A DNA stretch of 64,000 nt from Limonium bicolor (lineage: Eukaryota > Streptophyta > Magnoliopsida > Caryophyllales > Plumbaginaceae), in the NCBI GenBank assembly GCA_023374045.1, contig CM041778.1:403432438-403496437 (forward strand), given 5' to 3'. A program made the position numbers and the translations under genes. This document shows positions 1-64,000 of this stretch, in pieces (position 1 is the stretch's first letter; each line of letters opens with the position of its first letter). The notes below the pieces were generated by a model. The model was not told where the DNA came from. It saw only the letters and a program-made list of their open reading frames with translations, and did not search any database.

Positions 1-499
1 ACCATTATTACTTGTTTAATACTCACTCCTCCCTCTCCTCCCCTCCCCCCTTCCACATATCATGTACATATCTACCTTGATTCGACTCTGTTACCATCCT
101 CAGTATGCCCCCCCAAAACCCACTATTTTGTAGCTAAAAAAGAATTTACAATAACTTGCTAGGTGCTTACATGGGGGCAGGGCAGACCAAGAAACTAACA
201 ATCGACAACATATATTACATACTGAATAATAAACTAAAAGTCCATTCTTTTTCCTTCTAAATCATTCTATTTCGCATTTCCAAAGAAGAAACAAATGGAC
301 AAACCTGGGGACTGGAAATTGGATCAGATGAACAAAACATCAAAAATCATCAATGGTCGAGCTCTGGATTAATTATTGAAGCGAGTAATCACTCACAGGC
401 TTCAAGATCATCTTCATCTATGATTTCACCTTCCACTCTCTAAGGAATATATAGAATGTGACCTACTTATGTTGTTGTAGACTGCCCTAACATGAACAC
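1..499 (-). other. 3' UTR and downstream flank of the bHLH gene
   Basis: This stretch follows the stop codon at 500-502 of the minus-strand bHLH gene, so its first few hundred bases should be 3' UTR. No exact polyadenylation site can be assigned by eye. The far end (1-120) is a C/T-rich tract and I see no coding signal or repeat in it. Confidence 0.4.
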
Positions 500-3252
500 T
501 CAATGTTCAGCTTTCATCCGCCCAGATTGTAAAGAACCTGCAATTTCAGAAAGAGGGAAAGAAGCTGATAAATGAAAACAAAAAAGTAGCACAAAAAAAA
601 TGATGAATTAACAAACCCTTATAGTGAACCATTAGCTTGAATTTTGAAATCATGAGCCTTTTTGCAGTTTCCTTGGGCTAGCAAAAATAAAACCACACCA
701 CAAGAAAAAATATGCAAAAGTAGAGGAAACAAAGCCTACCATTTGTATCATCACCATCACTACCAGTGTAGGCAGCAGTTTGGTTCAATCCCATATGCAC
801 TACATTCTGCAAGTCATCATCATCCCACACATTCGGTAGCTGCAAGAAGCAATCATTTTTGCAGTAAGCATCATGTTGCACTGCCCTCAAAGAAATTTAT
901 TCAAGAATCACGAGGACAGTTTATGTTAGGTGGCCTTTATAGTCTCATCAAACTAACCAAATAACCTTCTAGGAATACAGAAAGAAGTACTGTACCTGTG
1001 AAGTTGGTTCCTTATACCGTGTACTAACGTCCATCAATTGAGGACTCATATTTCTTAATGCATCAGAAGGTGAGGGTCCGATAGGGGGAGTCCAGGCTGG
1101 ACAAGGGATTGTTGAGGTGGGTGCATTGGAGGATAAGTAATGTGCATCGTATCAGGAGAGAATCCCAACTGCGAGGAACCAGCTCGAGCACATAACATTG
1201 GCTATAAGAAGAATTTGAAAATATGTCAGCTCAAAAAGAAACAAATTTACATGATCCAGAAGAGAAAACTATTAGCCCGGCAGCAAAAATAAAGTCGACG
1301 TACATCCTTTGCAAGAAGACTCTCAATGTTGAAATCTAGTCTTGGATTCACTGTTGCAAGTTTCATTGATAGAAACTGTAAAGACAAAACGTACAGTAAG
1401 CTGAGCTCTTAGAAAAATAAAAGAGAATTGTAAACAAAAGGGAATCACAAGGTGTAGCAGTTATGAAGAGTGGAAACCATCGCTGAACTAAAAGAGAAAT
1501 TAAAGGCTATGTCAATTATCTTTATTACTACTCCCTTTGTCCCATGGGCAGAGTCCTCTTTAATTTTGCACACAGATTAATGAAATGTGAAAAAGTAGAG
1601 TAATGATAGAAATGTCTTACACTGTAAGAGACACCATTTTGGGACAAATAAAAAATAGACAGAAGACTCTGACAATAGGACGGAGGGAGTACTAGAATAT
1701 ATGAACTCGTGATTACACTAAAATCTCAAAAAGATCCTTTGAGCTTATACCTCAACTTGCCTTTGCAGTGACTGCACATAGTTAATGATTTCATCCAACA
1801 TTACTGCCTTCCCTGTCACCTGCAGAAGCAACAACATAACCATAAGTATAAAGGAGCTATGAAAATCAGTGATCTCATAATAAGAAAATCTACATCCTCA
1901 AGCTTACCTTGCTACAACCAGGCACGAGATCCTGCAGAAACTTCATCCTCTCACTTATCTTCTCCCTTCTAACCTATTATGGAAGTACAGAAATTTTCAA
2001 ATTAGGATACCCTTGAACCTCAATTAACCATCCAAATAAGACTGTCGACGCTTAGATAAATCTCAAGAGAAAACCAGAAAAGCATACCCTTTCAGCTAAA
2101 CTGTGACTATTCGTAGCCTGTCCTCTACGTGCCCTAACATGTATATATTCTCCCTTCGATTTATCAGAAGATTGAGAAATCTGTTTGCCATTCCTTCCAG
2201 AGTTGTTCTTGGTTGATGGTGGTGAACAACTCAATTTACCACCAGTATCCTTCCCAGCTTCAACATGTTGCTCCTGATGTTGACCCATCTCTGAATCCTA
2301 ATTATTATAGAGTACCACAATCAAACACAGCAAACCCATGAAAATGAATACATAATCAAATCACGCTCATTTCAACAGGGAAATTACAAAACATTTTTTT
2401 TACCCGGCCACCCCTTTGCCTTTTCTTGGAGCCAGGTCTTTTGGATGAAGAAGGTTCAGTGGCAGTATCCATCAAAGATAGCTCCTCATCTTCACCACCT
2501 GCTGTTTCTGCTTCATCAGAGTCACCTGGTTTAGACTCATCATCAAAACCTTCAGTTTTTCTCTCAGCTTCAAGATTGCTCCCCTTTTCAGTACCCAGGG
2601 GAACATCCTGCTCAGCCAAAGCCTGGTTGGTCATTCCATGTTCTGAAAGCTGTCCACCACAGCCTGCTTCAGTGACATGGTCACGGAAAGCCTCTTGTGT
2701 ACCAGGCGGGATATTTACTCCACCATGACTATATGGACTCACAGCTGATTGGTGAATGCCAAAAGGGTTCGCTGTATCAGCGATATTTGTACTGAAGCAT
2801 GAGAACCGAGCAGCTCGCTCAATGAAAGCTGAATCAGCTGGAAATTGAGATAGACTATGAGGGAGCGCTGCCGATACATTGGGCAGAACAAGGCCTCCCT
2901 TTAACATTGAGTTCAGAACGTCCCAGCCACTGTTATCTAGTCCACTCCTCAAAGAGCTTGGAAATTCTCTTGTCTGTACCAAAGTATCAGGAAAGCTTGC
3001 AACATTTTGAAGTTGGACACCACTGTATCCCAAGGAGTGTGCGCTGGATGGATGATCCCGATGGGTGGAACAAATGAATTAACAATGGAACCCATGGAGG
3101 AATGTGAGGGACCAATTGGATTGCCCTCAGAGGTCATTCTCATGGATGAAGAGTTGGAGAAGTTTGACCATCAGGAGGCACAGGTGATGTATGATGGTAG
3201 TTAGCTGAGTCTTCCCTTCTCTTATCAACCTCCATTTATCACCCATATCCAT
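500..3252 (-). CDS. bHLH transcription factor, bHLH49/CIB-like (eight coding exons, frame broken by single-base losses)
   Basis: Nuclear DNA-binding regulator of the plant bHLH49/62/78 (CIB) type, expected to dimerise and bind E/G-box promoters. Exons read on the minus strand, all GT-AG and phase-compatible: 3252-2404, 2297-2088, 1973-1908, 1819-1751, 1375-1304, 1201-996, 839-740, 537-500. The first exon encodes a long acidic/Ser-rich N-terminus ending in a basic stretch (KKRQRGGR). Exons 2-4 hold the bHLH domain: basic region HSLAERVRR with the His-Glu-Arg G-box-reading residues, helix 1 KISERMKFLQDLVPGC, loop, then helix 2 KAVMLDEIINYVQSLQRQVE. The C-terminus (LPNVWDDDDLQ) is typical of the subfamily; the expected length is about 540 residues. 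The frame is lost in four places by apparent one-base deletions: near 3235-3237, 3144-3145, 3059-3061 and in the G-run 1084-1088. Either the draft assembly has errors or this is a recent pseudogene. The start was chosen because MDMG matches the family N-terminus. Confidence 0.88.
1531..1689. mobile_element. Stowaway-type MITE in a bHLH intron
   Basis: The terminal inverted repeats are CTCCCTTTGTCCC at the left and the complement of GGACGGAGGGAG at the right, flanked by the TA dinucleotide on both sides (1529-1530 and 1690-1691). Subterminal GCAGAGTCCTC and AAGACTCTG also pair. The length (159 bp) and TA target are those of Stowaway (Tc1/mariner-derived) MITEs. It lies wholly inside the intron 1376-1750. 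Confidence 0.85.
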
Positions 3253-4450
3253 TTCAGCTTTCTTAGGAATTCAAGAAATTACAGAGACTTGAGCAAAAAT
3301 GAGCTCGGCTGAAGGGAAAACCGATCACAAATTCTGAGACAGATGAAGTCCTGATCAGAGGTTGGAAGAACCAGTTCGACTTAAGGAATTGGGTTCAAAG
3401 TAAGGGAAATCCTGAAAACCAAAAGTGAGAAGAGAGTGGATATCAGCTAGAGGAAGAAAAATACCAAAACACTAGCAAGCAGTATTTGCTTAATATGGGA
3501 AGAAGAAACGTGAAACCCACTTCATTCAGTGAGCCAAGAAATAACACCAGACGGACCCAATGAAAACACATAGAAGACATCAGCCTGTACAAGAGATTAT
3601 ACACGTGTACTAGAATCTTTCAATTCAAATTCATCAATTAAACTAAGATAGTACAATTCCGATGGGATAAAAATGAGCAATTGAACAGAGGCAAAGACAG
3701 AAGGCCTACATAGAAAGCCGCAGCTGAGGAATCTATTCAAAGAGAGGAGAACAAGGAAGCGAAAGTCCGTAGGGGCAGTCAATTTAGCTAGAGAAGAACA
3801 TTGATTTCGACATAATAAATGAGTCACCGTTCAATACTCCTGTCCTTGAAAACAAAGAAAGAAAAAACAAAAGAAAAAACCCTAGTCAGAGCAGATGAGT
3901 CAGCTCAGCTATGAATCAGAGAAGCGCCAGAGATGGAGAAGGATAGGAGAGGGGAAAAAGCATGAAAACCCATTAACCAAAAATGGGAAGAGATAGATAC
4001 CCATTTCAGATTGCTGTGCTTCTGCTCTGCTCTTCTTTTTCAGTGTACTCGTCGTCCTCTCTCCGTCGTAGGAGGTTTTTTTTCCCTTTTTCTTTTCTTC
4101 TCAATAAGTAGTGAAATTTTGTTCAATTTGGGGCGTACTGGTATTATAGCTTTCTGTAACCTACACAGTACACACCCACCAAGCTCCACGATACTTAGTA
4201 GAAATTTACTTATGTTTGGTTGAGCATTTACCAGCTGTTGATTATCCTTCACGCTTCAACGCGCAAGTGAAAGGGAACAGAGATTGAGGGGGGAAAGAAG
4301 GCCTACGCTGCTAAGAAGAAAGAAGAAGAGGTAGAAGACGGGAGCAGAGGGAAAAGTAACAGTAGTTTCAAAGTAGAGTGATCAGTATACAGCGAAGAAA
4401 GCAACAGTCGAGAGAGGACAAAGAATTTGAGTATCGGAAATAAAAGACGA
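3253..4450 (-). promoter_or_regulatory. Probable 5' leader (with possible leader intron) and promoter-proximal region of the bHLH gene
   Basis: Upstream of the ATG on the minus strand lies about 1 kb without coding potential. The minus strand is strongly C/T-rich at about 4250-4420 and 4020-4110, as plant 5' UTRs often are. A good donor (GGGTATCT) near 3998 and acceptor-like AG sites just before the ATG suggest a leader intron of about 0.7 kb. No TATA box could be fixed, so the transcription start is unknown. Confidence 0.4.
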
Positions 4451-4734
4451 AAAGGAAATTGAAAGATCAATTAATTATACTAGTAGTAGTATATTGAAAA
4501 AGAAAAGAAAGACCCACAAAGTCCTGCATTTATTCCCACGCCTGCATAAAAATGAGAGCTCTTGATGATTAACCACCGCCACAGTTACTGATGACACCAT
4601 TGCTTATCTTTTTTAATACTGCACTTAACTTGGTTTGGATTAAACGTTCATACTAGTAGTACTACTAAAAATAGGAGTAGATAATTACCCTGCAGAAGTG
4701 CCAGCTCTTGGCGTAATGTTGAGATCTTCTACTA
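4451..4734. other. Intergenic spacer, nothing recognised
   Basis: AT-rich non-coding DNA upstream of the bHLH gene. It contains short runs of CTAGTAGTAGTA-type repeats (about 4480 and 4655) but no ORF or structural RNA that I can support. Confidence 0.4.
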
Positions 4735-4962
4735 CCTCCGTTCCGTACGTGTCTCATTTACTTTTTGACACGCTTTTTCACTTCAATATTAAATATATAA
4801 GATAAAAATTTTTATAAAAATAATTTTTACAATATATAGTTTTTCACATAAGGATTCCATTATAAAAAAATTTATAAAATTATATTATCTTACATGTTAA
4901 ATATTGAAGTCAAACAACCTATCCGAATAGTAAAGTGGACAGTCCAACTTGGGACGGAGGAG
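4735..4962. mobile_element. Stowaway-type MITE
   Basis: It begins CCTCCGTTCCG and ends CGGGACGGAGGAG-like, so the ends are inverted repeats of the CTCCGTCCC class, flanked by TA (4733-4734 and 4963-4964). The 228-bp interior is A/T-rich and itself palindromic around 4800-4880 (ATAAAAATTTTTATAAAAAT and its complement). Confidence 0.75.
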
Positions 4963-5276
4963 TACTTTATTTTCCTCTTTATTCTCTGTGCAAGAATATT
5001 ATATTACTATAAGGATGGCGATGGTCGTCCTTCCCTCCCCATGAATTTTTATTTCACTTGGGGAAGTGAGCTTTGACAGCCCCCTTTCCGTTGGCCAAGG
5101 CAATCTAAGCTCTTTGACCAAGTTTTTTTGCCATGTTTATGATGACTTGTACTCTTTTTTTTTTCCAGCACCATCGTCGTGGATTTTTCTATTAAGGTAA
5201 GTTTAGAAAACTAGGCAATACGGAGCTGATTCATGAAGAAATTTATGTCACTATTACTGGTCTGATAATTCACTAA

Positions 5277-6525
5277 GGGGGCGTTCACTTTGGGGTAATC
5301 AACAAAGGGAAACAGAATCATTCCCTTTGTGGTTGTTTGTTTTGTATTTAAATGATTCTGTTTCCCCCACTTCAGGTTTCAAAAACCCACAATTCCCTTT
5401 TGATGATTCCCCCCAATATCCCAGGGAAAGGTATTCCCTTTCCTCCCTCTTACCCCTATCATCATCTTTAGCATAAATAAATATTAATATATAATATATA
5501 ATTTATATAAATACTAATATATGATACATAATTTTTATAAATATTAATATACAATATTTTTATCTAATAGAAATACAAATATTTATTTATACTTTATATA
5601 AATAAAATATAGATCAATATGAATATTATATATATATATTATTAAATGTTTAATATATAACATTTATAATTTCTAAAAATATAATATATATATATAATAT
5701 GGTCATATATATTATTTATATTTGAAAAAAAATGAACAAATAATATATATATAACATAATTTAATTACAATAAATTCGAAATAATATATATTATATTATT
5801 TAAATAAATATTAATATATATCATTTATACATATAGTTATAATTTAAATAAATATGAACAAATATTATATAAATATATATTAATATTAATAATATTACTT
5901 ATACTTTAAATGATTAAAAATAATATATATATTCTCTTTATAAATTTAAATAAATATTAAGATATATATTATTATAAAATATTTATATTCTATATTATTT
6001 ACAATTTTATTAAATATTGTTAAATAATATTATTTAAAAAATTTAAATACTTAAAACTAAAGATTAATAATATATATAGTATATATAATTTATATAAATA
6101 TTTATTTATATTGTTTACAGTTTAAATAAATATTATATAATATATATATATTAATAAATATTTTTTATAAACTTAAATACTATAAAATAAAAAAGTTATA
6201 TATATAGATAATTTTTTTAAAAAACATACATAATATAAACTATATAAATATTAATATATGTCATTTATAATTTAAAAAATATTTATATATGCTATATAAT
6301 TTATATAAATATTAGTATATGTTGCATACAAATTAGATAAATATTAATATATATTATTCATAGTGTAAATCTGTTTGGAACCAAACAACAACAAAGACAC
6401 TCATTGAGAATTCTATTATGTTTCCATGTAGAATCAAACAGAATTCTTGATTCTGGGGAATCCCTTTCCTTTCCATTCTCTTTCCTGATTCCATTCTGTT
6501 TCCTCGCCTCGAAGTGAACGCACCC
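5277..6525. mobile_element. Tourist/PIF-Harbinger-like element, 1.25 kb, non-coding
   Basis: The ends are GGGGGCGTTCACTTTG and the inverted CGAAGTGAACGCACCC, flanked by the 3-bp target duplication TAA (5274-5276 and 6526-6528), the signature of PIF/Harbinger elements. Subterminal blocks rich in TTCCCTTT and CATTCTGTTTCC are also inverted with respect to each other. There is no transposase ORF. The same subterminal words recur in the 283-bp MITE at 61712-61994, so both belong to one family. Confidence 0.8.
5465..6362. repeat. A/T-only low-complexity core inside the Tourist-like element
   Basis: About 900 bp consist almost purely of A and T, with the words TATATA, AATATTAATATA and TATAAATA repeated irregularly. 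It looks like an expanded A/T microsatellite that enlarged the MITE. No gene is present. Confidence 0.8.
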
Positions 6526-6549
6526 TAATTTATTTGGGTAGTTATGTTA

Positions 6550-6645
6550 CTCCATTTTAAATGTAACTCGTTTAAAAAATGAATTTAGACTAAAAATAAG
6601 TGTAAATTTATATTTAGAAGGACTCACATTTAAAATAGGAGGGAG
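6550..6645. mobile_element. Short Stowaway-like MITE
   Basis: The left end CTCCATTTTAAATGTAACTC and right end GACTCACATTTAAAATAGGAGGGAG are imperfect inverted repeats, with TA on both sides (6548-6549 and 6646-6647). It is 96 bp long and can fold into a near-complete hairpin. Confidence 0.75.
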
Positions 6646-6665
6646 TAGTCATTTTTTTAATTATA

Positions 6666-7009
6666 CTCCGTCGTTTTGTCTTGGAATTTTACATAATTAT
6701 TAAGAAAATTTAAAAATAATGTCTATACCCTTTTTTAGTTTTCAAATAATAGTTATATTCATACTAAAAATTAGGATCAATTGTAAAAAATAATATATCA
6801 AAAATTCTAAAACAGTTATATTTTAGAACTAAATTTGAATACTAAAATAAATTATATTTCGGTAGTGTTTATTATATTAGTTATAAAACATAATATATAT
6901 TTTAGAAAATTAATATATTTAATCTTACTAAAGTATAAAAAAAATTTGATGATAAAGATTTATAGTTGAGAGTTCTTAACTGAAATATTAATTAGGGAGT
7001 TCGGAGGAG
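6666..7009. mobile_element. Stowaway-like element, tandem copy 1
   Basis: It begins CTCCGTCGTTTTG and ends TTCGGAGGAG, with TA at both edges (6664-6665 and 7010-7011). The interior is AT-rich and non-coding. An almost identical element lies 396 bp downstream (7062-7405). Confidence 0.65.
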
Positions 7010-7061
7010 TAAATCTTTAGTTTTTTTTTTGATAATTTAGGCTTTCGCCATTTTAATTATA

Positions 7062-7405
7062 CTCCGTCGTTTTGTCTTGGAATTTTACATAATTATTAAG
7101 AAAATTTAAAAATAATGTCTATACCCTTTTTTAGTTTTCAAATAATAGTTATATTCATACTAAAAATTAGGATCAATTGTAAAAAATAATATATCAAAAA
7201 TTCTAAAACAGTTATATTTTAGAACTAAATTTGAATACTAAATTAAATTATATTTCGGTAGTGTTTATTATATTAGTTATAAAACATAATATATATTTTA
7301 GAAAATTAATATATTTAATCTTACTAAAGTATAAAAAAAATTTGATGATAAAGATTTATAGTTGAGAGTTCTTAACTGAAATATTAATTAGGGAGTTCGG
7401 AGGAG
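7062..7405. mobile_element. Stowaway-like element, tandem copy 2
   Basis: This is a direct repeat of 6666-7009 at a spacing of 396 bp. The copies have the same length and ends, and I noticed a single base change (AAAATAAAT versus AAATTAAAT). The two are separated by a T-run and TCGCCATTTTAAT. The near-identity says the duplication is recent, or that one copy arose by local segmental duplication or by assembly. Confidence 0.7.
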
Positions 7406-8757
7406 TAAATCTTTAGTTATTTGTCATTTCTCATCAATCAATAATTACTTATTACTACCTTATATAAGAAATGTATCAAAATATCAATTAATATTGTAGC
7501 TAGTTTTTTCTTATAAAATCAACTTTTTTTACGAAAACAAAATTTCATCTCGAAGCTATCATAATACTTCCAAACTGGCTATGATTCAAGGAGTTGTTGG
7601 GTTGACAAATTATGAATTAATAGTCGTGGAAACCGAAGAAGATTCCTCCCCATTTTCCAACGGCATTCAACTCATATTTTATCTCTTACTTGTACCAGTG
7701 TCAAAAACGAAAGAAATGGAACACAAGCATTCACATGATTATTTCGGAGAGGCATTCAAATGTTAAGGTCATAGTAGTAGTCACCTTGTTCTTTTCATGT
7801 CGTTTATGGCAATGAAAAATAAAAAATTAAACTAGCACAAACTAGCGAAAAGCACATAATCACAACATTATAAATTGTGTGCTTAGAAAAAACCACCATC
7901 TAGAAATTTCCAGTGGATAGTTGTTGACCCATTGCTAATTCAATCGTACACGCCACTTGATCGTGTTGTATGGCCCCATTCTTTTGCATCTAGCTGACAG
8001 TTTATACTAGCTGATATTGACTGATGGCTGATTGTAAAAGAATGTGTTGAACTCGTCAACCCAGTCAAATATATTAAACCAGTTGAATATGAGAGACAAT
8101 TTGAGTTTAAATAGCTACTAGTTGATAGCTGATATTAGCTGATATTGACTAATAGCTGATTGTAAAAGAATGAATTAAGGTGATCAATCCAGCTGATAGT
8201 ACATAAACCAGCTTATATGTATTTTAACTTGTTAAGGTATATGAAATTATTAATGCATGTCAGAATTGATAAATTATTTATTTATAAATAACTAATTATC
8301 TCTTTTGGAGCTAGATAACACTGTTTCTAGGCGAGAAGGGTTGATTAGATTTGCATTAAAGAAGAGCTATGATGTTAGATTTCACTGAGCAGAGGTGGGA
8401 GGCTAGGGCATTTTTCGAGGGAGGGAGATGTTTTTTAGGTTGGAGGTAATGAGGAGGAGAAAGCCCATTATTTAGGATCATTGGCTCTTAACTATATGAA
8501 TCATGGTGTTTATGTTTAGTTTGGAACACATCTTTTCGGTAGCAATCTACCTCGATATGCATAAGTTGATAGGTCTATTATAATGTTTACAATAATAGTT
8601 TAATGTCTGTAATTCAGGGCAGTTTACGTTTAGTTTACAACAACCTAGCTATTCGTATAAAAATCATATATACACATCTATCAAACCTAGAAGAATACAT
8701 GAGATATTTTTCTCTTTTCTACATTGTTCCATTAATTTTCCCTTTATTACGTAAATA
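7406..8757. repeat. Non-coding spacer with a two-copy GCTGAT-rich repeat; possible Copia LTR remnant at its right end
   Basis: No gene is recognisable; the short ORFs here lack any family signature. A 34-bp segment (CTGATATTGACT... TTGTAAAAGAATG) occurs at 8011-8044 and again about 128 bp later at 8139-8172, surrounded by more GCTGATA words, probably an old hAT-type MITE. The last few hundred bases precede a primer-binding site and may be a decayed Copia 5' LTR, but I cannot fix its start. Confidence 0.4.
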
Positions 8758-8790
8758 TGGTATCAAAGCTGATGTAATGGCTATCGCCTA

Positions 8791-8848
8791 ATCTATCTCT
8801 ATCTCTATCTCTATCTCTATATCTATCTTCTCTCTCTCTCTCTCTCTG
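8791..8848. repeat. Microsatellite (ATCTCT)n / (CT)n
   Basis: Runs of ATCTCT pass into CTCTCT between the Copia PBS and the gag start. The pyrimidine-rich strand is the coding strand of the element, so it would form a CU-rich leader. Confidence 0.9.
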
Positions 8849-8876
8849 TTTTTCCTTCTCGATCTGCCTCTCTCGG

Positions 8877-10155
8877 ATGACGGACGATCACTCCACCTTT
8901 GCTAGAAATGATGGCGCTGGATCGGGCAATGGTGGCATCGGATCTGGTGTTTCTAGTGCTCAACTTTCTGCTCCTGCAAAAATTACAACACCTCCTGAAT
9001 TAATTTTATATGCAACCACGAATTTCTTCAAGTTAAAGCAAGACAACTTTCACATTAGGCAGGAGTGATTATTTCTTTCTTAAGAGGTAACGACTTGTAC
9101 AAATTCATAGATGGATCTTATCCTTGCCCAATTCCTACTCTAGATCCATCTAATGTGGTTGAGATACTCAATGGACACAGTTAAATCAATGGGAGCGGTC
9201 AAGTTATTGGTATCAAAACGGCAGCTAAAGCCTAAAATTATCTCCAGGAAACCTTTGCCTTATAGACAGTTGCTCAAATAGGATAGTTGCACTTACAGCC
9301 TACTGAGAACATTACTTCCTTTTATAGTCGTGCTCAAGGTCTGGTTGATTCATTAGCTATAACAGGGCTCAAAGTTTCTCATCGAGAATTTCAAAGCTAT
9401 ATTTTGAAAGGGATGTCAAATGACTATAGTGTTCTAGCTTCTAACGTGCTCATCATAATTGATGCTTGCACACTCAGTCAGTTATATAATTTCATGTTGG
9501 CTAGCAAATGTTGGTTTCAACAACAATAGAACAACTCCCTATATCCTTGAATGCTACAGTTGCGTCTTCCTATGAAGGAAGAGGAAAACCACAACATAAT
9601 GCTTGTGCTAGGTCTAATTCTACCAAAGGGAGAGGGAGAGGCTTCGCCTTTGCTACTACAATCAACAATATTACACCCCATCCCACTATGCCACAAAATT
9701 TTACTGGAAAACCCGTTTCTATGCCTCAATGTCAGATTTGCCGCAAGCATGGTCATGAGGCCTTTTCCTGTTATCACCACTTTAATTATTCCTACCAGCC
9801 TCGGCCTCCTAACTCTATGCAAGCTAATGTTACGACTACAGCTAATTTCCCAGCTCTCGAATGGATGTTCAACACTGTTGCCTTCACCACCTTGTTGGAG
9901 ATTTCTCCAAGCAGAATATCAATGCTTCTCATTATGGAGGGACATATACAGCTACCCTAGGCGATGGATCATCTCTCAATATCTAATAGCAAGCTACCGC
10001 TTCCTTAAGTATTGATGATAAACATTACTTGCTTTCTGATGTGTTACATGTTCCTAGCCTTAGTAAGCAATTAATTTCAGTGAGTAAATTTTGTGAACAC
10101 AATGATACCTACTTTTAGTTTTACTCAAATCACTTTCTATTGAAGGATTTTGATA
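8877..10155 (+). pseudogene. Copia gag-protease pseudogene
   Basis: Gag begins near 8877 (MTDDHSTFARND), continues through stop codons to a second open piece at 9287-9529 (SFYSRAQGLVDSLAITGL, the UBN2-type Copia gag region) and, after a frameshift, a third piece from 9508. That piece holds a CCHC zinc knuckle, C-x2-C-x4-H-x4-C (CQICRKHGHEAFSC, about 9730-9771). The protease motif is visible but mutated: the expected Trp-x-x-Asp-[Ser/Thr]-Gly has become WMFNTVA near 9862. The segment LLSDVLHVPSLSKQLISVSK (10030-10090) is the Copia region between protease and GAG-pre-integrase. Many stops and shifts make it non-functional. Confidence 0.82.
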
Positions 10156-10160
10156 AGCCT

Positions 10161-11659
10161 TAGACTTATCATATATTATAGACTAGAATTAGAGCAATAA
10201 TAGTCAAAATAAGGTTATAATAGCTAATATTTATGTTATATCATATATAAAGTTTATTATTTATGTTCATACTTATGTTTTATATATTTTTATGCAAGAA
10301 ATAAATTCTAACCAAGTGATGCTGGGCATGATGCTGGAAGTATGATTCACGGCATAAATGGAGAAAGACGGACGTCAAGCCGGATGCAATGTCGGGTACA
10401 TCTTATCCGGTACAAGCAAAAGTCACCACGGTTGACCAGACGTTGGCAGTTAATGACCGTTACCAAACCAACCAATGTTGGGTATGGTGTCAGACATCCC
10501 CTGTCCGGCACAAGTATCTTTTCGCTGGTTTGGCGGTTTAATTAACCGTTAAAATAACACATTTATCACGTGGTGCCGGATACAACGGATCTGGCATTAC
10601 ACTTGGCACAAAGGAAGATTGAAGTCTATAAATAGGCTGAAGGTGTAAGGATTCAAACACATTCCAACATATCAGCACACTCCATTCACACTTCACTTCT
10701 GCACTCATTCCACTGTTGGTGTCCAAGGAGATTTTTCGCAACCATCTATGAAGAAGAGAAGAAGATCCCTATCGGTTAAGGCTATGATCAATTCCCTTAT
10801 CCTCTTTGTATCTCTTATTTTATTAATGTAGATGGAAAAGTAGAAATCCTTGTTGTTCTTGGTTAGGAATGATTTCTTCCATGTAAAACAATATGGTTAT
10901 CTCAATACAAATACAAGTGTTTATTAAGATTTCGGTCAGTGCAAGTTGAATATGTTGATCGCTTATTCTTTTTATTCAAGGTTCAACTTGAGATTTATCA
11001 ATCAAGAGTAGGATTGGAGAGAGGAAGTCTTAGTGAATCTTTATCGTTGTCTTCTGTGCATCAGTGGGAGCAACACTTAAGATTTTCGAGTTTAACCTAT
11101 TTTCCCCCACTACCTTGTTCGTTTCCTGGCATGAAATATGTTTGATTCAACAATGGGTAGTGAGTTTCCTGTTATCATACTCGAAACTGGAAATACAATT
11201 GACATTTGAATATGTCAGGTAAACTGCCAGGTGTCTGGTGTCTGGCATATTCAAGGTGCTTGAATGTGCAGTGCATCCAGTGTCCGGCAAGACATCCGGC
11301 ATATTCATTTGTTTAGTTAAATTTGAGTCTTGTAATTTTATTGTGTGATTGTATTGGTACTTGGTTGATTGTAATCCCAAACCTAGGACAAATCATTATG
11401 AATACCATACTTTAGGATTTTATTTAGTTCTTTTGATTTTAAATTAATGTTCACTTTTTCCCCCTTATCTAGAATAGGTTATTATCGAGGGTTGGGACTA
11501 ATTTTCTACTAAGTCCCTTGGGTTTGATACTCTTGGTCGTAATTTGCTTACACTATATTCTGACTGGGATTTTTGCTATCCCTATAGAGTTGTAGGATTC
11601 TTTGCACTATTTTATTCTTTTTGTACATTCTTTTATCCCTACAATTTTCCTGTTAGCAA
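10161..11659 (+). mobile_element. Probable 5' LTR region of an Athila-like element
   Basis: This is about 1.5 kb of non-coding DNA directly before a tRNA-Asp-type PBS, ending in CA at about 11658. It has clusters of CCGGCA/TCCGGC words (10370-10600 and 11215-11300). Its left edge is not certain, because the Copia remnant fades out near 10160 without a visible target duplication. Athila LTRs are commonly this long. Confidence 0.5.
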
Positions 11660-11661
11660 AA

Positions 11662-11679
11662 TGACGCCGTTGCCTGGGA
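11662..11679 (+). other. Primer-binding site, tRNA-Asp type (degenerate)
   Basis: TGACGCCGTTGCCTGGGA differs at two positions from TGGCGCCGTTGCCGGGGA, the tRNA-Asp-complementary PBS used by Athila and related gypsy elements. It lies about 330 bp before the gag start. Confidence 0.75.
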
Positions 11680-11995
11680 CTTGGAAATAGTCCAAGTCCT
11701 AAAATTGGGGATCACCTTATTCTTTATTCTTTATTCCTTATTCTTTAATTTGTAACGTTCATGTGTTCTTTCCTTTATTTGAACATGTCGTGCGTAATGT
11801 CGGCCCGAAAACACCCGGCACAATTGGAGGAAGTCCAATGCCGAACGTGAAACTCCCGGCATGGCACTATGCCCGGCATGTTCAATCTTTATGTTCATTT
11901 TCTTAGATTTTATTGTAATGTTATTGTATTCTTCCTTTCCGTGTTAAAAATATTATAATGTTTTGTTTTGCTCCTTCTAAAGTTACTTACGGTGA

Positions 11996-13218
11996 ATGCT
12001 TCTCCGATCAAATAGTCTTCCTCAAGATTTATCCAACCTCGATCCAGAGATAAAGAGGACCTTTCTTCGTTGCTTAAGACAACAAAAAAGCCAACAAAAC
12101 GCTCCCCCTACACATATAGAATCAAATACAAAAGGTGAAATGGCAACCCCAATCGTCCGCAATATCAACCGGTCTTCCAATCAAGGCCAGAAACCGGCAT
12201 CAACCTCCCTCTCCTCTCACAGAATGAGTATGATTAGTGGCAAAAACTTAAGCCATATCATCAGATCCGTTGTGTGAAAGAGTTGGGCATGTTCGATGGT
12301 TCAAACCCGAACCATGCTTTGCTCCACATAACTAAATTTCTGCAGCACACCAATAGCCTGACTGCCGCAGACGCCGTCCTACAATATGCTAAACTCTCTC
12401 TCTCTTCCCCCATAGCCTCACAGCCATAGCAAGCAAATGGTACCATAGCCTGACCGCAGGTACCATCTCCACTTGGGACGACATGGCAATCAAATTTTAT
12501 GATAAATTCCTACCACCAAGTCACACCCTGGAGATGATCGCCGAAATATACAATTTCAAACAGCCTGGATCAGAGAATATCTGTGAGACTTGGGACAGAT
12601 TCAAGGGGTTGCTCCGCACATGTCCTCACCACGGCCTCACAAAGGAACAACTTTCCCAGTTGTTCTACAAGGGATTGGTAAACCAATGCAAAACTATGAT
12701 ACTATCCCCCTTGCTGCTGATATCCTAAAGATGCCAGAGAGCAATTTCTTAACGGGATTGAATCCCTATGCGAAGAAATCAGAGATTGGGCCACCTGTGG
12801 ATCAAGGGGCGGTACTCCAGGCTTATACCATTTGGGTGAGAGCGACAACAAATTCGATACATTAATAAAGATTCATAAGTAGTTGTTGGAAAAGCAATGC
12901 TCAAACATCGACGAAGGTTAGTGCCCTGCAGAAGGTTGTGGAGCAAATGGCAATGAATTCTCTTCCACAGCAGGGGAATGTGGTTAGTGCACGACTACAC
13001 TCCCAGTGCCCTAAATTGCAAGATTTGAAGAATGCTGAGGAAGAAAACTATGTGAGCAACAAGCCTGGGTTTAGGTAGCCTTGGCAGCCTGGGGGCCAAC
13101 CCCCTCAGAATTTTCAAAACCATGCAGACTACCCGGGAGGTCAAAGGTAATTCATGTAAACTCCTTATGGCAGAGTCCCTTCAAATCGATCTTCCCAACC
13201 TCCATCTAACTCTGAAGC
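11996..13218 (+). pseudogene. Athila-like gag, N-terminal and central part (interrupted by the chromovirus)
   Basis: The first open piece (11996-12277) holds LDPEIKRTFLRCLR, the usual Athila gag start. The central retrotransposon-gag domain is readable at 12483-12728: FYDKFLPPSHT, ETWDRFKGLLRTCPHHGL, LFYKGL. Several frameshifts and stops occur between pieces (for example before 12483 and after 12728). Reading ends at TCTGAAGC, where the chromovirus LTR starts; the gag tail resumes at 33263. This is a Ty3/gypsy capsid gene, now dead. Confidence 0.8.
13214..13218. repeat. Target site duplication GAAGC (left copy)
   Basis: GAAGC immediately precedes the chromovirus LTR start TGTAACACC; the same five bases follow the right LTR at 33258-33262. 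In the restored site both are one GAAGC within the Athila-like gag. Confidence 0.95.
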
Positions 13219-16200
13219 TGTAACACCCCTACTATGTACTTAACAATTTACCTAAATCGCAGCGGAAATAAACAACTAAACAATAACTAACGGTTCGGTG
13301 CTACAACGCCGTTAACCACCCACGTGGTTAACAAGGTAGAATAAATACAAGTGTACCGGTCTGATGATCAGACTCCTGAGCATAGAACTAAACCATAAAT
13401 ACATAATATACAATACCGAGTATTTATTTACAACCATCACTGTAAACTGTCACTGTAATGTATTCATTATCCAAAATATACCGCCACGGGAGCACAGGCG
13501 CATCCCGGGCCTACCAACCAAAAGGTACCAAAAGTATTTCTACAACCTAGGATCTACAGCCACTCCGCTTCTTCGATCCTCATCCTGCAAATATAAATAT
13601 GGAGCCCCCGAGGGGGTCAGCAACCCTTGGCTGGTATGGTTAACGCGCAGCCCATCGGCTACCGGGATACGCGCAACTAATTGTCATGATGACATGGCAT
13701 TCATTTTAAACATACAACATATATATCACAGCAAGAGTATTGCATAACAACATCACACATAACATACAAGAACGAATCCTTCTAGGAAACGAACCAACAC
13801 AATTAGATCACATGGAGAGCCTAGAGAATGTTGCCAAACTCATGCTAAGCTCGTTACATAACTCGTTACCGTCCTGTTAAATTGAACGAATAACTTAACA
13901 CAAAGGTGCGTCGGATATAGTGATCCAAGCACACCGAACAAACATAGTATGCCCCTGTGGCCCGACGTGAGTCAGTAAAATAGCCTTGGTTAAGCTAAAG
14001 GAAGGTTGAAGACCAAAAGAGAAGACAACCTTAACATACAAAGAAAATCGAACCGGTTATGACATCGACTCCCATACTCACACGCGTGGCCGGAACTACC
14101 GGACTCCTCACTTCCCCAGTTAGCACTTGTTAGAAGTCTCATTGCTGGACTTAATCAACAATTTCACAAGCAAGTGTTTAGGTCATGTTAGACACACACA
14201 AGGGAAATGAGTCACACCTCAACAACACAATGATATTAACAACTGTAAACTCATTACATGACTTAAGTCTTACAAGGTCATAAACACACAGAAAAACATA
14301 CAACACACAAGCCGGTGTAAACCGGTAGACAACAGACTGCAAGAAAACCATACCTTGGTCCTTGCTACGAACGTGACCCGCCAAGCGTAGTCCCTAAACA
14401 TAATTAATAATGTCGGTTAATTAACTTATTTAACTTTCGTTTACCAAGCATTTACATGATTGTATGACATGTTCTAATGCCTAAACTCACCCTTGATTAC
14501 CTTCATTATACCCCCTAGGGTTAACTACTTAAGCCACTTTTGTTTGTTTTTTTTCTCAAGTTTTGGTCCGACCGACCTTACCGACCGACCTTGCACAAGG
14601 TCGGTCCATTCCAGAACATATTACCGTTAGAAAATTCTACTCCGACTGACCTTGCAAGTTCAGTCCACAGGGTCGGTCCATTCCCGAAACAATTACCGTA
14701 TATGAAAGTTTAGACACGACCGACCTTACAAGTCCGGTCCCAAGGTCGGTCTATTCCAGAGACTTAATCCGTACCAAAAATACAAGCCCGACCGACCTTG
14801 CAAGTCCGGTCCCCCAGGTCGGTCCATTCCAGAGACCATTTCTCGCAGGGTAAACTGGGCTCGACCGACCTTGCAGGTCCGGTCCCCAAGGTCGGTCTGC
14901 TCCAGACCCTTGTTTTTAATTGCCCATTTAACTCCAAACTTCACCTTATGTATCCTAGTATGTTCTAACCTCATATGGGCACTTCAAACCCACCTTAATA
15001 CCTCCATTAAACTCCTTAAATGATTCACTAAAATCCTCCTCAAGCATTACACAAATTCTTATAAAAGGTTAGCACATGCAATGTTTTTCACTGAGTTTTT
15101 ATGTGGTGTTTTATACCTATAACTACCACTATTCTCAAATGCTTTCCCACCACTACAACATCATCTCCCAAGCATCTTTTCTTCCTAACCAAACTCTTTG
15201 AATATCTCCACAAGTTTATAGCTCCTTCCTGCAATACATTACTTCTTCCTTGTTCACCAACATTGTACAAGTCCTAAACACAATCTCACCATGATCTTGA
15301 AGTATACCAAAACACTCACTTGCATTCTAAATCCTCTAAAATATTGCTTAAGTCCTTTTTACATCTTAGAATACCTTAATGCATGTTTCTTTCACTAGTA
15401 GAACACTTAATCATTCTAAACACTTCCTAACTCACCAAAACTCATTTTAAACACCTAAAACTTCTTATACATTATCTAAATTTTGACATGGGTTCTTCTA
15501 GCACATTGCTACACCAAAACACATAGCTTTCACCATTAAACATTCAAGAACACCTATATCCATCAAGAGTATTTTCACACACAAAACTTCACCCAAACTA
15601 CACTACATCGTAATATAGTGCTTTATTTAAATTGCTTGGCACTTAGGCCCTTAAATAACATGGCTCTTAGGCCCTTAAATAACATGGCTCTTAGGCCCTT
15701 AAATAACATAAACCTTAAACACTGAATTTCCCACAATATATTTGCCTTTGACCTGCAAATACATACAACAACACATAGTCCTTTAATAATCTCCTTGAGG
15801 GCACTTTTCTAAGTCATTTACCATTAGCTCTTTAGGTAGTTTTAATAAGCAATATAAGCTCATTCTTCCTAAGGTATTATAAGCTACATTAGGTTAGTAC
15901 ATTTACCTCTTTTCCTTCACAACTTTTTCACTTATTTCTCCTTGCTCCTTCTTTGATTAAAATCGGCAAGGACTTTGGTTTGCTTGTCAAGTTTCTAATC
16001 AATATACAAGCAAGAGAATGAGCATTCATGCTTAAGCTCATTTGTAAACCCTAATTTACACATTGTCTTAAAACCTTAAGATAGTTGTTTTACCTTGGTA
16101 TTGGAAGAGAGTTTGAATATGTAGCAAGAGAGGACTCCACCTAGTCCTTGAAAGATTGGAATGAAGCTAGAACAAAGCAAGAGAAAACACCATCAATGGT

Positions 16201-17196
16201 GATTTTCGGTCAACATCAAAACATGGAGGAAATGTTGTTTTTCTTGGTTTTTTCTTACCTTGAAGCAAAGGTGATCATCAAGGCATAAAAATATAAGCTC
16301 AAGCTCCTTCAATGGTGGATCTCCATGGCACCAAAATGGTGGTCTTGAAGATTTGAGAAGACAAGGTTGAAGAGCTTGATGAGACTAGAAGAATGGTGGT
16401 CTTAGTTTTTGATTTGGTAAATGGAGCTAGGAATTACAAGATTTTAAAGATGGAGAATGGTGCTTGGGCTGTAGCAAAACCGTGTATGGAGGAAGAAGAG
16501 AGGTTGGAGGCGTGGGAAATGAAGAAGGAAAGAAGAGAATGAAGATAAGTTAGCTAGTTTAGATATTTAAGTAGTAAAGCAAATAGTACCTTTTACTTTA
16601 TTACTTTACTTAGCTCTTTTTTTTGTTTAAGTGTGGTGAGTCACACAAGAAAACCGGCCCCCATATTATAATAAGGGGTATTTTAGTCTTTGTTGACCAA
16701 TTAACTCACTTATGTTGACTTATGTTATAAACTTGCTTAATTTGGTCACTATTCACAAAACAATGCACATATTTGTGAAATTTTTGATTTCTCATTGATT
16801 TAAACTTCCTAATGTGATACTAAGTAGTACACATGTTAATTAAAGAGTAATGATGGACATTTATCCATTCAAAACTCATTTACAAGACAATTTTTCAAAA
16901 ATGTGCTTTAAGACTCCTTAAAGCACATTTTGTGTTTTAACTTGTTTTCAAGCTTGGTTTTCTTTGGTAATTGATTTAATACGTTCATTAACATATAAAT
17001 AAGGTCTTGGTAAGCTCATTAGGTCTTAACCAAGCTTATCCCAAGCTTAGAGCACATTTTCGCCCATATCGACTTTAAGGTATTTATTTGTGTTTACTGT
17101 GGTTTAAATTGTTCACTAATGTTTCTAAGGAACTTTTTAGCCTTATTATACCATATTTTAATGTCTAAACCACATACTAAGGTTTGGGGTATTTCA
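13219..17196 (-). repeat. Chromovirus LTR, left copy (3' LTR of the element)
   Basis: This 3978-bp LTR begins TGTAACACCCC and ends GGGGTATTTCA on the plus strand. It matches 29291-33257 base for base except for scattered substitutions and small indels; for example a 24-bp unit (GGCCCTTAAATAACATGGCTCTTA) is present three times here (about 15650-15705) but twice in the right copy. No conserved gene lies inside. A 127-codon antisense frame at 13364 is shared by both LTRs but has no recognisable family. Confidence 0.95.
14566..14910. repeat. Five-unit hairpin-forming repeat in the left LTR
   Basis: About five tandem units of roughly 72 bp each contain GACCGACCTTGCAAG followed after a few bases by AAGGTCGGTC, so each unit can fold into a hairpin with a GACCGACCTT/AAGGTCGGTC stem. 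Units are separated by TTCCAGA plus variable A/T-rich sequence. The same array is in the right LTR. Confidence 0.85.
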
Positions 17197-17210
17197 ATCT
17201 ACCCCCCTTA
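17197..17210 (-). other. Polypurine tract of the chromovirus
   Basis: On the minus strand TAAGGGGGGTAGAT abuts the 3' LTR start TGAAATACC. Position and purine run are as expected for the plus-strand primer of reverse transcription. Confidence 0.85.
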
Positions 17211-17516
17211 AAAGAACTTTGTCCCCAAAGTTCACACTTCCCACATAGCTTTAATATTAGAACACGGGGAATACTTATAAAACAATACTTCCATAGCAAC
17301 ATTAACAACACACTTACATAACATCGGACACAAGGTCCGAACAACAACACATCATTCAGACTCAACGGTCTGTAACACAACAACATAGACAAGACACAGC
17401 GGTCTGTAACAACATAACATAGACAATGTATTTAAATACATGTCATACACACATAACCGAAACGGCTCTACCCCCCTTAAAATAGGGGTACGCCCCGTAC
17501 CCTATACACACAAACA
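17211..17516 (-). other. Chromovirus 3' untranslated segment
   Basis: This is non-coding sequence between the chromodomain stop and the PPT. It contains two copies of an ACGGTCTGTAACA-like word (about 17366 and 17400) and ends at a second A/G-rich run (minus strand, about 17470-17485). Confidence 0.5.
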
Positions 17517-17687
17517 CTAAGAAGTAAACAACAACGGGTACTTCGCCTTCATCTTATCTTCCAGCTCCCAGGTGGCCTCCTCGACGTCCTGGTTAGACCA
17601 AAGGACTTTCACCAGTCTCACAGACTTATGGCGAGTGTCTCAAGTCTTAGTTTCTAGAATCCATACGGGAGTCTCCACTGATCGCAT
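17517..17687 (-). pseudogene. Chromodomain, C-terminal end of the chromovirus integrase
   Basis: Reading on from the target duplication ATGCG: ETPVWILETKT, then a TGA stop (17640-17642), then RLVKVLWSNQDVEEATWELE and KAKYPLLF to a normal TAG (17517-17519). The LVKVLW...EEATWE core is the chromodomain of plant chromoviruses, thought to steer integration to heterochromatin. The TGA fits a CGA-to-TGA change. The segment is the continuation of the integrase frame at 23335 once the solo LTR is ignored. Confidence 0.88.
17683..17687. repeat. Target site duplication CGCAT (left copy)
   Basis: CGCAT precedes the solo LTR start TGTAACACCCC; the second copy is at 23335-23339. Confidence 0.92.
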
Positions 17688-20600
17688 TGTAACACCCCTC
17701 TCAATAATCACGGCATAATCTCTCACGTAGCAATAAATAAAACGTCTCGCAGCGGAAAAATAAATAACAATTACAAAACTCACTCGGGTGTCACCGGCCG
17801 TTACTCGCCCATGTGAGCAACGCAGCCAAACTACAACCAACTTCCAATACAAATAAACTGCTAACCGCAGTGATAACGAGAAACTCCTATACATCATACT
17901 AAGTCCATAAACCATAAACATCGACAAGTGAGCGTCTACCCAATCCTGAAAAATACATAACCTTACCATAAGACCATACACCATCTTCATTACAATACAA
18001 CATCTCCAATTACCCTGTTCCTGCTCTTCAGCTCCGACAATGATCAACAACCTGAAATGGTGTAGTATCAGCGATAGTCGCTGAGTATGCCGGGCCTGGA
18101 CCCTAATGGTCACTTGTCATTTTAACCATCTTATTATTAGATTGGTTTTATGCCTTTCCATTTTACAGTTATAAACAATACTGTAATAAACATGTAATAT
18201 ATACATAATCAACCATCCAAATATTCATAAACATTTAACCATCCATCCAATCCAAACATTCATTTGATATCACAAACCACACTTATATATCGAACGTGTC
18301 AAGCAATAACAATATAATGTACATTGTACATCCGCCGTAGCGTACAATTTTCATATTTAATTTACCTTAGCCTTGTAGGATCCATCCAACCATCAACACA
18401 CAACAAAATAACCACAAGTATAACCAATGAACAACAAAGCGAAACAACGAGAATAATAAACAAGTATTAAGTCGCGTCCATGGTATTGTTCGCCACTGTA
18501 TAAGTCTCAATTGTTTTAGTTGTTCAGTTATACCTAGTGACAATGTCTCGTTAAAACGACATGTCTCTAGTTACCCATATATTATGGCGGGTCACCCATG
18601 GCAGTAGCCACTCCAACGGTAGAGTCTCCGACCAACGAGCCATTCTAGCTCACGGGAAATTTTCTTGATACTTACGGACCCGTACGCGGACATCCTGGTA
18701 TCGTTTTTGTGATCACAGCGCGCACCAAGAGCCACATCCTCTTGGCTTTACTTCCATTCCATTAATTAATTAATTATACCATCGCATCGCATTACCAAAT
18801 TTTCTAACACAGCAGACTAAGGTCATTAGTCCAATCCGGAGTCTGTAAACTCGGGATCCAGTGTTAGATACAAGAGCGGCGTATAGAAAGGCCAATGCTC
18901 CGTATAAAAGTCTCAGATAATATGTATATGTTATTATCATAGTGCTACAACGTTTTACTTACGTTCCTTATATTTCATATAAGATAGCACCATAGCCGCT
19001 AGTTCGTTTTATATATATAGGTTCATATATACGAACCAATACTGTTAACTCAACAACAGTAAATAATAAGCAGCTATAAATATACAGTTCATGCATATTA
19101 ATTATCACATTCAGACAATCAATCTTATCACAGATCACACAGAAGTCTGAACTGAGGAAGTCCTCGGAGACAATCAGAGACTCATAACAACATACAAGTT
19201 ATATCAACCAAATCCGAGCCCAAGGAGCAACCTTAGGTCAACTCGGCAAACCCCTTTACATACCGTTCACCCTGATTGTATTACGGTGGAGTATGAATCA
19301 GCAAGATCCTACGCTCCGTGTAGTCCGTTAGCTCGTCAAGCGTCCTTGTCAGAAGTATACTCTAAACGGTAATAAAAACTATAAGTCAGTCTCCATGACT
19401 AACTACATCCGGTATTTCCGAATTATAAGTAACCCCGACAGTTCACCCCTGTTTTTTACAGTTTTGTTACGGGTTTCTCTAAAACAGTCGGCTTTGTTAC
19501 TTAAAACGCGTACGTCAAAACTATTTCAACTGTTAAGTTTAATTCCTTATATTCCTCTTAATCTTATCCACATCTAGTTTAGGTACGTAACCTGTAGTTG
19601 CATGTATGCATGCGTTCTTATATTATATTGCATTCTAAAATTCATAACTTATAGTTCGTAATTATATTTATTTTTTTTTAAATAACCACCACCATTAAAT
19701 CATATGGTTTTCAACCAAAATATATATATCCACATTATATACATTATTCTCGTGTATGTATATATATTTTTACCACGTAGGTAATTCTCATGAGTTTCAT
19801 AGACTCTTATATTTTATGTTACACTTTATCATCTTTTATTAGATGATTATTCCCATTAGTTGTATTATATTATACAACTTATATTAAGATTATTATCCTA
19901 ACATGTAACATTTTATGTTGTATAATTACAACTCCTAAGGTTTATTCCATAAACACCTTAGCTTATAAATCCCATTTATTTATAGTTTGTCACATTATTT
20001 TATGTGAGTACCCTTCCTTATACTAATTCCATTAAACCACCTTAATACCATATATTGTCATAACATTTATGACATTGTAGACCATAGTCTAAAATTCATT
20101 TTCCAACTCTTATTAATTCGTATAGCCCCTGAATTTATTTAAATTCCCTTTTTGACCACATGACATTATGTAATGTTATACCAAAATGCTAATATCATTT
20201 GGTATGATATTTTTATTTCCTTTAACCCATAACCTATAGTTTTATACAAAACTATTGTACATTGCCTCATAGGCATATATTAAACCTTATACTTTTCCTT
20301 AAACCATAATTTCCTTTATTTACCAAATCACCCCTTTCTTTTTACCATGTTATATATACCATTCAATACAACATTTCTAACTTATAAAAGAGTATAACCT
20401 ATGGTTATTTTTTGTAAATTTCGAACAGCCCTTGTGATATTCTATAATTGCCATTTGGCCCTATTTATAACATATAGTTTACCATATCATTAAAACTATA
20501 TTTTATGCACATAACTTATTAAATTCTCTTAATAATTCTAAAAATCTCCAAATTCCACCAAAGGGTTATAAATATCCTTATTAACCCATATACTTTCAAT

Positions 20601-23334
20601 ATTTACCATTCCACCATCTATTTTTCTCCAAAGTGTCATAATGACATTATAACTATATATTATACATATATAGTTTATTTTAATTTCAAAATCCACCAAT
20701 TAAATTCCTAAAAATTCCTAATAGCCCATGGGTGTTTAAAATACCATTTTACACCCTTAATTTTCGGTAATAACATATTCACCACATATGTTATAAAATA
20801 TTACCATTAAATACATAACCTATTATAAAACCTTAAATAAGTTATCTAACTTATTTATTTTGGTCAAAACCTAGCATATGGTCAATGTTGACCACCTTAA
20901 TATTCCCTTGACCACCAATTCCTTATAATTACGGTTTAGTACCCAAACTTTCTAAAATTCACCATTTAACCCCAAAACTTTATAAAATCTTATAAACTTT
21001 ATTTTAACTCCTTTTTTTAACTCTAATTTTCGGCTTTATTTTTCTAAAGCCCCTAAATTTAATTTAATTACACCTAATACCCCATTTATTTTCAGTAATG
21101 CATTTATACTACTTAAACTTAATTAAAAGCTTGTAAATGCATAAATAAAATGGCCTAAAATACATGGCCTTATTACAAACATTTGCTCACAAAACAAATT
21201 ACACATAAATGTCCCAAAATATACCCTTAATTCTCGGCCTCACCACACACTTTCCATTTAATTACCAAACTTCCACATAATGTCTTAAATTTGACAATTA
21301 TGCTTGTTTAATTAGTTATAAAATTTATTAAACCATTCCTTAAACATTTTAAGGTCAATCAAGACCTTATTTTACCCTTCACTCACGGCAATTTAATTAG
21401 GAGTAGTTTAAGAACACATTAACTTAGCAAAGTTAATGTTTAAGTGATTTATACCTTGATTTAGCTTAGGTAATCCTTGTTTGGTTCGGCCACCTTAAGT
21501 AGAAATTCTCCACAGCTTGTTTTACATGTTTTCAAACAGAAAACAAGGCCTAGTTAGTCTCCAAGCAAGATCTAACCATAAGAAGTAATTTAATGTAAGA
21601 TTTAAGGCAAAAATTACCTTAAGAGTGCAAGGAGAGTTCAAGATGGTTTCGACCTGAATCAAACACACCACAAGGTGTTAGATCTACCATATTGACATAG
21701 GAAATAGCTAGATCTCAACAAGCTACCTTGTCATTAGGTTTTACCTTGGAAAAATGCCTTAAAAGAGGGTATTTTCTTTGGATCTCGGCCACCTTTGCTC
21801 CAAATGGCTAACCAACAGATTCCACATGAAAAGGAGAAGAAGATGAGGCTATGACCAAAGTTTCACAGCCGAACTTGAAGGGAATCAAAAGTTATGAGCT
21901 TAAAGCACATTTTTACCTTAAATGGTCAAGACTTGAACTTTCCTCCTTAGATCTGGTTATGAACGAGATTGAACCTTCCTTTAACCTCCAAAACACTCTA
22001 CATAGATGTATAGAAAAGGTTGGAGTGTAGATCAATCGAAAAAGGAAAGAAAGATGAAGAAAATGGGCATTTTTATGCCTTAAGAGCTTACCTAGAGCTT
22101 GAAATCTCATCAATGGTGCTTGGGAACCTTACCTACGGTGGAGGGGAGCCAAAGAGAGCTCAAAGAGTGAGCCATCTCGGCTGAAGAGAGGAAATGAAGG
22201 AGGAAGACCTATTATTGCCTTAAAGCACTTTTTTTGAATATTTTAGGTCATTATTGGTTTGATGACTCATCAATGCTGATTGGAGTTGGATAATTGAAGC
22301 TCAATCAGTGGAGACAAGAGGAGGGGGCAGCCGTTGAAGATAAGAGAAAGGTAGGGCTTGATTGATTCAAATTTTGATTGAAAATTGAGTAAATATGTTA
22401 CTTTAATTCATTTAATGTAAGGTGAGTCACTCTCCTTGTCTTGTTCCTACATGGAGCCACGAAATGCAAGGGAAAAGAGGAGCAATTGGAAGCTCCAAAT
22501 CAGCTGGCTCACATGGGAAAGGTAAGTGGAGCCCACCTTTTTTGTTTTATAAGGTAAAGTATGTCTTTTTTTGTTATTTTATGCTAAAGTAAAGGACTAT
22601 ATTTAATTGTCACATGGGACTTGTCTCTTGGTCTGTTAAGAGACTTATTTATCTGATTTTATGTAGTCCATTTCGTGGTCAATGGTCAACATTGGCCAAC
22701 TTAGTCAATGTTGACCCAAATGGGCCCCACATTAGGGTTTTATTAATATTTTAATATTAATTTTGTAAAAATTTGTAAATTTCTGGAATTAAATTCCTAA
22801 TATCATATAATATGATATTTTATTATATTTAAAGGTATTTATAACCTTTTAGCTCATTTAAAACCAATTTAAAAGACAATTTCACAAAAACGTGCTTTAA
22901 GGAGTTTTAGCGCACATTTTGTGTTGCCTGGTGTTTCTGAGCTTGGTTCTCTTTGACAACGGTCTTGTTGTGTACCTTACATGATATTTGGTCATGTAAC
23001 TCAATTTTATATCATTTAAAGGTCATTAGACCTTTAAGGTTTCTTAGAGTACATCTTTGCCCTTTTTGACCTTGAAGCATGAAAGTGCTTGTTCTTTGTG
23101 TTGGAGTGTTTTCCAACGGTTATAATATGTTTAATATTATGTTAATAAACTTAGGACAAATTTTTAGGTCCTAAGAAGTTCATTTGGGTATTTATTTACC
23201 CTTCACAGTCAAAGGGTGCAACATCTTGTTTTGTGTTGACCACTGTTGTTCTCAGTTGACTTTTAAGGTATGTTTAGGCCTTAATTAATGTGATTAAATA
23301 TTTAATCCATGTTTTATTAATTTGGGGTATTTCA
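17688..23334 (-). mobile_element. Solo LTR (5.6 kb) of a related chromovirus family, inserted in pol
   Basis: It starts TGTAACACCCCTC and ends GGGGTATTTCA, flanked by CGCAT on both sides. Its first about 150 bp (CGCAGCGGAAA, CGGCCGTTA) and last about 300 bp (CAAAAACGTGCTTTAAGG ... GCACATTTTGTGTT) resemble the ends of the 4-kb LTRs of the host element, while the middle is diverged and very A/T-rich (19600-21400). No PBS, PPT, internal LTR boundary or retroviral ORF is present, so I read it as one LTR left after LTR-LTR recombination. A non-autonomous element with no detectable LTR pair is the alternative. The orientation is the same as the host element. Confidence 0.8.
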
Positions 23335-24764
23335 CGCATGGTCGGCTCTAAGGTTAGCCTTTCAGGCTGAAGTACATGAGACGGATGAGACATATATTTC
23401 TTCAACTGGGACACATGAAATACATCGTGTACCTTGCCCAGCTCAGCAGGTAAATCTAGCCTGTAAGCTACCGGGCCTATCCGCTCCATCACAACATAAG
23501 GCCCCACATATTTCGGGCTCAACTTGCCTTTCTGGCCATAACGAAACACTCCCTTCATGGGGGATACTCTAAGAAATACCTGATCGCCCACGGTGAACTC
23601 CAGGTCACGTCTACGCACATCGGCGTATGATTTCTGCCTATCCTGAGCTGCCTTCATGTTAGCCCGAATCTGGCGTACTTCTGACTGTACTTGCTCCAGA
23701 TACTCTGGTCCTATAATGACCGTCTCACTCGACTCATCCCAGCATAATGGCGTGCGGCATGGTCTACCGTACAAAGCCTGGAAGGGAGACATCTTGATCG
23801 AAGCATGGTAACTGTTGTTGTAGCTGAACTCGATCAGATGTAACTTGTCAATCCAGCTGGTCTGAAAGTCAAGTGCACATGCACGTAACATATCCTCGAG
23901 TGTCTTGATGGTGCGCTCACTCTGACCATCGGTCTGCGGGTGGAACACCGTACTTAGCTTCAGCTCGGTACCAAGCTCTTCCCGTGTGGATTTCCAGTAC
24001 CTCGAGAGGAATCTGGTATCCCTGTCAGACACAATCATTTTCGGTACCCCATGATGTCTTACAATCTCTCTGTCGAATAGTTCTGCAAGCTTTACCACTT
24101 TCCAGGTGTCCTTCATCGGTATGAATCTAGCCACCTTGGTCAGTCGGTCAACAACAACCCAAATCATATTCAGACCTCCCCTTGTAGGCGGAAGCCCTAC
24201 TACGAAGTCCATAGAAATGTCATGGAACTTCCACTCAGGCACTGGCATTGGCTGTACCATACCACCAGGCCGTCGGTGCTCAAACTTGACCTTTTGACAA
24301 GTGAGACACCTCAACACATAATCGTTCACATCCTTTTTCATGTCTGTCCACCAAAAATATCTTTTCATACCCTTATACATTTTTGAAGCTCCGGGGTGAA
24401 TCGAAGTCGTAGAACAGTGAGATTCACTCAGTATGCGCTCTTTCAGCTCAGTGCTACTCCTCGGAATACACAGTCGGCCATTAAGCCTAATCAGGTCATC
24501 ATCGTGGAGTCGGAAGTCGTACTTCTGACCCTCAAATGTGCCATCAATAAGCTTCTGCCTGATCTCCAACATATACTGATCCGACATCTAAGCACTCCGC
24601 ACGTCTTCAACCAAGCTAGAATAAGAGACTAGTGAATGGAGAGAGTGTGCTTGGCGACTCAGTGTGTCAGCTACCACATTTGCTTTACCCTCCTTGCACT
24701 GTAAATTGATGTCGTAGTCGTTTAAGAACTCGACCCACCTTCTTTGTCTCATGTTCAACTCCTT
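23335..24764 (-). pseudogene. Chromovirus integrase
   Basis: The longest open part is 24587-23335. It holds the zinc-binding HHCC motif (His57, His64, Cys94, Cys97 of that frame), the catalytic DDE triad (Asp127 in SMDFVVGLP, Asp188 in SDRDTRF, Glu224 in GQSER; the last two are 35 residues apart) and the GPY-type module (KLSPKYVGPYVV) followed by HDVFHVSQLKKY. It is in frame with the RNase H segment but separated by TAG codons at 24765-24767 and 24588-24590, with the RNase H tail (NVVADTLSRQ) between them. The reading frame is cut by the solo LTR at 23334 and resumes at 17687. Confidence 0.92.
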
Positions 24765-26606
24765 CTAAGTGAACAAGTATTTTAAACTCTTGTGGTCAGA
24801 ATAGATTGTCACGCTTACCCCATACAAATGATGTCGCCATATCTTCAATGCGAAGACTATGGCACCCAATTCTAAATCGTGGGTAGGGTAGTTCTCTTCG
24901 TGTTTCTTCAATTGTCGGGAGGCGTAAGCCACGACCTTCCCGTGCTGCATCAATACACATCCCATACCTCTGCCTGATGCGTCACAATAGACTTCAAAAC
25001 CATCTGAACCGTCTGGTAAAGTCATGACTGGTGCAGATGTCAGAGCATCCTTGAGACTCTGGAAAGAACTCTCACAGTCGACTGTCCACTTGAATGGTGC
25101 ATCCTTCTTCATTAAGGAAGTCATCGGCTTCGAGACACTGGAGAAGTCCTTCACAAACCTCCTGTAATATCTTGCCAGACCGAGGAAGCTCCGTATGTCG
25201 GTAACTGTCTTCGGCCTAGGCCAGGTGCGCATTGCATCTATCTTTGCCGGATCAACAGCGATCCCGGCTTCAGAAATCACATGACCAAGAAAAGATACTT
25301 GGTTCAACCAAAACTCACACTTTGAACATTTAGCATACAGCTGATTCTTTCTCAACGTTTGCAACACACTTCTCAGGTGGCTTTCATGCTCACCTTTCGA
25401 TTTCGAGTACACAAGGATATCATCGATGAAGACTACCACAGACTTGTCCAACTGATCTTGGAACAAGCGGTTCATTAAGTCCATGAACTTGGCTGGTGCA
25501 TTGGATAAACCAAACGGCATAACCGTAAACTCGTAATGTCCATATCTGGTTCTGAATGCGGTCTTCTCAATGTCACTCTCACGGATGGCAATCTGATGGT
25601 ATCCGGATCGTAGATCTATCTTGGAGAATACTGATGCTCCTGTCAACTGATCAAATAAGTCGTCTATGCGTGGTAAAGGATAACGGTTCTTCACCGTAAC
25701 TGCATTCAACTCTCGATAATCAATACAAAGGCGGAGACTACCGTCCTTCTTCTTCACGAAGAGGACCGGCGCTCCCCATGGTGAAACACTAGGGCGGATA
25801 AATCCCTTGTCGAGTAGGTCTCTCAGCTGCTCCTTGAGCTCTGTCATCTCTGCTGGAGCCATACGATAGGGCGCCTTCGCTATTGGTCCGGTGCCCGGAA
25901 CCAAATCAATCTCAAACTCTACTTCCCGTGCTGGCGGCATGCCTGACAGTTCCTTAGGAAATACATCAGGAAACTCCGATACTACCGGCACATCTGGGCT
26001 AAACTCTGGGTCTCTCTCTATGTCCTGGACATAGCAGAGGTATATATCATTCCCTCGTCGTAGTTCACGGTACATGGCCATGGCGGTGATAATCTGAGTC
26101 GAAGGCTCCCTGGGCCTCTGGCGGTAAGATATAGTAACCCCAGACGGACTCCGAAGAAGCAGACGATGCTTGGCACACAGGATTCTGCCCTTGTACCGCT
26201 CCAACCAGTTCATCCCGATAATCACATCAAAACCAAGTCCCTCGAACTCTATCATGTCGATCGGAAACTCTTCCTCTCTAATTCGTACAACAACATCTCG
26301 GTGGTAGCGGGTACACCTGATCCGCTCTTTCGACGGGAGAGTGACTAGAAAGTCTGGCATCTCTTCACCGTCTAACCCCAGCCTCTTCGCAAAAGATAGC
26401 GAGATAAATGTATGTGAGGCTCCGGAGTCGAACAAGATCGAAGCGTCCACGCCATTGACTGGAAAGGTACCGGTGAGGATTGTGCCGCTCTTGCCGGCTT
26501 CTGCCTCATTACAAACATCCAGTATACCTCCCGTTCCGAGTGCACAGCCTAATTCATTGGCAAACTTCATAAGTATACGGTAACAACACGGTTGATATAC
26601 TTCCAA
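24765..26606 (-). CDS. Chromovirus pol: protease, reverse transcriptase, RNase H
   Basis: One open frame of 613 residues. Aspartic protease: [10 protein letters not shown] with Asp60-Ser-Gly, then the flap and ILG-equivalent [10 protein letters not shown] at about 127-134. Reverse transcriptase: about 245-445, with Asp331 in [12 protein letters not shown] and the catalytic FIDD (393-396). RNase H: about 537-613, with Asp542 (YCDAS), Glu579 and Asp604 (YSDHKSL). The frame ends at a TAG (24765-24767) where relatives continue directly to integrase, so this is a truncation by one nonsense change. The true N-terminus is uncertain: the first Met is simply the first after the AlkB stop, 128 bp away. 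All listed catalytic residues are present. Confidence 0.95.
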
Positions 26607-26734
26607 AACAACATCTCTTTATTCATTAACATACTCTTTACACCATAAGTTGGTTCACTCTGTCAACATAACTAACATATACATAACATCCTTAACATAC
26701 AACTGGCTTCATCAATTACATGGTTACACAAGGC

Positions 26735-27511
26735 TTAAAACTGCCTGAAAGTCAAATTCAAACGTCCCGGTTTCATATGTGTGGCATTGATCACTGCCGA
26801 AGGTGCGATATTCAGTTTGATCTTCTTGATACCGTGGTAAAGCATCCTTGACTGCCCACCCATGACTAACACATCACCTGATTTCAACACTAACTTCTTT
26901 GCGAGATCACCACGCTTCTGCTCGCCGTACACAAACACTGCGGTATCACCAATGGACCAAGACACCACAGGTACTCCCTTACTTAGAGACTCGGGTGACT
27001 CATCCTTATCTTGGTGTAACCCTAACCGTCCACCTTTCTGGTAGAAGTTCACAATACATAAATCTGTTTTAACACTTGGTATTGAATCTGATTCAACTTG
27101 TTGAGCAATTCCCACGGCGTGGTTAACGACCGCAAGGAACTCCTCAGGTATCCTCGGTACAGTTGCTCCGTCTTCCGCTCGCTCATCTTGATATGTCTTG
27201 GTGTAAGGATTCTAGTCCTTACCCATGCACATCATCTTCAATTTCATCCTCGATCCGCTTGGGTATTCGGGTGTGTAGAACCCTCCAGGTGCTGCTCCTA
27301 GTTCATTACATCGTCTGATGATGTGGATTTGTGCTTCGGGTGTCAGGTGTCCATTTAAGAGTACCATACCTGGTTGGATAACCTGACACTGCTCCATTGG
27401 GAACTCGGTGATGCTGATGGTTGTCACTTCAGGGTTTGGTGTGGGCGGGATTGGATAACAGATATTAAAGGTTCCTAGATTTTTCAGATTACCTAATTTA
27501 GGTGTTTCCAC
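26735..27511 (-). CDS. AlkB-type Fe(II)/2-oxoglutarate dioxygenase ORF inside the retrotransposon (one internal stop)
   Basis: A 258-codon frame between gag and pol. An upstream segment resembling the plant ALKBH1-like N-terminus (TFNICYPIPP, then VIQPGMVLLNGHLTPEAQ and GAAPGGFYTPEY) leads into the nucleotide-lid region LKMMCMGKD. A TAG at codon 100 (27212-27214) replaces what is probably a Trp, and the same frame continues for 158 codons. The core is intact: CIVNFYQKGGRLGLHQDKDE gives the metal ligands His166 and Asp168, LYHGI gives the distal His226, and GRLNLTFRQF gives the two Arg (250, 256) of the AlkB R-x5-R signature that bind 2-oxoglutarate. It is closest by eye to plant ALKBH1-type demethylases, which act on N1-methyladenine in tRNA or N6-methyladenine in DNA. 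No intron interrupts it, as expected of a gene captured through RNA. The frame ends in a TAA (26735-26737), 128 bp before the pol frame. The identification is sure; activity is not. Confidence 0.93.
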
Positions 27512-27961
27512 ACTATACTTTAACTCTTTACTTACATGGTTGTATACTTAGACTCACTAACACACATGCATGAAATGCGGTATGCAATTACTCATTTCAT
27601 TTAACGGTTTAGGCGGTACCTGGTCTAGAAGAGGGTCCTGGCGCCTCAGACAGGTCCACCACATGCAGGGCGGCCTTGCCGGATCTTGACCCCTTCCCCT
27701 TCTGGGGATCAATGTACCTCTGGTCGGTGGGTGGCTGGTTAGCCGTCTTCGGGCCATCGGTAGTCACGGCGGCCTTGCCCTTCCACTGCCCCTTAGGTCT
27801 GTAGTTTCTGCCATTCGGGTTCTGGAAGCACTCGTAGTCACGATGCCCCATCTTCTTACAGAATCGGCACTGCACATCATCTCCCTTGCAGTCCTTACTG
27901 GGGTGGTCTCCCTTGCACCACTTGCAGTAGTAGTGGCGATCGGATCCAAAGCCCGTGCTAG

Positions 27962-28044
27962 CTACTAACACATCACACATTCAGTACATACTTCACATTA
28001 TAACATCACACACTTAAACTTGATATTCAGAACTAATTAGTTAC
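27962..28044 (-). other. Intron-like 83-bp gap in gag
   Basis: On the coding strand: TTCAAGG|GTAACT ... GTGTTAGTAG|CTAGCACG. Removing it joins the Lys/Arg-rich tail of the gag middle (PLRSQPFK) to the zinc-knuckle frame in phase 1. The gap itself is T-rich with stops in all frames. Confidence 0.5.
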
Positions 28045-28303
28045 CCTTGAAGGGTTGAGAGCGCAGGGGCTTAGCCGCATATGCATAGGTGAGCTGCAAC
28101 GGCTCCTCAGCAGTGGTGGTCTGGGCCTGGCCCTTGCCACCCTGTTGCTGTCCTTTTTGGGACTGGGGGTATGGCTTTTTCTTCTTCCCTCCCCCGTACC
28201 CTTGCGTGCTTTGACCCTCGCTCGTGGCCTTGCGCTTGAGCGCATTCTCCTCGTCCCTCAGACGGACGGTGATCTCTACTATAGCAGTGGCATGATAGCA
28301 CTC

Positions 28304-28399
28304 CTATTATTTAGGGTGTTAGTTATGCCCCGCAAATCAAACTCACAATTTCATTCACACATTGTACATACTTATTCACATCACACTGTGGTTCATTAC
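28304..28399 (-). other. Intron-like 96-bp gap in gag
   Basis: On the coding strand: ...TTGTAG|GTAATG ... AACTAACACC ... AATAATAG|GAGTGC. GT-AG borders, a CTAAC branch-like site and many in-frame stops are seen. Removing it keeps phase 0. The codon before the donor is TAG, which would be a CAG|GT exon end before one C-to-T change. Confidence 0.55.
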
Positions 28400-29072
28400 C
28401 TACAAAGTAGTATATCTGCTCGGCCCCATACCATAGTGTAGGCGGTAGCTCAGTCCGTTGTAGAAACGGTTCACTAGAATCCGGTCTGAGTAACCCAGAT
28501 CCGGCAGCAGGTGGATAAGTCCGATGAAAGCGGAGTAGTACTCATCTACCGTCATCTTATCCCCTTGTCTCAGATTGTCCAACTCCAGGCGCTTGGCCTC
28601 TTGCACGTGTATCGGGTAGTACTTGGCTCGCAACAGAGCCGTGTACTCCCTCCACTGAAAGGTAGGGTCAGCAACTCTGCCCTACCGTACCAACTTCCAC
28701 CAACTCTGTGCCGAACCCTTCAGATAGTAAGCGGCAAGATGGACCTTGACCTCCTCGGGCACATTCAAGGTCTCGTAGGCGGTCTCTAACTCGGAGATAT
28801 ACGCCTCCAACTTACTAGGGTCGGTCTCCCCACTACGACGGGGGTCTCAAATCAGCCAACGCCTTGACCCAGTTGGTCTCTCGTGGCGGTGGCGGTGGTG
28901 GTTGAACATCGGGCTGTTGCCCCTGCTGAATCGCAGCTACTAACTGTGGGACCATCTGAGCTACGACGGCCGCAACAGCGTCGGCCATGACTTGCGCCGT
29001 AGGGTTCTCTCCCTGGTTCCCGGTATCACCAATGCCGCGCCCGCGGCCTCTACCACGTGATCTACCTGACAT

Positions 29073-29273
29073 CTGAATTCACACGAACATTCATTAGCAT
29101 CATGCTTCCAAACTTATCGGTCCAACGGTTGTAACATCTTCCCGACAATAAGGTATTTCCATACTTAGTTAGTGGTTAACCTTTCCATAACTGTTCACCC
29201 GAATAACTGTAGCTAGGTTTCCTAACTCGGTATATTCCTAAGCTCGGTATTCTAGTCATCAGAGCGATACTTC
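29073..29273 (-). other. Chromovirus 5' untranslated leader
   Basis: A short non-coding leader between PBS and gag start, without recognisable structure. Confidence 0.6.
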
Positions 29274-29285
29274 GCTCTAATACCA
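29274..29285 (-). other. Primer-binding site of the chromovirus (initiator tRNA-Met type)
   Basis: On the minus strand TGGTATTAGAGC begins five bases inside the 5' LTR and matches 11 of 12 bases of TGGTATCAGAGC, the complement of the 3' end of plant initiator tRNA-Met. Confidence 0.88.
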
Positions 29286-29290
29286 CTTTT

Positions 29291-32200
29291 TGTAACACCC
29301 CTACTACGTACTTAACAATTTACCTAAATCGCAGCGGAAATAAACAACTAAACAATAACTAACGGTTCGGTGCTACAACGCCGTTAACCACCCACGTGGT
29401 TAACAAGACAGAATAAATACAAGTGTACCGGTCTGATGATCAGACTCCCGAGCATAGAACTAAACCATAAATACATAATATACAATACCGAGTATTTATT
29501 TACAACCATCACTGTAAACTGTCACTGTAATGTATTCATTATCCAAAATATACCGCCACGGGAGCACAGGCGCATCCCGGGCCTACCAACCAAAAGGTAC
29601 CAAAAGTATTTCTACAACCTAGGATCTACAGCCACTCCGCTTCTTCGATCCTCATCCTGCAAATATAAATATGGAGCCCCCGAGGGGGTCAGCAACCCTT
29701 GGCTGGTATGGTTAACGCGCAGCCCATCGGCTACCGGGATACGCGCAACTAATTGTCATGATGACATGGCATTCATTTTAAACATACAACATATATATCA
29801 CAGCAAGAGTATTGCATAACAACATCACACATAACATACAAGAACGAATCCTTCTAGGAAACGAACCAACACAATTAGATCACATGGAGAGCCTAGAGAA
29901 TGTTGTCAAACTCATGCTAAGCTCGTTACATAACTCGTTACCGTCCTGTTAAATTGAACGAATAACTTAACACAAAGGTGCGTCGGATATAGGGATCCAA
30001 GCACACTGAACAAACATAGTATGCCCCTGTGGCCCGACGTGAGTCGGTAAAATAGCCTTGGTTAAGCTAAAGGGAAGGTTGAAGACCAAAAGAGAAGACA
30101 ACCTTAACATACAAAGAGAATCGAACCGGTTATGACATCGACTCCCATACTCACACGCGTGGCCGGAACTACCGGACTCCTCACTTCCCCAATTAGCACT
30201 TGTTAGAAGTCCCATTGCTGGACTTAATCAACAATTTCACAAGCAAGTGTTTAGGTCATGTTAGACACACACAAAGGAAATGAGTCACACCTCAACAACA
30301 CAATGATATTAACAACTGTAAAATCATTACATGACTTAACTCTTACAAGGTCATAAACACACAAAAAAACATACAACACACAAGCCGGTGTAAACCGGTA
30401 GACAACAGACTGCAAGAAAACCATACCTTGGTCCTTGCTACGAACGTGACCCGCCAAGCGTAGACCCTAAACATAATTAATAATGTCGGTTAATTAACTT
30501 ATTTAACTTTCATTTACTAAGCATTTACATGATTGTATGACATGTTCTAATGCCTAAACTCACCCTTGATTACCTTCATTATACCCCCTAGGGTTAACTA
30601 CTTAAGCCACTTTTGTTTGTTTTTTTTTTCTCAAGTTTTGGTCCGACCGACCTTACCGACCGACCTTGCACAATGTCGGTCCATTCCAGAACATATTACC
30701 GTTAGAAAATTCTACTCCGACCGACCTTGCAAGTTCGGTCCACAGGGTCGGTCCATTCCCGAAACAATTACCGTATATGAAAGTTTAGACACTACCGACC
30801 TTACAAGTCCGGTCCCAAGGTCGGTCTATTCTAGAGACTTAATCTGTACCAAAAATACAAGCCCGACCGACCTTGAAAGTCCGGTCCCCAAGGTCGGTCC
30901 ATTCCAGAGACCATTTCTCGCAGGGTAAACTGGGCTCGACCGACCTTGCAGATCCGGTCCCCAAGGTCGGTCTGCTCCAGACCCTTGTTTTTAATTGCCC
31001 ATTTAACTCCAAACTTCACCTTATGTATCCTAGTATGTTTTAACCTCATATGGGCACTTCAAACCCACCTTAATACCTCCATTAAACTCCTTAAATCGTT
31101 CACTAAAATCCTCCTCAAGCATTACACAAATTCTTATAAAAAGGTTAGCACATGCAATGTTTTTCACTGAGTTTTTATGTGGTGTTTTATACCTATAACT
31201 ACCACTATTCTCAAATGCTTTCCCACCACTAAAACATCATCTCTCAAGCATCTTTTCTTCCTAACCAAACTCCTTGAATATCTCCACAAGTTTATAGCTC
31301 CTTCCTGCAATACATTACTTCTTCCTTGTTCACCAACATTGTACAAGTCCTAAACACAATCTCACCATGATCTTGAAGTATACCAAAACACTCACTTGCA
31401 TTCTAAATCCTCTAAAATATTGCTTAAGTCCTTTTTACATCTTAGAATACCTTAATGCATGTTTCTTTCACTAGTAGAACACTTAATCATTCTAAACACT
31501 TCCTAACTCACCAAAACTCATTTTAAACACCTAAAACTTCTTATACATTATCTAAATTTTGACATGGGTTCTTCTAGCACATTGCTACACCAAAACACAT
31601 AGCTTTCACCATTAAACATTCAAGAACACCTATATCCATCAAGAGTATTTTCACACACAAAACTTCACCCAAACTACACTACATCATAATATAGTGCATT
31701 ATTTAAATTGCTTGGCACTTAGGCCCTTAAATAACATGGCTCTTAGGCCCTTAAATAACATAAACCTTAAACACTGAATTTCCCACAATATATCTGCCTT
31801 TGACCTGCAAATACATACAACAACACATATGTCCTTTAATAATCTCCTTGAAGGCACTTTTCTAAGTCATTTACCATTAGCTCTTTAGGTAGTTTTAATA
31901 AGCAATATAAGCTCATTCTTCCTAAGGTATTATAAGCTACATTAGGTTAGTACATTTACCTCTTTTCCTTCACAAATTTTTCACTTATTTCTCCTTGCTC
32001 CTTCTTTGATTAAAATCGGCAAGGACTTTGGTTTGCTTGTCAAGTCTCTAATCAATATACAAGCAAGAGAATGAGCATTCAAGCTTCATGCTTAAGCTCA
32101 TTTGTAAACCCTAATTTACACATTGTCTTAAAACCTTAAGATAGTTGTTTTACCTTGATATTGGAAGAGAGTTTGAATATGTAGCAAGAGAGGACTCCAC

Positions 32201-33257
32201 CTAGTCCTTGAAAGATTGGAATGAAGCTAGAACAAAGCAAGAGAAAACACCATCAATGGTGATTTTCGGTCAACATCAAAACATGGAGGAAATATTGTTT
32301 TTCTTGGTTTTTCCTTACCTTGAAGCAAAGGTGATCAACAAGGCATAAAAATATAAGCTCAAGCTCCTTCAATGGTGGATCTCCATGGCACCGAAATGGT
32401 GGTCTTGAAGATTTGAGAAGACAAGGTTGAAGAGGTTGATGAGACTAGAAGAATGGTGGTCTTAGTTTTTGATTTGGTAAATGGTGCTAGGAATTACAAG
32501 AGTTTAAAGATGGAGAATGGTGCTTGGGCTGTATCAAAACCGTGTATGGAGGAAGAAGAGAGGTTAGAGGCATGGGAAATGAAGAAGGAAAGAAGAGAAT
32601 GAAGATAAGTTAGCTAGTTTAGATATTTAAGTAGTAAAGCAAATAGTACCTTTTACTTTATTACTTTACTTAGCTCTTTTTTTTTGTTTAAGTGTGGTGA
32701 GTCACACAAGAAAACCGGCCCCCATATTATAATAAGGGGTATTTTAGTCTTTGTTGACCAATTAACTCACTTATGTTGACTTATGTTATAAACTTGCTTA
32801 ATTTGGTCACTATTCACAAAACAAGGCACATATTTGTGAAATTTTTTATTTCTCATTGATTTAAACTTCCTAATGTGATACTAAGTAGTACACATGTTAA
32901 TTAAAGAGTAATGATGGACATTTAACCATTCAAAACTCATTTACAAGACAATTTTTCAAAAATGTGCTTTAAGACTCCTTAAAGCACATTTTGTGTTTTA
33001 ACTTGTTTTCAAGCTTGGTTTTCTTTGGTAATTGCTTTAATACGTGTATTAACATATAAATAAGGTCTTGGTAAGCTCATTAGGTCTTAACCAAGCTTAT
33101 CCCAAGCTTAGAGCACATTTTCACCCATATAGACTTTAAGGTATATATTTGTGTTTAATGTGGTTTAAATTGTTCACTAATGTTTCTAAGGCACTTTTTA
33201 GCCTTATTATACCATATTTTAATGTCTAAACCACATACTAAGGTTTGGGGTATTTCA
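29291..33257 (-). repeat. Chromovirus LTR, right copy (5' LTR of the element)
   Basis: 3967 bp with the same ends as 13219-17196 and near-identical throughout. It carries the promoter used by the element (transcription runs leftward). The right border GGGGTATTTCA is followed by the target duplication GAAGC at 33258-33262. Confidence 0.95.
30641..30984. repeat. Five-unit hairpin-forming repeat in the right LTR
   Basis: Counterpart of 14566-14910, with GACCGACCTT ... AAGGTCGGTC stems repeated about every 72 bp. A few stem bases differ from the left copy (for example CAATGTCGG for CAAGGTCGG). Confidence 0.85.
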
Positions 33258-33496
33258 GAAGCCGAGATGGCAGAGTTGCGAGACATGATGACGACACTGA
33301 TGAACAAATCTCACGACGCTCATGAAGAGATTTCAGCCCTTCGCAAGGACCACAAGACGTTGCATTCGCAATTGCAGCAACTTCTTGCTCGACCAAGACC
33401 AACCGGTCAGCTACCGTCCCAAACCCAAATTAATCCACGGGAGCATGTGAAGTCCGTCACCATTATCTCGGAGAGTTCCAAGCATTGCACCACATA
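33258..33496 (+). pseudogene. Athila-like gag, C-terminal part
   Basis: It continues the gag interrupted at 13218 (Ser-Glu-Ala) after the GAAGC duplication: EAEMAELRDMMTTLMNKSHD, a helical region, then TGQLPSQTQINPREHVKSVT, the typical Athila gag tail. It ends at a stop (33494-33496). Protease and RT do not follow, so this element is either gag-only or deleted. Confidence 0.78.
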
Positions 33497-34517
33497 GCAC
33501 AAGAACAAGTGTAGGGACCTTTCAATCAGGCTCACATCGTAACAAGGGAGTAATTCTTTCATATTCCCTTTCTTTTCTTTTATGTTATTTTTTACTTTTT
33601 TATTATTTTTATTTTTATTTTTGCTCTTTGTAAATTTATTACCTTGAATTAATTTAATTTATTAAGAAAGAAAAGAAGAGAAAAGCAATGTGTCGTGCAA
33701 AGAGCCGGGTAATCCTCATCTGGCACAATTAAAGTCCAACATGTCGCATCAATGTGACCCGGCAACCAACCCGGCACGTCGTGATTTTGAAAAAAATAAA
33801 ATACCGGGTAAAGTCTTCTTCTTCACTTTACCCTACCCGCACGCGAAAGGAAAACATAGAGCAAGTCGCTGTTGTCAGCCGACGCCCCAAGCGCACCTCC
33901 TCCACGGCAGTTTTGACACCAAACCAAACCGCACCACCAGGAACGCCATCAGCAACCAAACGTCCCCTGTTCTGCAGTTCCAAACTAAACCAGGTTCCTC
34001 TAATCTTCTTAGTTTTAATTCGAATTCGATTTTGTTTTTCTTAGTACAATATGTCAATTTTGTTAGATTCGTAGGTTAATAAACTGATTTAGGGACTGTC
34101 GAACCTGCCTTAGTTGAATTCTGGATGTTCTGTGTGGTTCTGTTTGATTTCTAAAAAATCTGGGTTTAGGTCGGGTCTGCCGGATGAATGTGTCGGGTAC
34201 CACACATCCGGCACTACTAAAGGTCGAATATGCCTGGTGGGTCCTGTCTGGCACCCTACCTGGTATATTGCTCTGTTTATTTCTTCTCGCCCATTTTGAC
34301 TATATTCTCGGGTTTTATTGCCTAAGGTATTGTTCTGTTACGATTTATTTGATTGGACATCTGATCTACAGGAATGATGGCACCTTTTGATTTGGCTCCA
34401 GACTCTTCATGATTTAAATTTTTTGTAAACTAATGAGCTAACTAATATGGTTTGTCTGTGGTATCTTTCTCTATTCTTTTTCTACAAATGCCTCACCGAA
34501 AATTCTCTACTTCTTAG
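33497..34517 (+). mobile_element. Rest of the Athila-like element, non-coding, cut by the Ogre-like LTR
   Basis: A T-rich stretch (33540-33650) is followed by a segment (33690-33800) with TGTCGTGC ... GGCACAATT ... AAGTCCAA ... CCCGGCA that resembles the Athila-like leader at about 11790-11880, and by more CCGGCAC words (34180-34260). No pol is seen. It stops at CTTAG, where TGTAGACACC begins. Confidence 0.5.
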
Positions 34518-37500
34518 TGTAGACACCAAAAATTCTCACCCCATAAAACAAATTCAGGCGAATAAGAAGTACAATAAGAGGGGTCGTCGCCTTTTTCTTC
34601 TAAACGTTTTAATATGCGCGTCGAAACAAAACCGACATTTTATGACAAAATTCTTAATTCTTTATTCAAAGCATTTCAGAAAAACACAATGCTTCAAAAA
34701 TGAATTCCCAGCTTCCATCAATTTTAAACTCGTCCTCGTTCTTATTTACTTGCCTATTAGTTTTTATTTTGGTTATTGCAATTTTGTTACTTGTTGATTC
34801 TATCTTATTTACCGCTACTCGTACATATGTAATTCAACTTCCATTCTTATTGCGTTCGTTGGTATTTAACCACCATTTTGTACTATTCCATTATTTTATG
34901 TACGTATTATTATATTCAGTATTTTTAGTATCGTTATTATTATTTTGATTTTTATCCTCACTTCATAATTTCTTAATTCTTACAATGAAAACAACTCATT
35001 TTGCTAGATTAAATTCTTTCGTCTTACTGTACATTCACATTGTAAACGCTAACGCTCTTAATGAATTTTTCAGTTCGAAGTATAGCTTTATTTTTTTTAT
35101 TATTATTTTTTTCTTTCATTTCATTTGTGTATTGGATTCTGAATGGATTTATTGGTTAGTGTGTTCACTTAGGACCAATAGATCTCGGGTTTGAAGCGCG
35201 ACATTGACATTGGAGCATTTTTATTTCCCTTCTAGCTCGTGTTAGAGGTTAAGTAGTAATGTTTGTGTTAATCTATTGAGTTCTGTCTTTGCATAGTTGG
35301 TTAGAGTATTAACAGGGTGTGAGTGGTTTGGTGTTCGATTTGTGGGATGAACTTAGTCTGATTTTATTTTTGTTCCGTTCAACCCATTCAGAAGCTAGTC
35401 AAATGTGGCCCAAGACCTATTGTAAAGCCCACCAAAGCGAGACCCAGTGCAAGTAAGAAGCCAGCCCACCGGTCTTAGACTCCTACTCTGCTTATGCTCA
35501 GATTCAGCCCAATACCTCAAAAAACCCTAGCAACTGTCTGCATCTATTTTCCCATTATAAAACACCAATCCCCAAAACCCTACAGTTGGAAAAAAAACAA
35601 GAAGCCGACAGTCTTCACCAGAATTCCCTTTCTAGCATCGGGATTTCAAAAACCCAGAGGAAAACGGAAGGACGAAACCTCCTCTATTCATCGACTTCAT
35701 CATAAAATCTCAACCCTCTCATCATTCTTCTTCTTTGATCAATCGCCCCATCTTCATCTCGAGTGTGCACCAGGATTTCCCTTGTAGCATAGGGATTTCA
35801 AAATCAGAGGAAGCAAAAAAAAAGCCAGCCGACACCCACGTTCATTCATTTCGCCAGCAGCTCGCCTCCTTCATTGCAATCCTTGAGCAGAGTGGGTTGA
35901 GTACATAAGGAAAAACCATGGCGAGCTCTGCCTCCCGATATCATACTCGTTTGATGCAGCGTCTTAGGATCCCTATTATCTCTTTTGGCAGGTTTTTCTG
36001 ACAGACAAGGTCCTCATTCTGTTCTTGTAAGTATTTGAGCATCTCGTCTCTTCCGGTATTTATTTCTAACCCAAGATTGATTATGGTTATCCCAGATTTA
36101 TGCTTGTTTGAGTGAATAATGTTTGTGAACATGTCTTGGATTAAGCTCTCTGTATGCTCAATCATGGTTCCGTAAAAGATCTATTGTCGGTGGATAGCTA
36201 CCTAGTTTATACGAGTATATTACCTTCTTGAACTTGAGTAGGAGTTTTCCTTTCTGTTGCAGTAAGTTTCTTACTGTCGCGCAACAAAAAACGGGGGAGT
36301 GGTGTTAAAAGGAAAGCAAAATTTTATGACAGAGTGAATCTCATTGCTCCGAATAAGTTCAGTTTGTTTGGATAGATGTATCAAGTTTAGTTTCGATATA
36401 GGGTGGAATAAAATGGATTTCGTTTGAGATTAAAATTCGGTTTAATAATTTGCTTTTTTGTTGTTGTTGAAAGACGTGTGTCAATGGAATGCCTTCAATA
36501 AAAAAAAACGAGATTAAAAGATGATTAATATATTCGATTAGCAACAATGGAATTGATTCCACTTGTTTTTTTAATCTAGGGCTTAGTTCACCATTACCTT
36601 ATAGATTCTCCAATCACGTATGGAAACATCATTCATTTATTTGTTGCGGTATTTCATCTGGATTGGTCTAATGATATGTATCGACTCGGGCTGTATAGGC
36701 TTTTAGTCAAAATTTGACTTTATTTCAGAGCTAGCTCATTGTTAGTCAAACCTATAGGTGACCCTAGAAGCCCATAGATTACCCGATCATTTTGAGAATC
36801 AATTTATTGGTTCAAGCCCACAACTTTCTGCGGGCTTCTTTAGAAAAGCTCTAGGACTATTCATAGATGTTGTCTACATTAAGGTCGTAGTACCCGAGGG
36901 TCGTAGTACCTGTTTGTGGGTGACATCTCTCCTAAAAAAATTTTTTTTTCCAAACAATCCATAATGATATGATTAAAATTCACAATCAATGGTGCTATTG
37001 AAAAAAAAACAAAAAACAAATTAGACCCATTTTTTAGAGGCTCATTTCTAGGCCCAAACTCGAGGCACAAATATAGCCCAACCAGGCCCAAAATAAAAAA
37101 AGCCCAAAAACCCAAATCAAATCCCTAGGCCCACATAAGGCCCAAACTCACCCCAATCTCAAATGAGCCCAAATTAGGCCCATATCCATTTTGGCCTGAA
37201 TCTTTTTCTAAGGCCCATATCCATTTGGCCCAAACCAATTCAAATCCATATCAATTTCCAAATCAAATTCAAATCCAAATCAACTCATTTCCAAATCAAA
37301 TCCGATTCCAATTCAACCTCAATCTCAATGCAATTCCAAACTCATTCAAATTCAATTCAATTCCACACTCGAATTCAATTCCAATTCCATTTCAAATTCA
37401 ATTCTAATTTAAATTCAATTCAATCTCAATTTCAATTCAATTCTAAATTCAGCTCAATTCAAATTCAATTCAGAAATTCATTCGTTTCCGATTCAAATCA

Positions 37501-38744
37501 AAATTCATTTCAATCCCAACTAATTCTAAAACCTCAAATTCCAACTTCAAGCCTGTTTAAAGCTTCAAACCCCTCAAAGTCTCAAATACTTCAAACTCCA
37601 AATATCTCATGGACTCAAATCATCCTTCAAATTCTAATTGCCCCCACACATTCGAATGTCTCATAGACCCGAGCGTCTCACAGACTTTGTCATCCCAATG
37701 ATTCGAACGTCTCACAGACCCAAGTGTCTCACAGACCCGAGCGTCTCACAGACCTGAGCGTCTCACAGACTTTGACATCTCAAGGTTTCAAACGTTTCAC
37801 AGACCCGAGCGTCTCACAGACTAGCATCTCAAACCTGAAACTTCTCGAAACTTCGAATCCTTCTAAATCTCAAACACCTCACATATCTTCAAACTCCACA
37901 AACATCAAAACTTTCAAAACCCAAAAGTCCTGAACTACGTAAGGTCTGATCTCAATAGGGAGTTGAGTACGTAGGCAGCCCATCTAGGGTGCGACCCCAT
38001 TCCAATAAAAAAACCCTTTTCCCACTCTAAGGTGATACTCATATCTCTCAAAACATTCAAACCTTCTTCGGCTCCTACAAACTTCAAACCATTAGACTCT
38101 ATGTCTTGTTCATTCACTCAACCCCCGGTTTTCCCAAACCTTTATTCTAGACGCATTCGAATTCGTCAGTTTTTCTTCTTGGCGCTAGCTTGGTAGAAAA
38201 GCTCGCCTCACCCACTCATTTTCTCCCCTCATGTCCTAATCCTATCCTTGGCTTTTAAATGATTCTCTCTAAAAAGGTTTTGAAAGAAGGTAATCCTGAC
38301 AATTGGAGACCGAGGATTCCTCGGGCACCAATCCGAAGTCGTGGTCGTAGCCACTTCTAAGGGGTGTAACCCAGTGCGAACCCACACAGAATCTCTAGTA
38401 TGATCAGATAAGTCCTATCCATAGGCAATAAATCATCAGAGTCAATTAATGGTTTTAGAACCCTTTTTCTCCCTTCCTAGTTCTTTAGGTCAAACTAGGT
38501 GGCGACTCTAGTCATTTCCGCCCTTAGGGCATAAGTCCGCGTGGAGCCCATCGAGAGCGGGTGTAGTGCTCACTAGCATTCCCCATAAGCTTTCTGGGAA
38601 AGACGGACGATGTAGTAGGTATTTGAGGGATGCCAGAATAACGGGTTTTCACCCTCCATAGAATGGCATTTTCTAGGATCTTGACTTTTCAGTCAAACCA
38701 TATTTAGATAGACCCCCCCTCATACCGAAAAATCACCCTCCACA
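34518..38744 (+). repeat. Ogre-like LTR 1 (4.2 kb, lacks the 430-bp intron-like segment)
   Basis: It begins TGTAGACACCAAAAATTC and ends ACCCTCCACA just before the PBS. A TATA box (TATAAAAC, 35556-35563) with downstream AAACCCTA-type leader suggests transcription from about 35590. A short frame with good start context (CCATGGCG at 35917) reads MASSASRYHTRLMQ and then ends. Further on are GGCCCAAA-rich (37030-37220), TTCAAATTC-rich (37230-37500) and GTCTCACAGAC-rich (37660-37830) segments. LTR 2 has an additional 430 bp between 35991 and 35992. Confidence 0.9.
37655..37830. repeat. GTCTCACAGAC minisatellite in the LTR
   Basis: Several copies of (G/A)(C/T)GTCTCACAGACCCGA-like units, about 18-40 bp apart, are present. 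The equivalent array in LTR 2 is at about 51410-51580. Confidence 0.8.
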
Positions 38745-38747
38745 GAA

Positions 38748-38765
38748 TGGCGACTCTGCTGGGGA
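38748..38765 (+). other. Primer-binding site, Ogre/Tat type (tRNA-Arg)
   Basis: TGGCGACTCTGCTGGGGA follows the LTR end by three bases. This is the PBS known from Ogre-type elements. It recurs at 52503-52520 and 59825-59842. Confidence 0.88.
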
Positions 38766-41328
38766 AAACTTGAGTAAGTTTTTCTCAAACTCAAGGAAGA
38801 CTGAACTCCATTCAAAATTGTCGGGACTTCCCCACTTCTTTCAAAACCTTCAAGAGATTCATCTCGAAAGCCATTAGGATTACTCTACTCCACACTCAGA
38901 GTGTGATTGGTGAGGATAGTTAGGGTGAGAGTGTGCTTATACTTGACTTTGCTTGCCATCTGCGCTTTGCTTACTACATAATTGTGTGATTATGCTAGAC
39001 TAACTTGCAGGAACTTCAGGTAGGTGGGCCCATTAGGGGTCTAACTTCTTCCCTCTCTTTGCCTGCGCATTTATTTACCGCTTTTTGGTTGCGATATTGA
39101 ACTGTTAGGAATAGTCCTGAGGTGGGTGCATAGGGTAGCTTAGGACATGCATTCCTCTGTGTCACCCTTGATATTTGCGGTCGGGATAAATATTGGTCCA
39201 CAATTGATTCCCCATGAGCAGATGCCCTTCGTAGTAAGGACTATGCACACGAGGCGGTATGATCGTAGTATCTACGCCTTGAAAACTCATGATCCTTCAA
39301 CACTTACCTTTTCGAGTCAAAGCCAGCATATAGTACACTCTGAGCCTTCAGTGTCCTGCTGCCTAGTCCCGTGTCTAGGATGGGTTTATGGGTAGTCACC
39401 CCCTTGTATGCCGCCTGTCTGACCACCCTATGCATTACCCTGAAGATTGCATGGGCTCAGTTCTCCAAGTGTCCTCTGCACCACGGGTGTCTCTAAAGCC
39501 TGATGTCACGCTACACGTCCATAGAGGATCCCGTATTTACCGGATACCCATACATGGCACAACGTAGTCAGTGAATAATTTAGACTTTAGACACACCTGA
39601 CCGTGCAGACGACGGGAGACCTGACCCCATGCAGTACTTCCCCAAGTTTTCCGAAAAGTGAGCATGTTGTGATAATCACCGGCCGTGGCTCATGTGACTG
39701 TATCACTTCGGGTATCCTGACCTTTCGAACTTAAGCACTCCGGTCTTTCTTGATGACGTGCCCCACAGGGCGTAACAGAGATAAATCCCGAGAGATGAAC
39801 AGTGAAGGGACGATGGTTCCCCCGGTGTTATAGAAGCATTGATCGACCTGGAAGGTGATTATCCCAATCATTCACACTTAGCTCCACATAAAATCAGCCA
39901 CGATTTTTTATTTTGCACTTACATATAGTGTGACCACGTTTTAGAAATTAGCAAAAATCAGAAATTGAATCATGTCGAACGCTCCAATGAAATATCTTCA
40001 AAGCCGTCTATCCCGAAGGTTTTCAGAAATATAATGATTTCAAAACTATTATTTCCAAAGCATTTTTCAAAACTGGTTTCAATCAAAGTCTTCCAGAAAA
40101 CAAACTTCGTCAAACGGTTTGCAAAGAACAAATTTCAAAAATCTATTGTTTATAAATGATTTTCAAACAATACTTCTCATAAATTTCATTTCAAAAACAG
40201 ATTTCAAAAACATGCCTTTTACAAACTAATTTTAAACAACATTTTTTCACGGATATTATCTCAAACTTGTTTTTCAAAACAATTTTCAAAGTTGATTTTC
40301 AAAAAACGTATTTCAAAATAAATGATTTAGTCCCCATGTTGTGCCCCGCTATTTTTGAAGTTCAACCCACCTTCAAGAGCAGCGGTCATTACCGTGGAGC
40401 GTACTAGTCATTTTGTGTTTTCACGAAAGTGGTGGATTTTCGTAAAAATTTTGTGCTCGGTCACTCACCTTTCCTTTCTCAAAAATTGTCCCTCATTTTC
40501 CTCGTCAGAGCAGGAGGAGCGCATGACGATTCACAACAACGGTTCAAATCAAAAACCAGAGGAGCACTAACTCGAGTCGAGCAACATGAAGACTAGCAAC
40601 AACCACTCAAGTTTGAAATTGCTGAGAGCCAGAAGAGCACCAACCCGTTTTGCCTGATAGCAGTGCCACTTTGTTGCTCAAGCCCGAAGATGAGCGAGCA
40701 GCCAATCAAGAACCGAAGACGAGCAAACGGCCAATCAAGATCCCACACATGAGTAATCAGTCAGAATCTCGATGACGAAGCAGAAGAAGTTTTTAACATA
40801 AAAATCCCCCTTTAATGACTTTTTAGGACTTATGATGTATAGGTTTTCCCCAATGATTCTTTTCTCTCTTGTCATTTCTGAATAAACTGCATGTATAGGC
40901 TTGTACGTTCCCTCTGAATTTATTTAGATCAATGTGTATAGGGTTCCCCCAGTCCCTACCTTATTTGTGAATGACCGAGCGTCAAAATTCATACCGAGAA
41001 AATCCACCACTTCGAAAAAACACGTGTTTTCAAAATGGTTTTTCTAAAACCTAGTTTTTTTTATGAAAAGAAGAAACAAGACAAAATGATACTTAGCAAG
41101 CGCTCACGTCCATAACATTCATGCATCATTTCACAAAAGAATTTTAAAACGAATAAAAGTTGTTTTTGCCTCAACAATCATTCACACGCATCACACAACC
41201 ACATTTTTTAACGGAGCATACTGACATTACCTTTTCTCCTTCATTCTAATCCTTGTGTGTGCAGGTATTCGTGACAGTCAGTAACTAAAAAGAAAGAAGA
41301 CCAACTCACTTAAAGCAACGGCAAAAAG
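38766..41328 (+). other. Ogre-like leader, unit A
   Basis: 2.6 kb between PBS and gag. Ogre elements often have an extra ORF1 here, but no convincing one is visible; the short frames (for example 39147-39395) are unrecognised. TTTCAAAA-type words cluster at 39950-40330. Confidence 0.6.
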
Positions 41329-42782
41329 ATGGAGCAAATACCTCGAAGCAATCAAGTAGTCAAAAGTCGGTTTGTTCACGAAGGATTGACCCATGACCTT
41401 AGTGGTGACTTGGAGAAAAACTTGAGGACAGGAGAATGTGCCCAAAGAAAATAACAGAGGCCTATTCAGGGTCGGATAGCAGTTACAAGGAGTCTCCAAC
41501 TTACTCTGCATACGATGCTTATAAGTTTCAAGCGATGGACCCGCACACTCTCTCTGTCCAAACCCGAGCAACGCCAAGCACGCCTCCTTCGTCTGTATGC
41601 AGTTCAGCTCTTAGAACCCCAGTTGCCCCTCTGGGAAGACTTCAATCACAAATCATCCATAATGGAGGAAATACCCAAACCTCATCTTCACTCATTGTAA
41701 ATCCCGACCTAAGCATCTCCTCACCCACACAAAAACAAGTTCCTTCACAGCAAACACTCCCCCAGTCATTAAAGCCTGACCAATATCCTTACCCACAAGC
41801 AACAATCCCATTTCCCCATTCCTTTGATGATAGCCACCCTCAGACAGCCTCTACCTTCATCCAAAAATTTGATCCCAAGGCGATCTCAATGATAGAACTA
41901 ATGCAAGAGATGAGGATGGAATTGCAAGAGTGGAAACAAACCCAACGTTTTAAACCAGTGGGCTGGGAACCGGTTAATCCGTATGTTGAAGCTCGTTTAC
42001 CCAAAGGCTTGAGTCTGCCCGAAATGGAGAAGTACGAAGGAATTGGTAACCCAAGGCATCACGTTGACAAATATGATAAGCTCATGGATCTGCATGGTTT
42101 ATCTGATGAGCTGAAGGCTGCATGCTTTAGATTCTACTTACAGGGATCTGCTTACTCTTGGATTATGGGCCTGGATCTAAAAGGAAAGTCAAGCCAAGAT
42201 TTGTACTTCGAATTTCTCACCCAATACGGTGGTAACTTTCATCATGAAGTTACACGCAGAGAATTAGAAATCACCCGCCAAACCCCTGGTGAAACTGTGA
42301 GGGAATTTGTAGAACGATGGAGGGTGAAGGCTGGGCAAATGAATAATCGACCCACTGAGGAGGAACAAGTACAAATGGTTATTTCCGGCCTGAGAGAAGA
42401 GTACCAATGTCGGCTCAAATACCTAGGCATTTGTGAGTTCAAACGATTGATGGCAGCCATAATTGCTTTAGAGGACACTGAAATCAAATTGATTGAGCAA
42501 CAAGAAATAATGGAAAAGAAGGATAGTCCACTTGGACAAAGCTCACAAGGACAACTTTCAAATCCGGGAATGTCACTCAGCAAAGCATTGAAAATACTAG
42601 TTGAGGGGGGTCATCTAGCACTTTTCAACACAAGATCACGAATTAAGAAGCTTGGGCCTCACCTGCATGAGTATTGTGACTATCACAGAATCTGGGGGCA
42701 CACCACCGACGAGTGCACCACACTAAAGGATGCAATTCAAGAGTTGATAGACAGTGGAAACGTCTCCGCACTAGGAATGTAA
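41329..42782 (+). pseudogene. Ogre/Tat-like gag, unit A
   Basis: Gag begins MEQIPRSNQVV (41329). One base is missing in an A-run near 41447 relative to unit B, so the frame breaks there; the remaining 448 residues are open from 41436. A Pro/Ser/Gln-rich N-terminal part is followed by the capsid domain (LSLPEMEKYEGIGNPRHHVD, SAYSWIMGLDL, VTRRELEITRQTPGETVREF, RWRVKAGQMNNRP) and a C-terminal HEYCDYHRIWGHTTDECTTL, the CxxHxxxGHxTxxC zinc-like motif of Tat/Ogre gag. It ends SALGM-stop where autonomous relatives would go on towards protease. Confidence 0.9.
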
Positions 42783-44947
42783 CATATGTTCTAGGCCAAG
42801 GAAGATACTTCTGTTCTTTTTCCTGAAAAGTCACCAAGTTGAACATCATGATTTTCTTAGCTAACAGTCGTAGTTGTAGAAAGTCTTTGCTTTTGTTCAA
42901 ATTTACTGTAATTGCTTGAAAAGAATTGTTTCCTCTTCATCAAAAAAGAGAAGGATGTCATACTCTCTATCGTATTACGGGGCCACCATGCAAGAGTTGC
43001 CACTCCCTAGAAGTCCAAAAATCCAGGAGCCAATCACCAACCCGACCTCACTCGAGAGCTACTTCTCCGACAGTGACCCCAACAGCTAGACCACCTTCAG
43101 GGCCAATCGTGACGGGATGAGCTTCGTGGACTATTAACTGGAACCGACTCAAGCGAGACTAGGCGAAACCTTACCGATCATGCATTGCATCCAAGAAAAA
43201 ACAAAAAAAAAACATCCAGTCAAATACAAAATCATTTATTTTGCATCATCATTAACACGTTATGCATCATATGTATATAGTAGTTCCATATTACCACAAC
43301 ACATTGCATGGTATATGTACTGCATACACTCGTATCGAAACGACGTCTTTGGGAAAAATCTTGAGCAATTGATTGAACGGAATGCCTGAGTCACTAAACT
43401 CTTGACCCGTCATTTCACACGAGGGTCCAATCAAAATTGGCACTACAAACCAAGTGAGCAGTGTGCGAAGAGCGGTATTTTCCCTTGAATTTCAAATGAG
43501 ATTACTGGACAATCCACTGAGTGATGAGGAAAGGTAAAGAGTTCCAATTGAGGTAAAACCATGAGCGACATGTGCATTCCTTCAGCACATGGAGAGGCAC
43601 AAATCATAGTGAGAGCAATGTCGATAAACATGATACGAACTGTGATTCATGCAAAGATTTGAGAAGAGTAAGAAAACAATCATTGAATAAAGAGAATGAC
43701 GAGGCACCTAGGATCAAAATCCCCACAATACCAAAAAGCTTTGACTGCCCTGTACATAATCCCTTAGTGAGCCCCGCTGAGCCTTTCACGATAAACCTTT
43801 TTCTGTGAACTCCACAACATGCCAACCCACGTACATATACTTACTTGCCCTTGCAATAGAGGATCTCAAAGGAGCCGGAGCCATGGTCTCTCCCCCACAA
43901 TCTTCACAAAAACAACAAATGAAATGCTTGAAGAAATCAGTGAGTCAATGCAACTCCAAAGCCAAACACCAAAAAAGAACACCGAAAATGTTCAAGAAGA
44001 TCAATGAGTCAATGCAACTCCAAAGCTGAAAGCCGAAATACAAAGCAGTGAACGCTTGAGAAAGTTGATGAGCCAAATGCAGTTTCAAAAAACAAAATGA
44101 GAAGAAAGTTCAAATCGAACACCATAAGAGGCAAGAAGGAGAAACCCAAATCAGAAGGACCAATGATGTCCCATAGAAACCAATAAAAGGTTATCAAAAC
44201 CCGTCCAATCATTCCACCCATGGCAAAGGCGAAACACGTCCTCTATTGCACAAAAGCTCCACAATTCCCGAATAAATCCTCCAGTCCCATGTAACATACA
44301 TCATACCCCTAAGCCCCGTTATAACCCAATAAAAGACCTCTGACTCGTTAGTTGATGAGCGTTAACCGAAAGTATCGGATCTGAAACATGAATCATAAGT
44401 TTCGTACTTGTTATCAACATGTCCTGTCATACCAAAGGGACCGTTAGCGAGTGAGTGTGACCTAATCTCACAAGGTCTTTAGAGTGCGAGTGACTCTTCG
44501 ACTAAACCACCAAATCATAATCGGCCTACCCCATTGCAGGTGTGGAATTTGTGAGGAACGGAAAGTCCATAACCTCGAAAAGGAATTCTAAGGAAAATAC
44601 TGCTCCGAGCATCGAGAGTATCATCACATCATTATCACACATGACCATACTCTCGAGAGATTGACCCACATCCCTCCATGAGAGGAAAGTGATTTACGCC
44701 TTCGAGCTTAACAATCACTCGAGATCGAACCGAAGATGTCTTATATTCGTAAGCCTCATATTAATAGAGATAGGACCGTACCTTCTCTCGAAAAACTGCA
44801 CATGCATTTTGCATCTCTTCTTGCATTTAGTATTTGCATGCATCATAACCACTTCATTTTCAACATCCGACTGGTAAGAACTCCACCTAGTCTCGCTGAA
44901 AGTCGACTTCAGTTGCAGTTGTTGAAGCATAACTTTTGATGTCAACC
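42783..44947 (+). other. Non-coding internal region of unit A
   Basis: No pol gene follows gag. Short frames (for example 42926-43120 and 43572-43808) are repeated almost unchanged in unit B but match no family I know. A 75-bp near-repeat (ATCAGTGAGTCAATGCAACTCCAAAGC) occurs twice at about 43937 and 44001. Confidence 0.6.
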
Positions 44948-45780
44948 AGAGCCATCCCGAGCCATCATCGAGCTATATCTTGCCTCTTCAGAGCCATCCC
45001 GGGCTATCACCGAGCTACATCGAACCATTCAAGAGCTATCCGGAGCCACACGAAGACCATCTCGGAGCCATCCACTGCCATACTCAATCCCTATCGACAC
45101 CGCTTCTAAATCCAATCTGGAGCCATGCGAGAGCCATCCTCAAAACTTTGAGACCATCCCTAAAGCTACACAGTGGCCATCCCAATAGTATGAGAACAAT
45201 ATGAGAGCCACCTCAAACGGAGCCATTTCGTCACCAGGGCCTTGCCTACAAAGTTTCGAACTACGTATGGTCTGATCTCAATACAGAATTGAGTACGTAG
45301 GCAGCTCGCCAAGGGTGCGACCACCTCGAAGGCGACAATCCCCTTTCACTCCTCGCTATCATCAAACAGAGCATCCCGGAATCATGACGGAGCCATCCCG
45401 GAGCCATGATCAGAACTACACCGAAGACATCCAACCATGTTTGGTTATTTAGAATGATAACAAGTTCACCCACATCAAATCCATCAGATGGAGCCAATCG
45501 ATTAGTCACCTCGAACTTCAACAACCGCATCAAGACCATCGACCATTCTCAAGTTCACTGTCATATCAAAACCCCCAACCACCCCGGATCGTCGGCCACA
45601 CTGGAGCCATCAGTGCATACCAGAGCCATCGGCGCGACCCGAGCAACCACTGCACACCAGAGCCATCAATGCATACTGGAGCCATCAACGCATGCTGGAG
45701 CCATCTCAGATCCTTAAAGCCATGCCGGAGCCATACCGGAGCCATCCCGAGAGTTTGACGTTACTATAGAGCCATCTGCT
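44948..45780. repeat. GAGCCATC-rich degenerate repeat
   Basis: Dozens of GAGCCATCCCGGAGCCATC-like words occur in two blocks (44948-45235 and 45365-45775). They are separated by a motif, GAACTACGTATGGTCTGATCTC ... GAGTACGTAGGCAGC, that also occurs in the LTR (37932). Only the first block exists in unit B (58700-58990). Confidence 0.75.
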
Positions 45781-45901
45781 CACGCAAAAACCTACATCCA
45801 CAAAAAGGGAGTTTAATTCAATTAATACATTGGTTAATCACCTCACATCACATATCATCTGCATATACCCACAAAATTTGCTCACTATCTGACGCATCTT
45901 T

Positions 45902-47428
45902 ACACCCGCTAGACAGCTATTGCGCTACTAGTGCGGTCGACTTTTCATTTTACACCTGCTAGACAGCTATTGCGCTACTAGTGCGGTCAAATTTTTCGTT
46001 TTACACCTGCTAGACAGCTATTGCGCTACTAGTACGGTCACCTTTCGTTTTACACCTGCTAGACAGCTATTGCGCTACTAGTACGGTCGCCTTTCATTTT
46101 ACACCAGCTAGGCAGCTATTACGCTGCTAGTATGGTCCCGCCTTTTTTCCTCCACTAGGCAGCTATTACGCCACTAGTGCGAGATCGTTCATTTCATAAC
46201 CCGCTAGGCAGCTATTACGCTACTAGTGCGGTCCCGTCTTTTTTTTTTCCTCCACTAGGCAGCTATTACGCTACTAGTGTGAGATCGTTCACTTCATAAC
46301 CTGCTAGGCAGCTATTACGCTACTAGTGCGGTCTCATCTTTTCCTCCACTAGGCAGCTATTACGCTACTAGTGCGAGATCGTTCACTTCATAACCCGCTA
46401 GGTAGCTATTACGCTACTAGTGCGGTCCCGCTTTTTTCCTCCACTAGGCAGCTATTACGCTAATAGTGTGAAATCGTCCAATTCATAACCCGCTAGGCAG
46501 CTATTACGCTACTAGTGCGGTCTCGCCTTTTTTCCTCCACTAGGCAGCTATTACGCTACTAGTGCGAGATCATTCACTTCATAACCCGCTAGGCAGCTAT
46601 TACGCTACTAGTGCGGTCCCGCTTTTTCATTCACTAGGCAGCTATTACGCTAATAGTGTGAAATCGTCCAATTCATAACCCGCTAGGCAGCTATTACGCT
46701 ACTAGTGCGGTCTCGCCTTTTTTCCTCCACTAGGCAGCTATTACGCTACTAGTGCGAGATCGTTCACTTCATAACCCGCTAGGCAGCTATTACGCTACTA
46801 GTGCGGTCCCGCTTTTTTCATCCACTAGGCAGCTATTACGCTACTAGTGTGAAATAGTCCAATTCATAACCCGTTAGGCAGCTATTACGCTACTAGTGCG
46901 GTCTCGCCTTTTTTCCTCCACTAGGCAGCTATTACGCTACTAGTGCGAGATCGTTCACTTCATAACCCGCTAGGCAGCTATTACGCTACTAGTGCGGTCC
47001 CGCTTTTTCCTCCACTAGGCAGCTATTACGCTACTAGTGCGAAATCGTCCAATTCATAACCCGTTAGGCAGCTATTACGCTACTAGTGCGGTCTCGCCTT
47101 TTTTCCTCCACTAGGCAGCTATTACGCTACTAGTGCGAGATCGTTCACTTCATAACCCGCTAGGCAGCTATTACGCTACTAGTGCGGTCCCGCTTTTTTC
47201 CTCCACTAGGCAGCTATTACGCTACTAGTGCGAAATCGTCCAATTCATAACCCGCTAGGCAGCTATTACGCTACTAGTGTGGTCTCGCCTTTTTTCCTCC
47301 ACTAGGCAGCTATTACGCTACTAGTGCGAGATCGTCTCACATCCGCTTGCTAGGCAGCTATTACGCTACTAGTACGGTCCCACCACTTTTCCTCCACTAG
47401 GCAGCTATTACGCTACTAGTACGGTACA
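45902..47428. repeat. 1.5-kb minisatellite, unit with CTAGGCAGCTATTACGCTAC
   Basis: About thirty half-units of roughly 50 bp contain CTAGGCAGCTATTACGCTACTAGTGCG. They alternate between a form preceded by CATAACCCG and one preceded by TCCTCCA, giving a dimeric period of about 100 bp. The first copies read AGACAGCTATTGCG, so the array has a sequence gradient. It is absent from unit B because that unit is cut before this point. Confidence 0.9.
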
Positions 47429-47771
47429 CAACCAAAGTATTATAGGCTCGTCATAAATCCTATAGCTAGATGTCAAGAGGTCTAGTTGAGGCTCTCCTAA
47501 GTCCTCGTACTTTCAATTGCATTCTAGGCTCGTCATAAGTCCTAGGACTGGATGTCAAGAGGTCCAGTTGAGGCTCTCCTAAGTCCTCGTGCGCCAAAAC
47601 CAACTATTGTTAGCATCTTAGGCTCTCCTAAGTCCTCATGCGCAAAACCAATCTACTGTTAGCATTCTAGGTTCGTCATAAGTCCTCGTGCATTCAACTA
47701 TCATATCATTCCCAGTCACATTCATACATTATCTTCCTCGTGGTCGCATCCCAATGCACCACAAAGCGGTA
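47429..47771. repeat. Short direct repeats near the PPT
   Basis: Two to three degenerate copies of AGGCTCGTCATAA ... GATGTCAAGAGGTC ... GAGGCTCTCCTAAGTCCTCG occur. No coding sequence is seen. Confidence 0.6.
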
Positions 47772-47867
47772 GTGAGAATTTTTGGCGCCCTCAACCTTGA
47801 TCCAATTCTGCAAAGGCTTGCAAAATTGAATCAAGGGGAGCCATCTGTAGACACCAAAAATTCTCAC
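47772..47867. other. Two-part hairpin spanning PPT and LTR start
   Basis: The outer arms GTGAGAATTTTTGG (47772-47785) and CCAAAAATTCTCAC (47854-47867) are perfect complements. The inner arms CCTTGATCCAATT (47795-47807) and AATTGAATCAAGG (47824-47836) pair at 12 of 13 positions. The PPT and the LTR boundary at 47846 lie between the right inner and right outer arms. Confidence 0.75.
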
Positions 47868-50800
47868 CCCATAAAACAAAATTCAGGCGAATAAGAAGTA
47901 CAATAAGAGGGGTCGTCGCCTTTTTCTTCTAAACGTTTTAATATGCGCGTCGAAACAAAACCGACATTTTATGACAAAATTCTTAATTCTTTATTCAAAG
48001 CATTTTAGAAAAACACAATGCTTCAAAAATGAATTCCCAGCTTCCATCAATTTTAAACTCGTCCTCGTTCTTTATTTACTTGCCTATTAGTTTTTATTTT
48101 GGTTATTGCAATTTTGTTACTTGTTGATTCTATCTTATTTACCGCTACTCGTACATATGTAATTCAACTTCCATTCTTATTGCGTTCGTTGGTATTTAAC
48201 CACCATTTTGTACTATTCCATTATTTTATGTACGTATTATTATATTCAGTATTTTTAGTATCGTTATTATTATTTTGATTTTTATCCTCACTTCATAATT
48301 TCTTGATTCTTACAATGAAAACAACTCATTTTGCTAGATTAAATTCTTTCGTCTTACTGTACATTCACATTGTAAACGCTAACGCTCTTAATGAATTTTT
48401 CAGTTCGAAGTATAGCTTTATTTTTTTTATTTTATTATTTTTTTTTTCATTTCATTTGTGTATTGGGTTCTGACATGGATTTATTGGTTAGTGTGTTCAC
48501 TTAGGACCAATAGATCTCGGGTTTGAAGCGCGACATTGACATTGGAGCATTTTTATTTCCCTTCTAGCTCGTGTTAGAGGTTAAGTAGTAATGTTTGTGT
48601 TAATCTATTGAGTTCTGTCTTTGCATAGTTGGTTAGAGTATTAACAGGGTGTGAGTGGTTGGTGTTTCGATTTGGTGGATGAACTTAGTCTGATTTTTTT
48701 TGTTCCGTTCAACCCATTCAGAAGCTAGTCAAATGCGGCCCAAGACCTATTGTAAAGCCCACCAAAGCGAGACCCAAGTGCAAGTAAGAAGCCAGCCCAC
48801 CGGTCTTAGACTCCTACTCTGCTTATGCTCAGATTCAGCCCAATACCTCAAAAAACCCTAGCAACTGTCTGCATCTATTTTCCCATTATAAAACACCAAT
48901 CCCCAAAACCCTACAGTTGAAAAAAAAAATAAGAAGCCGACAGTCTTCACCAGAATTCCCTTTCTAGCATCGGGATTTCAAAAACCCAGAGGAAAACGGA
49001 AGGACGAAACCTCCTCTATTCATCGACTTCATCATAAAATCTCAACCCTCTCATCATTCTTCTTCTTTGATCAATCGCACCATCTTCATCTCGAGTGTGC
49101 ACCAGGATTTCCCTTGTAGCATAGGGATTTCAAAATCAGAGGAAGCAAAAAAAGCCAGCCGACACCCACGTTCATTCATTTCACCAGCAGCTCGCCTCCT
49201 TCATTGCAATCCTTGAGCAGAGTGGGCTGAGTACATAAGGAAAAACCATGGCGAGCTCTGCCTCCCGATATCATACTCGTTTGATGCAGCGTCTTAGGAT
49301 CCCTATTATCTCTTTTGGCAGGTAATCGATGGACACATACTCCATCGCCTTGATTCTCCTCAGTATCTGTAATTTTACAAACCAGCTGGTGAGTGAGGAT
49401 CCCCGCTTCTGTTCATCCTCTTCACGTCGCGTGCATGCCCGACGGGCTCGAGGCCTCTCTTCATTCCACCCCATTTGATTTTGTTTTAGTTTCTATATAA
49501 TGCTCTGCATTTTCTCTTCCTCTTTCTTTCATTTTATCTCTTGTTTGACATGAGTTTAAGACCCATCGCGCAAGGCCTATAAACTAGAGCTAGACTTCGA
49601 GTCAAGTTGTGCGCGTCTGATCAATATGTTGTCTTCTATGTGAATATGTACTTTACATTTTCCGTCTTTGTCCCGTCTTACCGGAATGGGATTTTACCAT
49701 TGTTGCTGACCGCTTTGATATTCGATTCAAGCCCGTGTATATCCTTTTCAGGTTTTTCTGACAGACAAGGTCCTCATTCTGTTCTTGTAAGTATTTGAGC
49801 ATCTCGTCTCTTCCGGTATTTATTTCTAACCCAAGATTGATTATGGTTATCCCAGATTTATGCTTGTTTGAGTGAATAATGTTTGTGAACATGTCTTGGA
49901 TTAAGCTCTCTGTATGCTCAATCATGGTTCCGTAAAAGATCTATTGTCGGTGGATAGCTACCTAGTTTATACGAGTATATTACCTTCTTGAACTTGAGTA
50001 GGAGTTTTCCTTTCTGTTGCAGTAAGTTTCTTACTGTCGCGCAACAAAAACGGGGGAGTGGTGTTAAAAGGAAAGCAAAATTTTATGACAGAGTGAATCT
50101 CATTGCTCCGAATAAGTTCAGTTTGTTTGGATAGATGTATCAAGTTTAGTTTCGATATAGGGTGGAATAAAATGGATTTCGTTTGAGATTAAAATTCGGT
50201 TTAATAATTTGCTTTTTTGTTGTTGTTGAAAGACGTGTGTCAATGGAATGCCTTCAATAAAAAAAAACGAGATTAAAAGATGATTAATATATTCGATTAG
50301 CAACAATGGAATTGATTCCACTTGTTTTTTTAATCTAGGGCTTAGTTCACCATTACCTTATAGATTCTCCAATCACGTATGGAAACATCATTCATGTTTA
50401 TTTGTTGCGGTATTTCATCTGGATTGGTCTAATGATATGTATCGACTCGGGCTGTATAGGCTTTTAGTCAAAATTTGACTTTATTTCAGAGCTAGCTCAT
50501 TGTTAGTCAAACCTATAGGTGACCCTAGAAGCCCATAGATTACCCGATCATTTTGAGAATCAATTTATTGGTTCAAGCCCACAACTTTCTGCGGGCTTCT
50601 TTAGAAAAGCTCTAGGACTATTCATAGATGTTGTCTACATTAAGGTCGTAGTACCCGAGGGTCGTAGTACCTGTTTGTGGGTGACATCTCTCCTAATAAA
50701 TTTTTTTTTTTCAAACAATCCATAATGATATGATTAAAATTCACAATCAATGGTGCTATTGAAAAAAAAAAACAAAAAACAAATTAGACCCATTTTTTAG

Positions 50801-52499
50801 AGGCTCATTTCTAGGCCCAAACTCGAGGCACAAATATAGCCCAACCAGGCCCAAAATAAAAAAAGCCCAAAAACCCAAATCAAATCCCTAGGCCCACATA
50901 AGGCCCAAACTCACCCCAATCTCAAATGAGCCCAAATTAGGCCCATATCCATTTTGGCCTGAATCTTTTTCTAAGGCCCATATCCATTTGGCCCAAACCA
51001 ATTCAAATCCATATCAATTTCCAATCAAAAATCAACTCAATTTCCAATCAAATCAATCCAATCATCATTTCCAAATCAAATCCGATTCCAATTCAACCTC
51101 AATCTCAATGCAATTCCAAACTCATTCAAATTCAATTCAATTCCACACTCGAATTCAATTCCAATTCCATTTCAAATTCAATTCTAATTTAAATTCAATT
51201 CAATCTCAATTTCAATTCAATTCTAAATTCAGCTCAATTCAAATTCAATTCAGAAATTCATTCGTTTCCGATTCAAATCAAAATTCATTTCAATCCCAAC
51301 TAATTCTAAAACCTCAAATTCCAACTTCAAGCCTGTTTAAAGCTTCAAACCCCTCAAAGTCTCAAATACTTCAAACTCCAAATATCTCATGGAAATTGCC
51401 CCCACACATTCAAATGTCTCATAGACCCGAGCGTCTCACAGACTTTGTCATCCCAATGATTCGAACGTCTCACAGACCCAAGTGTCTCACAGACCCGAGC
51501 GTCTCACAGACCTGAGCGTCTCACAGACTTTGACATCTCAAGGTTTCAAACGTTTCACAGACCCGAGCGTCTCACAGACTAGCATCTCAAACCTGAAACT
51601 TCTCGAAACTTCGAATCCTTCTAAATCTCAAACACCTCACATATCTTCAAACTCCACAAACATCAAAACTTTCAAAACCCAAAAGTCCTGAACTACGTAA
51701 GGTCTGATCTCAAGGGAGTTGAGTACGTAGGCAGCCCATCTAGGGTGCGACCCCATTCCAATAAAAAAACCCTTTTCCCACTCTAAGGTGATACTCATAT
51801 CTCTCAAAACATTCAAACCTTCTTCGGCTCCTACAAACTTCAAACCATTAGACTCTATGTCTTGTTCATTCACTCAACCCCCGGTTTTCCCAAACCTTTA
51901 TTCTAGACGCATTCGAATTCGTCAGTTTTTCTTCTTGGCGCTAGCTTGGTAGAAAAGCTCGCCTCACCCACTCATTTTCTCCCCTCATGTCCTAATCCTA
52001 TCCTTGGCTTTTAAATGATCTCTCTAAAAAGGTTTTGAAAGAAGGTAATCCTGACAATTGGAGACCGAGGATTCCTCGGGCACCAATCCGAAGTCGTGGT
52101 CGTAGCCACTTCTAAGGGGTGTAACCCAGTGCGAACCCACACAGAATCTCTAGTATGATCAGATAAGTCCTATCCATAGGCAATAAATCATCAGAGTCAA
52201 TTAATGGTTTTAGAACCCTTTTTCTCCCTTCCTAGTTCTTTAGGTCAAACTAGGTGGCGACTCTAGTCATTTCCGCCCTTAGGGCATAAGTCCGCGTGGA
52301 GCCCATCGAGAGCGGGTGTAGTGCTCACTAGCATTCCCCATAAGCTTTCTGGGAAAGACGGACGATGTAGTAGGTATTTGAGGGATGCCAGAATAACGGG
52401 TTTTCACCCTCCATAGAATGGCATTTTCTAGGATCTTGACTTTTCAGTCAAACCATATTTAGATAGACCCCCCCTCATACCGAAAAATCACCCTCCACA
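47846..52499 (+). repeat. Ogre-like LTR 2 (4.65 kb, with the 430-bp intron-like segment)
   Basis: It serves as 3' LTR of unit A and 5' LTR of unit B. It is almost identical to LTR 1 apart from the 430-bp segment at 49322-49751, a small deletion near 51392 and scattered changes. The TATA box is at 48887-48894. It is followed by PBS 52503-52520. Confidence 0.92.
49322..49751 (+). other. Intron-like GT...AG segment in LTR 2
   Basis: Borders: TTTTGGCAG|GTAATCG ... ATATCCTTTTCAG|GTTTTTC. LTR 1 has TTTTGGCAGGTTTTTC with exactly this segment missing. A pyrimidine tract precedes the 3' AG. It lies downstream of the TATA box and of the CCATGG start, so it would be in the transcribed leader. Confidence 0.65.
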
Positions 52500-55400
52500 G
52501 AATGGCGACTCTGCTGGGGAAAACTTGAGTAAGTTTTTCTCAAACTCAAGGAAGACTGAACTCCATTCAAAATTGTCGGGACTTCCCCACTTCTTTCAAA
52601 ACCTTCAAGAGATTCATCTCGAAAGCCATTAGGATTACTCTACTCCACACTCAGAGTGTGATTGGTGAGGATAGTTAGGGTGAGAGTGTGCTTATACTTG
52701 ACTTTGCTTGCCATCTGCGCTTTGCTTACTACATAATTGCGTGATTATGCTAGACTAACTTGCAGGAACTTCAGGTAGGTGGGCCCATTAGGGGTCTAAC
52801 TTCTTCCCTCTCTTTGCCTGCGCATTTATTTACCGCTTTTTGGTTGCGATATTGAACTGTTAGGAATAGTCCTGAGGTGGGTGCATAGGGTAGCTTAGGA
52901 CATGCATTCCTCTGTGTCACCCTTGATATTTGCGGTCGGGATAAATATTGGTCCACAATTGATTCCCCATGAGCAGATGCCCTTCGTAGTAAGGACTATG
53001 CACACGAGGCGGTATGATCGTAGTATCTACGCCTTGAAAACTCATGATCCTTCAACACTTACCTTTTCGAGTCAAAGCCAGCATATAGTACACTCTGAGC
53101 CTTCAGTGTCCTGCTGCCTAGTCCCGTGTCTAGGATGGGTTTATGGGTAGTCACCCCCTTGTATGCCGCCTGTCTGACCACCCTATGCATTACCCTGAAG
53201 ATTGCATGGGCTCAGTTCTCCAAGTGTCCTCTGCACCACGGGTGTCTCTAAAGCCTGATGTCACGCTACACGTCCATAGAGGATCCCGTATTTACCGGAT
53301 ACCCATACATGGCACAACGTAGTCAGTGAATAATTTAGACTTTAGACACACCTGACCGTGCAGACGACGGGAGACCTGACCCCATGCAGTACTTCCCCAA
53401 GTTTTCCGAAAAGTGAGCATGTTGTGATAATCACCGGCCGTGGCTCATGTGACTGTATCACTTCGGGTATCCTGACCTTTCGAACTTAAGCACTCCGGTC
53501 TTTCTTGATGACGTGCCCCACAGGGCGTAACAGAGATAAATCCCGAGAGATGAACAGTGAAGGGACGATGGTTCCCCCGGTGTTATAGAAGCATTGATCG
53601 ACCTGGAAGGTGATTATCCCAATCATTCACACTTAGCTCCACATAAAATCAGCCACGATTTTTTATTTTGCACTTACATATATGTGTGACCACGTTTTAG
53701 AAATTAGCAAAAATCAGAAATTGAATCATGTCGAACGCTCCAATGAAATATCTTCAAAGCCGTCTATCCCGAAGGTTTTCAGAAATATAATGATTTCAAA
53801 ACTATTATTTCCAAAGCATTTTTCAAAACTGGTTTCAATCAAAGTCTTCCAGAAAACAAACTTCGTCAAACGGTTTGCAAAGAACAAATTTCAAAAATCT
53901 ATTGTTTATAAATGATTTTCAAACAATACTTCTCATAAATTTCATTTCAAAAACAGATTTCAAAAACATGCCTTTTACAAACAAATTTTAAACAACATTT
54001 TTTCACGGATATTATCTCAAACTTGTTTTTCAAAACAATTTTCAAAGTTGATTTTCAAAAAACGTATTTCAAAATAAATGATTTAGTCCCCATGTTGTGC
54101 CCCGCTATTTTTGAAGTTCAACCCACCTTCAAGAGCAGCGGTCATTACCGTGGAGCGTACTAGTCATTTTGTGTTTTCACGAAAGTGGTGGATTTTCGTA
54201 AAAATTTTGTGCTCGGTCACTCACCTTTCCTTTCTCAAAAATTGTCCCTCATTTTCCTCGTCAGAGCAGGAGGAGCGCATGACGATTCACAACAACGGTT
54301 CAAATCAAAAACCAGAGGAGCACTAACTCGAGTCGAGCAACATGAAGACTAGCAACAACCACTCAAGTTTGAAATTGCTGAGAGCCAGAAGAGCACCAAC
54401 CCGTTTTGCCTGATAGCAGTGCCACTTTGTTGCTCAAGCCCGAAGATGAGCGAGCAGCCAATCAAGAACCGAAGACGAGCAAACGGCCAATCAAGATCCC
54501 ACACATGAGTAATCAGTCAGAATCTCGATGACGAAGCAGAAGAAGTTTTTAACATAAAAATCCCCCTTTAATGACTTTTTAGGACTGATGATGTATAGGT
54601 TTTCCCCAATGATTCTTTTCTCTCTTGTCATTTCTGAATAAACTGCATGTATAGGCTTGTACGTTCCCTCTGAATTTATTTAGATCAATGTGTATAGGGT
54701 TCCCCCAGTCCCTACCTTATTTGCGAATGACCGAGCGTCAAAATTCATACTGAGAAAATCCACCACTTCGAAAAACACGTGTTTTCAAAATGGTTTTTCT
54801 AAAACCTAGTTTTTTTTATGAAAAGAAGAAACAAGATAAAATGACACTTAGCAAGCGCTCACGTCCATAACATTCATGCATCATTTCACAAAAGAATTTT
54901 AAAACGAATAAAAGTTGTTTTTGCCTCAACAATCATTCACACGCATCACACAACCACATTTTTTAACGGAGCATACTGACATTACCTTTTCTCCTTCATT
55001 CTAATCCTTGTGTGTGCAGGTATTCGTGACAGTCAGTAACTAAAAAGAAAGAAGACCAACTCACTTAAAGCAACGGCAAAAAGATGGAGCAAATACCTCG
55101 AAGCAATCAAGTAGTCAAAAGTCGGTTTGTTCACGAAGGATTGACCCATGACCTTAGTGGTGACTTGGAGAAAAACTTGAGGACAGGAGAATGTGCCCAA
55201 AGAAAAATAACAGAGGCCTATTCAGGGTCGGATAGCAGTTACAAGGAGTCTCCAACTTACTCTGCATACGATGCTTATAAGTTTCAAGCGATGGACCCGC
55301 ACACTCTCTCTGTCCAAACCCGAGCAACGCCAAGCACGCCTCCTTCGTCTGTATGCAGTTCAGCTCTGAGAACCCCAGTTGCCCCTCTGGGAAGACTTCA

Positions 55401-58400
55401 ATCACAAATCATCCATAATGGAGGAAATACCCAAACCTCATCTTCACTCATTGTAAATCCCGACCTAAGCATCTCCTCACCCACACAAAAACAAGTTCCT
55501 TCACAGCAAACACTCCCCCAGTCATTAAAGCCTGACCAATATCCTTACCCACAAGCAACAATCCCATTTCCCCATTCCTTTGATGATAGCCACCCTCAGA
55601 CAGCCTCTACCTTCATCCAAAAATTTGATCCCAAGGCGATCTCAATGATAGAACTAATGCAAGAGCTGAGGATGGAATTGCAAGAGTGGAAACAAACCCA
55701 ACGTTTTAAACCAGTGGGCTGGGAACCGATTAATCCGTATGTTGAAGCTCGTTTACCCAAAGGCTTGAGTCTGCCCAAATGGAGAAGTACGAAGGAATTG
55801 GTAACCCAAGGCATCACGTTGACAAATATGATAAGCTCATGGATCTGCATGGTTTATCTGATGAGCTGAAGGCTGCATGCTTTAGATTCTACTTACAGGG
55901 ACCTGCTTACTCTTGGATTATGGGCCTGGATCTAAAAGGAAAGTCAAGCCAAGATTTGTACTTCGAATTTCTCACCCAATACGGTGGTAACTTTCATCAT
56001 GAAGTTACACGCAGAGAATTAGAAATCACCCGCCAAACCCCTGGTGAAACTGTGAGGGAATTTGTAGAACGATGGAGGGTGAAGGCTGGGCAAATGAATA
56101 ATCGACCCACTGAGGAGGAACAAGTACAAATGGTTATTTCCGGCCTGAGAGAAGAGTACCAATGTCGGCTCAAATACCTAGGCATTTGTGAGTTCAAACG
56201 ATTGATGGCAGCCATAATTGCTTTGGAGGACACTGAAATCAAATTGATTGAGCAACAAGAAATAATGGAAAAGAAGGATAGTCCACTTGGACAAAGCTCA
56301 CAAGGACAACTTTCAAATCCGGGAATGTCACTCAGCAAAGCATTGAAAATACTAGTTGAGGGGGGTCATCTAGCACTTTTCAACACAAGATCACGAATTA
56401 AGAAGCTTGGGCCTCACCTGCATGAGTATTGTGACTATCACAGAATCTGGGGGCACACCACCGACGAGTGCACCACACTAAAGGATGCAATTCAAGAGTT
56501 GATAGACAGTGGAAACATCTCCGCACTAGGAATGTAACATATGTTCTAGGCCAAGGAAGATACTTCTGTTCTTTTTCCTGAAAAGTCACCAAGTTGAACA
56601 TCATGATTTTCTTAGCTAACAGTCGTAGTTGTAGAAAGTCTTTGCTTTTGTTCAAATTTACTGAATTGCTTGAAAAGAATTGTTTCCTCTTCATCAAAAA
56701 AGAGAAGGATGTCATACTCTCTATCGTATTACGGGGCCACCATGCAAGAGTTGCCACTCCCTAGAAGTCCAAAAATCCAGGAGCCAATCACCAACCCGAC
56801 CTCACTCGAGAGCTACTTCTCCGACAGTGACCCCAACAGCTAGACCACCTTCAGGGCCAATCGTGACGGGATGAGCTTCGTGGACTATTAACTGGAACCG
56901 ACTCAAGCGAGACTAGGCGAAACCTTACCGATCATGCATTGCATCCAAGAAAAAACAAAAAAAAAACATCCAGTCAAATACAAAGTCATTTATTTTGCAT
57001 CATCATTAACACGTTATGCATCATATGTATATAGTAGTTCCATATTACCACAACACATTGCATGGTATATGTACTGCATACACTCGTATCGAAACGACGT
57101 CTTTGGGAAAAATCTTGAGCAATTGATTGAACGGAATGCCTGAGTCACTAAACTCTTGACCCGTCATTTCACACGAGGGTCCAATCAAAATTGGCACTAC
57201 AAACCAAGTGAGCAGTGTGCGAAGAGCGGTATTTTCCCTTGAATTTCAAATGAGATTACTGGACAATCCACTGAGTGATGAGGAAAGGTAAAGAGTTCCA
57301 ATTGAGGTAAAACCATGAGCGACATGTGCATTCCTTCAGCACATGGAGAGGCACAAATCATAGTGAGAGCAATGTCGATAAACATGATACGAACTGTGAT
57401 TCATGCAAAGATTTGAGAAGAGTAAGAAAACAATCATTGAATAAAGAGAATGACGAGGCACCTAGGATCAAAATCCCCACAATACCAAAAAGCTTTGACT
57501 GCCCTGTACATAATCCCTTAGTGAGCCCCGCTGAGCCTTTCACGATAAACCTTTTTCTGTGAACTCCACAACATGCCAACCCACGTACATATACTTACTT
57601 GCCCTTGCAATAGAGGATCTCAAAGGAGCCGGAGCCATGGTCTCTCCCCCACCATCTTCACAAAAACAACAAATGAAATGCTTGAAGAAATCAGTGAGTC
57701 AATGCAACTCCAAAGCCAAACACCAAAAAAGAACACCGAAAATGTTCAAGAAGATCAATGAGTCAATGCAACTCCAAAGCTGAAAGCCGAAATACAAAGC
57801 AGTGAACGCTTGAGAAAGTTGATGAGCCAAATGCAGTTTCAAAAAACAAAATGAGAAGAAAGTTCAAATCGAACACCATAAGATGCAAGAAGGAGAAATC
57901 CAAATCAGAAGGACCAATGATGTCCCATAGAAACCAATAAAAGGTTATCAAAACCCGTCCAATCATTCCACCCATGGCAAAGGCGAAACACGTCCTCTAT
58001 TGCACAAAAGCTCCACAATTCCCGAATAAATCCTCCAGTCCCATGTAACATACATCATACCCCTAAGCCCCGTTATAACCCAATAAAAGACCTCTGACTC
58101 GTTAGTTGATGAGCGTTAACCGAAAATATCGGATCTGAAACATGAATCATAAGTTTCGTACTTGTTATCAACATGTCCTGTCATACCAAAGGGACCGTTA
58201 GCGAATGAGTGTGACCTAATCTCACAAGGTCTTTAGAGTGCGAGTGACTCTTCGACTAAACCACCAAATCATAATCGGCCTACCCCATTGCAGGTGTGGA
58301 ATTTGTGAGGAACGGAAAGTCCATAACCTCGAAAAGGAATTCTAAGGAAAATACTGCTCCGAGCATCGAGAGTATCATCACATCATTATCACACACGACC

Positions 58401-59005
58401 ATACTCTCGAGAGATTGACCCACATCCCTCCATGAGAGGAAAGTGATTCACGCCTTCGAGCTTAACAATCACTCGAGATCGAACCGAAGATGTCTTATAT
58501 TCGTAAGCCTCATATTAATAGAGATAGGACCGTACCTTCTCTTGAAAAACTGCACATGCATTTTGCATCTCTTCTTGCATTTAGTATTTGCATGCATCAT
58601 AACCACTTCATTTTCAACATCCGACTGGTAAGAACTCCACCTAGTCTCGCTGAAAGTCGACTTCAGTTGCAGTTGTTGAAGCATAACTTTTGATGTCAAC
58701 CAGAGCCATCCCGAGCCATCATCGAGCTATATCTTGCCTCTTCAGAGCCATCCCGGGCTATCACCGAGCTACATCGAACCATTCAAGAGCTATCCGGAGC
58801 CACACGAAGACCATCTCGGAGCCATCCACTGCCATACTCAATCCCTATCGACACCGCTTCTAAATCCAATCTGGAGCCATGCGAGAGCCATCCTCAAAAC
58901 TTTGAGACCATCCCTAAAGCTACACAGTGGCCATCCCAATAGTATGAGAACAATATGAGAGCCACCTCAAACGGAGCCATTTCGTCACCAGGGCCTTGCC
59001 TACAA
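52500..59005 (+). mobile_element. Ogre-like unit B internal region, truncated on the right
   Basis: PBS 52503-52520, leader 52521-55083, gag 55084-56537 and non-coding region to about 59005 repeat 38745-45253 of unit A nearly unchanged. At about 59005 the sequence switches into the LTR (counterpart of 37927), skipping the second GAGCCATC block, the minisatellite, the PPT and the first 3.4 kb of the LTR. Confidence 0.85.
55084..56537 (+). pseudogene. Ogre/Tat-like gag, unit B
   Basis: The N-terminal 261-codon frame (55084-55869) is open through the A-run that is broken in unit A. It loses one base near 55775, where unit A has CCCGAAATGG and B has CCCAAATGG. The C-terminal 252 codons (55779-56537) are open in the next frame and match unit A. 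Each unit is thus broken at a different place. Confidence 0.9.
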
Positions 59006-59821
59006 GTCCTGAACTACGTAAGGTCTGATCTCAACAGGGAGTTGAGTACGTAGGCAGCCCATCTAGGGTGCGACCCCATTCCAATAAAAAAACCCTTTTC
59101 CCACTCTAAGGTGATACTCATATCTCTCAAAACATTCAAACCTTCTTCGGCTCCTACAAACTTCAAACCATTAGACTCTATGTCTTGTTCATTCACTCAA
59201 CCCCCGGTTTTCCCAAACCTTTATTCTAGACGCATTCGAATTCGTCAGTTTTTCTTCTTGGCGCTAGCTTGGTAGAAAAGCTCGCCTCACCCACTCATTT
59301 TCTCCCCTCATGTCCTAATCCTATCCTTGGCTTTTAAATGATCTCTCTAAAAAGGTTTTGAAAGAAGGTAATCCTGACAATTGGAGACCGAGGATTCCTC
59401 GGGCACCAATCCGAAGTCGTGGTCGTAGCCACTTCTAAGGGGTGTAACCCAGTGCGAACCCACACAGAATCTCTAGTATGATCAGATAAGTCCTATCCAT
59501 AGGCAATAAATCATCAGAGTCAATTAATGGTTTTAGAACCCTTTTTCTCCCTTCCTAGTTCTTTAGGTCAAACTAGGTGGCGACTCTAGTCATTTCCGCC
59601 CTTAGGGCATAAGTCCGCGTGGAGCCCATCGAGAGCGGGTGTAGTGCTCACTAGCATTCCCCATAAGCTTTCTGGGAAAGACGGACGATGTAGTAGGTAT
59701 TTGAGGGATGCCAGAATAACGGGTTTTCACCCTCCATAGAATGGCATTTTCTAGGATCTTGACTTTTCAGTCAAACCATATTTAGATAGACCCCCCTCAT
59801 ACCGAAAAATCACCCTCCACA
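59006..59821 (+). repeat. Truncated Ogre-like LTR 3
   Basis: It starts at AAGTCCTGAACTACGTAAGG and runs to CCTCCACA, matching the last 0.8 kb of LTRs 1 and 2. It is followed by PBS 59825-59842 and leader. Confidence 0.88.
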
Positions 59822-60215
59822 GAATGGCGACTCTGCTGGGGAAAACTTGAGTAAGTTTTTCTCAAACTCAAGGAAGACTGAACTCCATTCAAAATTGTCG
59901 GGACTTCCCCACTTCTTTCAAAACCTTCAAGAGATTCATCTCGAAAGCCATTAGGATTACTCTACTCCACACTCAGAGTGTGATTGGTGAGGATAGTTAG
60001 GGTGAGAGTGTGCTTATACTTGACTTTGCTTGCCATTTGCGCTTTGCTTACTACATAATTGTGTGATTATGCTAGACTAACTTGTAGGAACTTCAGGTAG
60101 GTGGGCCCATTAGGGGTCTAACTTCTTCCCTCTCTTTGCCTGCGCATTTATTTACCGCTTTTTGGTTGCGATATTGAACTGTTAGGAATAGTCCTGAGGT
60201 GGGTGCATAGGGTAG
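59822..60215 (+). mobile_element. Start of a third Ogre-like internal region, cut by the assembly gap
   Basis: The PBS and first about 370 bp of leader repeat 38748-39136; the sequence stops at the N run. Confidence 0.85.
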
Positions 60216-60715
60216 NNNNNNNNNNNNNNNNNNNNNNNNNNNNNNNNNNNNNNNNNNNNNNNNNNNNNNNNNNNNNNNNNNNNNNNNNNNNNNNNNNNNN
60301 NNNNNNNNNNNNNNNNNNNNNNNNNNNNNNNNNNNNNNNNNNNNNNNNNNNNNNNNNNNNNNNNNNNNNNNNNNNNNNNNNNNNNNNNNNNNNNNNNNNN
60401 NNNNNNNNNNNNNNNNNNNNNNNNNNNNNNNNNNNNNNNNNNNNNNNNNNNNNNNNNNNNNNNNNNNNNNNNNNNNNNNNNNNNNNNNNNNNNNNNNNNN
60501 NNNNNNNNNNNNNNNNNNNNNNNNNNNNNNNNNNNNNNNNNNNNNNNNNNNNNNNNNNNNNNNNNNNNNNNNNNNNNNNNNNNNNNNNNNNNNNNNNNNN
60601 NNNNNNNNNNNNNNNNNNNNNNNNNNNNNNNNNNNNNNNNNNNNNNNNNNNNNNNNNNNNNNNNNNNNNNNNNNNNNNNNNNNNNNNNNNNNNNNNNNNN
60701 NNNNNNNNNNNNNNN
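60216..60715. other. Assembly gap (500 N)
   Basis: Exactly 500 N, a conventional placeholder of unknown true size. Sequences on the two sides belong to different element families. Confidence 1.
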
Positions 60716-61574
60716 CTTGAAGATTTGAAAGGACCAAGTTGAAGAGCTTGATGAGACTAAGAGATTGGTGGTCTTAGTTTTTGATTTGGACAAATGAGCT
60801 AGAAGTTACAAGGGATTGAAGATGGCTGTTGGTGTGTGCTGCTTCAACCGTGAAAGAGAGCAAGGAAGAAGATGGGATACGTGAGATTAAGCAAATGAAG
60901 GAATGAAGAGAATGAATGATTGCAATGCCTTTAGTAGATAGTAGTTACATAAAGCAAATAGTGCTCCCTCTTAATTACTCATTTATTTGTTTGCTGTTAA
61001 TTGATAAGGGTGGTGACTCACCTCTATAAAAACCGGCCCCCATCTGTTATAAGGGGTTACCCAGTCTTAATTGATCAATTAAATTACTTATGTTGACATA
61101 TATTACAAACTAGCTTATTTTAGTTACTATTCACTAAAACAAAGCACATAGAAGTGAAACCTTTGATTTCTCATTGATTTAAACTTCCAAATGTGATACT
61201 AAGTAGTACACATATTAATTAAAGAGTATTGATGGTCATTTAGCCATTCAAAACTCATTTACAAGACAGTTTCTCAAAAACGTGCTTTAAGGCTCCTTAA
61301 AGCACATTTTGTGTTTTAACTTGTTTTCAAGCTTGGTTTTCTTTGGTAACTGATTTAATATATCCATTAATATATAAATAAAGTCTTGGTAAGTTTATTG
61401 AGTCTTAACCAAGATCATCCCAAGCTTAGAGCATATTTTGCCCTTATTGCCATTAAGGCATTTAATTGCATTTACTATCTTTTAAATTGTTTACTAATGT
61501 TACTAAGACTATTTTTAGTCTTAATATATTATAATTTAATATTTAAACAACTTATTAAGGTTTGGGGTATTTCA
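60716..61574 (-). mobile_element. Chromovirus LTR end (third, more diverged copy)
   Basis: It matches the last about 850 bp of the 4-kb LTRs (for example CTTGAAGATTTGA, AAAACCGGCCCCCAT, CAAAAACGTGCTTTAAGG) with visibly more differences than those two have from each other. It ends GGTTTGGGGTATTTCA at 61574, followed by CATAT. The rest lies in the gap, so it cannot be told whether this is a full element or a solo LTR. Confidence 0.85.
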
Positions 61575-61711
61575 CATATGCTTGTAGCCAAGAATGATTG
61601 CTAGCCCCTTTTTTAGATTTCATCTCTCTATGTTGTAGTTCAATCAGTATGATATATGTATGAATTTAAAATATATAAAAACTTTAAATAATTATAACTA
61701 GTAAATTTTAA
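61575..61711. other. Short spacer
   Basis: AT-rich flank of the chromovirus LTR; nothing recognised. Confidence 0.5.
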
Positions 61712-61994
61712 GGGGGTGTTTCATAAAAATAGAAAAAACTAACGAAACAAACAACAGAAAACAAAATCATTCTGATTTCCTTTCCTAATACACTTTGAGG
61801 GGTGAATATGACCATTGACCATTGACCAGTGAATATTGACCGGCAAGTAATGGTCGTTGACCATTGACCGATAATTTATTTACTTTCCCCACTTCAAACA
61901 AACTGTCAAGAAAATCAAATGGAATTATTTTACATTCTTCTTCGTTCCTTTTCCTAATTCCATTATGTTTCCCCCGCTTAAAACAAGTGCACCC
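61712..61994. mobile_element. Tourist-type MITE, 283 bp
   Basis: It starts GGGGGTGTTTCATAAAAATAG and ends AAACAAGTGCACCC, flanked by TAA (61709-61711 and 61995-61997). It has subterminal TCATTCTGATTTCC and TAATTCCATTATGTTTCCC as in the 1.25-kb element at 5277-6525. A GACCATTGACC repeat lies in the middle (61809-61868). Confidence 0.8.
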
Positions 61995-62324
61995 TAAGTC
62001 CAAAATGAATTTTTTTTGCATCATTGTTTATATAAATTCAACCTCTTCGAAACAAGATCAGTCATGAATATATTTGACAACTTTAAAATTATTTATTTTT
62101 TATTAGCTTATGATGTATTGATGATATGATTGATTAAAATTGGTATTATGATTCATTGACAAAAATTAAATATCTTTTGGACGTACAAACTTAAGAACTT
62201 GATAATAAATTATTATTGTTTTGCGATGTACTATTTTATATATTTATGATACACTAAAATGATATAATTCACCAAAATTTGTATTATGATTCATTAACTA
62301 ACAAATGGTGAATCAAATTTTTTT
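61995..62324. repeat. AT-rich degenerate repeat, left part
   Basis: No gene. Words such as ATACACTAAAATGAT, TTGGTATTATGATTCA and AATGGTGAATCA recur at 63740-63820 beyond the foldback element, so the foldback is inserted in, or next to, an older AT-rich repeat. Confidence 0.5.
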
Positions 62325-63551
62325 GGGAAATTTCATCAAATGTCACTATATTTTGGCTAATTCATGAAATGCCACTAAAAAAAAAGAAAGTCACAAAATG
62401 CCACTATATTTTCATAAAAGTCCATGAAATGCCACTATAGTCATTGACCAGATGGAAAAAAGACAAAAATACCCCTACTAGTTAACAAAGTACTTTTAAA
62501 GTTCACAATATGGCCTAAGTGTTAAAAATTCTCAAAAATTCATAAAAAGTTAAAAATACTATAAAATTACAAAATAATATATAAAAAATGAAAAATAAAA
62601 TTTAAAAATATATATATAAAAACTTATAAAAATTGAATGAAAATGAAAATATCATAAAATATAAAAACAAAAAATATTTCATTTTTTAAAATTTATTCAG
62701 CACCATAAAAAGAATATAGTGTTCTAAACAAATTATTTATACCAATTTCTCTACCAATTTATTCCAATTAAGTAACATAATTTTACCATACATTTGAGTT
62801 ATTATTTTATATCAATTAAATTATTTCTTCAAAGTAAATTATTTACTTTTTAACTTACATTTAGAATTTTTTTTTAAAAAATTATATTCAATTTTGTAGA
62901 TAACTTTATGACATAATATTTGTTGTTATCGAGAAAATATTATGTCATAAAGTCATCTGTAAAAGAGAATATAATTTTTTTTAAACATAAATTTCCAAAT
63001 ATTAATTAAAAAATTAAAATAATTTAAATAGGTGGAAAAAATTAAAAATGTATGGTAAAAATCATGGTAATTAATTGGTATAAATTATGGTAATCAAATT
63101 ATGGTACTATATTGGTCTAAATTTGTAGAAAGTTAGTATAAATTATGTGTTTAAAACTCTATATGGTGTTTTATGGTACTAAATAATTTTTTTAAAAATC
63201 TAAGAAATATTTACCTTTTTTCAATGTTTTATGTTATTTTAATATTTTATTTATTTATTTTTATAGTTTTTATAATATTTTAAGTATTTTTTACGGTTGT
63301 CTAAATGTTTATAATATTTTGCATTTTTTGTAAATTATAGTGATTTTTTAACATTTAAGGGCATATTGTGAACTTTAAAAGTACTTTGTTCACTAGTAGT
63401 AGGGTATTTTTGTCTTTTTTGTTTCTAGTCAATGACATAGTGGCATTTCATGGATTTTTGTAAAAATATAATGGCATTTCGTGACTATCTTTTTTTTTAG
63501 TGGCATTTCATGAATTAGCCAAAAATATAGTGGCCTTTCATGAAATTTTCC
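62325..63551. mobile_element. Mutator-like foldback MITE, 1.2 kb
   Basis: The ends GGGAAATTTCA ... TGAAATTTTCC begin long inverted repeats with GGCTAATTCATGAAATGCCACTA in both arms. Flanks AATTTTTTT (62316-62324) and AATATTTTT (63552-63560) look like a 9-bp target duplication with one change. Both arms run almost to the centre, where ACTTTATGACATAATATT and its complement form a tight hairpin (about 62903-62953). No transposase is encoded. Confidence 0.8.
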
Positions 63552-64000
63552 AATATTTTTCTAACGTGAAAACTTTAGAATTTATAACAATCATCATTTT
63601 ATATGGTGTATTATTATTGTGTTGTGGTTTATTATCATTGTATGATGTATTTAAAATGGTATATAGTGAATCATATATTTTTCTAACGTACCAATTACAG
63701 AATAGATAATGAGTTATTATTGTTTCAAAATGTTACTTTATATGTTTACGATGATACACTAAAATGATGATGATTAATTTAAATTGGTATTATGATTCAA
63801 TTAATAAGTGGTGAATCATATATTTTTATGAGGTGCTACCTTTGGAACTATAATAGATTATAATTTTTTGTGGTGTATTATTAATTTGTATGATGTACTT
63901 TAAACTTTATGATGATATATTTTCCCGACGTACCGATTTTGAAAGGTAATGAATCATTATTGTTTTCTGGTGTATTATTATGGTTGTATGGTGTACTTTA
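63552..64000. repeat. AT-rich degenerate repeat, right part
   Basis: Diverged direct repeats with GACGTACC, AATGAATCATTATTGTTTT and TATGATGTACTTTA, roughly 250 bp apart. The short ORF at 63500-63709 crosses the foldback border and is not a gene. Confidence 0.5.

What the first reader, a model, noticed from the sequence alone, without database searches (positions are those of the whole stretch)
26735..27511. A retrotransposon carrying an ALKBH1-type AlkB dioxygenase between gag and pol
Seen: between the zinc-knuckle gag and the protease of an otherwise standard chromovirus lies a 258-codon frame with every AlkB ligand in place (His166, Asp168, His226, Arg250, Arg256), closest by eye to plant ALKBH1-like proteins. 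It is on the same strand as gag and pol, inside one LTR pair with one target duplication, so it belongs to the element and is not a host gene nearby. Known: AlkB domains occur in the replicases of some plant RNA viruses and in host nucleic-acid demethylases. I know of no well-described LTR retrotransposon family with one, though I cannot search. Inference: the element captured a host ALKBH1-like mRNA and may have used it to strip methyl groups from its RNA, its tRNA primer or its DNA.
Basis: partly seen in the sequence, partly recalled or inferred. Interest (0 to 1): 0.92.

Follow-up and report, generated by a model that had tools for sequence, protein, structure and literature searches.

The report
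Demethylase gene inside a plant retrotransposon
A family of jumping genes in a sea-lavender genome carries its own copy of an enzyme of the kind that strips methyl groups from DNA or RNA, and has kept it intact while multiplying, which suggests that it helps the element past its host's chemical marks.

Summary
On the minus strand at 27474-26735, inside a chromovirus with one LTR pair (13219-17196 / 29291-33257) and one GAAGC target duplication, lies an AlkB 2OG-Fe(II) dioxygenase with all five ligands. The window's own copy is dead: an in-frame stop in AlkB, broken gag and pol, and a nested insertion. Intact AlkB frames exist in siblings.

The host genome is Limonium (matK; 2.92 Gb). The AlkB active-site motif occurs 19,013 times (reversed control: 6). 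AlkB sits between gag and pol in 17 of 20 sibling copies and in 6 of 6 copies of two diverged subfamilies. Its dN/dS is 0.13-0.19, like pol (0.14-0.23). Variants shared between copies are mostly silent; singletons are near neutral. Silent sites between subfamilies are saturated: long maintenance. An unnamed contig, probably of another species, very likely carries gag plus AlkB.

The closest solved fold is rice ALKBH1 (TM 0.93). Conserved, mostly same-phase splice sites in three subfamilies suggest alternative Gag-AlkB and Gag-Pol mRNAs (inferred).

AlkB in plant Gypsy elements is already published (Phalaenopsis, ALKBH5-type, near Ogre). This is a separate ALKBH1-type case: a new variant. Substrate unknown.

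The parts
29291..33257 (-). 5' LTR (TGAAATACCCC...GGGGTGTTACA)
   Evidence: 97.5% to the 3' LTR over 3,991 columns; K2P 0.0156; ends read
13219..17196 (-). 3' LTR
33258..33262 (.). target-site duplication, outer side of the 5' LTR (GAAGC on +)
13214..13218 (.). target-site duplication, outer side of the 3' LTR (GAAGC on +)
29274..29285 (-). primer binding site; 14 of 20 sibling stretches hold TGGTATCAGAGC, of the tRNA-Met (initiator) type by recall
   Evidence: tRNA identity recalled, not tested
17202..17209 (-). polypurine tract (by position and letters)
28400..29072 (-). gag exon 1 (Retrotrans_gag / Ty3_capsid); frame broken in the window copy
   Evidence: sibling L018's exon matches PF03732 and PF19259; donor GT 28399/28398 in 17 of 17 aligned rows, window included
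28045..28303 (-). gag exon 2 (predicted)
   Evidence: acceptor AG 28305/28304 in 17 of 17, donor GT 28044/28043 in 17 of 18 aligned rows
27620..27964 (-). gag exon 3 with the zinc knuckle (predicted); ends at donor GT 27619/27618
   Evidence: acceptor AG 27966/27965 in 17 of 18 rows
26735..27474 (-). AlkB exon (ALKBH1-type 2OG-Fe(II) dioxygenase) with its own stop; one internal in-frame stop in this copy
24765..26548 (-). protease, reverse transcriptase, RNase H; acceptor AG 26550/26549; ends at an in-frame stop
23335..24587 (-). integrase (H2C2, rve, SH3_Tf2-1) up to the nested insertion
17688..23334 (-). nested insertion with LTR-type ends, TSD ATGCG, inside the chromodomain coding part; probably a solo LTR of a related family (inferred from its ends)

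Best explanation
This is one dead copy of a very abundant Ty3/Gypsy chromovirus lineage of a Limonium genome. The lineage has carried a plant-ALKBH1-type AlkB dioxygenase since before its present subfamilies split, and keeps it under selection. Proposed working: the primary transcript has introns. One donor at the end of gag (phase 1) can be joined to an acceptor in front of AlkB, giving Gag-AlkB that ends at AlkB's own stop. The same donor can be joined to an acceptor in front of protease, giving Gag-Pol. The Gag part would bring AlkB into the particle, where it oxidatively removes methyl groups on adenine or cytosine from the element's own nucleic acid. I put single-stranded substrate (cDNA or genomic RNA) first. 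Shown here: presence, position, motif copy number, ligands, predicted fold, purifying selection, conserved splice-site letters and mostly equal phases. Inferred: splicing, fusion to Gag, catalysis, substrate and benefit. I hold the core (element-borne, long kept, selected AlkB) at about 0.95, the alternative-splicing step at about 0.6, and action on the element's own nucleic acid at about 0.5.
For: Copies: 19,013 motif matches against 6. Order: gag directly upstream and pol directly downstream in 17 of 20 A copies (in L014 and L028 gag itself holds an insertion) and in 6 of 6 B/C copies. Selection, 21 A copies, window included: AlkB median dN/dS 0.13; its N half, not used to pick the copies, 0.19; RT 0.23; INT 0.14. 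In the AlkB N half shared variants have N/S 0.50 against 2.03 for singletons (RT 0.38 against 1.51; INT 0.32 against 1.08). Within B dN/dS 0.13; between A, B and C pS is 0.74-0.87 with pN 0.19-0.30. Open frames: 137 of 150 scored places of a further A-like set have no stop inside (my count); they too were picked by similarity. Ligands: all five in 17 of 21 A copies, and in pattern in 6 of 6 B/C. Fold: pLDDT 93.4; OsALKBH1 TM 0.93, E. coli AlkB about 0.80. Splicing: AlkB acceptor AG kept in 22 of the 24 stretches where the F[D/N]IC codons were found (of 27), although the bases before it vary. Pol acceptor AG in 21 of 21 A rows and 5 of 6 B/C (by eye); where the frame could be read it is phase 1 in 16 of 16 A, 4 of 4 B, 1 of 1 C. 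The FDIC part, homologous to host ALKBH1, lies before any in-frame ATG in the A, B and C frames read. Second source: AlkB P0001 (71%) and gag P0121 (63%) both sit on ENA contigs of 26,621 bases, and P0121 ends just past the intron-1 donor. P0001's best match among 150 places scored in this genome is 77%, so it is not a copy of the subfamilies seen here.
Against: No transcript, protein or activity was seen. The donor phase was readable in 18 of 27 stretches and was 1 in 14; I take the other four (L010, L012, L021, L033) to be frame-shifted copies. L018 (A) and L037 (B) lost the AG before AlkB, L022 keeps AG in an altered context, L013 has an altered donor, and L036 lost the pol acceptor. L037 reads from AlkB straight into protease and RT as one 644-codon frame, so splicing may not be the only layout. 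P0002, from another source, is called from an ATG upstream of FDIC, which fits a free enzyme. Four of 21 A copies lost an arginine ligand. The copies were picked by similarity of AlkB's last 126 residues, which lowers dN there. The shared contig length of P0001 and P0121 is strong but indirect proof of linkage, and its species is unknown.
Confidence: 0.55

Rival explanations
1. A passenger: a host cDNA was captured, is carried along without function, and decays neutrally.
For: The window's own copy has a stop in AlkB, and singletons are near neutral.
Against: dN/dS as low as in pol, shared variants mostly silent; frames of about 250 codons open in subfamilies with saturated silent sites; 19,013 motif matches.
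Confidence: 0.03
2. Assembly mis-join or a host gene that happens to lie in one copy.
For: None found.
Against: Same order in 17 of 20 A copies and 6 of 6 B/C copies on different large contigs.
Confidence: 0.01
3. The AlkB removes m6A (or m1A) from the element's RNA, as proposed for the orchid elements, so that the RNA escapes sequestration or decay.
For: Published parallel with in vitro m6A activity and the ONSEN/ALKBH9B case as told in PMC9289625 and in a passage of PMC12786077.
Against: This AlkB is not of the ALKBH5/9 type: the 50 listed structures are rice ALKBH1, E. coli AlkB, human or mouse ALKBH1 and ABH2-type entries.
Confidence: 0.3
4. It acts on the initiator tRNA-Met primer (for example m1A58), changing priming or the stop of plus-strand strong-stop DNA.
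For: The binding site reads TGGTATCAGAGC in 14 of 20 sibling stretches; human ALKBH1 is reported to act on several m1A-methylated tRNAs in mitochondria (PMC6499213 passage). Its action on cytosolic initiator tRNA is recalled, from no call.
Against: The orchid AlkB elements use a tRNA-Arg-type site (PMC9289625), so there is no general link; the tRNA identity here is recalled, not tested; mammalian ALKBH1 is a distant structural match (TM 0.55-0.70).
Confidence: 0.12
5. It works on chromatin rather than on the element's nucleic acid: like rice ALKBH1 it keeps PRC2 off its target and so keeps element copies transcribed.
For: Rice ALKBH1, the closest solved homologue, impairs PRC2 binding and affects 6mA in R-loops (PMC10469495 abstract).
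Against: The Fe and 2OG ligands are kept in 17 of 21 A copies and 6 of 6 B/C, which speaks for catalysis; the parts of rice ALKBH1 needed for PRC2 are unknown to me.
Confidence: 0.1
6. AlkB is not spliced to gag but translated from an internal ATG as a small free enzyme.
For: In-frame ATGs stand directly before the conserved core, P0001 and P0003 are called from there, and P0002 from an ATG upstream of FDIC.
Against: In A, B and C the frame and the FDIC motif are conserved upstream of the core ATGs, down to an AG in 22 of 24 stretches.
Confidence: 0.25

Closest known systems
Phalaenopsis Gypsy elements with a 2-ODD/AlkB ORF (Gypsy_Pa_2799; PMC9289625)
   Same: Plant Ty3/Gypsy LTR retrotransposons with a PF13532 domain kept through many rounds of replication with cofactor ligands intact.
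   Different: There: 25.5 kb, sister to Ogre within Tat, dual RNase H, tRNA-Arg site, gag-pol in one ORF and a separate 565-aa ORF2 with an ALKBH5-type domain of shown m6A activity, Orchidaceae. Here: about 14.4 kb, chromodomain, AlkB exon between gag and pol, ALKBH1-type, Plumbaginaceae; activity not tested.
Plant ALKBH1 / rice OsALKBH1 (PDB 5xoi, 5xeg)
   Same: Fold (TM 0.93), 48% identity, FDIC and PGM..L starts, ligands, C-terminal GRLNLTFRQ.
   Different: No long N-terminal region; lacks about nine residues that the plant rows have before the Asn-x-Tyr strand; KRxD in 7 of 7 element rows and 0 of 14 plant rows, with [KRH]RxD in 5 of 6 bacterial rows. Single exon, in a mobile element.
AlkB domains in plant RNA viruses (Alphaflexi-, Betaflexi-, Closteroviridae)
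   Same: Selfish replicators with an AlkB domain.
   Different: RNA viruses; compared only through PMC9289625's discussion, not by sequence. One scan of viral contigs with sibling L009's AlkB found no relative.
Plant Tekay/Del chromoviruses
   Same: Gag, PR, RT, RH, INT, SH3 and chromodomain order, tRNA-Met-type site, long LTRs.
   Different: AlkB exon and predicted introns in and after gag. The clade name and its usual single-ORF layout are recalled, not tested with an RT tree.

Membership tests
AlkB / plant ALKBH1-type 2OG-Fe(II) dioxygenases | PF13532 match above the curated cut-off | tested here: met
   122.9 bits against 31.2 for the window's downstream half; the 120 listed homologues bear PF13532
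AlkB / plant ALKBH1-type 2OG-Fe(II) dioxygenases | HxD...H and RxxxxxR ligands | tested here: met
   All five in the window copy, in 17 of 21 A copies (window included) and 6 of 6 B/C copies
AlkB / plant ALKBH1-type 2OG-Fe(II) dioxygenases | Jelly-roll fold close to OsALKBH1 | tested here: met
   pLDDT 93.4, TM 0.93 to 5xoi; the model is of sibling L009
AlkB / plant ALKBH1-type 2OG-Fe(II) dioxygenases | Nests inside the plant ALKBH1 clade | tested here: inconclusive
   Sister to 48 plant sequences (SH-aLRT 93 then 84); join with Caryophyllales not rejected, p-AU 0.136
AlkB / plant ALKBH1-type 2OG-Fe(II) dioxygenases | Demethylase activity | not testable with these tools
   No assay possible
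Ty3/Gypsy chromovirus | PR-RT-RH-INT order with LTR pair and TSD | tested here: met
Ty3/Gypsy chromovirus | C-terminal chromodomain | tested here: met
   Interrupted in the window; same sequence by eye in L029-L031; in L031 PF00385 E 7.5e-5, 23.0 bits, just under the cut-off of 25.1 (48-residue piece)
Ty3/Gypsy chromovirus | Tekay clade by RT tree | not tested
Phalaenopsis-type AlkB Gypsy (Ogre/Tat) | ALKBH5-type domain | tested here: not met
   Nearest are plant ALKBH1 by sequence and fold; no ALKBH5 entry among the 50 listed structures
Phalaenopsis-type AlkB Gypsy (Ogre/Tat) | Gag-pol as one ORF with AlkB in a second ORF | tested here: not met
   AlkB lies between gag and pol in 17 of 20 A and 6 of 6 B/C copies
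Phalaenopsis-type AlkB Gypsy (Ogre/Tat) | Tat lineage by RT, dual RNase H, tRNA-Arg site | not tested
   No RT tree; second RNase H not looked for; binding-site letters read but the tRNA was named by recall

The most novel reading that the evidence does not exclude
A chromovirus lineage makes a Gag-AlkB fusion by alternative splicing, packages the demethylase in its particle and erases adenine or cytosine methylation from its own single-stranded replication intermediates. This would be an element-encoded counter-defence that arose independently of the orchid case, is older than the split of the lineage's subfamilies, and is tied to a success of some 19,000 motif copies in one genome.
Probability: 0.3. 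Interest if true: 0.88.

Novelty: new variant of a known kind. Interest (0 to 1): 0.74.

Why it matters
A second capture by a retroelement of another layout, of a different AlkB type, in a distant plant order and at a very high copy number, turns the orchid case from a curiosity into a pattern: methyl marks on nucleic acid seem to matter enough to retroelements that they carry their own eraser. With thousands of copies and many open frames, biochemistry, expression and evolutionary tests are within reach. It also bears on whether 6mA or m6A restrains transposons in plants.

Tried and rejected
Rejected: a mis-join (siblings); neutral passenger; the short pair 22855/32927 as the LTRs, since the first lies in the nested insertion and the true pair is; translation start at 27511, because that stretch is poorly conserved; first-guess acceptors CTAAG|TATAC and GAAG|TATATC, replaced by the better conserved ones. 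A regular expression for the AlkB acceptor failed and was replaced. The donor index was off by one base, so its '1 of 18' is an artefact; the printed letters show GT in 17 of 18 rows, L013 being the exception.

P0109-P0120 looked element-like by length but resemble bacterial AlkB (which showed ten of the twelve). I first read a frame change in gag exon 1 as shared by copies; it was an artefact of leaving out inserted bases.

Counts to know: trees used 70 and 69 chosen rows, not all 120 listed of 2,330 hits. Pairs under 80% identity were dropped from dN/dS (210, 190 and 136 of 210 pairs kept). The 20 A copies came from the first 40 rows of the 150 listed by AlkB similarity. Three of 27 stretches (L015, L016, L024) had no F[D/N]IC codons and are outside the 22 of 24.

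Full report
What is there. On the minus strand the window holds one LTR retrotransposon, 13219-33257, with 4.0-kb LTRs at 29291-33257 and 13219-17196 (97.5% over 3,991 columns; K2P 0.0156) and the duplication GCTTC (GAAGC on +) on both outer sides. Reading along the element: a binding site of tRNA-Met type by recall (29285-29274), gag with capsid and a CCHC knuckle (the knuckle by eye), an AlkB exon, PR-RT-RH, INT, chromodomain, and a polypurine tract (17209-17202). At 17688-23334 a 5.6-kb insertion with LTR-type ends and its own duplication ATGCG cuts the chromodomain. Three siblings continue with a chromodomain where the window is cut; in L031 Pfam finds it at E 7.5e-5, slightly under the cut-off. 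Without the insertion the element would be about 14.4 kb, as sibling L018/L031 is.

The AlkB frame. Reader and sequence agree on every ligand. The window copy has one in-frame stop at codon 100, its gag frame is broken and its pol has in-frame stops. The copy is dead. Its LTR divergence gives 0.6-1.1 million years with recalled rates of 1.3e-8 and 7e-9; two sibling pairs with near full-length LTRs give 0.6-1.1 and 1.4-2.6, a third compared over 1.07 kb only 1.0-1.8.

Host. A matK piece in the same assembly is 95% identical to Limonium carolinianum, 87% to Popoviolimon, 79% to Plumbago over about 80% of the query. The assembly has 2,924,550,425 bases, and a review gives 2.92 Gb for Limonium bicolor (PMC12310839, passages only). 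I name the genus with confidence, the species as likely.

Other copies. A search with the window's last 126 AlkB residues scored 150 places at 92-99% identity. A plant ALKBH1 query scored 113 more host-like places at 53-60%, 92 of them without a stop inside (my count), open frames mostly about 250 codons. P0001 as query scored 150 places of a further A-like set at 73-77%, 137 without a stop, mostly 251 codons (my count). All these lists are capped and chosen by similarity. An exact DNA pattern for G-L-H-Q-D-x-D-E found 19,013 places against 6 for the reversed control. If each sat in a 10-14 kb element this would be 190-270 Mb, 6-9% of the genome; that is a rough inference, and some matches will be fragments. 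Rows at even spacing of about 10.5 kb on one strand (for example C1:1430339-1461716) suggest tandem LTR-internal arrays.

Order in other copies. I fetched 20 A copies (10 kb each). In 17 of 20, gag lies directly upstream and pol directly downstream of AlkB (in L014 and L028 gag holds an insertion further up); in L015, L016 and L024 the homology breaks in the 5' part of AlkB. Six copies of the host-like set (five of subfamily B, one of C; 72-76% identical to the window in RT-side DNA) all have gag-side sequence, AlkB and protease in the same order; L036 shows only gag tail sequence and no zinc knuckle in the stretch, and L035's knuckle is under the Pfam cut-off. Protein identity in AlkB is 59% A-B, 53% A-C, 67% B-C for one pair each.

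Selection. Among 21 A copies, window included, median dN/dS at dS above 0.08 is 0.13 for AlkB, 0.23 for PR-RT-RH and 0.14 for INT. The copies were picked by AlkB's C half, so the N half is the fair test: 0.19. Variants found in two or more copies (which passed through replication) have N/S 0.50 in that half, singletons 2.03; RT 0.38 and 1.51, INT 0.32 and 1.08. AlkB is thus held by selection while elements replicate, and decays once inserted, like pol. Between subfamilies silent sites are saturated (pS 0.74-0.87) but pN is 0.19-0.30: long maintenance. Against this: 4 of 21 A copies lost an arginine ligand, as expected for dead copies.

Second source. In a search of 5.8 billion proteins, four proteins of unnamed contigs (P0001-P0004, 58-71%) head the list, before plant ALKBH1 proteins at about 38-52% (best 120 of 2,330 shown). 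A search with gag exon 1 found only two proteins; the first, P0121 (63%), lies on an ENA contig of 26,621 bases, the same length as that of P0001. I take them to be one contig, which would mean gag plus AlkB there; the contig itself could not be opened. P0001's best match in this genome is 77% among 150 scored, so it is not one of the subfamilies seen here and probably comes from another species, perhaps a close relative. P0002 groups with subfamily C (82), P0001 and P0003 with A (96): A and C probably split before those hosts did.

Origin. The 18 element AlkBs sampled form one clade (SH-aLRT 93, or 84 without one long bacterial row), next to and not within 48 plant ALKBH1 proteins. Holding them with Caryophyllales hosts costs 15.8 log units but is not rejected (p 0.136). 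They lack about nine residues that the plant rows have before the Asn-x-Tyr strand and bear KRxD (7 of 7 element rows, 0 of 14 plant rows; [KRH]RxD in 5 of 6 bacterial rows), while sharing FDIC, PGM and the C-terminus with plants. Single capture is favoured; the donor is open.

Fold. The model of sibling L009 has pLDDT 93.4. Best solved matches: rice ALKBH1 5xoi (TM 0.93, 48%), E. coli AlkB (about 0.80), mammalian ALKBH1 (0.55-0.70); by sequence 5xeg at 4e-69. [quoted passage not shown] This is why I rank single-stranded substrates first and keep a chromatin role as a rival.

How it may be expressed. Gag is interrupted by two short GT-AG introns: site letters kept in 17 of 17, 17 of 17, 17 of 18 and 17 of 18 aligned rows, and the phases read off the codons match, 0/0 and 1/1 (my reading). 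The last gag exon ends at a GT (17 of 18 rows, letters; all 6 B/C by eye). The AlkB exon begins after AG in 22 of 24 stretches across A, B and C, five bases before the F[D/N]IC codons, although the bases before AG differ. Pol begins after AG in 21 of 21 A rows and 5 of 6 B/C (by eye), phase 1 in all 21 stretches of 27 where it could be read. Donor phase was 1 in 14 of 18 readable stretches. So one donor and two same-phase acceptors occur in three subfamilies. This predicts Gag-AlkB and Gag-Pol as alternative products. L037, where AlkB runs into pol in one frame, and P0002, called from an ATG before FDIC, do not fit it neatly. No RNA was seen.

Prior art. PMC9289625 (abstract, Results parts 1-2 of 3, Discussion read) screened 121 angiosperm genomes and found PF13532 in Gypsy elements only of two Phalaenopsis species: sister to Ogre, 25.5 kb, ALKBH5-type, active on m6A RNA in vitro. 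A 2025 review cites only that case in the one passage I saw (PMC12786077). My searches list no ALKBH1-type AlkB in an LTR retrotransposon and none in Limonium; listings were read, not all papers, and the library holds open-licence PMC papers only, so print elsewhere is possible.

Verdict. Real, element-borne and selected; a new variant of a known kind; substrate and expression remain to be shown.

Noticed in passing
window 34518-60215: A segment of about 13.5 kb is present twice in tandem (34518-35993/47846-49323 98.3%; 35977-45322/49740-59075 99.0%), with a third piece at 59004-60215; gag-like frames (PF03732) at 41409-42776 and 55746-56531. Looks like a young tandem or multi-LTR element.
   Followed up: partly
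window 45904-47420: Tandem array with unit 96/191 bases (about 8-16 copies) built on a 49-base motif, between the two copies above.
   Followed up: no
window about 60211-60725: A run of N (assembly gap or withheld stretch) next to an LTR relative at 60716-61574, 80% identical to the AlkB element's LTR.
   Followed up: no
window 30669-30988 and 14594-14906: The LTR holds GC-rich tandem units (CCGACC..GGTCGGTC) of about 73/146 bases.
   Followed up: no
L037:1414-3345: In one subfamily-B copy the AlkB frame continues without a stop into protease and RT as a single 644-codon frame.
   Followed up: partly
G000 C1:1430339-1461716 and C1:7387134-7418970: AlkB motif copies at even spacing of about 10.5 kb on one strand: apparent tandem arrays of internal region plus LTR.
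   Followed up: no
G000 C1 list and list: Further subfamilies: a codon variant reading Gly-Leu-His-Gln-Asp-Asn-Asp-Glu recurs (C1:400387, C1:4669482), and an A-like set with 251-codon frames matches P0001 at 73-77%.
   Followed up: no
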